Assembly (NCBI RefSeq): GCF_016097555.1
Contig: NC_054702.1
Coordinates: forward strand, 76,077,679-76,141,678
Direction: 5' to 3'
From: Gigantopelta aegis
Lineage: Eukaryota > Mollusca > Gastropoda > Neomphalida > Peltospiridae
Length of the DNA stretch: 64,000 nt
The translations under genes and the position numbers were made by a program. The notes under the pieces are model-generated. The model was not told the DNA's origin. It was given only the letters and a program-made list of their open reading frames with translations, and made no database searches. Below are positions 1 through 64,000 of the stretch, piece by piece. Each line of letters opens with the position of its first letter. Positions within the stretch are counted from its first letter, which is position 1.

Positions 1-600
1 AGTTTAACGACTCGATGGGTACTCAACGACTGAATTGTTGATCAGAGTGATTTATATTACCAGCCTCAGTGGTGTAGTGGTTAAGCCATTGGAGGAGATG
101 GTTCGCACCCAGAGTGAGTTTAACGACTCGATGGGTACTCAACGACTGAATTGTTGATCAGAGTGATTTATATTACCAGCCTCAGTGGTGTAGTGGTTAA
201 GCCATTGGAGGAGATGGTTCGCACCCAGAGTGAGTTTAACGACTCGATGGGTACTCAACGACTGAATTGTTGATCAGAGTGATTTATATTACCAGCCTCA
301 GTGGTGTAGTGGTTAAGCCATTGGAGGAGATGGTTCGCACCCAGAGTGAGTTTAACGACTCGATGGGTACTCAACGACTGAATTGTTGATCAGAGTGATT
401 TATATTACCAGCCTCAGTGGTGTAGTGGTTAAGCCATTGGAGGAGATGGTTCGCACCCAGAGTGAGTTTAACGACTCAATGGGTACTCAACGACTCAATT
501 GTTGATCAGAGTGATTTATATTACCAGCCTCAGTGGTGTAGTGGTTAAGCCATTGGAGGAGATGGTTCGCACCCAGAGTGAGTTTAACGACTCAATGGGT
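1..600 (+). repeat. 116-bp tandem array of a SINE tRNA-like head
   Basis: Five full 116-bp units start at 1, 117, 233, 349 and 465, and a sixth begins at 581. Units are almost identical; the last full unit has CAATG where earlier ones have CGATG. Each contains a tRNA-like head (GTGGTGTAGTGGTTAAGCC, A-box-like; GGTTCGCACCC, B-box-like). At about 600 the last unit runs into a different tail, so the array looks like the head of one SINE amplified in place. The array may continue left of the window. Confidence 0.9.
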
Positions 601-765
601 AGGTGTAAAGCCAATACACCAACTTCACTCTTGCTAACCACTGACAACTAACCGCTAATCTGTACCAGACAGACAATCCAATTAGCTGAGGTGTGTGCCC
701 AGGACAGCATGCTTGAACCTTAATTGGATTATAAGCATGCAAATAAGGTGAAATGAAATGAATGA
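581..765 (+). mobile_element. SINE, head type C, distal part of the array
   Basis: After the sixth head the sequence continues with a unique body (GGTGTAAAGCCAATACACC) and ends in a (GAAAT)n-like tail near 755-765. The same head, body words and 'tgtcctggacacacctcagct' type segment recur on the opposite strand at 46955-47200, so this is a dispersed SINE family and not a private repeat. The exact 3' end and target duplication were not resolved. Confidence 0.55.
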
Positions 766-988
766 TTTATATCATAGTGAAGTCAGAGTAGTTGGACTTT
801 ATCACTTGACCAAAGCAAATGAAAACAAAAACAGAATATGTTTTATTTATATTTTGAATTTTTCCATCGGTATATTAAGTTTTAGCATGTATGTACTTTT
901 TGGCAGAATAACTTGATTTGGTTGACCCAGATATATCGTGAAGAAATGCTTTAAAACAATAGTTCCTTGAGACAGGTGTTGTCATATT

Positions 989-1489
989 GAAAGAAAGAAA
1001 GAAATGTTTTATTTAACGATGCACTCAACACATTTTATTTACGGTTATATGGAAAGAAAGAAAGAAATGTTTTATTTAACGATGCACTCAACACATTTTA
1101 TTTACGGTTATATGGAAAGAAAGAAAGAAATGTTTTATTTAACGACGCACTCAACACATTTTATTTACGGTTATATGGCGTCAGACATATGGTTAAGGAC
1201 CACACAGATTTTTGAGAGGAAACCCACTGTCGCCACTACATGGGCTACTCTTCTGATTAGCAGCAAGGGATCTTTTATTTGCGCTTCCCACAGACAGGAT
1301 AGCACAAACCATGGCCTTTGTTGAACCAGTTATGGATCACTGGTCGGTGCAAGTGGTTTACACCTACCCATTGAGCCTTGCGGAGCACTCACTCAGGGTT
1401 TGGAGTCGGTATCTGGATTAAAAATCCCATGCCTCGACTGGGATCCGAACCTAGTATCTACCAGCCTGTAGACCGATGGCCTGCCACGA
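989..1489 (-). mobile_element. SINE, head type A, tail triplicated
   Basis: A minus-oriented SINE: its 3' tail, read here as (GAAA)n followed by TGTTTTATTTAACGATGCAC, comes first and its tRNA-like head (complement of GGCCTCGGTGGCGTCGTGG) lies near 1470-1489. The first 63 bp of the tail side occur three times in tandem (starts 989, 1052, 1115). The reading frame of about 106 codons here is only this 63-bp periodicity. Confidence 0.8.
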
Positions 1490-1827
1490 CGCCACCATGG
1501 CCGGTCCGGTTATATGGCATCAGACATATGGTTACGGACCACACAGATTTTGAGAGGAAATCCGCTGTCACCACTACATAGGCTACTTTTTCCAATTAGC
1601 AGCAAGGGGTCTTTTATTTGCGCTTCCCGCAGGCAGGATAGCACAAACCATGGCCATGGTCAGTGCAAGTGGTTTACACCTACCCATTGAGCCTTGCGGA
1701 GCACTCACTCAGGGTTTGGAGTCGGTATCTGGATTAAAAATCCCATGCCTCGACTGAGATCCGAACCCAGTACCTACCAGCCTGTAGACCGATGGCCTAA
1801 CCATGACGCCACCAAGGCCGGTACTTC
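1490..1827 (-). mobile_element. second SINE copy, fused to the first
   Basis: The same type-A SINE repeats in the same orientation directly after the head of the preceding copy. It starts at the internal TTATATGGCATCAGAC segment and so lacks the (GAAA)n tail. It ends with CATGACGCCACCAAGGCCGG, the complement of the head. The pair is a head-to-tail SINE dimer. Confidence 0.75.
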
Positions 1828-2144
1828 TCATATTGTTATTTGTTATTGCTTCTAGCGGCAATAACAGTCTGCTTATATAATATGTACTTGCAGGGTTTTA
1901 CAGTTGATGTCATAGTGCTATAATACAGCAAAATTAGTTTGTAAGCACTTTATTGTTAAGAAAACAACTTTTTATTGTTGTTTTTTGTTGGGTTTTTTTT
2001 TTTGGGGGGGGGGGGTTTGAAGGGGTTAACATAGGTGTTATTAATGTTTTCATGGAATTTTTTCTTGTTGTTTAAGAATGTGTACATTTTATCCATAAAT
2101 TGCTTTGTAGAAGCTACTGATGTTTTGTTGTATGTTATTTTTAG

Positions 2145-4673
2145 AGGTGTTATATCCAGTTTTGAAACGACGCCTTCTCAAGGAAGTACCAGTCTGTCTC
2201 CAGACAAGAACATTGTCGTGTGGAATGTTGGTACGTGTGTTTAAATTTAGGTCATACAACACCATTCATTTTCATTAACATTCATTATGTAAATCTGCAA
2301 CTCATTTTATAATTCTGTAATTTTCAAAATATTACAGATTAATCCATACTGATTTCACACTATTGTTCTAGGTTTAGATTATTTTCTTTTCCACATTATA
2401 TGTCCTCAAAAAAGTGCACTCCCCTCCTACAGCTAGTAGTCTGGTCTGAACATCCCAAAAGCCAATGGGATGGCCTAAATTCTTCTACTGTATGCTCCCT
2501 CTAGTTCTGATCACGTGACTGTAACTTCCTTCTTTTCTCTTTGCTATTGGGTCTGGACGTCTTTTCTTTGACTCTGTTTTTGGAGTCAATTTTTTCAAGG
2601 AAATGCACATATAAAACAATGCCATTTGAACTTTTTGTGCGTTAAGCTCAGGAATGTTATTTGGCAAACGTAATTTAAACCTTCTAAACCTGATACTAGT
2701 GATAGTAATGTATTCTGGTGGAAGATTATCAAACACTAAATCAGAAGCCAAAGATTACATGTTTAGCATCCACTGCTGAAGATTTACTGGCCGAATCATT
2801 CAGGTTAGGTCCAAAAGGATACTATTGTTTAAGGTCAAAAGTTTTGTAAATCTTTTTGTTAAAATTTTATATCAATATTTTTTATTAAAAATATATAATA
2901 GAAATTTAAGCAATCACATAAATGTTTTTAATGAATAATAGGGTTATCAATTTTCGCAAAAGTAAGAGACTTTATTAAACTTCACAAGGCAGAATGGCAA
3001 TAGTAATTTGGTTCCTTCAAGTTTGACCTAGTAACAAATATTTGTACTGTCAAATATTATCAGAAATATAATTTTCATCTTATAAAAATATGTCATAGTG
3101 TGGTAATGCTTATTTGTCCTAAAATAATTTTAAATTGCACTGGAATAATAGACCTACATGTACATATGTATGTTATGTTTAAAAATATTTAATCTATGTA
3201 TAACAAAATAAAACTTGGATTAATAGAAACAATAAAATAATAACATTACACATATGTTGGTGAGTGGTTTTTGGGGGGGTTTAATATGCATTATTATATG
3301 TCATTGTACACACTGAATGTGAAGAATGGATATTTTTTCTTGCTCTGTACAGGTCAGAAGTTTCCCAGTAAGACACTGGAGGTTTCCATGACAGCAATTG
3401 TCCATTTTAGTGAGACAACATCCACTCCACTGTCATCGGCAGAGGAACTCTTCTGTGTTGGACAAAATGGATATGCTCAAGTAGGTTGTGTAGTATGACA
3501 ATACAGTGGTGTAGTAGGTGGTGCTTGGTAGTTGGGGGGGGGGGGGAGCAACCACATGTAAGTGAGCATAAACAAGTGCTTTATGTGTTCTAGGTTGTAC
3601 TAAACCAAATAACTTCTGACTGGGTCAAAGTTCGAGGTGCACTCAACTTTTGATAGAGCAGTTATAACCACAAGTCCTGTCATTGGTGATAAATGTGAGT
3701 GTGTTTGTTGTCAAAAAAAAGGCTTGGCCTCATTTGTAAAGAGAGGAAAGAAATAAAAACTAAGATGACTGGATCTTTTCTGATCAAAATAGTTGATCAT
3801 GATTGTTTAAGCTAGCTGTTATAGAACATATCCATTATGGGTGTAGGTTCTGAATCACATCTGTCTTTGACATTCGCAGGCATAATTCTGAATCAAATAT
3901 ATTATTGGTAGTAAATCTTACGGCAGAGATTAATTTTACTTGTAGAATATAGGAAATTGAATTTCAGGATATCTAGTTTTCAAAGGAGCATACCCCCGAA
4001 CCCCTCTAGAAACTTTGCTTTGCGTCATTGATCTCAGTCAGCCCCCCCCCCCCCCCAATGTTCTTCTGCCATGCCTGATTTGACTGCTATGAAATACACT
4101 TTTCTTTTACTTGTTAGTATATTGGGTTTTACGTTTTTCAGCTCTACTTCAAGATTCCTGAGTTTACACACACAGGTTGTTACATAGATCCGAAGTCTAT
4201 CCAGGTGTCTCCAAGTACAAAGTTCAAGTTAACAACAGGTATAGAGTTTTAATAGGTGTCAGTACACAGTACATGGTTTGTGTTTCGTTCATCAAAGCAA
4301 TGAAATAAAATAACATAACGCTTAAAGAAATGATTAATCATTTCATTTGGTTAATGATGCTTATTATGAGGATTATTTTTAATACAAACACTAGCCAAAG
4401 TGATACTGGTTTTTTGACATTATTACAAATGTTTTTAGATTAAAACTAACTGTCCAGTGAGTTGCTTCTTTATACATTAATTATGCATGAAGTAATACAT
4501 TAAAGCTGGTAAAATTGTTTTTAAAAATTGTGAATCTGTTAGTAATATTTTGATATTGAGTTTCTAAAGACATGCATGTGTTTATTTTGTTTTGTAGTTC
4601 GCGAGTATTTCTCAACTGACTACAAAATCTGGAACTCCTATGGAGACACCCTTACAACTGCTTCCAGAAAGTA
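2145..4673 (+). CDS. AP5M1: AP-5 complex subunit mu-like, C-terminal four exons (partial)
   Basis: Four exons fit with consistent phases: 2145-2230, 3353-3480, 4142-4238 and 4598-4673 (stop TAG). They give about 129 residues, the C-terminal quarter of a protein that is usually near 490 residues; the upstream part lies left of the window. The product reads as the end of a mu homology domain: a VWNVGQKFP strand, EVSMTAIVHF, LYFKIPEFTHTGCYID (compare the F-E-I-P-F-T-x-S-G strand of adaptor mu chains) and a last strand STDYKIWNS (mu chains end SGDYQLR-like). AP-5 is a late-endosomal adaptor complex; mu subunits act in cargo and membrane binding. The assignment rests on remembered family pattern, not on a search. 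Splice sites are standard AG/GT. A different frame stays open through 4840 but breaks the domain. Confidence 0.75.
3593..3725 (+). repeat. dispersed repeat, copy 1 of a pair
   Basis: The segment GGGTCAAAGTTCGAGGTGCA through AATGTGAGTGTGTTTGTTGT matches the complement of 14545-14800 with scattered differences. It lies in an intron of the AP5M1-like gene. No terminal repeats were resolved. Confidence 0.6.
3890..4065 (+). repeat. dispersed C/G-run repeat, copy 1
   Basis: Matches the complement of 9440-9645 (shared words AGATTAATTTTACTT/GAATTTTACTT, GGAAATTG, CAGTTTTCAAA-like and AACTTTGCTTTGCG). Both copies carry a long poly(C) run at the same relative place. Confidence 0.65.
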
Positions 4674-5475
4674 GTGAAATCAGCAGTGAAATCAACACAG
4701 TTATTGGTAGACCATGGACAAACTTCATAACTTTAACATTTAATTCAGGCCCTAATCTAGAATTGGAAAAAGTAGGAGAAATGACTTTTTCCTTCCCAGA
4801 AGAAAGGAGAGAAGTGTGTGGTCAAAATAGGCAAAGTTAACATTTATCGGTACATTTCGTAGTACTTCATCATTTTCCACGTTCATTCAGAAACTACTAC
4901 TCAAAAACAAAACAATTGAATATTTTCATTAAAAACACAATACTGTTAAGTTACTGATAATAAGTATGTAGCCGTTTTGTTAAAATGAACATAACAAATC
5001 ACATTTTCTGGCATTACTGAAAAACATTTGGATGAAAGAATTAGACAACACTTAACTGGTCACTGCAAATGGTGCTCCATCGGACATGCATTGTTGTTTG
5101 GTTTGGTGCCAATACAACAGACTGACCAGGCCTCGTGCTTATAAACCTTAAAGTCTAGACTTTAATAAAGTCCAGACTTTAACGTCATGGCAACTCCATT
5201 CAAATAGCATTACGTTAAAGTCTGGACTTTATTAAAGTCTAGACTTTAAGTTATATAAGCACAGGGCCTGGTGTTATGTGAGCTGACACATAACAAGTCC
5301 GTGTCTTGACATCTGTTGTGTGATTTTGTTCCATTTTGCAGGCTAGATTACGGCCTTTAATTTCGCTAAACTGTCCCAATTATGTTTCTGGTTGCGATAC
5401 ATAAGGGGATGGACTTTAAGCTGTGCAATATATTTTCCAATGTTGATTTATAATAAACTATTTTATATTTTCATT
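4674..5475 (+). other. 3' UTR and poly(A) signal of the AP5M1-like gene
   Basis: Noncoding sequence after the stop. AATAAA lies at 5452-5457 and is the first convincing poly(A) signal downstream. A palindromic repeat (5129-5268) lies inside this UTR. The cleavage site itself cannot be seen. Confidence 0.5.
5129..5268. repeat. foldback repeat with TAAAGTCTAGACTTTA arms
   Basis: Left arm 5129-5185 and right arm 5212-5268 are inverted copies around a short spacer, beginning and ending with GGCC-like ends and GTGCTTATA/TATAAGCAC. Each arm itself contains two small palindromes (AAAGTCTAGACTTT, AAAGTCCAGACTTT). A degenerate relative lies at 43677-43742. Confidence 0.75.
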
Positions 5476-6654
5476 AAGATTGTTCTGTTTTGTGTTTAAT
5501 ATTATGTAACATAGCTTTGATAGACCCAGGATTTCACATGATAAAATGATAATGATAAAAACTGAAAAATAGGCGTGTGGCAAAGTCCATACAGATTTGA
5601 AAAGTGCTTGAATTTGAGTGGTCATATTGAAAGTTCAAAAGCCCTTGAATTTGTTAAAACCCATGAAAAGTGCTTGAAAAAGAGAAAATCAGAAATGCTT
5701 GAATCTCATATTTAAGATGATAAATATTCAAGTTTACGTTCCTCAAGTTTATTTTCTCGTAAATCCAAAGTTTGTCAATGGATATTATTGATAAGTTTTT
5801 GAAACTTGTTATATACACTGTTGGGAATACTTACAAAAATACATAAACCAATTGTTACTCATTTTACAGTGAAAAGTGCTTAAAAAGTGTTTGAATTTTG
5901 CCTTCCATATTGCATATAAACTTTAATTGTCAATTGGTCAATTTTAGTTTTTTACTGACAGATTGCAATGTTTAACTGCTGTGTTCTGCAATGCAGTGCA
6001 ATATATATATATATATATATATTTCCTTTCATTACAGATTTGTATGACTAATATCTCAAGTGGGGGGGGGGGGGGCACACTATGTATTGGGGGTACAAGC
6101 TAGCTGGTTATATTTATATGGAATAGGATAAAAATAAGAGTATATATTCGTCATCAAGTGGAGGGACACAGGTCCCCCCCCCCATCCCCACCCCTCTTCC
6201 TATGGGCTTGCATTATCCACCTCCCTCAGTTTCAAATGGATCACCTACTTTGTAAATTGTGTTCTTCTATATAAATAAATGAGACATGATTTATGGTTAC
6301 AATTAACCGACTGCTGAGAGTTTATACTTTTTATAACCGACGCTTTGCTCTGCTGGGATTTATTGACATATCAATGTTAGTCATCGTTTATTAGCTCTTA
6401 ACCATTTCAACTTGAAAAGCTCATAAAAGCTTAAGGCTATGATATGTACATAATTTGTTTTATTAATGAGTTGCATACAAAAATGTGCGATAAAATATGC
6501 ATTAAAAAAAATTAAAAGCACTTTAGGCAAGATAAATAAAATATTCAAATAATGTTTACTTTTAATTAATAACGTTGATTAAATGTAAGAAGTTAATAAA
6601 TTCTGGAGATGAAACTGTACAGACAAATAGCTATAGTTCGTCTCACCTTGAACG
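5476..6654. other. intergenic, no gene seen
   Basis: AT-rich sequence with a (TA)n run near 6001-6021, a poly(G) run near 6061 and poly(C) near 6174. Around 5590-5910 the words GTGCTTGAAT and AAAGTGCTT recur, suggesting an old dispersed repeat. An upstream exon of the membrane protein gene should lie in this region or nearby but was not identified. Confidence 0.4.
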
Positions 6655-6935
6655 TCTTTTTTTCATGCTATAAAATTTACTACAAGTTATTTATTTCTGA
6701 GCCGATTGTTTTCTAAATTGCACACAAAAACAGGTTTTTTGTTGTTGCTGTTGTTGGTTGTTGTTTTTGGGGTTTTTTTTTTTTTTTTAATTAATTTTTT
6801 TTTTTTTTTTGGGGGGGGGGGGTTGTTATATTTTCAAACACTTTTACTTTTCTTCTTATGTACTTGAAAATTATTTACAACCAATGTAAAAAAACCACCC
6901 ACAAAAAAACAACATTTTTTTGTAAATTATCACTA
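6655..6935 (+). repeat. dispersed repeat, pair with 35597-35790
   Basis: TTTACTACAAGTTATTTATT, the following CTGAGCCGATTGTTTTCTAA and the flanking bases recur at 35597-35790 in the same orientation. This copy is expanded by T and G homopolymer runs near 6735-6822. Confidence 0.6.
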
Positions 6936-6938
6936 CTA

Positions 6939-7040
6939 TAGTTAATGGCCTATGATATGTACTTTATCATGTGAAGGCAAGAATGGGAAATTCCCATTCG
7001 GCCTAAACATGATAAAGCCCATATCCTTCGCCATTAACTA
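6939..7040. repeat. 102-bp near-perfect palindrome
   Basis: TAGTTAATGGC at the left end matches GCCATTAACTA at the right end. The arms pair through TATCATGT/ACATGATA and meet at GGGAAATTCCC near 6990. Likely a foldback MITE; no clear target duplication was resolved. Confidence 0.75.
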
Positions 7041-7494
7041 GCTATTAATTATATCCTGCACTTCTGAAAACTTCAGGGGGAAAATCTATTATTTTTGCTA
7101 TTTCAGCTACATTGTACGCAGGATTTTTAATGGGGGGTGGGGAGTGGCTGCGAATTCCTCGTGATTGGACCAACAATGGATAAAAACCGTTTACGTAATG
7201 TTATCTTAATTTGAAAAAATTAATGTGGACCTTTGGTAATTTTATTTTTTGGGAGATGGACACATCTCATCCCCTACCCCCATGCGTACGGGCCTGTAGA
7301 CTGCTAGTATAGAGGTCAAATGAGCGATTTTGTACTGTATCTATGCATGTGACGTCACAATCGTGATGTCAGAAGTCATAATCTGCAAGTAGGCCTATAC
7401 CATATACGTTTAATAAACGTTCGTTTATGACTTTGTTTTAATCGGTCAATACCAACAGTGGTTGCAGGATAAACATATAATTTTCTTCTTGCAG

Positions 7495-10400
7495 TTGTGT
7501 GTAATGTCTTCATTTCATGGCATTGTTGTGTTTCTGGATGGCTGTTAGTATTATTACCAGGCAGATGGGATGATACCATGACAGCCAGTAAGTGTAAAAT
7601 TGCGGATTATATCAGTTTTATGCTTAATTTAACCAGAGGGTTACTTGATAATCTTGATGAAATATTATTTTAAGCATCACTGACAACTTGGGTGAAAATT
7701 GTCAGTAAGGTATCTTAATACATTGGGCATTGACAACGTCGCCTCATACACAGATACCCCCAACTGCGTTATAGTTATGTTATATATATATATACTACTC
7801 AAAAGAATTTAAGGGTCAGACGATATTTTCGACATTATTTTCTGAATGTCAATTATATTAGCTAGACCATAATGTCACGCATGGTATTGTTCCATTTTGA
7901 CGAAAGTGGGTCTAAGCAACCCATAAATGAATTAAAATCCACTGTCATTGACACTGTCGACTAGTTCTAATGGCGAAAACATGCTTACATTTGCACGTAA
8001 ATTAGGGCGAAAGCGAAAGGTCTGCTAAGTGTCCATAACTTGCTTTTTCGCAAAGCGCTTCATTTGCACGCTTTGCACGTGTATTCCATGTTCCCAATGC
8101 TGAATTTCCGTATAATTGGAGCTTGCGTTCGTGTACGGTGCACACTCCAAATTCGACAATGGTACGACTTCAACTGACTATCGAAGATCGAGGAAGGGCT
8201 ATTGCTTGGCTCCAGGATGGCAATACGCAAAGAAATGTTGCTCTGAGACTTGGTGTCAGTCAGATTGTCGTTGGCCGACTGTGGCAACGGTACCAAGCAT
8301 CGAATTCTGTTCGAAATCGTCCGCGTTCGGGAAGACCCCGAAGCACTACAAATAGAGAGGACCGCTACATCACCAATATGGCTCTACGTCAACGCACAAC
8401 CACTGCACGCGATTACGTGACAATCTGCGGACGGCGACTGGAACTCGAGTGTCTGATCAAACCATACGCAATCGTCTGAGAGCCAATAATCTACGCTGCC
8501 GTCGCCAGGCTGTTCGACCACCACTCCTACCACGTCACAGAACGGCCAGACGTCACTGGTGCACACTTCATCTGCGGTGGCAACGTGTTCAGTAGGGTCG
8601 AGTGATGTTCACTTATGAGTCCAGGTTTAGTCTCCAGTTCAACGACAGTCGGGTTCGTGTCTACAGATGTCCTGGGGAGCTCTTCGCTGACGTTAACATT
8701 AGACAACGTCACCGGTTCGGTGGTGGCAGCGTCATGGTGTGGGGCGGCATCTCTATCCACCACAGGACCCCCCTCTTTGTGGTGGATGGCAATCTGAATG
8801 GAATCCGCTATCTGAATGAGATTATCCGGCCGTTGGTTCTCCCAGGCCTTCAGCAGATTGGCGGCGGGGCAGTTCTGCATGATGACAATGCCAGACCCCA
8901 CCGCGTCAGGGTGGTAACTGACTTTCTCAGACAACAAGGTATCGCCAGGATGGATTGGCCAGCATATTCGCCTGACTTGGCCCCAGTAGAGCACGCCTGG
9001 GACGAATTAGGCAGGAGAGTTCGGGATAACCATGCCCCTCCGGCCAACCTTCATGATCTGGGTCAACTTCTTATGGCAGAGTGGCAGGCCATTCCCCAAG
9101 AGTTCTTCAGACGTCTGATCAACAGCATGAGGCAACGATGTGTCGAGTGTATTCGCGCCAGGGGTGGATTCACACACTATTAAACGAATGTTCTAATGTG
9201 TAAAATCCATGTTTGACAACCTTCAACTTTGACAGCATATCATGTGACTTTCTTGTATACAGTGACGTTTATTTGTGTTTTTTTGTAAATATGGAACAAT
9301 AAATTAAATTTTTGGTGTAGTTTACATCATCAATCTAATACACTCTGAAACTTATTTGGTTATACATTTTTGACCCTTAAATTCTTTTGAGTAGTATATA
9401 TGTAACAATAGTACAGACTCGGCGGAAGATAGTCGGCTTGAGGAGGGGGGGCGGGGCTGACAGATAGAGGGCGCAAAGCAAAGTTACTAGGTTGTCAGGG
9501 GATATGCTCCCCCCCCCCCACCCCCAACAATTTTGAAAACTGGATGCCCCGAAATGCAATTTCCTACATTCTATAAGTAAAATTCATCTCTGCATTAAGA
9601 TTTACCACGAATAGAGCCCCCCCCCCCCCAACTCCGCCGTGCCTAAGTATTCGTACTAGGGGGTTTCTGTTTGGAGGTACCTATGGCCTTATGCACTGAA
9701 CGTGACCGATGTGTGGTGGTTGGGTCATGGTGTGGGCAGGAATTAATGACAGAAAAAACAACCTATTTCCATCATTCATGGGAACCTGAATGTTCAGCAT
9801 TACAGTGACGAAATCATCGCACCATTTGTCATTCCGTTCATTGAGTAGTTTCAGTATTGATCGACTGACTTGTTCCGTACTGTGCAGGTATGTGATGTGT
9901 TAGGCCGTAGCCTGCAAGAGAACCACGCGCATATTTACAACCTTAACATGCTTTAACTCGTAAATGGATCTTTATCACTATCTTTAGGCATGGGCATAAG
10001 CCGACGTTGTGCGCTGTCAACATGCCATGCTCAAGGTGTTCCGACACGTTACTGACAATTTTCACATTTTCCTGCATGGATCATTTAACGACGTGATCGT
10101 TACATATATCATTTTGTATTGAAAATCTGTTAATTACACTGACAAAATTTAATGATGCCTCAAGTAAATCTAGTGTCTGATTTTATTTTGCAAGTCGGGA
10201 GTTTTCTTTTATATAAGCACATTTACCAAATTGCAAAACTTGTTTTGGCTAAAGATATAGTTTGCTGTTAATAACGTACATTTACTCTGAATAAGTCATT
10301 GGTAGAAGTATATATGTTTTAATCCCCAAGCCAATCTAGCTAGGCAAAGGGATAGGTCGTTTCTATTTTTTTTAAAGTGGACCTTTTATATTACAATTGT

Positions 10401-13400
10401 AGACCTATTTGTTTGTTTTGTGTTTTTTATTTGGTGTGGGACGATATAGGGGAGGTTAGGGTTTCTTGTTTGTGTGAGGTATTTTTAATGTTTTAATGCA
10501 TTTTACACTTTAACCTTTTTTTTTTAAGAATCTAACAAATCTAAATAATTTTGCAATGCTTGATGTACTTTTTTTTCTTATTTTTTTTTCTTCAACAAAT
10601 ACAGAACAAATGTAGGCCTATTTAATCAACAAAACCACTTACCTGCTGGGGTGGGTCAACTGACCGATTTGGCTCCTCATTAATTAGCTGTGGACCTATG
10701 TTTATCCTCGGAATTTTAAAGATATAACTAAATACATGGCGTCAGTTGTTTCATTTTCAGCAGTGACTACAGTAACAACTACTAAGGTAACGGAGGAGGA
10801 ATCGGGTGAGAGAACTATTTAACATTACATTTTGTATTACGTGTTTACTGAACTCCATTGAAAACACACCCGTCAGATTTGTAATTGTAAAAAGGATGCT
10901 AGAAGAATTAACGCATCTGACTGAGTTTGTATAATTGAATGTATTCTGGTAGTACACCGTGATTGGGCCAACGTAAACAGTAGGCCTACCATTGGCCCAA
11001 CGTAGACTGCCAATGTTGGCACATGGTCATTTTGACCGTTGGACCATCACTGATTTACTGTTGCTAATTTCACGTTGCACCAACGGTCTGCTGACGTTGT
11101 GGCAACATTTTCATACCACACTATAGAATTGGCCCAACGTTGTGACATTTTCAAACTAAGTTATATACATCAACTTCTCATTGGCCAATGTAATTAAGAA
11201 TAACAAAAGTACAGATGTAACATTTATTATCGAACTACATATCAATCTTGTTCATCATCCGGCCTCGGTGGCGTCGTGGCAGGCCATCGGTCTACAGGCT
11301 GGTAGGTACTGGGTTCGGATCCCAGTCGAGGCATGGGATTTTTAATCCAGATACCGACTCCAAACCCTGAGTGAGTGCTCCGCAAGGCTCAATGGGTAGG
11401 TGTAAACCACTTGCACCGACCAGTGATCCATAACTGGTTCAACAAAGGCCATGGTTTGTGCTATCCTGCCTGTGGGAAGCGCAAATAAAAGATCCCTTGC
11501 TGCCTGTCGTAAAAAGAGTAGCCTATGTGGCGACAGCGGGTTTCCTCTAAAAACAGTGTCAAAATGACCATATGTTTGACGTCCAATAGCCGATGATAAG
11601 ATAAAAAATCAATGTGCTCTAGTGGCGTCGTTAAATAAAACAAACTTTACTTTTTGTTCATCATCTTTCTCGGATTGCGACGACGACGACGTCGCCATGG
11701 CTGCTGGCCTCGCACGTTGCCTCTCCTCAAGTGCTGCAGTGAAGAATACAGAAGATAAATATGCCATACTAACATATTTTCAACATTTCTGTCTCAAATA
11801 TACACATGAAATTATTTTCAGTTAAAGTATATACCACTGAATTAAAAAAAAAACCTTGTTCGTATGTATTATCAGTATACGCAAATGTTAGAATATTACT
11901 GTTATTAAAAAAAGAAGAAGCATATAACATTTCCCACGGGTACTTATTCATAATTCTAAAACTAAATAACCAGTTAGATGTCTTTCCACATACAGATGTG
12001 ATATTCAACTAGGCTTTCTCTCATTTTGTTCCGTGTTGATGCACATTACTTCATGTAAATGTCCTCTTTGTTGTGTCTTAGTTCTTGATTAATTTTTTTT
12101 ATCATTCAGTGTTACACATTAAATATGTTTAGAAAGATATAATAACATTTTCTTTGCGCTATACATGGGCGTACATGTTGAGTTTTGAAAAGGGGGGTTC
12201 CAAAATAGATTGCAGAGATTTTGGGCATATATTTCTATGTTGAGTAAATATAATAATGTCAGATATCAATGTCAGATATATTAAATTTAAAAAAAGCGAT
12301 TTCAGGGGGGGGGGGGGGGGGGTTTCGGTCGAACCCCCCCCCCCCCTCCATATGCACGCCCATGCTGTACACTTTACGGCAATCTGATTGGTCTAGAGGT
12401 GCTCACTTTTTTTGCGTTCATATGTCGATGAACCAAACATATTTAAGCCACCCCTACCCCCATCCCCACGCCTGACTCGCACTACTGTTCTGCAACTAGC
12501 CGGATTATTCAGGCAACCTGTGACGGTACATGCTCTTAATTTGTTTCGCCTGTGGCGATATTAATTGTTTTAGAAGGCCGTGTGCAGTTTCATTGCACTT
12601 AGCTAGGTGAGCAACTTGTTACGTAATACTTCTGCGCGATGGTCGTCTAATACACACCCAGAGCAGGTGTGGAGGCCATGTGGCCAGTAGTTACGTAATA
12701 CCTCCGCGCGACCGTGGAATCTCTAGCGAACTGGCGACATTAAGTCTGACGATCTGAGGGAAAAAAATATCAGATGATAAGATTCGGTGCCGCGATTTAC
12801 CCCCAGGCGATATTTCGATTTATAATAAATAGCTAGAGTTTTAGAGTTATGAAAAAAACGAAAAAGGACGGCTCCCAGGGAACGTAGTCCGTTGGACTTT
12901 GGTAAATATTTTATTTCTGCTCTGTTGTATAACCGTGATGTGATTGATGTGACTTTAAATATTTTAATACTGTATTATACCAATATTCTTTAGACAGTGT
13001 CTTCGGTCATCTGACGAAGTAAATCGTAGTCTTACTGGTCTATATTTATACGAGTATTTGGTAATATAAAGCTTAGCCAGTCATCCTAGAAGACCTAGGT
13101 AAACTGTAGGTTATTGTCTTTATTGTGATAGGTACCAGTATTAATTCTGTGTTACAAGGTTACTGAATGAGTAGTTAAGGGTTAATTAAAAATTAACCAG
13201 TAAGGAATAGAGTGGTAATTCCTTTATTAATTAACTTCTCCTAGAAGCGTTTCTCAATTATCACACGTGTGGGTGTTGTGTCACGGTAAAGTGATTAGCA
13301 TATTGTGTAATCTAAACACCTAGAGATTAACTAATTAAGTGATCAGTTCTGGGTTGTTATTATTGTTGTTATTAATTAACTACTACGGCTGTACATTTGT

Positions 13401-15234
13401 CAGCGTAGATTAATACAGATTCCAACGTGTTTTGTGTTTTTGTTGTGTTTTCTAGTGAACTAAACGTGCTATAATAATATATACTTTATATAAGATCGTA
13501 TCTCTGATCATACCTGGACGAGCCATACTAGGGTTTAACCGCCTGTTTCAGAGAGATCTAATAGATATACAGTTAGGAGAGATATTTTGATAATCGTGTT
13601 TTATTCAGTTACGGGTATTATAGAATCCCCGTGACACAACCATATTTAGATATTTTAAAGAAAACACACGCGAAAGATTAAAAAAGCAAAAATATTGTGA
13701 CAGATACTAGGGCATGAAACTGGCATTTGCCAGGTCGCCAAATGCGACCCAAGTCCTCTTTGGGTGTCTTTTAATATTTAAAAAAAAATAATGGCGTTTA
13801 ACGCGTTAATCGCCAAACAAATGAAGAATTTAGGCGCAAAACGCGATATATCCATTTTTCATTTTCAGTAAAAGCGATTTTTTAAATTGGCGTATATCGC
13901 GTTTTGAAAGAAAACCCCGGGATTTACCCAATGCAATTTCATAAGGATCAATCACGTTTTGCAGCAAAACAGCTGGCCGATGATTAGCCCTTAGTGACAT
14001 ACAATAATGGCTTTAACTAAAAACTAGATCAGGTCAGGTCATAGGGTTTTACGTGCACATTCAGAACAAGCTGTTGTAGCGCACGCCTGTCGTGGGCACA
14101 AGAGCCAGCCTTGGCCGGCTCCTCCGTCCATAACAGGAAAGGTGGGGGGAGGGGAGAGGAGGGACCGCCTGCACTGGCAGGTGCAAGGAAGCACCAGCAG
14201 CCCGATCAAATCGGTAGCAGGCGGGTGAGGGTGGTGGTGGTGCTATGGAATTTGAATGGAGCAGTTAAATGCCAAAGAGAAAAGGGTGCGCAATTTTGAT
14301 TGAGGGAATTTGCGCAATTTTGAACGGTCGGTCGAAAGGTAAAGGTTGGACTATACCAATTCAAATCCCATAGGCGACCATGTTAACGTTTGTGTTTAAA
14401 AACACTATATGCAATATATCAACCAAACTGTGACCCATAAATATCAGTACTACAACCCCTACCTCAAAGTATTAACTGCAGAAAATGGTACCTTTCATGG
14501 CTCATTTTCGATATAACCAGATGTTTCTGCAACACCCCTAGTTTCGCACAAAATTTGAGTACTTTTTTTTACAGGTACCCCATACATGTTCCAAGCACAA
14601 GGCTACTTGACACGGTGGTACTACATCAAATAAAATTGCATACGTTTTTAGCCCAGATGAAACAATTTTTTTTTTACAACCAACACACTCACATTTATAA
14701 CCAATCACAGGACTTGTGGTGTTAACTTCTCTATCAAAAGTTCCCTGCACCTCGAACTTCGACCCAGCCGGAAATTAATTGGTATAGTGCAACCTAAATA
14801 GCCGAGCTAATATAGGTTTTGATATTAGTGAATCGAGAGTAGCTCGTTAATTTTAGACCTCTACGATGCTGTGGTGTCTCCCTAGGTTACCCATAGGACC
14901 CTTATAAAGGGCCTGACCGCTCTGGTCGTGGCATCACCAAGTACCAAGTTATTACCAGCAGCAAGTATTGGGGGTTTGGGTGGGGGAGGCCGATATTCTT
15001 TTATTCAGCTTCCCCCGGGTGCATTGCAATTGTGTACTCGGAACCGGTATTCTTTTGTCCGGTTCCTTATTATTAGAGTAACTAAAAACTAGTACACCAA
15101 AGGCCGTGGTATGTGCTATCCTGTCTATGGGATGGTGCATATAAAAGATCCCTTGCTGCTAATCGAAAAGAGTAGCCCATGAAGTGGCGACAGTGGGTTT
15201 GACGTAAGAAGAAAAGTAAAAGTGTTTTGGCAAT

Positions 15235-15333
<99 letters not shown>

Positions 15334-18300
15334 TGGTTTTTTATCATTAAAATCGGACATTACTTAGATTTTAGTGTTTATAATATCCATTTCCGAACAT
15401 CCGAAGTGTTTCTGGTCATCTTGGTGTTTGTAATATCTTGAAATGCATTTTTCATATTTTGAAAACCCCATGTACTTCTGAGAAGTAACGGTTAGGGAGA
15501 CAAGCTTTAATCTATATTTAAGAGTATTTTCCCCCATTTCAACATCACAAACTCTTGTTTGACTGTTGTTATAACTTTATCCAGTTGTGTTACAGGTTTG
15601 TAGATTGATCAAACTTTATACATGTCCATTTTTAGGGATTGAAACTATATAAACTATATATATACCAGCAGTTAGTACTAGCCATTTCCGATTTTATATC
15701 TGAATAATAATGGCCTTTTTTAAAATTAACAACTAACAAAATGTATCATTTAGTAAATGATACATTTTTTATCATATTTTTCTTACCGTATATAAAAATA
15801 ATTATCTCGCCTTCTTGTAAAATTCTTTAATCTCATTGGTTGTTTGCCGTTGGACAAATCCCTTATACCCCTGTGGGCGGAGCCAAATTCTCTTATACCC
15901 CGTCTGTAATTTCCAAAAGTTTCCAGCCACCCCAGTTAATGCTAAAGCAATAATTAGATTATAAATAACATTGATAATCAATCAATATTGCAATAATTTC
16001 GTATTACAAACATTTGAAGTTAATTAAAAATTCGTTTATCGATGGAACTATTTTTCGTAACTGGCAAGTGGTTTCGTTCGCGTCCGCGTGGTACGGCTCC
16101 GTTAATAAATTGTTAACAATTATTATCTGGCGTTATTTTTATTATTTGGCTATATGGTTTAACATGTCGGCAAGATGGCTTTTAATGTACCCTCTATGTG
16201 CTCTTTTACCCCTCGCCTTCGGCTCGGGATAAAAGAACACAGGGTACATAAAAAGCCATATTCTCGGAACCGGCGTGACGTCACACGGCCTAGTTACCGA
16301 TCATCCGGGTCTTTGGGGGTGAAGCAAAGCCTTGGTGATTACTGGTTTACATAGAATAAAGTTATCATATTAACTTTTTACATGCCATACATATTGTCAT
16401 TTATTTTCTGTAGCTAACACATAGTTGCAATACGTCTTATGTGTATTATAACAGCTTGGGTTGCCATATAAGAGAAACGAACAACGGGAATCTGAATTAG
16501 TATAATCTATATTTAGTACCGATGTGTTGATGCAATTTTCAGGTAATGTTAGGTCTCACTACACAGATGTCATCTGCCATTGAAACCCATGTTAAACTGC
16601 CCAACTTCAAGTGAAGATTGCCCATAGAACGGGTTCTCGTTGGCACTAACAACATACACCATTGCAAACATACATTATATAAGCATTTATTTTCACTCCA
16701 AAATTGAGAACATTTCCGTCTCAGTTTTTTGCTATATGACCGCATCTGGCTGTAGTACCGGTCCGAATAGGTGGTTCATTAACCGATTCACTCCGGCTGT
16801 CACTTGCGCTATATACCCATGTCCCAAAAGGTCGATGCACAATATTACAAAATAACATGGGCAAAATACAGCCAGAAGGCTTACCATTAAACATACATAT
16901 TGTTTTAATTCTTCACCATTTGCTAGAAGTGAATATGTGACCCATAACATGTGTCCCAGTTAGGAACTATAGTGGACCGTGATGAATGAACTGTCACCCG
17001 GAAGTGATCTGTGTAGTGAGACCTTAAAGTCTAGTGACCGATTTTGTCAAACTTGGTTTGAAGTCAGTTTGATAATTTGGGTCATTTACACCATGAAAAG
17101 CTATACTAGAGCCATGTAACTTATAACTCTAACCAATACACCAAAAGATAGATGCACCATACCATGCAATAAAACTTCATATCACATTGTTACTCCTTGG
17201 TCATCCACACAATAGATGGTCATCAAACAAGCAGCCACTATATGGTAATGTATGACCTTGTTGGTAGTTCTGATATGGGGAACATACCAAGAAGCTAATT
17301 ATCTAGTTAGTTCATTAAAAATATTAGTTTCCATCAATTGTTGCTATGGGCAACAATTGTTTCATAATGAAGTGTTGAAATCCTGTTTTTTTTCTGTATA
17401 TTTCAGCATGAAGATCCACATATTATTAATGGCAGATACAAATTCTACTTTCATAGTAGAATACTATGTTATATATTCACAATACCATCAAAACTGTGTG
17501 TCATTATGACTGTACATTCGAAAAAATGCATTATGCACAAAATCACAGAAATTAGGGTGAATTTGGATATTGACCTTGTGACCTTGAATTTTGACCTTTT
17601 ACAATGAGAAACTCAGTGTTAAACACTCAGATCAATTTATTTATTACATGTAAGTATACTAGAATATACATTTTGACACACACACCCCTAAAAAAAGAAA
17701 AAGAAAAGAAAAAAAAAATAATAAAAATAGATAAAATTGACGTTTGCAATATTTACCCAAATAGGGCCCCCATACACTTGGCTGAAATCCACATCGATGT
17801 AATTACCTTTTATAAGGATGCTACACTAGTACATTTTCATTTTGGCTTGCTAAACTTATATATTTTGGGATAGACAGTAATTTCATGTTTTACATTATGG
17901 TCTCACTACACAGATGTCATCTGCCATTGAAACCCATGTTAAACTGCCCAACTTCAAGTGAAGATTGCCCATAGAACGGGTTCTCGTTGGCACTAACAAC
18001 ATACACCATTGCAAACATACATTATATAAGCATTTATTTTCACTCCAAAATTGAGAACATTTCCGTCTCAGTTTTTTGCTATATGACCGCATCTGGCTGT
18101 AGTACCGGTCCGAATAGGTGGTTCATTAACCGATTCACTCCGGCTGTCACTTGCGCTATATACCCATGTCCCAAAAGGTCGATGCACAATATTACAAAAT
18201 AACATGGGCAAAATACAGCCAGAAGGCTTACCATTAAACATACATATTGTTTTAATTCTTCACCATTTGCTAGAAGTGAATATGTGACCCATAACATGTG

Positions 18301-21300
18301 TCCCAGTTAGGAACTATAGTGGACCGTGATGAATGAACTGTCACCCGGAAGTGATCTGTGTAGTGAGACCTTAATTATAAATTTTAACAATTTTGAAATG
18401 ATAAGATAATTATTAATATAATAATTATGATGTGGGCTACAAAATATATAATTTGTATTTATAATAAAATTTGTATGCATGATTAACTTAATTATTTTTA
18501 TGATTTAATAATTATTTTATTTCTAAATAATATGTAATGATTAAACAATGGCAAAGTTGTTACTTTACAAGTTCAAAATTACAATAGTATTATTGTCATA
18601 TCTTATATAGATGTATTGGCAACAGTATAATGTTCCACTGAATACATTCTTTTATTCTTAAAACAAAATAGTTTCTTGAAATAATGAAATGCTTTTGTTT
18701 TTACAGATTGCAAAATTACCACATGATGTTGCCCTTCCTTACCGGTTGAATGCAGGCAACAAAAAATAGCAATAATAAAATATAGCCATTCTCAGACCTT
18801 GACATCTAGGGGGAGCAATATCTCTCTCTACTTACCCATCACACCTGAGATTAGTTTCAAGAAGAATAATATATAGTTTCCTTTGGCATGTGAATTTATA
18901 TACATGTAGTATCAATATGGTAATCTTTTAAATTGCCCCCCATAAACTACATTAGGGAGCAAATAATCCGTTCCCTCAGTTATTTACCCTCTGCACCAAA
19001 GTAAATACTAAATGGGGGGGGGGTGGGGGTGGGAACGACTTATATTTTCTTACACATTTGCAAAAAAAAAAAAAAAGTTTAAAAAAGAATTTAGGCCTAT
19101 ATTATAATTATTATATGTGTGTAATTTAGCAGTATAAACTTTTATTTTAAAATTAAAAAATAAATAAATAAGATGTAGTAGCTGTGGTATGGCAAAACAA
19201 ATACAAGTATAAATAATATACAAGCAACTAAGATTAAATGAAAAATAAAGACCACACAAATTTAATGATAAAGGAATATACTCTTTATTCAAGAACTGGA
19301 TGCATCGTTTTGTTGGGGGGGGGGTTTCATGGAAGACGATGGAATTGTGTATTTTATTTACAGTATAATGTGGGATTTTTATCACTGCACATGCTTTAAC
19401 CATTTTGTTTGCTAAATTAATCTCTGTTGGTGTCAACAAGCAACAACATTAAAGTCAACGTAGTCACATTCTGTGAGGGAAGCCATGAAATTTCATCAGG
19501 TTTGTCATTTTAATGACCCTACCCACAAGCGGCGCCTAGTCTCTTCTTTTGAAAATGTGTAAAACGATATTTGTTTTAACATGTTATGGTTTATGCAGCC
19601 AACTGCACAACATGTGTTGGGAATCGTGACAGTTAACTGTTGTAAATGATCGACCAAAGTTGCCTCATTTCACTATCAAACCATACGTAACTAAGGAGAA
19701 GCTTCACCACGTCACATGATAAACAATGGCAGCCAGGGGTCGAAGTACCCGTATGTTCGGTTCCGAGAATACCCCTCGTGATGCTTATATTATATATAGT
19801 TTACTGTTAATAGCATTTACTCTGAATAAATCATTGGTAGAAATCATAGAGGAAAGAAAGAAAGGAAATGTTTTATCTAATGATGCACTCAACACATTTT
19901 ATTTACGGTTATATGGCGTCAGACATATGGTTAAGGACCACACAGATTTTGAGAGGAAACCCGCTGTCGCCACTACATGGACTACTCTTTCCGATTAGCA
20001 GCAAAGGATCTTTTATTTGCGCTTCCCACAGGAAGGATAGCACAAACCATGGCCTTTGTTGAACCAGTTATGGATCACTGGTCGGTGCAAGTGGTTTACA
20101 CCTACCCATTGAGCCTTGCGGAGCACTCACTCAGGGTTTGGAGTCTGTATCTGGATTAAAAATCTCATGCCTCGACTGGGATCTGAACCCAGTACCTACC
20201 AGCCTGTAGACCGATGGCCTAACCACGACGCCGGTAAGTATATAGAGGATACTCCCCGAGTGTCTTGTGATATCATAATTTATCAGCACGAATTGATAAA
20301 AGTATGAAATCCGAGGCTTGTACTTTTATCAACGAGTGCCGATAAATATGTTTTAATCCCCAAGGGATGGGTCGTTTTTATTGAAAAGTGGACCTTTTGT
20401 ATTACAATTTTATGCCTATTTGTTTGTTTTGTGATTTTTGTTTGTTGCGGGAGGCGGATATAGGTTGTTGGGATTTATTGTTTGTGTGTGGGTATTTTTT
20501 TATGTTTCAGTGCATTTTACACTTTAACTTTTTTAAGGAATCTAACAAATCTAATTAAGTACTGTATTTTGCTTTGCTTTTTTCCTTGACAAATACATCT
20601 AACAAATGTATTTAAACAACAAAACCCCTTGTGTGCTGGTGTGGGTCATCTGACTGCTTTGGCTCCTCATTAGCTATGGACCTATGTTTAAAGGTATAAC
20701 CAAATACATTGCTCCAGTTGTTTAATTTTCAGCAGTGACTACAGTAAAAACTACTGAAGAACCACCAGCATTGGCGGACTCGGGTGAGACATATATTGAA
20801 CATTTGTATTACGCGTTTACTGAACTTCATTGAAAATACACTGGTCAGATTGGGATGTAAAAAGGATAGAGAAGAAATAACACATTTGACCAAACCCCCA
20901 AAATGTTATGGTGAGGGTCAAGGTCAGGGTGAAGGTTACGATCTAGCATGCATGTCTACAGAAGTATAGTGAACGTGGAACAGTGGTAGTTATAACTGGA
21001 CCTCGGTTGCCTGTAACTATGTGTCATCCTAGCAGCTGGAAGTGTCCCAGTGGCAGATACAGAAAATCCATTGGGGGGGATGACATGTCCGTGGCGTAGG
21101 AAGCGCGGCGATGGGGGGGGAGGGGAGAGAGAACTTTTTGGCACCGGCCACAAGGAATTCCTCGGATTCTCCAACATAAAATAAAATAAATAACCCCCTA
21201 GATCCACCACTGTGTACAATCATATACTTAAAAGATGTGTGCATAGTGTTGTCTGGGTATGGTCATATCCGGGCCTGGGGTGATCTTTTGGTGAAATCTG

Positions 21301-24300
21301 TCTGCTGGATGTGATTTTACGTCTTATTGTTGGAACACGCCATAGTGTGTGTGTAGACATTCCAGCATGATGCCAAATAAGAGTTCACTTTACTGGGGGG
21401 TGGGGGGTAACCATAGCATTACAGTTATATTAGATGTGATCTACCAGTCTTTTTATTTGCTGAAATTTTTCAATCTACCAGTAGATCTAACACCATTGCG
21501 TGGACTCCCATCTGCAGGTGACGTTTCATCTATAAATAACAATTTAAATATCGACCAATTACACTTCGCCTTTTCTAGCATTATTTGGAAGCATACAAAT
21601 TCTAAAAATATCGGGCGAGACTATTTATGCAAACGGCAAACTTGTTTGTTTTTTTCAACATTAAAAAACGGGGAAAATTTGTGAGCAGTAATAAACTCTG
21701 GATCATATACTAGTATAAACAGATTTTATGACTATACAATCACGAGGGTTTTTTCGCCTTGAAACAAATTTTATATAAAAGTTTGTATTGAAATTAATTT
21801 CCGGCATACTTAGTAATTCACCCGAATAATTTCGTATACCCATCGGCATAATCCCGAATGTTTTCAAATTCTTTTCAAATCACTGGCATGATTTTGCAAG
21901 TAAGGTTTTGATTAGTCGAATGAAAGGTCAACTGGACATGAGATCCAATGGGATGCTGTTAGATCCACAGGTAATAGTAATTAACCAGTGGAGTTAATTT
22001 TAATTAGATTAGCAACTTTCAATCTATGTTATTGACTAAAAGAGACTTTTAACAATTGTAATTAAATATCAAAACTATGGAAATATTGTACATATCCAGT
22101 GTTCGACAAATGTTTGAAAAAGTCACTAGCCCTCACAGAAGCTTTGGCTAGTGCCCTGTGTAATATAGTAATATACTTGATCGTTTTTAGTAGCCGAGAC
22201 GAAAAAGTTACTAGCCAGGACTGAGGACTAGTGGATTTGTCGAACCCAGATAACCATGGAGTGCAATACAGAAAATATTTTTTTTGTAATATTTCTTCAG
22301 CAGCTATTAGATGTAAAACATACAGTAACTGTGACACTATAGCAGATCAGGGTAGTGTTAGACAGGACAGCACATACATTGGCCACTGAGCTGTCAGAAA
22401 GTATAGGTCCATCAAAGTGTATAGGTCATACCACTGGTCTACCAATGACTTACTGGTACATTATGTTCCCACTGATTACACCTGTATTTTAGTCACTGCA
22501 AATCTACCAATGACTTACTGCATATTGTGTTCCCACTGATTACATCTGTATTTTACAGTCACTGCAAATCTACCAATGACTTGCTGCATATTGTGTTCCC
22601 ACTGATTACATCTGTATTTCACAGACACTGCAAGTCTACCAATGACTTACTGCAGATTGTGTTCCCACTGATTACATCTGTATTTCACAGTCACTGCAAG
22701 TCTACCAATGACTTACTGTACATTATGTTCCCACTGATTACACCTGTATTTTACAGTCACTGCAAGTACCAATACCAACTGACTTACTGTACATTATGTT
22801 CCCACTGATTACTGATTACATCTGTATTTTACAGTCACTGCAAGTCTACCAATGATATTGTTACTGTACATTGTATGTTGCAAGTCTACCAATGACACTG
22901 ATTACACCTGTATTTTACAGTCACTGCAAGTCAAATGACTTACCAATGACTTACCTGTATTTTACAGTCACTGCAAGTCTACCAATGACTTACTGTCATT
23001 ATGTTCCCACTGATTACACCTGTATTTTAGTTACACCTGTATTTTAGTCACTGCAAATCTACCAATGACTTACTGCATATTGTGTTCCCACTGATTACAT
23101 CTGTATTTTACAGTCACTGCAAATCTACCAATGACTTACTGTACATTATGTTCCCACTGATTACACCTGTATTTTACAGTCACTGCAAATCTACCAATGA
23201 CTTACTGCATATTGTGTTCCCAATGATTACATCTGTATTTTACAGTCACTGCAAGTCTACCAATGACTTACTGCACATTATGTTCCCACTGATTACACCT
23301 GTATTTTACAGTCACTGCAAATCTACCAATGATTTACTGCATGTTGTGTTCTCACAGATTACATCTGTATTTTATAGTCACTGCAAGTCTACCAATGACT
23401 TACTGTACATTGTGTTCCCACTGATTACGCCTGTATTTTACAGTCACTGCAAGTCTACCAATGACTTACTGTACATTATGTTCCCACTGATTACACCTGT
23501 ATTTTACAGTCACTGCAAGTCTACCAATGACTTACTGGTACATTATGTTCCCACTGATTACACCTGTATTTTAGTCACTGCAAATCTACCAATGACTTAC
23601 TGTACATTATGTTCCCACTGATTACACCTGTATTTTACAGTCACTGCAAATCTACCAATGATTTACTGTACATTATGTTCCCACTGATTACACCTGTATT
23701 TTACAGTCACTGCAAGTCTACCAATGACTTACTGCACATTATGTTCCCACTGATTACACCTGTATTTTACAGTCACTGCAAATCTACCAATGATTTACTG
23801 CATGTTGTGTTCTCACAGATTACATCTGTATTTTATAGTCACTGCAAGTCTACCAATGACTTACTGTACATTGTGTTCCCACTGATTACACCTGTATTTT
23901 ACAGTCACTGCAAATCTACCAATGATTTACTGCATGTTGTGTTCTCACAGATTACATCTGTATTTTATAGTCACTGCAAGTCTACCAATGACTTACTGTA
24001 CATTGTGTTCCCACTGATTACGCCTGTATTTTACAGTCACTGCAAGTCTACCAATGACTTACTGTACATTATGTTCCCACTGATTACACCTGTATTTTAC
24101 AGTCACTGCAAGTCTACCAATGACTTACTGGTACATTATGTTCCCACTGATTATACCTGTATTTTATAGTCACTGCAAGTCTACCAATGACTTACTGTAC
24201 ATTATGTTCCCACTGATTATACCTGTATTTTATAGTCACTGCAAGTCTACCAATGACTTACTGTACATTATGTTCCCACTGATTATACCTGTATTTTATA

Positions 24301-27300
24301 GTCACTGCAAGTCTACCAATGACTTACTGTACATTATGTTCCCACTGATTACACCTGTATTTTAGTCACTGCAAATCTACCAATGACTTACTGTACATTA
24401 TGTTCCCACTGATTACACCTGTATTTTACAGTCACTGCAAGTCTACCAATGACTTACTGCACATTATGTTCCCACTGATTACACCTGTATTTTACAGTCA
24501 CTGCAAATCTACCAATGATTTACTGCATGTTGTGTTCTCACAGATTACATCTGTATTTTATAGTCACTGCAAGTCTACCAATGACTTACTGTACATTGTG
24601 TTCCCACTGATTACACCTGTATTTTACAGTCACTGCAAATCTACCAATGATTTACTGCATGTTGTGTTCTCACAGATTACATCTGTATTTTATAGTCACT
24701 GCAAGTCTACCAATGACTTACTGTACATTGTGTTCCCACTGATTACGCCTGTATTTTACAGTCACTGCAAGTCTACCAATGACTTACTGGTACATTATGT
24801 TCCCACTGATTATACCTGTATTTTATAGTCACTGCAAGTCTACCAATGACTTACTGTACATTATGTTCCCACTGATTATACTGTATTACAGTCACTGTAT
24901 GACTTACTGTACATTATGTCCCACTGATTACAATTTTAGTCACTGCACTACCAATGACTTACTGTACATTATGTTCCCACTGATTACACCTGTATTTTAC
25001 AGTCACTGCAAATCTACCAATGATTTACTGTACATTATGTTCCCACTGATTACACCTGTATTTTACAGTCACTGCAAGTCTACCAATGACTTACTGCACA
25101 TTATGTTCCCACTGATTACACCTGTATTTTACAGTCACTGCAAATCTACCAATGATTTACTGCATGTTGTGTTCTCACAGATTACATCTGTATTTTATAG
25201 TCACTGCAAATCTACCAATGATTTACTGTACATTGTGTTCCCACTGATTACACCTGTATTTTACAGTCACTGCAAATCTACCAATGATTTACTGCATGTT
25301 GTGTTCTCACAGATTACATCTGTATTTTTTAGTCACTGCAAGTCTACCAATGACTTACTGTACATTATTTTCCCACTGATTACACCTGTATTTTACAGTC
25401 ACTGCAAATCTACCAATGATTTACTGCATATTGTGTTCTCACAGATTACATCTGTATTTTATAGTCACTGCAAGTCTACCAATGACTTACTGTACATTAT
25501 GTTCCCACTGATTACACCTGTATTTTACAGTCACTGCAAATCTACCAATGACTTACTGTACATTATGTTCCCACTGATTACACCTGTATTTTACAGTCAC
25601 TGCAAATCTACCAATGATTTACTGTACATATTGTGTTTTTACAGTCACTGCAAATCTACCAATGATTACACATTATGTTCTGATTACACCTGTTTTTACA
25701 GTCACTGCAAGTCTACCAATGACTTACTGTACATTGTTCCCACTGATTACACCTGTATTTTACCCACTGATTACACCTGTATTTTACAGTCACTGCAAAT
25801 CTACCAATGACTTACTGTACTGCATATTGTGTTCAGTCACTGCAAGTCACAGATTACATCATGTATTTTACAGTTACACTGTATTTTACAGTCACTGCAA
25901 GTCTACCAATGACTTACTGTACATTATGTTCCCACTGATTACACCTGTATTTTACAGTCACTGCAAATCTACCAATGATTTACTGCATATTGTGTTCTCA
26001 CAGATTACATCTGTATTTTACAGTCACTGCAAGTCTACCAAAGACTTACTGTACATTGTGTTCCCACTGATTACACCTGTATTTTACAGTCACTGCAAAT
26101 CTACCAATGATTTACTGCATATTGTGTTCTCACAGATTACATCTGTATTTTACAGTCACTGCAAGTCTACCAATGACTTACTGTACATTGTGTTCCCACT
26201 GATTACACCTGTATTTTACAGTCACTGCAAATCTACCAATGATTTACTGCATATTGTGTTCTCACAGATTACATCTGTATTTTACAGTCACTGCAAGTCT
26301 ACCAATGACTTACTGTACATTATGTTCCCACTGATTACACCTGTATTTTACAGTCACTGCAAGTCTACCAATGACTTACTGTACATTATGTTCCCACTGA
26401 TTACATCTGTATTTTACAGTCACTGCAAGTCTACCAATGACTTACTGTACATTATGTTCCCACTGATTACACCTGTATTTTACAGTCACTGCAAGTCTAC
26501 CAATGATTTACTGCATATTGTGTTCTCACAGATTACATCTGTATTTTACAGTCACTGCAAGTCTACCAATGACTTACTGTACATTATGTTCCCACTGATT
26601 ACACCTGTATTTTACAGTCACTGCAAGTCTACCAATGACTTACTGTACATTATGTTCCCACTGATTACACCTGTATTTTACAGTCACTGCAAGTCTACCA
26701 ATGACTTACTGCATATTGTGTTCCCACTGATTACATCTGTATTTTACAGTCACTGCAAGTCTACCAATGACTTGCTGTACATTGTGTTCCCACTGATTAC
26801 ACCTGTATTTTACAGTCACTGCAAGTCTACCAATGACTTACTGTACATTATGTTCCCACTGATTACACCTGTATTTTACAGTCACTGCAAGTCTACCAAT
26901 GACTTACTGGTACATTATGTTCCCACTGATTATACCTGTATTTTACAGTCACTGCAAGTCTACCAATGACTTACTGTACATTATGTTCCCACTGATTACG
27001 CCTGTATTTTACAGTCACTGCAAAATACTACCGTCTTACACCAACTGGGACTATTGTAATAGTCTTCATTGCGATTCCAATATTAATTCTCCTCGTGGCT
27101 ATAACAGTAAAGTACGTGTTGAAAATCAAAAAGAAGAGGTACCAGCTGTTCAAGGTATAGCTTCATTAATCATTGTTACCACAGGAATTTGATAACCATC
27201 TGTTATTTAATATACACCTGGAAATTTATTAAGCATCATCCAACTTTTGACCATGTGGCTTATACTTCGCAAGTAAATGTAAATCATTCATGAATACAAA

Positions 27301-29976
27301 ACATTGAACATTATCAGTGTTGTTACATCAATAATTAATGTACTTTAGTGAAAATTACAGAAACCATAAATATACATAGGAATGTATTTTACTGCACCAC
27401 AGTAGAAGAGATACCCATGCAGGGCTAGAAATGAAAAAAAAAACTACATGCACCAGGTGCATGCTGAAAAAAAAGTTACATGCACCATTAAAATTCTGCA
27501 TGCACCAAAAATAAGGTAAATCCTGTTAACAATGAGGAAAATACTGTTTTAATTACCTTGATTACGATTGAAATAATCACTGGCTGACTTCGAGTCAACT
27601 ACGCGAGTAACGCACCTGCACGTTTGCAATCATCTGATCAAGTGCCCATATCTGAGGTTGAAAATGTTCAAGGCAGTTACGGTACTTTGTATTGATCACA
27701 GATCTGGCGAGATATTGCCGGCAATTTTTGCAAATATATTTCACGAAAATGACCAAAAGGGCGCCATTGTTGTAAGTAGGATAATGGGATACAAAATGGA
27801 TGCGCCCATAAGATAAAAGTTATCGTTTTCAAGTGGCGAACAGATTACGAAATGCATACACAAAATTCAACAACTTGAGTCTGAATCTGGTAAACAACAG
27901 GATACTAGTATACGCAATACACGGTACTTGAAAAATATTAGCATGCACCGCGTGCACCCCGTTTTAAAAGTTACATGCACACGCAAAAATCAGCATGCAC
28001 CGGTGCATGTACTAACACTGCATTTCGAGCCCTGCCATGTGGTAGTTATCGTCTCTTCACATTGTGGAATATGTCTTTTGAGAGGCCATGATCTCCGATC
28101 CTGTGATCAACTGTGTCACACAGTACAACTCTGCACAGATATTTTACGGAAAGTATGCACATGGTTCTTTCGATTCATATTTATAAATCGGAAAAATACT
28201 TCCTGTCAATTCTTATAATTAATATTAGAAGCATAATTTAACAAAATATATATTTTAATAATTTAGTTTAGCCTTGAATATGTTTATACTATTGTTGATG
28301 TAAAGGTCATTGATAGATGTGTGACCTAGGAATGCAAAGTTTTGTTGATAAATAGCTAAATACAGTAGCCACAACATGACATCATTTTGCATGGTGCTCA
28401 ATTCATTTCCAGGTGTATATCATAAAAAACCATACTGAAACAATGCCACCCCACCCATAAATCTTGTGATGGTTGTGGTTAGTATTGGTGTACAACATAT
28501 TTAATGACATTTACCAATAACTGTGACATTTAAACCTGCATTAAAAACATATTTCTCTAAAGTTATTAGCTTTTAACCAGTTTTTAATTCAATGTAAAAA
28601 CTACTGCAAATATAATTAAGTTCAAATGTAACCCAATAAGATGGATGGCCAAACTGCTAGTGGTTTTAACATAGATACATGTGTAATTTGAGAAACTAGT
28701 GTTTAATTAGCTCATGTGCATGGATAAGCTTATTTAAAGAATATGTTTGTTTCCGACTTTAAAATGATTAAATAGTTAATGCATTCGTACTTAATATATA
28801 TGCCAGTGAAATCTGTCTTTATGATAATGTCTTCACAGGGATTTATCCAGGCATTCTGTGTGTCTGAAGGGCAGAACATAGCCCAGTGGTAAAGCATTCA
28901 CTTGATGCCCGGTCAGTCTGGGATCGATCCCCATTGGTGGGCCAATTGGGCTTTCTCGCTCCAGCCAGTGCACCACAACCGTTATATCAAAGGCCATGGT
29001 ATGTGTTATCCTGTCTGTGGGATGGTGCATATGAAACATCTCTTGCTTCTAATCAAAAAGAGTAGCCCATGAAGTGGCAACAACGGATTTCCTTTCTCAA
29101 TATGTCCTTAACAATATGTCTAATGCCATATAACTACATAAAATGTGCTGAGTGTATTGTTAAATAAAACATTTCCTTCTGTTTGTCCGAAGATACAGGT
29201 AGGCCCCTTCCCAAAAGAAAGCAGCATTTAAAATTCTCAATTTCTATGCTAAAAATTCCCAATATATATACTTAATATATGTATGTTGTAATAAATTAAT
29301 TTAACAGTGGTAAAATGCAGATTTCATTAAAAGGACATTCCTGAGTTTGCTGCATTGTAAGATGTTTCCGACTAATAAAATAGTTCTATGATTAAACTTA
29401 TATATTAAATATAGTTTCTTGTTTAGAATATCGATGTCTGTATATTCAATGTGTTTTTGGTTGTCTTAATATTTGTAAGAAGCCCAAATTGGATTTGGTC
29501 TTCAAATAATTTCGTATGTACGGGAAAAAAAATTGGGAAAATAAAATGAAATTTAACCTAGTACAAATATTAAAACGATCAGAAACACATTTAATATACA
29601 GCCACTAATATTTTATGCACAAAAATATATTTGATATGTAATTACAATTGCTAAAAAGTCTCTGTTAGTCGATAACATTTTAAAAATTGCAGCAGACTCA
29701 GGAAGGTCCCTTTAAGAAAACCAATCAGATTCATTCTTAAAAAATTATCTGAGAATATGAATAAAATACAAGTTAACAGCAATACTCGGTATAGTGTATA
29801 AAGTTGTTTATATAATTTCTGTATATATACAAAAAATTATTTCTTGAATTTGGTAACTGGTAACTCATTTATTATCCTCTTTGTGTACACTAAAACTTAC
29901 TTAAATTACAATAACATATTTGCAACAAACTCATGATTGGTAATTTATATTTCAGATGGTTCTACTTTACCAGTAA
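7495..29976 (+). CDS. candidate single-pass membrane protein with duplicated Thr/Glu stalk exon
   Basis: Exons proposed: 7495-7587, 10761-10805, 20733-20783, 27015-27154 and 29956-29976. The first three are 93, 45 and 51 nt, all divisible by three and phase 1-1; the fourth enters in phase 1, so every junction up to it agrees. Exon 1 (strong acceptor CTTCTTGCAG, donor GTAAGT) encodes HCCVSGWLLVLLPG, leader-like. Exons 2 and 3 encode Thr/Val/Glu-rich stalks. Exon 4 encodes YYRLTPTG, about 20 hydrophobic residues (IVIVFIAIPILILLVAI) and a basic KIKKKRYQLFK. Exon 5 would add MVLLYQ and stop; without that splice the protein stops two codons after exon 4. The start codon must lie upstream and was not found. 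I do not recognise the family. Function unknown; a surface stalk or receptor-like role is only suggested by layout. The proposal needs transcript support. Confidence 0.45.
7795..9394 (+). mobile_element. Tc1-family DNA transposon, full length but inactive
   Basis: A 1600-bp element with 24-bp terminal inverted repeats (CTACTCAAAAGAATTTAAGG... at 7795 and its complement ending at 9394), flanked by TA on both sides as expected for Tc1/mariner. It sits in a (TA)n tract in the first visible intron of the membrane protein gene. It contains one damaged transposase reading frame. Confidence 0.92.
8159..9183 (+). pseudogene. Tc1 transposase, DD34E type, broken
   Basis: Starts MVRLQLTIEDRGRAIAWL with an N-terminal helix-turn-helix (AIAWLQDGNTQRNVALRLGV) and a linker RPRSGRP. 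The catalytic core follows: RFGGGSVMVWGGIS, HDDNARPH and SPDLAPVEHAWDELGR. The second Asp and the Glu are 34 residues apart, as in Tc1. Damage seen: a one-base type frameshift near 8410 between TTTAR and RDNLRT, an in-frame TAG near 8590 just before the first catalytic strand, and the first catalytic Asp replaced by Tyr (FTYESRF where the family has FTDESRF). It ends GGFTHY and TAA, the usual C-terminus. The copy cannot make active enzyme. Confidence 0.9.
9440..9645 (-). repeat. dispersed C/G-run repeat, copy 2
   Basis: Complement of the repeat at 3890-4065, lying just downstream of the Tc1 element. It carries two poly(C) runs (about 9512-9523 and 9617-9629). Confidence 0.65.
9690..10065 (+). 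pseudogene. relic of a second Tc1 transposase
   Basis: In shifting frames the sequence reads VMVWAGIND, then FMG..LNVQHYSDEIIAPFV, then LGRSLQENHAHIYNLN and MGISRRCALS. These match the catalytic core and C-terminal tail of Tc1 transposases (compare VMVWGGIS, GNLNGIRYLNEIIRPLV and VRDNHAPPANLHDL of the neighbouring element). The Asp-Asn-Ala-Arg block and the termini are gone. It is much older than the neighbouring copy. Confidence 0.7.
10250..10925 (+). repeat. segmental duplication, copy 1 (contains stalk exon 1)
   Basis: Aligns with 19790-20892: the shared stretch runs from TGCTGTTAATA and TTTACTCTGAATAA through ATGTTTTAATCCCCAAG, AGTGGACCTTTT, the exon, and TGTATTACG.GTTTACTGAAC to AAAAAGGAT. 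The second copy is longer because it holds a SINE and about 110 bp of other sequence. Confidence 0.85.
10761..10805 (+). CDS. stalk exon copy 1
   Basis: A 45-nt phase 1-1 exon between TTTTCAG and GTGAGA encoding VTTVTTTKVTEEES plus split codons. It lies in a segment (about 10250-10925) that is paralogous to 19790-20892, including intron flanks. Being symmetric and in frame, it can be gained, lost or skipped without disturbing the reading frame. Confidence 0.5.
10960..11200. repeat. cluster of TTGGCCCAACGT motifs
   Basis: The words TTGGGCCAACGT, TTGGCCCAACGT, GACCGTTGGACC and GCACCAACGGTC recur in both orientations over 240 bp, with short palindromes. Probably a foldback-type repeat; ends not resolved. 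Confidence 0.5.
11260..11653 (+). mobile_element. full-length SINE, head type A, with target duplication
   Basis: Head GGCCTCGGTGGCGTCGTGG with a B-box-like GGTTCGGATCCCAG, a core containing GGCCATGGTTTGTGCTATCC and AAAAGATCCCTTGCTG, and a 3' end GTTAAATAAAACAAACTTTA. A perfect 12-bp target duplication TTGTTCATCATC flanks it at 11248-11259 and 11654-11665. Confidence 0.95.
12164..12364. mobile_element. MITE with CATGGGCGT ends and G/C runs
   Basis: Begins CATGGGCGTACATG and ends CATATGCACGCCCATG, an imperfect terminal inverted repeat. Inside are long poly(G) and poly(C) runs near 12306-12322 and 12334-12346. Family not assigned. Confidence 0.5.
12519..13636 (+). mobile_element. solo LTR of an LTR retrotransposon (fossil)
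   Basis: A 1118-bp segment begins TGTGACGG and ends CCGTGACA, that is TG...CA, and is flanked by the 5-bp duplication CAACC (12514-12518 and 13637-13641). No internal coding region and no second LTR are present, so it looks like a solo LTR left by recombination. The end motif and 5-bp duplication suit a Gypsy/BEL-type element. The intact duplication suggests it is not ancient. Orientation is not certain. Confidence 0.8.
14030..14244 (+). repeat. dispersed repeat (GTGCACATTCAGAACAAGCT family), copy 1
   Basis: From AGGTCAGGTCATAGGGTTTT to GGTAGCAGGCGGGTG this matches the complement of 41602-41821 nearly base for base. Probably a SINE-like element; at 41800-41821 the other copy carries a short (CATGA)n tract. 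The short open frames in both copies (about 62-78 codons) are part of the repeat. Confidence 0.8.
14545..14800 (-). repeat. dispersed repeat, copy 2 (pair with 3593-3725)
   Basis: The complement contains GGGTCGAAGTTCGAGGTGCA, ACCACAAGTCCTGTGATTGG and AATGTGAGTGTGTTGGTTGT, as at 3593-3725. The 70-codon minus-strand frame here is not supported as a gene. Confidence 0.6.
15085..15205 (+). mobile_element. SINE fragment (core only)
   Basis: Contains AAAGGCCGTGGTATGTGCTA, AAAAGATCCCTTGCTGCTAA and AGAGTAGCCCATGAAGTGGC, the shared SINE core in its type-B form. Head and tail are missing. Confidence 0.75.
15239..15331. repeat. (TA)n(GA)n compound microsatellite
   Basis: About 33 bp of alternating TA is followed directly by about 58 bp of alternating GA. 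It produces spurious Ser-Leu and Tyr-Ile frames on the minus strand. Confidence 0.97.
16177..16257. repeat. 81-bp hairpin, GGCTTTT...AAAAGCC
   Basis: GGCTTTTAATGTACCCT pairs with AGGGTACATAAAAAGCC; the inner arms pair through GTGCTCTTTTA/AAAAGAACAC to CTCGCC-TTC-GGCTCG. Such a stem is typical of a foldback element tip; no gene is implied. Confidence 0.75.
16552..17023. mobile_element. 472-bp MITE, copy 1
   Basis: Ends GGTCTCACTACACAGAT and ATCTGTGTAGTGAGACC form a 17-bp terminal inverted repeat. TTA lies directly outside both ends, a 3-bp duplication of the kind PIF/Harbinger elements make. It has no transposase; frames of 68-72 codons inside it occur identically in copy 2 and are not supported as genes. 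Confidence 0.9.
17899..18370. mobile_element. 472-bp MITE, copy 2
   Basis: The same 472-bp element in the same orientation 875 bp downstream; I see no difference from copy 1. The left flank is TTAT and the right flank TTAA, so the 3-bp duplication is less clear here. Flanking sequences of the two copies differ, so this is separate insertion and not a block duplication. Confidence 0.9.
18371..19789. other. intronic or intergenic, no firm gene
   Basis: AT-rich DNA with poly(G) near 19014 and 19314. At 18707-18769 an acceptor-like TTTTTACAG precedes a short frame (KLPHDVALPYRLNAGNKK, then stop). This could be a stray terminal exon, but no partner exon was found. Confidence 0.35.
19852..20233 (-). 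mobile_element. SINE, head type A, GAAA tail
   Basis: Minus-oriented: (GAAA)n, TGTTTTATCTAATGATGCAC and the shared core come first, and the head complement CTAACCACGACGCCGG ends near 20233. It is absent from the paralogous segment at 10.3 kb, so it inserted after the duplication, or was lost there. Confidence 0.85.
20733..20783 (+). CDS. stalk exon copy 2
   Basis: A 51-nt phase 1-1 exon, paralogue of 10761-10805: both open CAGTGACTACAGTAA and close with TCGG|GTGAGA. It encodes VTTVKTTEEPPALADS, six nucleotides longer than copy 1, with Pro/Ala added. Confidence 0.5.
20893..22100. other. intron, no feature supported
   Basis: Poly(G)-rich patches near 21075-21125 and 21395-21408. A 111-codon frame at 21349-21684 has no recognisable domain and no good splice context, so it is not called. 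Confidence 0.35.
22101..22245. mobile_element. small MITE with GTTCGACAAAT ends
   Basis: GTTCGACAAAT at the left and ATTTGTCGAAC at the right form an 11-bp terminal inverted repeat; CACTAGCC and GGCTAGT words continue the inversion inward. A degenerate relative is at 38316-38420. Confidence 0.65.
22432..27024 (+). repeat. 66-bp minisatellite carrying a 3' splice site
   Basis: About 4.6 kb of a 66-bp unit, roughly 65-70 copies by length. A typical unit runs TCACTGCAAGTCTACCAATG, ACTTACTGTACATTATGTTC, CCACTGATTACACCTGTATT, TTACAG. Two main unit types exist: one with TTCCCACTGATTACACC and one with TTCTCACAGATTACATC. They alternate in patterns that themselves repeat (for example about 23.7-24.1, 24.4-24.8 and 25.0-25.3 kb), so the array has higher-order structure. 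Short or rearranged units lie near 22840-23050, 24890-24960 and 25620-25880. The last unit merges with the acceptor and start of the exon at 27015. Because 66 is divisible by three and one frame lacks stops, long frames of up to 451 codons appear, with a 22-residue period (YSHCKSTNDLL..MFPLITPVF). They are not in the exon's frame and are not called as genes. Confidence 0.95.
27015..27154 (+). CDS. transmembrane exon next to the 66-bp array
   Basis: Acceptor TGTATTTTACAG ends at 27014; donor AAG|GTATAG. The frame set by the stalk exons gives a Tyr-rich start, a clear transmembrane helix and a Lys-rich stop-transfer segment. The acceptor and the first ten exon bases (TCACTGCAAA) are also the junction of the last 66-bp minisatellite unit. 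Confidence 0.6.
27419..28034. mobile_element. non-autonomous DNA element, CAGGGCT ends
   Basis: Ends CAGGGCTAGAAATG and CATTTCGAGCCCTG are inverted copies; further in, TACATGCACCAGGTGCATG and its relatives recur several times in both orientations. A 5-bp duplication CCATG flanks it at 27414-27418 and 28035-28039. No transposase frame. Superfamily not assigned. Confidence 0.75.
28870..29176 (+). mobile_element. SINE, head type B, with target duplication
   Basis: The head ATAGCCCAGTGGTAAAGC with B-box-like GGGATCGATCCCC is tRNA-like. The core GGCCATGGTATGTGTTATCC follows, and the 3' end is GTTAAATAAAACATTTC. Flanking 16-bp repeats TTCTGTGTGTCTGAAG and TTCTGTTTGTCCGAAG (28854-28869, 29177-29192) differ at two positions, so the insertion is fairly old. 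Confidence 0.9.
29331..29711. mobile_element. TTAA-flanked MITE (piggyBac-like)
   Basis: The left end AAGGACATTCCTGAG and the complement of the right end AGGGACCTTCCTGAG match, and the similarity runs on through GTTTGCTGCA and beyond for about 50 bp. TTAA directly flanks both ends (29327-29330, 29712-29715), the target of piggyBac-type elements. 381 bp, no coding capacity. Confidence 0.8.
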
Positions 29977-30545
29977 CCCAATCAGTAACACAAAGCAGGA
30001 TGAGGAAAAGAAAAGCTGGACACGGTCTCCGGAGCAAAATTGTTTCAAGATTGTCTTCCAAGAGACAAAACTCTTCCTAGAAACAAAATTCTTCCTAAAG
30101 ACAAAACTCTTCCTAAAGACACAACTCTTCCTATTTAAATATTGCTCTTGAACACTTATTTATCAGTAATATGGATAAAATATATTAATCTATGAATGAA
30201 AACTGGTTATAATGTAAAATGTTTTTAAAAAAAATTCTAAAATATATAATATATATATAATGTATCACAAGCACATTATTTACTGAGATGAAGACAATAT
30301 TGGAAATATGTTTAATGTTTTTTTTTTTTTTTTTAAAGAAACACAGTAGCAACTAAACAGTATAAAACTCCCAACATTAAAATGCTTGAAAACACTTTAT
30401 TCTGCACCAACATTAATGTATACATTTGTTAACTGATTTATACATGTATTTGTGTTTTTATATATTAATTTATAATCATAACACACACACTTTTATTTGG
30501 ATAAAATCAATATCTATGTGCAATAATAAAAAAACATCTTTATTG
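29956..30545 (+). other. proposed last exon and 3' UTR of the membrane protein gene
   Basis: Acceptor TATATTTCAG ends at 29955. In phase 0 the exon reads MVLLYQ and stops. Other frames give longer tails (for example RMRKRKAGHGLRSK) but would need an unseen exon to set the phase. An 18-bp repeat ACAAAACTCTTCCTAAAG occurs about four times at 30061-30132. AATAAA lies at 30525-30530. Confidence 0.3.
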
Positions 30546-31518
30546 CAGAATTCACTCTACCATAGTGTATGTGTTCATGATATCATTGTCCATAACAATC
30601 TTTAGTAAATAAATTCGAACACATTATAAAATTTAAATGCACAAAAAAATATTTCTGTATTAATATTTTCAATTTCCTATTATATATCCAATTCTTAACC
30701 ATTTGTTAGTTCATAAATGAGATCGACAAAATTTGTGGGCAAAGTAACATTAAAAGCAGTCTAGTAGATAAGCATGGGATGCCTAAATGCTTTTCAATAT
30801 ATATAAAATGTTTTATTTATTAACAACACAAGAACACCTGCTGGAACCTTTAATTTTCTATTTCATTTTTCCAAATGGCTAAATTCTACTTACACCCCTG
30901 TGAAGTATTTTATTCTTCTTACAATAAATCATGAAAAAACCCAAGTGTTATTTTATGTACTAAGAAAACTAAACTATAAAATACCATGCCAAGACACTAG
31001 CCTACTAAGAATATCACTGATGAGAAGTACAGTTAAGTTACTTCTTTTGTCATGATATCAACCAGATCACGTAGTGTAATAAAGGGTTTTAATTTAATAA
31101 ATAATATCTGAATAAATCACTTCATAATCTTTATAAATACATTCATGGACAGCATGTCAGACAAAATACAAATCATATCTTCTCTAACCATCCTTAGTTT
31201 CAAAGTTGGTGAACTATGGATTTCACGATGAAATTATTGGTATGCATATTATATGGATATCTAAAACTGTAACTATATCTGTCAAGGGCTATCGACCGAT
31301 CTGTGCTATGAATTGATCATGCTGCATCATCAATGGAAGAAGCAAGAAGTAATAATCTTACTCTATTATCGACAATACATACATTATTTTATTTTTAAAT
31401 CGTCTTTACATAATTAATTCACAATAAAAGTCGTTAATTATATTGGAATTAAATTATGCAACCTGCTCGTTAATTGGCTATCATTACAATTAATCAGGGT
31501 TTTTTGTTTGTTTTTGTG

Positions 31519-31549
<31 letters not shown>

Positions 31550-31654
31550 TTTTTGGGGGTAATAATACATCTAAAAAATGCTGACAATAACACCAATATT
31601 GCCTCTTTTGGGACACTTCCCATACTACATTGACCCTTGCTGAAAACTAACAAC
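30546..31654. other. intergenic, no gene seen
   Basis: AT-rich sequence with a poly(T)/poly(G) block at about 31520-31555. No splice-supported frame was recognised. Confidence 0.4.
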
Positions 31655-32567
31655 TAACCATTGATGGTGCAGTGTGATCAACCAATGCTTGCATGATCGA
31701 CTGATGGCTATGTTAATGACGGATCCATTGATTGTGCAGTGTGATCAATTGATACTTACGTGATCGACCAATGCTTGCATGATTAACCAATGGCAACGTT
31801 AATGACGGATCCATTGATTGTGCAGTGTGATCAATCGATACTTGTGCGATGGACCGATGCTTGCATGATCGACCGATTGCTATGATATTGATGGATCCAT
31901 TGATGGTGCAGCATGTCAATAAATACTTGTGTGATGGACCGATGCATTATCGACCAATTGCTACGTTATTGATGGATCCATTGATGGTGCAGTGCCTCAA
32001 TCAATACTTGTGCAACTGACCGATGCTTGCATGATCGACAGATGGCTAAATTAATGACTGATCCATTGATTGTGCAGTGCGATCAATTGATACTTGTGCG
32101 ATCAACCGACGCTTGCATGACTGATCAATGGCTACGTTATTGATGGATCCACTGATGGTGCAGCATGATCAATCGATACTTGTGTGATCGACCGAAGGCT
32201 ACGTTAATGATGGATCCACTGATGGTGTAGCATGATCAATCGATACTTGTGTGATCGACCGAAGGCTACGTTAATGATGGATCCACTGATGGTGTAGCAT
32301 GATCAATCGATACTTGTGTGATCGACCGATGGCTACGTTATTGATGGATCCACTGATGGTGTAGCATGATCAATCGATACTTGTGTGATCGACCGATGGC
32401 TACGTTATTGATGGATCCACTGATGGTGTAGCATGATCAATCGATACTTGTGTGATCGACCGATGGCTACATTATTGATGGATCCACTGATGGTGTAGCA
32501 TGATCAATCGATACTTGTGTGATCGACCGATGGCTACGTTAATGATGGATCCATTGATGGTGCAGGT
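31655..32567. repeat. 67-bp GATC-rich minisatellite
   Basis: On the right side the unit is 67 bp (GATCCACTGATGGTGTAGCA, TGATCAATCGATACTTGTGT, GATCGACCGATGGCTACGTT, ATTGATG), with starts such as 32281, 32348 and 32415. Left-hand units contain an extra segment of about 22 bp (GACCGATGCTTGCATGATC). Right-hand units are more uniform, suggesting recent expansion there. Confidence 0.9.
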
Positions 32568-32699
32568 TGAATTAATTGGGCAAATCGGTTGGACACCTGA
32601 CATATCTAAACATATACAATTAGAACCTTTCTATTTAAAAAAGTTAAGCATAGTGTTTCTGGTAGTTTAGAAATGCTACACTAACACATTCAATTTTCT

Positions 32700-32990
32700 A
32701 ATGGCAGGGGCTCACCCAAGCTGCTTGTGTCATAGGATTGAACCCCCTCAGTGGACCCACCCGTGTTTTGTTTTGCTATATCTACCAGTGTCCATTGATT
32801 TGTATATTTAAGGCTCTGATATGTGCTGTGCTGTCCTGTCTATGGTGAAAGTGCACATAAAAGATGCTAATACTGCTAATGAAAAAATGAGTTTCCTCTG
32901 AAGACACCATATCGGAATTATCAGACATTTAACAGCCAATGATTCATTAATCGTGCTCTAGTGGTGTTGTTAAACAAAATAAACTTTTTT
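32700..32990 (+). mobile_element. SINE, diverged
   Basis: A weak B-type head (TAGGATTGAACCCCCT), the core word ATATGTGCTGTGCTGTCCTG, and the tail GTGCTCTAGTGGTGTTGTTA with AACAAAATAAACTTT. Older than the 11.3-kb and 40.3-kb copies. Confidence 0.75.
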
Positions 32991-35900
32991 ATTTTCCTTT
33001 CGAAGTACCTGTGTTATTAAACAAACCCCACACATTATATAATTTTTCACATTTCACAAATCCCTCTAGAATTAACTCAAAAATATGAAAATTGTAACAT
33101 GCCATCACTCAGTAACAGTGACTTCTAAAAATTCTGTTTAGAAACAGAAAGCAAACAGAGTGATCAATCGGTGTTGCATATCTATCAAAAAATCAGGCAA
33201 GAATTATACTTTGTGGAAAACATGTGGTAACTATAATGTCATACACTTAACAAGTTAACAACCCCTGCAATTTTAGAAAATATGTCAACACAGAAAAAAG
33301 TGCCGCAGAGAATTAAACAATCCACAGCAAGCTCCACGGCATTGCCAATTGCTATGGACAATTGCACGGGTTGCTTAACCTGTTGGTTACCATGTAAATG
33401 AAATCTTTCAGGTTCTAATTTTGTACGGATATATTGGTTAAAGGAGAGGACAATTAAGGCATTTGGCCTGGTATGCATATTCAATGATATATAATGCACA
33501 TTATTGCTTAATATCAACACGTATAATCGTATAGTTAATTAATAAAACGGTTAAATGTGACGACTATTATATATAACGGGCGCAGCCATTTTGTACCATC
33601 TCAGTCAGTACGCCCTCTGGCGAGCTGGTGGTTACGTAATAACGCGTCATGTCAGGAATGAGCCTTAGAACTAGAGAAACACGATCTACCTGATCTACCT
33701 GGTTTTTGCGGGATGATAAATAGTCATACATTGCAATGTTCTGTAATAATACACATCCCAGTAAGCCAACAGTAAGTATATCCAGCACTATATATATTAT
33801 TTTTCAATACAAAATAAAATACCATTGTCAAAGTGGCTACACAACAAGTCGAAACAATTAACAATGTTTTGCCCATGCATTAACCTACGTACTGAAATGA
33901 TACACGGAGTGTTTTCTTAGTTAATTGGTCTAAGCTGTTAGTTGCTTCTACCTTTGATTCCTGATTGGCAGGTGTGTATTTGATTGGTAACCAGACGAGC
34001 CAATTAATTGACGCTGTCTAGACACAAAAATACATACCGGTATTGTGGAATATTACCTGTCGCCCCTAAAATTGTAATGGACATGGTTTATTACTGTAAA
34101 TAGTTCTGTAAAACTATTGATTAAGTAGATTTTTCCATCTAAAAACACAGAACTGACCAATTACGTAGTCCCAAAGAAAAGAAAATTATCACTTGGGTAT
34201 TGTGGGTTGTCGTTTTTGCTCCAACGTAGCATATCAATAGGCGTAATAGTGTAAATTTTTCCTTTGGATTATTAAACAGAGAAAAACACTATAACCCCAT
34301 TTTTTCCGTTAATGCAACTTAAAATATATTTAGTTAAATAGTTTATTATATTATTATGTCATTTATGCTGTTTTACAAGTCAGGTTGATCAAAGAGAAGC
34401 GCCTTGTCTAAAATTACTGCTTTTGTTTACACTGTACATACAGGAGATGGTCAGGAGCTGACGACACTTCGCCCCAAGCTATCCCACCGGACGTCACAAA
34501 AACGAAACAAAATGGCTGTCCCCAGTTAGCAGGAATAATCATGGTTTTTTATTAACTCTAAAATTACGTGTTTTTCATTTGCTAAAGTGTCAGTATGTGT
34601 TGGTGGTCCGGGTATGCATCTTTCCAACACATAAGGCTCTTGCTGGAGTTGACCCTACCTTTAAGGTATTATCTTTTTAATTCAAAACAAAAATTAATAA
34701 ATAATTTTGGCCATTATGCACCTTTGATACAACCCTTTTAAGAATATTCAAAACATTTTATCTACAGCTTAAATATAAATTAGTGGCAGTATTTTCAAAC
34801 CTAACAAAGATAATTGCACAACCCATTGATATCTTACAAACCATCCATATTTAACACCAACTACAATCGATGATTTGTCATCAACAATAATTATTATAAT
34901 AAATGCCTTCATCAAATGAATGAAGGGTAACGTGGAGGTTAGAGAAAATTGTTAAGCAAACTACGGTAAAGTTCAATAAGCTTACTGGATTTTAATTAAT
35001 ATAGAATTCATTAAAATTATGTAAAGATATTCAGTAGATTACTCATGTTATATTAGTCTGCGCATGTTAATGACATTACATTATGTCTTAAAACAAGTGT
35101 TGGGGGTATGTTTGTAAACAAACAAACATTAATTTAATTCATAAAACTATCCATGTAGCAATATGTTATTTGTAACAACCTATGATCAATATGTATATAG
35201 CCATGAGGTAGTGTCAGTCAGCTGTCCTATATGTCACAACTTTGAAAATGGAAGCAACACAGATCAGTTTCATTTACAAATACAACAATGACATTTTTAT
35301 TTGGTTGAAACATGCTATTTTGATATATTCAAAGCGTCATCTTCTTATTGAAAGAAGCTCAAGTTGTAATGTGGTTCTTCCAACCTATAACACTGTTTAC
35401 TAATGTAAGACACAAACACAAATGGGTTTTAATACTAATGTGACTGTGTTTTCATTATTAACTGCATCATACAAGTATTGTTGCCATTTTGAAAACAATT
35501 ACATGTGCACAACTAAAATAAAAAGCATCACACCATAGGTGCTTCAAATTTCTCGATTCCACAAGCATCTATAGTCCTTCCAACAGGGAATATGTCTTTT
35601 TTTTTCAAACTATGGAATTTACTACAAGTTATTTATTTCTGAGCAGATTGTTTTCTAAATTGCACACAAAAATAATGGGTTTTTTGTTATTTCAAAAACA
35701 CTTTAACTTTTTTTTATGTCGAATCAAACTGAAATTATTAACAAAAGACATTTTTGTATGATTGGACAGACTATAGTTTAAGACAGGATCCATTGTACTT
35801 TGTCAAGTAATAACGCAAGACATAGTTTAAGAAGCTACCTCCATGGTGTTCGTTATCTTCTGAAGCAGGTGGCTGCTTAGGTAAAGTAGGCAGCTACATA

Positions 35901-36378
35901 TTACGAGAGTAGTGAACTGAATAATTTTAAGTACAAAATGCAGGCAGTGGTTGGGCAGCAAAAGCTACCAAAAATCATTGCAACCTAATAAACTCCATAT
36001 TTTCCCTCTCATACACAATACAAACACTCAATTCATAGTTGAAACGTCATTATCTGACTAACTATGGACCATGCAGAGTTAAATGTTGATGTAGGTTGGC
36101 ACACTTGAATACATTTGAAAGTGTTTTATAAACCACTGATTAGAGAAGGAACAGTCGTGTAAAATGATTAACCTGCACACGTGCTTGTACTTGAAGTAAC
36201 TCTGTGCCCACCACGAGGTGCTGATGTTCAACATGAACTGCAGTGTGCAAACTAAGCAGTGCCCAAGAGCATGACCAGCTTGTTGTACGGGTATGCAAGA
36301 TATGCCATGCTACACTCTCAAAGTGAACGAGGCCCTGAGCTGTGTCTTTGTTAAATTCCCCATAGCAACAGAAGGTCT
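32991..36378. other. intergenic and KLHDC3 3' UTR side, repeats only
   Basis: Holds a dispersed repeat (35597-35790) that pairs with 6655-6935. A less AT-rich patch near 34440-34672 ends ACCCTACCTTTAAGG and may be a TTAA-type element whose other end I could not place. The 3' end of the minus-strand KLHDC3 transcript must lie in the upper part; its poly(A) signal was not fixed. Confidence 0.4.
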
Positions 36379-39300
36379 TCAGCCATTGGTGTTGCACGAT
36401 CTACTGATTGTATTGTTTGTTGTCATGGCAGCTAGTTCCCACCTAAAATGCAAATGTAATGGTAACTGGCTTTAGAACTTATCCTGTGATTTTATACCAA
36501 AACTGTGGATGTAATAGGAAGTTATATAATATTATCAGGGTTTCTGCCAGAGGGTAAAATTATGTATCCTAAAATCATGCAAATTAATGGATATATTTTT
36601 ATAATTTTTAAGAGAACTGCTGTTTAACATTTGGCAAAGTGAACGACATGCAGTGTTCAATTTCAAAACATTTCAAACCGATAACCACCTAGTAGGGTCA
36701 CTTTTGGTCTGTTTTATGTTTATTACCTAGACTCAAATTATTTTCTGACAGAAAGCCTGATTATATGCTATAGAAACTAAGATCTTTCAACCTAGTTTGA
36801 GCTACGAGGGAACAGTCCTATCTGAGTATTTAAAACTTGTTCACTAAAGACATATTTTTGAAGATGAAATTTACTAATAATAAACAAGAATTGCACAGAA
36901 TTAAATGTCTTGCCTACCATAACTTATTTGATGTCACTGACAGTTTCATTCATAAATATTTATATTAATGAATGTTTAAAAAAAAACATTGAAAAAAACC
37001 CATTAAAATTTTAATTTTCAATTTCTACATGCATTGTGATGGACATCTGTCAGTGCAACTATAAACCATGTTTCATTGATCTAACATTTACAACTTGTAA
37101 AAAATGGAGCTAACCCTAAACATTTAACATTGAGCTAACTGCAAAAGTTAACACTGTCAGAAAAGTAATATCTATATCTTGTCTTTTTACTTCATAAAGG
37201 TAAAATCAAACAACAGAAAACTTGTTCATCCATTAAAAATGAGATTCACTGACCTAATATCAACTGGCAAACAGGAGGTATCTAGCTTGAGGTTCAAAAC
37301 AAATATTTCACACAGAGTTTTTAAAGATGGTGCTGAAAGTAAACAAGAATAGTAAAGGTATACAAGTGCCACATTAAATAAATTACATGTCAGTTACTAT
37401 GCCTGACGAAGTCTTGATAATAAATCTACACTATACAAAATACATATTCTATTTTAGACAGAGACCTTGACGCAGGTAAGATCTAGTCTTCATGATGGAC
37501 AGATTTAAAAACTGACTCACCTTTGAATAAAATTTCAGCTCATTATCTGGAGGCATTGTGAAAAAATAGAAAAAAGTTTGTTTTGTTTAACAACATCACT
37601 GGAGCACATTGATTAATTAATCATTGGCTATTGGATATCAAACATTTGGTAATTCTGACTCGAAGTTAGAGGAAACCCGCTACATTTTTCCTAATGCAAC
37701 AAGGGATCTTTTAAGATGTACTTTCCCATAGACAGGAAAGCACATACCATGGCCAGTTGTGGTGCACTGGTTGTAACGAGAAAAAACAAGTCCTCTCCAA
37801 TTGTAGTATCATAGATTAACTTACCAAAATCAAGAATATGTAGATCTGAATGGTCAATGAGATCACTTTCCAATAATGGCAGCTGGTTGCGACGTGTTCC
37901 AGCTTCAGGGCTCTTTGGACTAGAATAGATACAAGTATGAGCATTGGACTGGAATAGATACATTTATAAGCATAAGAACTTAAAGACAAAATCTGAATCA
38001 CAACTGTCCTTTACCCACTACAAATGTTGGCTGTAAAATAAACAACAAAAAATAAAATAATGGTATAATGTATTTGAGTAAGATCTACATAAAATTATGA
38101 TTTTAAATCATTTTAAAATAAAATAAATAATAAGCCCTGATAAGGCGGAAATACTCTTGCTTCTGTTGCAGCTGCCGCATGCATTCAGAGCATTTACACC
38201 AGCTGCATTCCAGTCACTATTAATAAGCTTGCTGCAATTCATTTTTATATTAAACATTAAAAGTAGATCTGTGTTATGAGCATATTTAATAGACATATGT
38301 ATTTCTTATGTCAGGGTATGACAAATGTTTTAAAAAGTCATTAGCCACAGGGCTAGTGTGTTTGTAAATGCCACTAGCCCACCAAAATAAAGCACTAGCC
38401 CAAATTTCTGATCAATTACAAAACACTTTATGTAAGGCTCAAAAACAATGTTTCAAGGAACCCAACCCCTATAGAACCTAAAACCCCCCCAGCTGACCTG
38501 TTTTCTTCTCCTTTTTTGATGTACATGAGAATAAAAAAAATTGTTTTTTTGTTTTGTTTTGTTAGTATTATTAGTATTAGTATTACTTAGTGAAAATTTA
38601 TCTTTTTTTTCTTTTTTTTTAAACTGCATATCTTTTTACATCTTTGCAGTGAATGGTTTTGTTTTATAGTTTCATGTTAAAGGTGAAATATCATAGATGC
38701 ATTTGACTATTGTTGTTAAAATAATTAAATACAATAGGCTAAATATGTCAGATGCATGCAGTCTGTCATTTCACTATGTCTGGCTCCAGTGAATTTTATT
38801 TTTTGAAGCACCACCACATCCAATGTGAACGAGTCCTTGCATCCATAGATGTCCATATCAATGCATATTTCATTGATCTAGGATTTATACCATGTGCAAA
38901 TAGGACATAAATGTGATATCCTATCACTGAGCTCAACACTGATTTCATTTAATTAAAAAACATTAACAAGCATGGATATGAGTATACATATGTGCAACCA
39001 TAAAGCAAATTGTAAGGGTCTAGGACTTAGCATTTGTGAGAAATGGAGCTAAGCACAAATGTTGATGCCAATGCCATCACCAGTACAATAAAACTTATAT
39101 CTTGCCTTTTAAGCCAAGAAAAAAACCCCAGTCAAGCATATGAAATGGGGGGAGGGTGTGTGTGTGTTTAAAAACGATGTAGATTTTTGGTCAAAATTAG
39201 CTGGTCTGGCCTGAAAACTGTTCACCATGTGCTTCCATCATTCTACACATGCTATTAGTTGTAATCCACGTTAGATGCATAGTGATTCATTTGGAACCTA

Positions 39301-42300
39301 TATAGTAATTTGGTGGCAACAGAAACATGAATAAATGTTGTTATCCCGATTCAGACATTTTCATTTAATTTGAGTAAAATACAACAGAAATACCTCGTCC
39401 CTCCAAACAGGTAGACCTTCTCCCCTATCATACAGCAGCACTGTCTCCTCCGAGGACATGGACCCTGACCCCACACCTTCACACAACTCCAACGCATCTG
39501 CTCTGTTCAAACAAATAGGAACACAAGTGGATGGTTAATAATTTTGTACATGGTACAACATAATTACAAAGTCATTTACAAATGCTAATCATCTTTCAAA
39601 GTAACTTCATGTAACATTAATTAAATGACACATCCACACAAAGATAAGTAACATGTGAGCTCATGGTGATCTCGTTTTTCAGTCCGCGACTAGGAATTTG
39701 ACAACTGATAAAACTGTGTTTGTTCAAATAAATAAAGTTTAGATTTCTTGATTTGACAGATGCCTATGTTAAAAATTCTGAAAAGAAATAAAGTGTTTAC
39801 AAGTTTCTGTAGTTTGAAGTAAAATATGTTTTATTATTGATGTTGCATATGGTATATTCCTAACCTGGGTCAAATTTATGAACATCATTGTAGTGACAGT
39901 CATAGAGTCCATTGTATCCACCAAACACATAGAGCATTCCACAATACATAACTGAAAGAAATCAGATGTACATTAATAAACCATAGACTGTTTAACAAGA
40001 AACAAACCAACAGATGACAGAAGACACAGCATTAACAAAATCTATGAAAGAAAAGCAAGTCCAACCAGAACTGTAGAAATGGGTGGTTTGCCATAATTGA
40101 GTAAATGAAAGAAAGAGAACAAAGTAGAAGCTGTGTGACCAGAAACTGGTATCATTATCTTAAATTTTTTTAAATTAATAACATGTTTAATTACTTTTAT
40201 AAATGAAATTTTTAATGATTTTTGTTTTAAATAAAATAAAAGTTAGGAATTTTTTTTAAAATAATAATAAATAATTTGTTTTAAAAGGTAAGTAAACTGA
40301 TTTTTAAAAACATACATTGTCATCAATAGTAAAGTTTGTTTTATTTAACGACGCCACTAGAGCACACTGATTTTTTTATCTTATCATCAACTATTGGACG
40401 TCAAACATATGGTCATTCTGACACGTGTTTTAGAGGAAACCCGCTGTTGCCACATAGGCTACTCTTTTATGACAGGCAGCAAGGGATCTTTTATTTGCGC
40501 TTCCCACAGGCAGGATAGCACAAACCATAGCCTTTGTTGAACCAGTTATGGATCACTGGTCAGTGCAAGTGGTTTACACCTACCCATTGAGCCTTGCGGA
40601 GCACTCACTCAGGGTTTGGAGTCGGTATTTGGATTAAAAATCCCATGCCTCGACTGGGATCCGAACCCAGTACCTACCAGCCTGTAGACCGATGGCCTAA
40701 CCACGATGCCACCGAGGCCGGTCTTGTCACCAATAGATGAACTATAAATCAAGTTTCACCAATTTCTATTGCCATTAGAAAAAGGTAACACCCAAACCTT
40801 GAAACTGACAGAGCAAGAGGCAACTGCTACACAAAATCCACAATGCTTTCTGATAATCAGGTTCATTAGCAGTTTTTGCTTTCCATCTACAACTATACAA
40901 CTATTTATATCAATATCTGAGAAGCAAAGCTTGCTATCCACTCTACAAATTGAATTTCAAGCAATGAAGTCATATATCTTTCAACTAAGTTAAGGCATGA
41001 CAAAAACAGACATCTATGACACCATTGAGAAGTACAATATAAAATAACAAATGGAAGAGACATATGAAACCACTGAATAACATCTCTCTGTAACAGATAT
41101 GCCATGTACAAACATCAACTAACATGATGAATGGCTTCGTCTTCCTGGAGGCTTGTCGCCGTGGGTTACGGGCTCGTGCCAGGTGTTGGTCAGTGTGTTG
41201 AAAGTCTGCATCTTGTTACAGTAGATCTCGTTGTTAGTGAACAGGTCTCCTCCCTCATCACTTCGTCCTCCAAACACGAACATGGTGCTGCCCACAGCCG
41301 TCGCGGTGTGAAAGTCACGCCAACACGCTGGTCTGCCCTGAAAGAGCCCAAAGAAACATAACTTTATAATAAAATTGATAACTATGAGCAATATAGGTTA
41401 AATTTATTTTACTGAATAATAAGTCTTTACTCCTAATAATGAGTAAAAAAAAAACATTCTACTTTTGCTTCCACATAACTACTGCAAAGAGTCTTACAAA
41501 ATACATAGGCTAACGGTTCCAAACTCTACTTGAAAATAAAGATGACATCATTACATGTGACATCATTCTGATTATTTTTAGTACTGTCTGTACACTATAC
41601 TGCTGCAGATGCAGATGCACCTGCCTGCTACCGATTTGATCGGGCTGCTGGTGCTCCCTTGCACCTGCCAGTGCAGGCGGTCCCTCCTCTCCCCTCCCCC
41701 CACCTTTCCTGTCATGGACGGAGGAGCCGGCCAAGGCCAGCTCTTGTGCCCACGACAGGCGTACGCTACCACAGCTTGTTCTGAATGTGCACGTAAAACC
41801 CTATGACATGACATGACATGCTGCAGATGGGCAAAATTGCATGAATTGCACTATTCAAGGGAGTTAATTCTGTCCTTTTTTAAATTTTTAATGAAAACAT
41901 GTAACGCCTTTTTCAGATATTTTACTTGAACTTGGCAAAACGTTTTTGTCTGCTTTTAACTTTACTTATAAAATAAACCTTTAAAATATGTATACTGTGG
42001 TTGCCTGAAGTTATCATAATGAAAGATAACAGCTAGATAATTATCTCCAATAATTACTATAGCAATTACAACTAAAGACTGTAAGAACACTCATTTTTTA
42101 AATTGTATTTATTCAGTGTGTTATTCTCCCCTACTGTGCAAATAATCTGAATAAACAAGTCAAACCAAATGTCTCAAACTACCACTAAACCCAAAACATG
42201 AGATTCAATTTATTGTCACATTTTGATATATGTTATGTGCCGTGGTAAAATTAGAACTCTGAAAAACACTTGAGTACGTTTCACTGTAATCAGGTTAATA

Positions 42301-44772
42301 GAGGTAAGCTAGTTTATCAGCACTTCATACATTCTATGTACTGAAGATATCATCACTTACCAATGTTTTCACTTCCATCCAGGTCATTGTGTTAAAGTCA
42401 AAAGCATGAACATCATTAAAAAATCTATCAACCTGAAAGCAAACAATCAATAAATATCTAATGTCAAAATTTAATTAAAAAAACAAGAATCTATCAAGTG
42501 ACAAGAAACTATTAAAGCTTCCCTTTATTAGTTATTAAAAGGTTATATTTTTAATATGAGAGTAATATAACTTCTTTTCTTATTTTATTTGTCACTTTTT
42601 GTTTAAAGTTTGTCAAGACACTACCTCCCAAAAGACATAGCTACAGATATATTTACACATGATAATAGTAATGATCACACACACAACATCCATATTGCAT
42701 ACCTCCACTTCAAACCCGCCATATATGTACATCTTATTGTTGATAACACAGGCCGAGTGGCCATCTCGCGCTCCAGGGATATTACCATACACTACAGGCC
42801 GAGACCAGCGGTTTGTAGCTACAAGTAAAGTAAAACATGATATCAACAAGTGTTGGAAATCAGTTGGAATTCATTCATCGAACATCAGTTATAATCGGTT
42901 TATACAATCAGTTAGAATTATATGAACATACATGTCAGAAGGATTTTAATTATAAAGACCACGCACCTATTGCAATGTTTGCCAGGTTATAGACCCTATA
43001 AATTGTTATACTTTATTAACATTAACATAATAACATTTAATACTTTTTTTCTTTTTGTACACCTGAAAACCAACACCAATGTGACATGTTTACCTTAATT
43101 CCATCATCTAAACTGGAGGAACAATTACAGATGATATTTTACATGAGAATCCATTATGGATTTTTATAATTGATAATCATATTGGTAGAGTCCAAATGAT
43201 CAACTTCTGATTATAATATCACTGGAACAGGGCTGCTATAAACAGTATAAACTTATAAATATAGTTAACTTTCATTAACAAAAATCAATTTTTCATTTTA
43301 AATCAGCGAGTTACACCAATAGCCAATATTTATGTTTGTACAGATTCAATAAAAAGAGGGGAAAAGTATAAAATAGATAATTTTATATTACAGTGAAACC
43401 CCTCTAAACCGGACACCCTCGGGACCAAGTAAAATGTCCTGTTTTAAGAGGTATCCGGTTTAGAGAGGTTAAGTTCTTTACTGATTTTTAAAAAAGGACT
43501 GTGAAAGATATCTGGTTTTGAGGGAATTCCGGTTTACAGAGGGTCTGGATTTGAGAGGTTTCACTGTATTACAAACTATGATTAATATAAGAGTAGGCCT
43601 ATAGTCTACCAACTGAAATCTAAATAATTCATTAAAAAAAATAACGTTTATTAATTTAGAATAATTATATAGTTCTTGGGCCTGTGCTTATAACATGTTA
43701 AAGTCTAGACTCAGTTCTTAATGAAGTCTTGTAAGCACAGTCAGCTTTGGTAGTTGTTTATAAACTGTCGGATACTGCTGGAATTTAACAGCTGTTTAAC
43801 AATCAACATAAATTATGGTCAGCAAGATGACTTACTACTGTCAAACTGGTACAGTGTTTCACAGGCACCATCTTTACCATTCCTGCCTCCCCAGATGTAC
43901 GCACAGTCGCCCACTGCGACTGCCGTGTGACTGTAACGTTGATACGGAATACAGGGGTAGTCGGGGTGGCTGGCAGGAACTATAGGCAGGACACGCCATC
44001 GTAGAGATACTGAAAACAAAACCATAATGTTTATTTTACATACATATAAAACATAAATTAATATTCATATTGTAAATAATTAATTAATGTCTGCTACACA
44101 ATTGTGTAGTTTTTGTTTACGATTCCACAAAATGAAAAATAACTAAAGACAATCCACAAGAACCCAATAATTCATATATTGAAGAAAAAAACCCCATTAC
44201 AATTTGAAAAATTCTATATAATGTAAATGGTCTACAGGGATCTCATTAATGTTTTTCCAATACTTTTTATAAATTATTGCCGGGTATAGAATTACAAAGA
44301 TAAATGCCTCCTGATTGAATGTTCATGTTGTAAATCTAATTTGCACATGTTGACAACCCTGTTATATATGCATTTGTAATTTTCTTCATGATTGGTTAAT
44401 ATCAGCTTATTATCAATATATAATTTTTATATTTAAGACCAACCAATGAAATTGCGTCATTCCTTGTCTTCGATTTCAACCTGATTATGGCATATCACAT
44501 GACAAATTAAATAGCTGGCTATAATTTTATTTTTATCTGTTATTTCTGTTCTTAATCTTATTGACATCACATGTAGCTAATATATAATGAAATGGGTCAC
44601 AAACTTGATAGTACGTACTTGTGTCAAGAACATAAACATCCATTGGTCGTGTTGTCTTATAGTCCTCACCAGTGCAGTATCCGCCAAATGAAAAAATCTT
44701 ATCACCGATAGCAACAGCTGCATGATTGACACGTTTTGGTCCTCCCTCCAGATGAACAGTCCACCTCTGCAT
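36379..44772 (-). CDS. KLHDC3: Kelch domain-containing protein 3, complete
   Basis: Ten coding exons, listed 5' to 3': 44772-44619, 44009-43836, 42818-42703, 42432-42361, 41337-41124, 39951-39865, 39502-39394, 37919-37825, 37332-37254, 36442-36379. They total 1164 nt (387 residues plus stop) and every phase agrees; human KLHDC3 is 382 residues as I recall. The start is MQRWTVHLEGGPKRVNHAAV, as in the vertebrate protein. Kelch blades are visible: FSFGGY, AYIWGGRN, MYIYGGFE, MFVFGGR, LYVFGGYN and VYLFGGTS, with CWRDFHTAT, NNEIYCN, GPCPRRRQCCC and DLIDHSDLHILDF. It ends CLPVDIRWELAAMTTNNTIS. KLHDC3 is known as a substrate receptor of a CUL2 E3 ligase that reads C-terminal degrons. No defect seen. 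Introns hold SINEs and MITEs. Confidence 0.95.
37575..37790 (-). mobile_element. SINE in a KLHDC3 intron
   Basis: Minus-oriented: AAGTTTGTTTTGTTTAACAA tail complement first, then GAGGAAACCCGCTAC, AAGGGATCTTTTA and the core. It stops before the head, about 35 bp from the exon at 37825. Confidence 0.8.
38316..38420. repeat. fragment of the GACAAAT/CTAGCC MITE family
   Basis: GGTATGACAAATGTTTTAAA, then AGTCATTAGCC and GCCACTAGCCC, matches the left half of the element at 22101-22245. No right end. Confidence 0.5.
40330..40723 (-). mobile_element. full-length SINE, head type A, in a KLHDC3 intron
   Basis: Minus-oriented complete copy from TAAAGTTTGTTTTATTTAAC to ACCGAGGCCGGTC. Target duplication TTGTCATCAATAG (40317-40329) and TTGTCACCAATAG (40724-40736), one mismatch. 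Close in length (394 bp) and sequence to the copy at 11260-11653. Confidence 0.93.
41602..41821 (-). repeat. dispersed repeat, copy 2 (pair with 14030-14244)
   Basis: Complement of the element at 14030-14244, ending with ATGACATGACATGACATG. It lies in a KLHDC3 intron. Confidence 0.8.
43391..43566. mobile_element. MITE with CAGTGAAACC ends (pogo/Tc1-like)
   Basis: CAGTGAAACCCCTCT at the left and the complement GAGAGGTTTCACTG at the right, flanked by TA on both sides. 176 bp, with internal GGTTTAGAGAGG-type repeats in both orientations. A degenerate relative without ends lies at about 49810-49900. Confidence 0.8.
43677..43742. repeat. degenerate relative of the 5129-5268 foldback
   Basis: GGGCCTGTGCTTATAACATG, TTAAAGTCTAGACT and GTAAGCACAG match the ends and arm of the 5.1-kb foldback; most of the spacer and inner arms are lost. 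Confidence 0.65.
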
Positions 44773-44796
44773 AGCACAGTGACAGCACTATGAAGA
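44773..44796 (-). other. 5' UTR part of the KLHDC3 first coding exon
   Basis: On the minus strand a CTGTCTTTAG acceptor-like end at 44797 precedes 24 nt and the start codon. This suggests a separate upstream 5' UTR exon, not located. Confidence 0.4.
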
Positions 44797-46670
44797 CTAA
44801 AGACAGAAACGTATACATCATTTATTACAGGACACAAATGTATTACTAGATGTACAAAAAACATAACATGAACACACATTTTTCCATTTTGGAAAATATG
44901 TCATTAGAAAGGAATAGATTGCTTATACATGTATGTACCGTAATGCCATTGTGAAATTGCTGTTTAGGAAAGACATACCTGCATATGTATTTTTAGCATG
45001 TAACTGTACACTATGAATGGATGGTTTATCTATAATAATGTCTGACATCAACCATTTTATACCAACATATTTAATCTGGCATGTAAATTCTCATATAAAG
45101 CATTTATTCATACAACTTTGCCTCAGTCACAACACAAAATGTGGTACTTAACCTATGAAAAAGTAAATACACTGAACATGAGTTGTTATTACAAATTTTG
45201 TCATGCAATTTAAAATGCATTTTGGAAACTAATTTCAATAAAAATTATATTTTTAAGTAGCATTTTAATGACTTTCATGAAATATATAGTTGCTACAAGT
45301 TTGTGTTTATGTGTAAACTCCACTCTACAAGTAAGAATGTGGAAACATAGCATGCTGTTACTGTTAGTAATAACATCAAACACCAACTTTGTAACACATA
45401 AGAAATCTAAACTACACTATTAGCTCTAAAATCAGGGTTCTATCAGAGTAGGTGTAACTGATTTCACAACAAATCTTTATTTATTATGCTTCAATCCAGG
45501 GCAGTAAAGACTATATGTATCAAACAAGTTTATATTGTGTTCAATTTTCACTTTGTAGAGTCAGCTGGTATTTCTTCCTGTAGCATTTGAACTTGTCGTC
45601 AACATGTAAGAGTATCATAAGTGAATTAGAAAATTATCAAACTAAAGCCTAAAGGTTTGTGGCATTAGATCTTAAAAACTACCATATTTTACAGTATATA
45701 ACCCACTACTTTTGTTTTTTTAAAAATCAGAAGGGGTGGTTTATATAAGAGTGCAGTTTATTTGTGATTAACTTTCAGCTTCACGTTTAATCCACTTGTG
45801 TTAGTACGAGAGTTTTGTTGTATTAAATACATGTAAATTGCACTGATTAGTTATCTTCATCAATCTACACATGTGACTGGAAGTACGACAATGCAATAAC
45901 AAACACAAAATCACAAGTTACAGTTTGACATGGATTTTTTACTCAATGTACGACAATGCACATAACAAACACAAAATCACAAGTTACAGTTTTTGACATC
46001 ACTGACATGTTTTACTCAATGCAATGTAGTCACAAACCATTGTGCATGCATCAGAGGGTACATCAACATGATTACAAAAATATTTTAGTGCGAAAACACA
46101 TACATATTTGATATGATGACTTCATATACTCTTTATTGGTAGCTACATATTTAAGGGTACAGTATGATTTATTACCAAATGTCAATATCGAAAGTCATCA
46201 AGTATTACACAAAACAGCACATGCCGAACTTGGCAATTACCTACATCAGTTTTCTCAGGCATATCTATTTTTGGCCAAAATCACAAAATAAAGAAACGAT
46301 AAGTACAGTGGTCAATTTTTATAATATTTTTGTGTCACATGTATTCCTAAACCATTGTCTTTAAAGATAAATATCTATGACAGTACAATCAAGTCTGTGT
46401 GTAGTAAAGTGTAACTCGGCAGTTGATAATGGGTGTCCCGAGTCACAGATGCTGATCCACTGTACTGTAAATACTTTAAAATTATGTGTTTCTGACTGAA
46501 AGAGCAGTTATGTCCATTTAGCTTTCAAAAGGCAGAGTACTCGGGCTACCTTTCACATACATGTATGAACATTATGTATTTCTAAACTTTTAATTGAAAT
46601 TATTTGAGCAAAAGTTATGTTTAATGCCCTCAACTGATTTATTCATTATGGTCAAAAAATCCATGAAGGT
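44797..46670. other. upstream of KLHDC3 coding region, no gene seen
   Basis: AT-rich. A local tandem duplication of about 60-65 bp (GTACGACAATGCA..AACAAACACAAAATCACAAG) occupies about 45892-46019. No coding exon was recognised. Confidence 0.4.
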
Positions 46671-46671
46671 T

Positions 46672-46925
46672 AAAAAGTTTGTTTTGTTTAATGACACCAA
46701 TAGAGTACATTGATTTATTAATAATGGGCTATTGGATGTCAAACATTTGGTAATTCAGACATAAAGTTTTAGAGATGAAACCTGCTACATGTTTCCATTA
46801 GTAGCAAGAGATCTTTTATATGCACCATCCCACAAAAAGGGTAACACATACCACAGCCTTTGATATACCAGTCGTTGTGCACTGCCTCTGGTTAGAATGA
46901 GAAATACCCCAATGGGCCCACAACA
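46672..46925 (-). mobile_element. SINE, type B, headless or diverged
   Basis: AAGTTTGTTTTGTTTAATGA tail complement, GGGCTATTGGATGTCAAACA, then the core with AGATCTTTTATATGCACCAT. It ends near AATGGGCCCACAA. Confidence 0.8.
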
Positions 46926-46954
46926 GATTTCATTTAAATTTATTTTCATGTATT

Positions 46955-47200
46955 TAAGGTTCAAGCACGCTGTCCTGGACACACCTCAGCTATATGGGCT
47001 GTCTGTCCAGGACAGTGGGTTAGTTGTTAGTGAATGAGAAGAGAGTATAGTGGTCTTACACCTACCCATCGAGTCATTAAAACTCACTCTGGGTGGGAGC
47101 CGGTATCGGGTTGCGAAACACTGTACCTACTAGCCTTAGGCTATGTCCGGTGGCTTAACCACGACATCCACTTGAGGCCAGTGGATCGATCTCTAAAGGT
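46955..47200 (-). mobile_element. SINE, head type C
   Basis: The complement contains the same head as the 116-bp array at the left edge (CCTCAAGTGGATGTCGTGG, GTTAAGCCACCGG, then ACCCAGAGTGAG) and the body words of 600-760, so it is an independent, unamplified copy of that family. Confidence 0.75.
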
Positions 47201-47624
47201 TAAATACAGAGCTTGCTCTGGCACTCGCCAAATTCACCAATTGTGAATTTCAAAAACAATTGGCGAATTTTATTTTAATTTGGCAAAATAATTTAATGTA
47301 ATAATTGATATTTTATTACAAAATAACTGTGTTTCTGTTATTTTTAAAGTTTTAACAGATAATTTGGCGAACTTGTCTGCTAACCCTGAACTAGTTCATC
47401 AAGATTAACTTTGGCTACAAGTGCAAGCACTACCAATGTGCATTTACATTCGAGTTTATTTTTATGAACTAACCCTGAACTAGCCCTGAAATACATCATA
47501 AAAAGTGTACCATAGATGAAATGTAACATATGAAAGAATCACTGTTAGATAATACAATATTTATTGTGTACGATGCCAAACAATGGTGCCAGAATGTCCT
47601 GTCATGACTCGACCTTAAGTTACA

Positions 47625-47735
47625 GTATAGGAGAAGCCACGGTGACGTCACATGTTTTGATCACGTGGTACCGCGTGAGCGCTGGTAGGCAAGAAACCAG
47701 TTGACAATACTGGCATTAGTAGTAATGAACAATCG
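47625..47735 (+). repeat. inverted pair with 50606-50703, arm 1
   Basis: TATAGGAGAAGCCACGGTGA, then CGTCAC, CGCGTGAGCGC, TGGTAGGCAAGAA and GGCATTAGTAGTAA match the complement of 50606-50703. Both arms contain GTGACGTCAC. Confidence 0.6.
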
Positions 47736-48034
47736 AATGTTTTTCCGTCAATTAAATCAGTGTAGACTAGTTTTGATGAATGGTATTTTGTCATGGTAAT
47801 TTCATACGTTGTTGTTAGATGCACAAGTCACTGTAATAAGGATTATGAAATTAGTTTCATCAAATACAGTGGAAGCGAAACGTTGAACAGTTAAAGCTGA
47901 CAACAATCAACTTTGCCCATCCCACAACGGAGATCGTCATTTTATACAAGGTTTGTTGTATGTTATTCATTCGTAATACTAATACACGTCAGTATTTATT
48001 GAAATGAAAATTGAAAAGATAATAAAATAAAAAA

Positions 48035-49390
48035 TAATAATAATAAAAGCCCCCACCAAACTGACATGGAAACAAAGATATTCTGTGAACAGTAGGCCTA
48101 CCCAGTCAATCGACAAACGTTTTATGTAACTTTTTGTTTGTATTGACAGATCCATTATAGTGGGTAAAACAAAAATCTGAATATATTTTATATTGTATTA
48201 TGCCATAAAATATGTAGGTGGCTGGAGTATTTATATTTTTAATTAAATAACAGGGAGCTGTGTGTGTGTGCGTGCTGTGTGTGTGCAATCAAGCATATAT
48301 ATATTGTTTCATATGAAAATGGTTCTGAAATATTTCCATTTATTAATTATATTATATGTTAATTATAATGTTTTACTTTTTTTTTATTGAAGAAGTGATC
48401 CACAGGTGTATTTGTAATGTGTAAGTTGATTTTTTAATAATAAAATAAAAGGTATAAACATTTCAGGGTGGGATATCAGATGTATTAAATCATTTGTTTG
48501 GGATTAAAAATAAATAAATACTAATAATAAAACTGGATATTGATCCACAAGTTGGTGATAGCCACCATATTTTATTAAAAAAATAAATTATGTTACATGC
48601 ATTTATTATATAAGTTATCTGAATTTGTTTGCAGCAAATAAAGAAAGAAAAGGGGAGCTGATTGTATTTATAAGTATTATTGTCATCAGTGACAGATGTC
48701 AATATGTCTTCACAAATACATTTATGTGTATTCAAATATTTCAATAATATTCAATATACACAATATAAAACTTTCATACTTATATATCATAGAAATTTAC
48801 CAATTTTCTTATTTTTTTCTAGGTATCAGTGATCCCTGTTTGTGGACAAAAAGAGAACCGGCAACTCTAGGATGAAAAATGGGCCTTTCACGATGAATTA
48901 AGGGCGTTCAAGTTTTAGGGTGAATTAAGGGATGCTAAGGAGAACACTGGTATTAGATTCAGCGATTCTTTTCTACAGTATCTCATGTTTCTGTGCATAC
49001 GAAGGATACCAGAACCTTTTTCACTGACTTTCCAAACTACCATATGCAATATTATTGGGGCTATTCAGTATGTGATGATGACATTGATAACACTTGGATT
49101 TAATCTTTTTTTACCAGGATCTCTATTTTCTAATAAAAACAGACTTTACAAAATCAATAAAATTATATCGAGAAACAATAGACAACACATATTTATTATT
49201 TTCTTTTTCTATTATCATTATAAACCAATGATCAAATGATATTTGCATTGTGTTAATGTGTGTCTTACATTAAAACATTGTATTGTTACCATTTACAGTA
49301 ATTTGTTGTTTTAACTGGTTTATTAATCAGGTTGAAAGTGATAGCCTTTGAAACTGTGCCTCTTGTCAAAGGTAACTGACACTGTTTTAG
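48035..49390. other. intergenic, no gene seen
   Basis: AT-rich; an 84-codon frame at 48985-49239 has no recognisable domain or splice context and is not called. Confidence 0.35.
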
Positions 49391-49394
49391 ATTT

Positions 49395-49715
49395 GAAAGG
49401 AAGGAATCTTTTATTTAACAATGCACTCAAGTCATTTTAATTACGGATATATAGAGTCGGACATGTTTAGGGATCACACAGATAATATTAGGGAGGAAAC
49501 CTGCTGCTGTCACACAATGGATTACTCTTTCCGATTAACAATAAGGGACCTTTTATATGCATCAGCCCACAGACAGGATAATAAATAGTGTAGCCTTTGT
49601 TACACCAGTTGTAGAGCACTGGCTGGAATGAGAAACAGCCCTATAGGACCACCAACAGGAATCAATCCTAGATCGACTGCGTATTAAACTATGTCCTGGC
49701 CTGCATGGGATTAGG
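49395..49715 (-). mobile_element. SINE, head type B with GAAA-type tail
   Basis: The tail side TTTTATTTAACAATGCACTC is the same as in the type-A copies at 989 and 19852, while the head side (AGGAATCAATCCTAGATCGA) is type B. This shows head and tail modules recombine between SINEs. Confidence 0.8.
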
Positions 49716-49740
49716 CAATTAAAATATTAATGGCAATTTT

Positions 49741-49742
<2 letters not shown>

Positions 49743-49785
<43 letters not shown>
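49743..49785. repeat. (TA)n microsatellite
   Basis: About 42 bp of alternating TA directly downstream of a SINE. A (TA)n(GT)n tract of about 60 bp lies at 50201-50262. Confidence 0.95.
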
Positions 49786-49789
<4 letters not shown>

Positions 49790-50198
49790 ATGCTACAAAA
49801 TGTTCTGAAGATGGAACCACAAAGGTGAGGGACCAAGTAAATTTGAGATGTATCCGGTTTAAAAGGCTAAGTTCTGTACTAATATTTAAAAAGGGACGCT
49901 GTAGCTAGAGGGAGCAATGTATGTGTGGTCATGGAACATGTATGGAAACTAAATTTAGGTTCCTCCATTTTAATACAATGTGTTAATATGTATCCGATAT
50001 CAGCAAGTTTAAGGAATAAAAAAGGACTTGATAAAATTAATAGTTTTAAAGTTTTTGTAAAGTTTTCTAATAAGATACTTGCTTAAATTTATTGTTGATG
50101 AAAAGCCTTACAAATGAACCAGTAGACAAGTCTGATGTGTTATATATATATAACTACTGTCTATATATTGTCTACTGGTTGTTCATTTGTAACAAATG

Positions 50199-50200
<2 letters not shown>

Positions 50201-50262
<62 letters not shown>
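50201..50262. repeat. (TA)n(GT)n microsatellite
   Basis: Alternating TA followed by alternating GT; it explains the Tyr-Ile/Cys-Val frames nearby, which are not genes. Confidence 0.95.
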
Positions 50263-50268
<6 letters not shown>

Positions 50269-50605
50269 CGTGTATCTATATGTACATATATATGTATATA
50301 GGCCTACTCGTTTTATTTTATTATTTTTATTTGTGTGCGCGCGCTCGTTTGTAATGCTTTACTTGAAATATGGACCAGACGCTTTAAAAATACATGGACT
50401 AAAAATATTTATTCAGGTGAAAAGAAAAAGAAAAAAAAGGAAGTTTGCTATAGTTTTGAACTCGGTCAATCGTCAAATTTTATGGGTGGAAAGAGTACAT
50501 GTATCTCCTCCATACAGGAGCTATGTAGAATAGCGTTCCCGTGCTACAAGCGGTAATTTAAGCACGTGTTGGCCATTCTTTGCTATTCACGCTACGCTAG
50601 TTCGC

Positions 50606-50703
50606 TTTGTTACTAATGGCCATTATAATAGACTTCTGCCTACCAGATGCGCGCGCATGCTGATACGTGACGTCACTTCCCTAAACACATGGCTTCTCCT
50701 ATT
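50606..50703 (-). repeat. inverted pair with 47625-47735, arm 2
   Basis: The complement reads TAGGAGAAGCCATGTG, GTGACGTCAC, GCGCGCGCAT, TGGTAGGCAGAAG and GGCCATTAGTAACAA, matching the other arm about 3 kb away. Confidence 0.6.
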
Positions 50704-51278
50704 GGTCAACGGAGGCATTTGAGTGTAACGGAGACAGGTCACCCGACGGTTATATTTAGTTGGCATGGCTAACCTCTAGGCATACGATCAAACACAATGC
50801 ATCACATTACTGACATGAAAAACAATAATAATAACACATTTTTAAAACAATCACCGAGTATGCATACCCGTTTCTTCACGTAAGAAAACTTTATAAAAAC
50901 AACGTTTTTCATGGCAAATGTTGACAACTTTTTAACGCCCTCTTTTGGTAGAGTTACTTCCCCTCAACATGGAATGTTTCAGTTTAGCCAGCCTGTGGAA
51001 TAAAAAAACAAAAAAAAAAAACCCCACAAACGTATTCATAGGACCTAACCGCGACTAGTATATGAAATGTCGTAGAATGTGGTACTCTGTCCTTCGTAAA
51101 ATTAACATAAAAGACTCTTTGATGTTAGTGTCAATCTGTAATAACATAAGACCATTAGCAGGCTACTTAGCTGTATCGGGTTTCCTTTCTAATTAAATCT
51201 ATTATCTGTCTTGGGCTGCAAGCTATTAAAACATTTAGTGCATAAACCTTAGTTGGATATCAGTATAAAAATTAGTTG

Positions 51279-51316
<38 letters not shown>

Positions 51317-51468
51317 AATATACAAATATTTAGGTAAGCCTACGGCGTTCTTAATTAGCATTAACGTGAGTAGTACTACTTATATTCAAGGTTCAAGGTT
51401 CTTTGTAGGTTCCCATAATCAACAAGTTTAAATCATAGGCTTACGTTAATTTTTTTTACATATTATAT

Positions 51469-52700
51469 ATGGACAAGTTTAGAATTCTGGTTATCCAAAC
51501 AGGAGGTATTATATAGGCCTAACGTATTTAATCATGAATGTACAACTTTAGTAAAGACTCCTGAGCCTAAATTTGTTTTGTTTAACAACACCACTATAGC
51601 ACATTTATTTATTAATCATCAGTTATTGGACATCAAACATTTGTTAATGTTGGTATATACAGTATTAGAGAGGAAACCCACTCTATTTTTTCATTAATAT
51701 CAAGGGATCTTTTATATGCACCATCATTTCACAGACAGGATAGCACATACCACAGTCGTAGTGCACTGGCTGGAACGAGAAATAACCCAGTGTGCTCACC
51801 GACAGGAATCGGTTTCAACTGACCTCATATGAAGCAAGCGCATTACCACTGGGCTATGTAAGTAATTGGCCAATTCAAGAAACATGAAATGTGATAGCTG
51901 TATAGTTCTCTATGAAACGTACATGTACTTCATGTGTTGAAGTACAATCACAATCAAAACAGAGAAATTAAATTATTTTAATTTGTATTGTTTTGCATTT
52001 AATCCATTCTGTAATTAATGATTATAGTTATCCCATAATCATAAGGGTTGGTTAAACTTATTCAAAGTGGTTATTGTTACTCATGGTTTGCATAAAATGT
52101 TGATTTGTTTTAATATTGTTATATGTACATGTTTATGAAAATTAGGGATCATGGCTTTTTTTTACCCTGGTCTCATTTTATGAATAATTTCTGCTGTAGG
52201 GTAACTACAGTAAGTGTTTTAAGCGGCGTGATGTAGCCATCGCTATTTCTCATTCCAACCAGTGCACCACGACTGGTATATCAAAATAACCATATGTTCG
52301 ACATCCAATAGCCAGATTAATATATCAGTGTGCTCTAGTGGTGTTGTTAAACAAAACAAACTTTAACAATAAGTGTTCTTGTTTCAGATCAACCATTTCC
52401 AAGACATGCAATGATAGTACCCATCATCACATTTTTATAACACATGGCACCGATACAATGATTGAGACGGCCAAGTATATTGCTCAGCGCAATACAGACA
52501 AGATAATCATTTTAACTGGCTCATTCCTCCCAGAAACTTTCAAAAACTCTGATGCAGAATTTAACCTGGGATTTGCACTTGGAGCTCTACAAATGATGAG
52601 TTCTCCAGGTGTTTATATAGCTATGAATGCAACAGTGATACCAGTTGAAGAAGCATGTAGAGACGAGCAGAGTGGAAATTTTATTAAAAAGTCAATGTGA
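51469..52700 (+). CDS. small asparaginase-family protein, partial
   Basis: Two pieces. 51469-51505 encodes MDKFRILVIQTGG, the first beta strand of asparaginase-type enzymes, ending at a possible donor GGAG|GTATTA. 52388-52700 (acceptor TTGTTTCAG) encodes 104 residues with FITHGTDTMIETAKYI, IIILTGSFLPETF, NSDAEFNLGFALGAL and GVYIAMNATVIPVEEA, ending NFIKKSM. This fits the small single-domain asparaginase-like proteins of about 160 residues known from bacteria and some invertebrates. Asparaginases hydrolyse asparagine to aspartate and ammonia; the THGTD motif holds the second catalytic Thr. The middle 45 or so residues (normally TIDKDY onward) have no visible exon, and the phases (out 1, in 2) demand one. 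Genomic reading past GG gives II where the family has TI. SINEs fill the gap. Either an exon was missed or the gene is decayed. Confidence 0.65.
51571..51868 (-). mobile_element. SINE, type B, inside the asparaginase gene
   Basis: AAATTTGTTTTGTTTAACAA tail complement, the core with GGGATCTTTTATATGCACCA, and head complement CGCATTACCACTGGGCTATG. Nearly full length. Confidence 0.85.
52255..52374 (+). mobile_element. SINE fragment next to the asparaginase exon
   Basis: CCAGTGCACCACGACTGGTA, ACCATATGTTCGACATCCAA and GTGCTCTAGTGGTGTTGTTA with ACAAAACAAACTTTAA. Core partly deleted. It ends 14 bp before the exon at 52388 and supplies the in-frame ATG that makes that exon look like a longer frame. 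Confidence 0.8.
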
Positions 52701-53717
52701 TAATTTACAAAGCAGTTCATCAAATGTTTACTACAGAACAATTGCTATTTATATTTCAGATCCCAGCGAGGCATGGGATTTTAATCCAGATACGACTCCC
52801 TCCCAAACAATTGCTTTTTAAAGAATTTTTACTTAATATACCACACCACCATTTGTCGTGTTGTTACTTGTTGTAGTAGCTAAATAGTCGGGATTAGGAA
52901 ATAGTTCCTCATAAAAAAAATACTTCACAATTCTAATATGCTTTTTACAATGATTACATGTAGACTGACCTGTTGTATTTAAATAAACCATTGGTTTGAA
53001 GTTACTTGTTATATATAGTACTAACTGATAACAACTCTGCAGGTGATATAGTGCGACTTGCATAACAGCAACAGGTGGTGGTGCTCCGGCATGAGGGCTG
53101 AAACATTTTGTGGTCGACCTGTTGATTTTTTTTACATGGTACTAGTCAGTTGAGAACACTCCCTAAAATTAGTAGTCACATTACTGTCTCATTAGTGTGG
53201 TATTTTTCACAGAATATATTCCGACAGAAATTGTATTGAACTGCATGAAGTAATTAATGGTGGTGTGTAACCCTAAAATTTAAAACCCTGGCATTACCAT
53301 ATTTTTCCATTGAAAATAAACGTTCTAAAAAAAATCCCCCAAAACCCTCAAGTGCTTTGGTTTTATCTCTCCCTTTCGCTCTATATATATGGAGGACTTC
53401 TGAACTGTGTGTACATGTATATGTGTATATACATGTATATATTTATCCTACAACTTACCCATGATATCCATGTCATAAACCCATATGATAATTTACTTTA
53501 TTAAGCCGGTTAATAATGGTATGCAAATTTACAAGGTCTCTAGGTTGTGTGTTGCTGTGGATTCGCTTACAAGCCAACAAGACCCATGTACCCGAGCGTA
53601 ACATTTTCAAAGATTGGTTTAAAATGTGTGACGTCAAACTAATCTGTGCTAATCGTGACGACGTCATATTATCGATGGCGGCAACTTTAGTACTGTGATT
53701 TACTGTGTTATAGGATA
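52701..53717. other. intergenic, no gene seen
   Basis: Contains a short type-A SINE scrap near 52762-52800 (GGCATGGGATTTTAATCC). Frames of 60-95 codons here lack domains. Confidence 0.35.
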
Positions 53718-53870
53718 AATAGAATTCGCTACTCGTGTTTTTTAACATGTAAAATATCAACCTCGTCTAGTTAATCGGAATTTGTCTCGGCAGAGCCTCG
53801 ACAAATACCAATTAACATAAACGTGGTTGATATTTTCCATATTAAAAAATACTCGTGACGAATCCTCTAT
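53718..53870. repeat. 150-bp foldback element
   Basis: AATATCAACC pairs with GGTTGATATT, GTTAATCGGAATTTGTC with GACAAATACCAATTAA, and outer CGCTACTCGTG with TACTCGTGACG. The centre is GGCAGAGCC. Likely a foldback MITE. Confidence 0.7.
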
Positions 53871-56800
53871 ATATATATATACTCAACAAAATTAATTACG
53901 GGCCAGTAGTCTTTTGGGTAAATCTTTGCTAGTGTCAAATTATTTTAACAAGTTTTGATCACAGGCGACTTCTAAGCTAAGCATCGTTTAAATAAAATCT
54001 TGACCACAGATTTTTAAAACATTTATAAGAAACTACCGAAATTCACATTCAGCCATTTCATTACATGTTGGTTCACAACAATTCTTGTCATTTTGTCTGC
54101 TTTAAATTGTTATTTTAATCAATAAGATTAATAGCATGCCTAAACATATTTATTTTTTTACCATATTTAGAGAAAAATGCTTAAAATATCTACTGACCCC
54201 TTATTAACTTTATTGAGTATATAAAACAAACAAGAACACATGTATATGTATTATATACTTAAATATTGTTTTATTTATAATATTTCCATTAACAAGTCAG
54301 TCAGTGTGCTATTAGAGACAAACATGTCATGATCCGTATAAAAACATTTTGATGACAAGCCATCAGCATAATTATTATGTATACAATTCAAAATTTGGTC
54401 CCTTAGTTTACCAGCTGTTCTCAAATAGAAATGAATATGTAGCCAGGTCTGCAAACAATGCTATCAGATTTCAAGCTTATGTTATAAGTAATTCAAATCA
54501 TTTATTCTTTAATGTATATACATTCAGTTTCGAAACATCTGACAGTCATACAATGTATGTTAAAATAAACATACATACACCCCAAGAACTTACTTGGTTA
54601 TATTTAGTTAAATTATACAACATATGAAATGTGTCTGGGTTTTTTTTTCTTTTAAATATATTCTTTAGTAATACAAATAGACAGTTTGCATCCTTTAATA
54701 CTGCGATCATAAAATTCTAAAATGTAAACATTATTTAATTCATGAAATTGTAAGAATTGTATTGCAGATGTGGCATCAATGAAAGAAGCTGTGGCATTAA
54801 ACAACATTATAGCAATGAGGTATACACAAAATGTAAATTCTTCAATATGCAAAATTTTTTAATTCAAAAGCAGTGTGTACATTTTGTTCAAAATGTCTTG
54901 AATAATTCTTCTGGAATGGACTTTTACATACAATGAGAGCAGTCAACTGAAAATTACATGGTAAACTAAAACAGAAAACAATACTATTGACATCAGTAAT
55001 AATGACAAAAGCTAGCACCATTGTTTGCCCAATTTAACACTAGTACATGTAGCAAGATCAAAGAATTTTATCATATCTATATTATTAAAACAACTAAGTT
55101 TACAGTTTGTTAAGTACATTAAGCAAACAAGCTTAGGCTAAACATTTTAGTTGGATCACAAATTACAGTTTGCAGGGTGTTCGTGAAATCAAATATTTAA
55201 GGTCCGTATAGGTGAGAGTGGTGGTCTGACATTCACTGTTTTGAACACATTTTCAATAAATATTCTATTCACTTCAACAAATTTGTTCAAGGTATAAAAG
55301 TAGGCGACCCTTACCCGAATATAGTACAATATATTCTATTTAATATAATATACTACATGTACCATGGCATCATGTTTGGTATTAATGCACAAAACTTTAA
55401 ATTACTTAAATTTACTTATTTACTTACTTGTACTTTTATATATAACAAATAAGTCACAATGACCTGTTTTACACATAAAGCCCTAATATTTATTATGTTA
55501 AAAAAGCTAAGAATACTTTCTATCAATATACAGCTAGCTGTAAACAAAACAGATTTTGTATCTGGTACATATCTCATTTTCATTATCAATCTAATGTTAT
55601 GTAATGTCACGTGACCTTTTCTTGTAAGAATTATGTCATTCCTCAAAGTACCTCCAATAGTGTACAAACAATCACAAAACAGCCAAATTTATTCTAGCAT
55701 ACACACAGTTCTAGCCAAAGAACCTAACACTCCTATGTTTTATGTAAGTTATCTTAAAATATTAAGTATAAAATGAGGTATTTTAACAAATATGGTAAAG
55801 ATGTTATATGTTTTCATACTATTTAACATCCTCTAAAGAGATGTGGCCATGACATATAGATGGATCTCTCCAACATATAGACCTATAGATCTATTGAATA
55901 TTGGAGCAGCATAATATGAACTCACAAAACCTTCTGTTCTAGAGCACTGCTTTGCATCAATATTCCAATTTATTGATTTTGTACACACCCACCCACCCAC
56001 CAAATTTACTTATAAATACAGATTAAGTTAGGAAGATATTTAAAACAACAAATGGAAGACTACTACTGCATCTTTTATCTTTGAATTCTGTGAGAATGTA
56101 CTTAATATTTTTTCTTCTTTAAATTAATATCACTTCATTTATTTTTTAAATGTCTGATATAATGCCAAACCGTCTCAATTTTTCATTCCAGTAATAATAC
56201 AACAGCAATATATAGCATTTAAATACAAAACGATACTGCATGCTTTGTGTGGAAGAACACTGGTCTATCATGGAAGGAAGTCTGGAATGGTTCTTACTGA
56301 CGGTTGTCACAAATGATGAGGCAATCGGGTATAAATTCTGCGGAACACACCAACCAATTAAGCATATGATAACACAAACAAATTAACCAATAAACAAGGT
56401 AATTGCCAATTGATACAGTGTCATGTACTCTTTCTTAACATCTCTACAAAATATATGAAAATTAATGAAACCGAATTACTGGTGATTTAACCACTACTAT
56501 GATCACTAACAGGTATTGTAATGACATCTTAGTATTAATCTTGATTTTTGGGTGTCTCAAGGTGCCCTTTTGGAAGGTTTGAGAGAAATCTAAATACTGG
56601 TGTTATTATTTTATTAGTGAGTATAACATTACTCAATAAGGCAAAAATATATAGTTATAAATTATGAGCTCAAAATTTGTTCAAGATAACAAAACTCAAT
56701 ACATGTATTAGCAAAACTCTCTCACATACAGTAAAAAACAATCATGGATAGAGTCCCAGTTAAGATGTAACCACATCACAAAATCCCAACAGAAGTAGAC

Positions 56801-59800
56801 CATACCACAGTAACTGGCTAACAAAATTGTGATGATTATATCAGATTATGCAGAAGTATAAATTTAACACGTATATGAATATATTAACAAATGACATGTG
56901 GTGTCAAACAAGCTATGCAGTCACAGACAATACAATTATATTCAAACTGGAGTGTGTCCCAACAAAATAAAAGAGAGGATCAGTGAATTCTAATCCTTAC
57001 GTTGAGCCATAAATATAATGTAACGTATTGTGCAACCATTTCACATTACTTTAGGAAATTAAAAGTGAAAAAAATTAACAACATCTTTCATAAGACTGAA
57101 GACAACATAACAAATAAAAGTTTGAAAATATTAGAACACTGAAAAAATGCTCAGACAAATATCCTTTGATCATTCATATTGTGCTTTGATCGTGATATAA
57201 ACTGATTTAATCGGCCTTTTGCAAGGATATACCTCAGTTTTTGCTCTAAATTGCTAGTAAAAGTGAGTTGATGGGATATACCAACCTTATTATTTTTTAT
57301 AAACAAATACCTAAGTTATTTTCAGTATGAAAAAAACTTCAAAGATTCAATACTCAGACTGTAAACTTTCTGTAACAAAATCATATTCCATATCAATTAT
57401 CCAAAATAAAATTATCAGTCCATTAGACAATTGCATAATTTTAAAGTTAGTGTAAAAGAAGTTCTAAATTTATAAATGTTTTTGATGTTATGTGCTGCTG
57501 ACAAATGTTTGGACGGACAAAATGGTAACAAATCGGTATGTCTCCAGTCTCGGAGAAAGCACACAACCGTATTTCATAAACACACCACATGGAAGAAAAA
57601 GATACCATTGGTCCTTGGTGAAAGAAAATGACACCACTGGTTTTCAGTAAATGGTCATGGTTTGGTAACAGCTCATTAGAATTTAGAATACATTAACATA
57701 TATATCTATATATCTGTGATAATATATTTACAGACCTACAACAAATATATTTATAGAACTATAACAAATTTCAACAACCATCTGGAGACAACTTTACAAT
57801 GCCCATTAAATTTAGAAATTCTATAGAAGTCTGGTACACTAAATTATTGCTTCTAAGTTCATATATTACTGGTTCCATTGTTTACAGTTAGAGACATTTT
57901 ACAGCAGCAATATATTTGTTTTGCATTTTTAACGGACATTTGCTTCGAGGCTTTCAACCTATGGTCATCACTTGAGAAGACTATAATTAAGAGCCTGAAA
58001 TTGAGGGTTTTTTAGGAATACAGATATGTATGCCAATTTTGTCCTGGGTATGGAACACATATCACTCAATATTGATGTGTGTGTGTGTGCGCGTGTGCGT
58101 GTGTCTGCAGAATGATGACAAACAAATGGAACAAAAGTCTATTGAAATGTTGCTAATCCTAGACATAATTTGTCCCTGAATCTTATCACTCACTCACTCA
58201 CTCACTATTTATCTGTTTAATCATTTAAAATTCGTTTTTCATCGGTTATGAATCACAAACATTTATTGCTTTTAGATGTACATTAACCAATAGAAAACAA
58301 ACTAAGTTGACATGTTAACACTTTACACATGAAGTTGGAAAACATACTCAATCCTTTGTTGTTTATAACCAATAAATTATTGTTTTACCTCAGAATCAAA
58401 AGAAGACTTTAATTTTAATATTTGGCCTAAACTATCATGAAGTTTTACAAAACACACAAATGGATTAAGGCTATATATCATACACAAGTAAAGATGATTT
58501 AGATGTGTTCTTTAAGGCATATTATCATAACAGCAAGATAAAACATTTGTTCATGAACCGCACAACCATTTTTTTCAGATCTTTGTACAAAATATCATAA
58601 CAAACGTTTACTCAAAATGAGTGTACAATACAATAAACAAGTGTCAATTTTAAGCTTTAAATTAATGATCAGGCAACATAATTAATTGTGCACACCAAAT
58701 GCACAGCTTAATTCATCCTCAAGTTCCATAATTTCTCTGTGACTGAATAACTTAAGCTAAAGCAGCTAATGCTAATGAATCTACACCACTACATCTATGA
58801 TCCTACATTACATGTAACTTATCAGATATGTGACCCACACAATGTCAGTAATAATAACCGCCATTATTATAATACTGGCTCTAGTCCTCTATATGAATTC
58901 AGTGGGTGACAACATGAAATGAGAGAAAAATTATGATCAGCATCAGTGACTTGTTACTGTTAATTCTGTTATACAATGTTGTTAGCATGTAGCACTGTGT
59001 AATTAGCTAGATACATAGTATTATGTAGAACAGTTAAATTGATGCACTCTTTATGATCCTGAGTATACACCATACCATGTCCTTAACACACAGACTTAAA
59101 TCTGAAGTTTATGTACAAGTTGAAAAAACATTAAATACATCTGTATAAGTTGTTGCAGGAAGAAGTAAGTTTGCAAATGAACACCGAAGGCACAAAATGT
59201 GGGATATATGCAGCTAGAGGTGTTACTTTTATGTTCAGTTTTGGGCATTCTTCTACATTGCAATAAGTAATTATCGAGTTGCTCTTACTCTAACCACACT
59301 TCAGTTGTTTTCCCACTGACAAAAGTATGCAGTAAATCTGTATAACTGCACTTTTTAAACCCCACTGAGCTAAACTTCCTTATTGCATCATGCAAAGTCA
59401 CTTACAGGTCAGTTACTGCTTACAATTACTCATGGTATGCATGGTTATTGCCCACTTTCAATGTTTTGATTGACAGCAGACAGCACCTCTTGCTGTCAAA
59501 TGTGGGACTAGCACCTCTTGCTGTCAAATGTGGGACTATCGGCCATCAATCAAAACAACAAAAATGAGCTATAACCATGCATACCACTCGTACGTTTATG
59601 TGGTAACTTAAACATAGTTCATGTTATTGCTTCTGACATGTAAAGGGTGGAACATGTGTTTAACTTTGTGAGTTATGCAAGTACCCATGCCAATACACAT
59701 GAGACATGTTCAGGAGGCTGATTGGTCACCAGAATGGCTTTTGTGTCTAAGTGAAATGATGAAAACCAGTCCAAACTGATTTGTGAGTTCCCACCCACCT

Positions 59801-60316
59801 CAACACACCACTGATTGTAAAGGTCACGTAACGTGTGTTACATCTGTGTTTCAAATCAAAATATTCATACAGCTTTTCACCCATCTATGCCAAAGTGAAT
59901 CTTCATGTAACAAATTACACACATGATTCGCAGCACTTGTGTGCTGGGTGTATACTACCATTTACAACAAGTATTTCATAAAGTAGCTGCCTCACTGCAA
60001 TGTAAAATAGCACTTATTACTAATAACCATGTAACAAACAAATGAAATGGCATGTCAGTGCTTTTCATTCTGACAAGTCTGACAGCACCAACAAGGATTT
60101 ACAAGGATTTCTCTTTTCTAAACATTATTCTCCATATTCAGTTGTCACATCTTAATCCAAAAATAGTTCTACACTGGGGTTTTTTTTTTAATGTTCTTTA
60201 TGTTCCTTATGTAATATTACATACAACATCAACCTGGAATTTCATTGATGTTTTAAAATTCAGAATATTCAGTTGAGGTATATTAATATTTCATAAATCA
60301 CCACCCAGTGACAATT
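53871..60316. other. long stretch without recognised genes
   Basis: AT-rich sequence that may include the 3' UTR of the minus-strand gene at its right end. Open frames of 60-92 codons (for example 54349-54627 and 55416-55667) show no domain, splice pattern or repeat conservation. A foldback lies at 59429-59589. A GT/GC microsatellite is near 58076-58103 and an (ACTC)n patch near 58188-58206. Confidence 0.4.
59429..59589. repeat. foldback with internal 28-bp duplication
   Basis: TGGTATGCATGGTTAT pairs with ATAACCATGCATACCA, and TTTTGATTGA with TCAATCAAAA. In the loop the 28-bp unit AGCACCTCTTGCTGTCAAAT plus GTGGGACT occurs twice (59482, 59510). Confidence 0.75.
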
Positions 60317-61988
60317 CTAAACTCTGTCTTTCTTGTGTTCTTTGTGGGACTTGTGCTCCTTATGTTCTTTATGCTCCTTGTGGTCTTTGTCCTTTTTCTT
60401 CTTCAGGAATCCAAAGACACCATGGCTTTTCCGTTTCTCCTTCTCAGAATGGGTCTCTTCCCCATATGAGACTGGCTCAGACATTGGGCGGGTTCCTGGC
60501 TGACCCATCTCTGTGGGTTTCTGACGATAGCGTGGACTATCATCGTCATCATCTAGAAAAAATAAAATAAAGTAAAACTTTGATTAATAAATACATTTAT
60601 TTGAAAAGAATTCATGATTTTTCTAAATGTCACTTAAAACTATCATCATCATCATCATCATAATCTAGAAAACAAAAAATTAGTAAAACTTTAATTAATA
60701 ATTGCATTTATGAGTCTTCTAAATATCACTTATGACTCTTGTCTTGGTTATACATTTGAGTTTGTACAAGTTAATTTCAATCACTAAGCCAGCATTTAAA
60801 AAACAAGTGTAAAATAATAACTCTGTAATGTTTTGTCCAAATCTGTTTAGACATACTTGAATGGAACATGCATGTATATTCCATTTTCCTTTTTTTTTTT
60901 TTTTTTTAAAGAAATAGAAAATGTCTTTGCCCATGAATTACCATGGCAACCATTTTGAATCTCTAGAATATTTTTTACTTGGAACATCTGTAACATGTTA
61001 TGTAACATATGTATTGTTATGGTGAACTGGAAATGTCTTAGTTATGGTACTATTAAAAAACCAACCCAAAAACCAACCTTGAAATTGGCCATGCTCAGTT
61101 GTTTCAAATCTTCCTTCTGTGGACATGTGCACTCCACCTGACCCAAAACCAGCATCCACATCATCATCTGAAATGTTTTATAATTCATTTCATTTTCAGA
61201 AAGGCTCACACCTGTTTTCTGCAGCAAACTAGTAAACTACTTTAGTGTATTTTGACCTATATTAAACAGCTACTTTTTAATATGCCATCACTCAAATTTA
61301 ATTCTTTGAGTGGCTACTTAAGCAGTCTTGACTCTAAACAGAAAACACAATATGAATGACAAAAAGTTATCATATTCAAATCCAAATGTACATTGTTATA
61401 ACAGAAAAACAATGAAGTTAAATGTAAACTTTTTCCAGCAATTTTTAGTAACATGTACAAAAGGTGGGTTTTTACCCTCTATCCTGTGTCGTATGCTTCT
61501 TGAAAGATATCATAATTTTATGTAGTTAATACAATCAGCAATAAGAAATAAGAATAAGTTCCTCATGGGCTAATACAGGTTTTCATCATATTATCCAAAA
61601 AGAACATTTATGATATGGCATGTTGATAACATATTACAGCTAACTGATAAGTAAGTCATAACATGTAATATACCTGAATGACTGGAAGGATTGCTGATTG
61701 CACTGGCTGAACGCGTATGATCAACACCTTGGTATGAACCGTGGCTAGCACCACTATCAGTGCGTATGTGACCTTGCTCATTATTCATTCCATGATCCAT
61801 GTCTCCTGCCTCGGTGACTCGATGGGACTGGGACTGCTGCACAGCAGGCATCTGCTGTTGGTGGGATGCACCCTCAGCCATTGAGTGATCAGCACGGGGC
61901 TCCTGCCTATTTGTTGGAGCAGGACTTTGTTCCCTATTGGGACTGTCAGTCCCACAATATGGAGTGAACTGATCTGAGGGTTCCAAGC
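60317..61988 (-). CDS. C-terminal exons of an unrecognised protein with Lys/His-rich tail
   Basis: Three exons with consistent phase 1 junctions: 61988-61674 (315 nt), 61167-61078 (90 nt), 60552-60317 (stop TAG). The first two are symmetric 1-1 exons. The product is low in complexity: a Ser/Gln/His-rich segment (SMAEGASHQQQMPAVQQSQS), an acidic DDDVDAGFGSGG segment, a second acidic DDDDDSPRYRQKP segment, then SHGVFGFLKKKKDKD and repeated HKEHKEHKEHK ending KKDRV. No folded domain is visible; the N-terminal part would lie beyond 62 kb but I found no further exon before 64 kb. Probably an intrinsically disordered tail of a larger intracellular protein. I do not recognise the family. Confidence 0.65.
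60533..60740. repeat. tandem duplication of a splice-acceptor region
   Basis: Two units of about 105 bp, starting near 60533 and 60637, share ACTATCATC, ATCATCTAGAAAA, GTAAAACTTTGATTAATAA and TTCTAAATGTCACTTA. The first unit contains the real acceptor of the exon ending at 60552; the second repeats it (60640-60670) with an expanded (CAT)n tract. Confidence 0.75.
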
Positions 61989-64000
61989 CTAGAAAAATAA
62001 TTTAAGTAACTATAAGCCTTTATACATTCAAGCTGTATGAAATTTCAATCATCTAATTTAAGTTAATGTGAGTTTGAAATTATGATGTTAGTGTGAACAA
62101 AAGAAGTTTTGGTGATTGTTAATTAAAATTGTTTAGTAATAAAACCATAAAACATGCTCATGTAGAAAAAATACATGTATAACCATCAAAACTGTCCTCA
62201 AATCCTGAAAGGTTTGAATTAAGTATCACTTTTAATGTTATTTCATCCAGACCTAAGAAATAAATAATAAGTCAGCACTATCTATAAAAATTGCTGTATG
62301 AGGTCAGTCATTTAAGTGCATGTACATCTTCACAAACCAAGGGTGTCTGTGAAATTACTTCTTGGCATGCATAGCTGGGTTTTCTGAGTTTGGAAAGGCT
62401 ACACTTTCACTAGATGCAGTAAGACATAGTTGGGCAAATTGTGTCACTTGTAACAGTTTGGTTTCTATGGTAAATAACATTGACCATGTGTGAGTATTTG
62501 CCACCACATGTTCACCAAAACAGTACTACAAAGCTCAAATGATGTCATTAATCGAATGATGTCATTTTGTATTATCCTACTATAACTCTGCCAAACTTTC
62601 ATTTGAAGAAAAATTATTACTGGACTCTTTTGTGTCATCTGAAGTGTCTGAACAAAATATTATGCAATTAGACATAATGCTTTCTTGTTAACTGTTGGTC
62701 AGCAGAGCCATTATTTTTCAAACTGACAGCCAATAGGGGATGTTTCTTCTGACACAGGAAAAGTTGTGCCACGGGTACCTACAGAGTAGCACGATAGTAA
62801 GACACTTGGCTTGCAAAGACGGCACATAGTATACAAATAAAGTATACAGGTATGTATTGATTTCATAATATCGGTGAGAAAAGAAAGAACAAAAGAATGT
62901 TAGTTAATGTTAATTAACTATTTAGTAATGAGGTGTGAAACTAAATATAAATATGCTGCATTTAAAAAATCTATGACCCAAAATCTTCCTTATATTCCTG
63001 AAAACTTTAACTGAAATTTACTTTTATTGCTGCCATTTTAAAATATTAATACATATTAAAGTAAAGGAGACAATAAGTTGTACAACTATGAATATATTTG
63101 CATTGTTCAATCTATGAATCTTTCATGCATATTATCAAACAAATATTAAAAGTACATGTGATTGTAATATCAAACAGGCCAATATTGATAAACACATTAT
63201 AAACACTCATATTTAAGTTTATTTTATAAAATTTTAATATTTAAAGAATTAATTATAATCCACATTTATTCTTCATATATTACATTTAGCAGTATTGACC
63301 TATGTGACATTACAGGTAACAAGTACATAATTATGTAAATTGTAGATGATGAATGCATAAATATCATGCCCGTAATCCTGCATCACCAAAAGCTATACGA
63401 ATAGCAAACATACATTCAAAAGATCAGAAACTGAAATAAACAGGTATTTGATTACATACACATAATTAAACATGCAAACACCTACCCATAAAAAATGGAC
63501 AATCTGCATGTTTACATAAATTGATTTACATTTTCCACTTTACAGTAATTGTATTAACTTCATACAAAATCTACTACCGGTATATATAATATTACTAATG
63601 TTAATTTACCAAAATTTCAATAATGATTTCAATAGATATGCAATAATTAAAATAGAATACATAAAACCAAATTTAATATTTAACTACATATAAGAAGTGC
63701 ACATGTAAAATGCATTAATGTAATACCAAATTCAGTAGTTAAAACAATCTCCTCTTAATAACGAATAGCCTACTTTGAGCTAGATGATACATGTATGGTA
63801 CTACAAAAAGCAATCACATTTTACTGGCTGCTGCTGAATAACAATACAAATTAGCATTGCAGAATTAGTGTTCAACACCCACATGTCGTTATGTTGTTGG
63901 ATCTTCACAGTTGTAACATGACATTACACTAAGCAAATGTCACCTTCAAAGCAGCAGCATTAGTCTCAAAGACAAACTACAGTATTTTAAATCATGGCAA
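61989..64000. other. no exon recognised, probable intron of the same gene
   Basis: AT-rich; I found no splice-supported frame on either strand. Confidence 0.35.

What the first reader, a model, noticed from the sequence alone, without database searches (positions are those of the whole stretch)
22432..27024. Minisatellite that multiplies a 3' splice site some 65-70 times
Each complete 66-bp unit contains TGTATTTTACAG followed by TCACTGCAA, which is exactly the acceptor and first bases of the transmembrane exon at 27015. The exon and the unit also share looser similarity a little further in (CTACC..CTTAC). So the array seems to have grown out of the intron-exon junction itself, placing dozens of decoy acceptors before the real one. 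In the stalk-exon frame any upstream unit reads VTASLPMTYCTLCSH and stops, so use of a decoy would give a protein without its membrane anchor. A splice-driven switch between membrane and soluble forms is possible but is inference.
Basis: partly seen in the sequence, partly recalled or inferred. Interest (0 to 1): 0.82.

Follow-up and report, generated by a model that had tools for sequence, protein, structure and literature searches.

The report
Minisatellite grown from a splice junction
In a mollusc genome, a 66-base stretch that carries the end of an intron and the first nine bases of a probable membrane-anchor exon has been copied about 70 times in a row, giving some 67 look-alike splice sites before the real one; this is probably a large example of a known kind of repeat that splicing largely ignores.

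Summary
The array is real: 22437-27023, 70 units of mostly 66 bp, with no other match found in the 1.15 Gb genome (69 of 69 matches, a lower bound). It starts at unit position 10 and stops at position 9, nine bases inside the exon at 27015-27154, as in-place duplication of one segment (57 intron plus 9 exon bases) would leave it. There are 68 AG|TCACTGCA acceptors, the real one included, and site strength does not mark the real one (rank 16 of 68). "Any unit reads VTASLPMTYCTLCSH" holds for 26 of 67 decoys. Still, 66 of 67 decoys stop inside the array, one shifts the frame of the anchor exon, and none keeps the anchor. Tandem repeats of intron-exon boundaries are known from amphioxus ("mirages") and reported not to disturb splicing. 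I file this as a very large mirage in a mollusc. Splicing most likely uses the last acceptor; decoy messages would be candidates for nonsense-mediated decay rather than a stable soluble form. No transcript, relative or second haplotype could be tested, and the gene's first and last exons were not found.

The parts
22437..27023 (+). Minisatellite: 70 units, mostly 66 bp (57 intron-like bases ending TGTATTTTACAG plus TCACTGCAA); degraded or rearranged units at 22757-23113, 24829-25002 and 25597-25891
26949..27014 (+). Last unit, carrying the real branch region and acceptor AG at 27013-27014; one base from the consensus, and that variant (G at unit position 52) recurs in internal units
27015..27154 (+). 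Probable membrane-anchor exon (V)TAKYYRLTPTGTIVIVFIAIPILILLVAITVKYVLKIKKKRYQLFK, phase 1 in, phase 0 out, donor GTATAG; one clear copy in the genome
20733..20783 (+). Stalk exon 2 (Thr-rich, 51 nt, phase 1-1, donor GTGAGA), upstream partner of the array intron
10761..10805 (+). Stalk exon 1, paralogous to exon 2 (45 nt, phase 1-1), within the duplicated segment 10347-10921 ~ 20362-20890 (75% identity)
20784..27014 (+). 6.2-kb intron that hosts the array

Best explanation
A single 66-bp segment, made of the last 57 bases of an intron (with its CTGAT branch-like motif, weak pyrimidine tract and CAG) and the first 9 bases of the membrane-anchor exon, was duplicated in tandem in place. It then grew, probably by block-wise unequal exchange, to 70 units inside a 6.2-kb intron. 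The original junction survives as the right edge of the array, so the gene keeps its real acceptor, preceded by 67 near-identical ones. The pre-mRNA is most likely spliced mainly at the last acceptor, which lies 140 nt from the exon's own donor and pairs with it across the exon. Occasional use of the nearest decoys (exons of 206, 273, 339 nt and so on) would give messages with an early stop, most likely removed by nonsense-mediated decay. It is a neutral or mildly costly mirage-type minisatellite. Shown here: anatomy, phase, no second location found, reading frames. Inferred: in-place origin (strong); choice of the last acceptor and decay of decoy products (moderate, by analogy; decay also needs an exon after 27154, which I did not find).
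For: Both ends of the array share one phase (starts at consensus position 10, ends at position 9). All 69 listed genome matches to the unit are in this array. The flank 22254-22437 had no match among the 40 of 687 candidates scored, apart from itself; the anchor exon has one clear match by protein and one by DNA (40 of 495 candidates scored). The left flank does not continue as a degraded unit. Variant units recur in blocks. The exon is credible: it is the only frame of 40 residues or more with an AG, a 19-residue uncharged hydrophobic run, a strongly basic tail and a GT in 144 kb read on both strands, and its phase fits both stalk exons. PMC3087553 (passages) describes minisatellite-like duplications of the 3' end of an intron plus the 5' part of the exon in amphioxus, with RT-PCR suggesting undisturbed splicing; PMC3902484 (passages) says the Adh and TnC mirages give no aberrant mRNAs. 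PMC9225289 (abstract and section 9): with long flanking introns, splice sites closest across the exon are favoured. Of 66 decoy stops, 66 lie at least 159 nt before the 27154 junction.
Against: No transcript data. In PMC9225289 section 9 the upstream preference among 3' splice sites of similar strength is significantly reduced in the long-intron class, not said to be reversed, so decoy use cannot be excluded; the length of the next intron here is unknown. PMC3087553 notes that repeat copies could serve as cryptic splice sites. In BflGb6 the edge units are left out of homogenisation, whereas here the last unit is one base from consensus. The real acceptor is not the strongest (rank 16 of 68 by a hand-made matrix), and the anchor exon's own sites (6.4 and 4.9) fall below the thresholds of my blind exon scan (6.5 and 6). 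First and terminal exons were not found, and Pfam on the + strand of window 1-20001 and 27157-37157 gave only a transposase and sub-threshold matches, so the gene model is incomplete.
Confidence: 0.72

Rival explanations
1. Regulatory switch or tuner: some transcripts use decoy acceptors, giving either a truncated soluble protein or a decayed message, so that copy number sets how much membrane-anchored protein is made.
For: 67 decoys, many of similar strength (by my count of the list, 49 of 67 score 6.2 or more against 6.4 for the real one); 0 of 67 keep the anchor; upstream 3' splice sites are preferred overall in PMC9225289 section 9; PMC3087553 allows cryptic use of mirage splice signals.
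Against: No transcript evidence; stops at least 159 nt before the next junction in 66 of 66, so a stable soluble protein is unlikely by the usual decay rule (recalled); no AATAAA or ATTAAA in the array; amphioxus cases are reported to splice normally.
Confidence: 0.1
2. The exon at 27015 is not a real exon: the array is an ordinary intergenic or intronic minisatellite and the AG|TCACTGCAA edge is coincidence.
For: First and last exons were not found; no clear homologue of the anchor peptide elsewhere in the genome (best other hit E 1.4); stalk exons diverge about as much as their flanking introns (by eye); the exon's own splice sites score modestly (6.4 and 4.9).
Against: Anchor plus stop-transfer pattern is found once in 144 kb on both strands; the phases of stalk 1, stalk 2 and the anchor exon agree; stalk 1 tops a blind scan for phase 1-1 exons from 4680 to 20730 (3 rows).
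Confidence: 0.15
3. A mobile element carried the array in, and the exon borrowed its acceptor from the last unit.
For: A short inverted-repeat element at 22101-22245 sits about 190 bp left of the array, and other copies (for example in L030) carry their own 64-bp internal tandem array.
Against: No significant match between the 66-bp unit and the three copies compared; the 66-bp unit was found nowhere else; an imported array need not begin and end in the same phase.
Confidence: 0.03

Closest known systems
Amphioxus 'mirages' (globin BflGb6/BflGb9, Adh3, TnC; similar repeats in PGBD5)
   Same: Minisatellite-like tandem copies of an intron-exon boundary; many units carry splice signals; concerted evolution of units; BflGb6 copies the 3' end of an intron plus the 5' part of the next exon, as here (passages of PMC3087553; PMC3902484).
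   Different: Here a mollusc, 70 units against 6 and 3 in the two BflGb6 haplotypes, only 9 exon bases per unit, and the edge unit shares in the turnover, whereas BflGb6 edge units do not. Length instability and normal splicing are not tested here.
Human internal tandem repeats at exon-intron boundaries in segmental duplications
   Same: Minisatellite units across a boundary; can create new introns or splice patterns (PMC2812944, passages).
   Different: On average 30-bp units repeated 4 times, in recent paralog families; here a locus with one clear copy and 70 units.
Alternative 3' splice sites / membrane-versus-soluble isoforms
   Same: Upstream acceptor use would remove the membrane anchor.
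   Different: No evidence of use; decoys arise from repeat growth and end in stops far before the next junction.

Membership tests
Mirage (intron-exon boundary minisatellite) | Head-to-tail tandem repeat of minisatellite unit size | tested here: met
   66-bp unit, 70 copies
Mirage (intron-exon boundary minisatellite) | Repeat spans an intron-exon boundary, so units copy the splice signal and exon bases | tested here: met
   Units end CAG (or TAG) and begin TCACTGCAA = exon bases 27015-27023; 68 AG|TCACTGCA. Depends on the exon being real (one search supports this; no transcript).
Mirage (intron-exon boundary minisatellite) | Concerted evolution / block turnover of units | tested here: met
   21 distinct 66-mers among 50, recurring in blocks; judged by eye, no formal test
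Mirage (intron-exon boundary minisatellite) | Length polymorphism between haplotypes or cells | not testable with these tools
   One assembly held; the anchor exon gave one clear match
Mirage (intron-exon boundary minisatellite) | Regular splicing of the mRNA despite the repeats | not testable with these tools
   No transcripts at hand
Functional decoy-acceptor switch | Transcripts that join the upstream donor to decoy acceptors | not testable with these tools
   No RNA data
Functional decoy-acceptor switch | Decoy use gives a stable truncated protein (stop outside reach of decay, or a poly(A) site in the array) | tested here: inconclusive
   66 of 66 stops at least 159 nt before the 27154 junction and 0 AATAAA/ATTAAA in the array speak against it, but the 27154 junction and the decay rule in this animal are assumed, not shown

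The most novel reading that the evidence does not exclude
The copy number of the array tunes the output of the membrane-anchored protein: spliceosomes lost to decoys make messages that are destroyed, so alleles with more units make less anchored protein, and a few decoys near the exon give a measurable secreted form. It would be a length-variable splice rheostat built from the junction itself.
Probability: 0.07. Interest if true: 0.78.

Novelty: new member of a known kind. Interest (0 to 1): 0.4.

Why it matters
It extends boundary-spanning minisatellites to a mollusc and to about 70 copies. My searches showed no molluscan case in their listings; the one molluscan paper listed, PMC3862624, speaks of microsatellites in introns in the passages I saw. 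The library lacks most subscription papers. The locus is a natural test of how the spliceosome picks one acceptor from some 68 similar ones, mostly 66 nt apart: reads across this intron would show directly how quickly decoy use falls with distance from the exon's donor.

Tried and rejected
Exon similarity beyond base 9: chance level. Left flank as a further degraded unit: chance level. Array as a dispersed or transposon-borne satellite: no support. Recursive splicing: units read AG|TC, not AG|GT, by inspection. Pseudo-exons inside units: five CTG|GTACAT donors score 4.6, close to the exon's own 4.9; possible, not pursued. Selection on the repeated AG: unit columns 65-66 are invariant in 50 of 50 full units, but so are 49 of 66 columns, so it says little. 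Naming the gene: Pfam on + strand stretches of window 1-20001 and 27157-37157 and of L013 and L014 gave only a Tc1-like transposase, sub-threshold DUF3915 matches, and an adaptor medium-subunit match (E 1.1e-5, below its curated cut-off) in L014; the stalk-plus-anchor peptide gave nothing above noise (best E 0.094); scans for first and last exons gave no first-exon candidate and three unconvincing last-exon ones. L009-L012, window 20002-27156 and 37158-64000, and the minus strand were not scanned this way. Genome sampling for other boundary arrays was not possible. In one search the coordinates I gave for the adaptor-like exons were partly off, so those rows are not used. A paper search on competing splice sites led to PMC9225289.

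Full report
What is there. Tandem Repeats Finder places a 66-bp repeat family between 22437 and 27023. A wraparound alignment of the region to the consensus TCACTGCAAGTCTACC...TGTATTTTACAG splits it into 70 units; the first starts at consensus position 10 and the array ends at position 9. Its last nine bases are 27015-27023, the start of a frame that is open in the phase set by the stalk exon 20733-20783 and encodes a hydrophobic anchor with a basic tail. AGTCACTGCA occurs 68 times, the real acceptor included; 50 of 67 intervals are exactly 66 bp. The longer junction motifs were not found elsewhere in the window, and all 69 genome matches listed for the unit lie here (3 candidates scored, and the tool calls such counts lower bounds).

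Is the exon real? There is no transcript. Indirect support: in 144 kb read on both strands it is the only frame of 40 residues or more with an AG, a 19-residue uncharged hydrophobic run, a strongly basic tail and a GT. Its acceptor phase matches two stalk exons, of which the first, 10761-10805, tops a blind scan for phase 1-1 exons between 4680 and 20730 (3 rows: two for this exon, one at 7495-7587). The stalk segment 20362-20890 has one 75% copy, 10347-10921; the other 15 of 17 genome matches cover only its end. Against: stalk exons diverge about as much as their introns (by eye), the anchor exon's own sites score 6.4 and 4.9, below the limits of that scan, the anchor peptide has no clear homologue in the genome (best other E 1.4), and I found neither a first nor a last exon.

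How the array arose. If a segment is duplicated in place, the array begins and ends in the same phase; this one does. The segment would be 57 intron bases plus 9 exon bases. A nearby element at 22101-22245, common in the genome (687 first-look candidates, 40 scored), has copies with a 64-bp internal tandem array, but the 66-bp unit shows no significant match to the three copies compared (L029, L030, L031). Variant units recur in blocks (by eye), which suggests unequal exchange. The last unit has one change from consensus, shared with internal units, so the unit with the real acceptor seems to take part in the turnover; in amphioxus BflGb6 the edge units do not.

What the decoys would do. By a hand-made acceptor matrix the real site scores 6.4, rank 16 of 68, so it is not marked by strength. 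A YTRAY motif lies 45 to 16 nt upstream of 50 of 68 acceptors. Read from the stalk frame, 66 of 67 decoys stop within the array, one (26882) runs through the anchor exon in the wrong frame, and none keeps the anchor. The exact peptide VTASLPMTYCTLCSH comes from 26 of 67; others read up to 457 codons because of insertions, deletions or loss of the TGA. All 66 stops lie at least 159 nt before the 27154 junction, and the array holds no AATAAA or ATTAAA. By the usual rule for nonsense-mediated decay (recalled), such messages should be destroyed, provided that an exon follows 27154, so a stable soluble form is unlikely.

Which acceptor is used. In PMC9225289 (abstract and section 9 read) splice sites closest across the exon are favoured when flanking introns are long; for 3' sites of similar strength the strong upstream preference is significantly reduced in that class, not said to be reversed. 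With 6.2 kb of intron upstream and an own donor 140 nt away, the last acceptor is the best candidate; the nearest decoys would define exons of 206, 273, 339, 405 and 471 nt and are the likeliest competitors. This is inference; the next intron's length is not known.

What it resembles. [quoted passage not shown] PMC3902484 (passages) says the Adh and TnC mirages give no aberrant mRNAs. PMC2812944 (passages) reports human repeats at exon-intron boundaries that can make new introns. The original Adh paper is not held. The genome here is a mollusc's: the hemocyanin beta-sandwich family (molluscan, recalled) matches at 5.8e-33 and in 0 of 14 control genomes, and PDB hemocyanin chains match a frame from it. 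So this is a new, very large member of a known kind, in a lineage for which my searches listed no case; the one molluscan paper listed, PMC3862624, was seen in passages only and speaks of microsatellites.

Verdict. In-place growth from the junction is well supported. A regulated membrane/soluble switch is possible but has nothing positive for it; silent decoys or decay are more likely. Interest lies mainly in its being a ready natural test of acceptor choice.

Noticed in passing
22101-22245: Short inverted-repeat element (ends GTTCGACAAAT / ATTTGTCGAAC), 687 first-look candidates genome-wide; other copies, such as that in L030 (1556-1883), have their own 64-bp internal tandem array.
   Followed up: partly
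16552-17027 and 17899-18374: Two 476-bp copies, 100% identical, ending GGTCTCACTACACAG / CTGTGTAGTGAGACC: looks like a recently active inverted-repeat element.
   Followed up: no
10347-10921 and 20362-20890: Local duplication that carries a stalk exon; both acceptors read CAGCAG (two AGs 3 nt apart), so one-residue splice variants are possible.
   Followed up: partly
23358, 23819 and similar (12 TCTCACAG in the array): A second type of unit has CAGATT in place of CTGATT: this removes the branch-like motif and the TGA and creates an extra AG acceptor scoring 7.5-7.7, above the real one.
   Followed up: partly
8039-9180, + strand: Tc1-like transposase frames (HTH_Tnp_Tc3_2 and DDE_3).
   Followed up: no
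about 3353-4674, + strand, and L014 near 5861-6004: Probable exons of an adaptor-complex medium-subunit gene (Pfam 1.1e-5 in L014 and a weak 0.089 for the C-terminal part, both below the curated cut-off); the name AP5M1 is recalled, not tested.
   Followed up: partly
41122-44787, - strand: Kelch gene; two joined pieces match Kelch domain-containing protein 3 of the PDB at 8.1e-46.
   Followed up: partly
31672-32562: Another minisatellite with 67- and 86-bp units.
   Followed up: no
27420-27554: Part of a high-copy dispersed repeat downstream of the anchor exon (495 first-look candidates, 40 scored, 92-99% identity).
   Followed up: no
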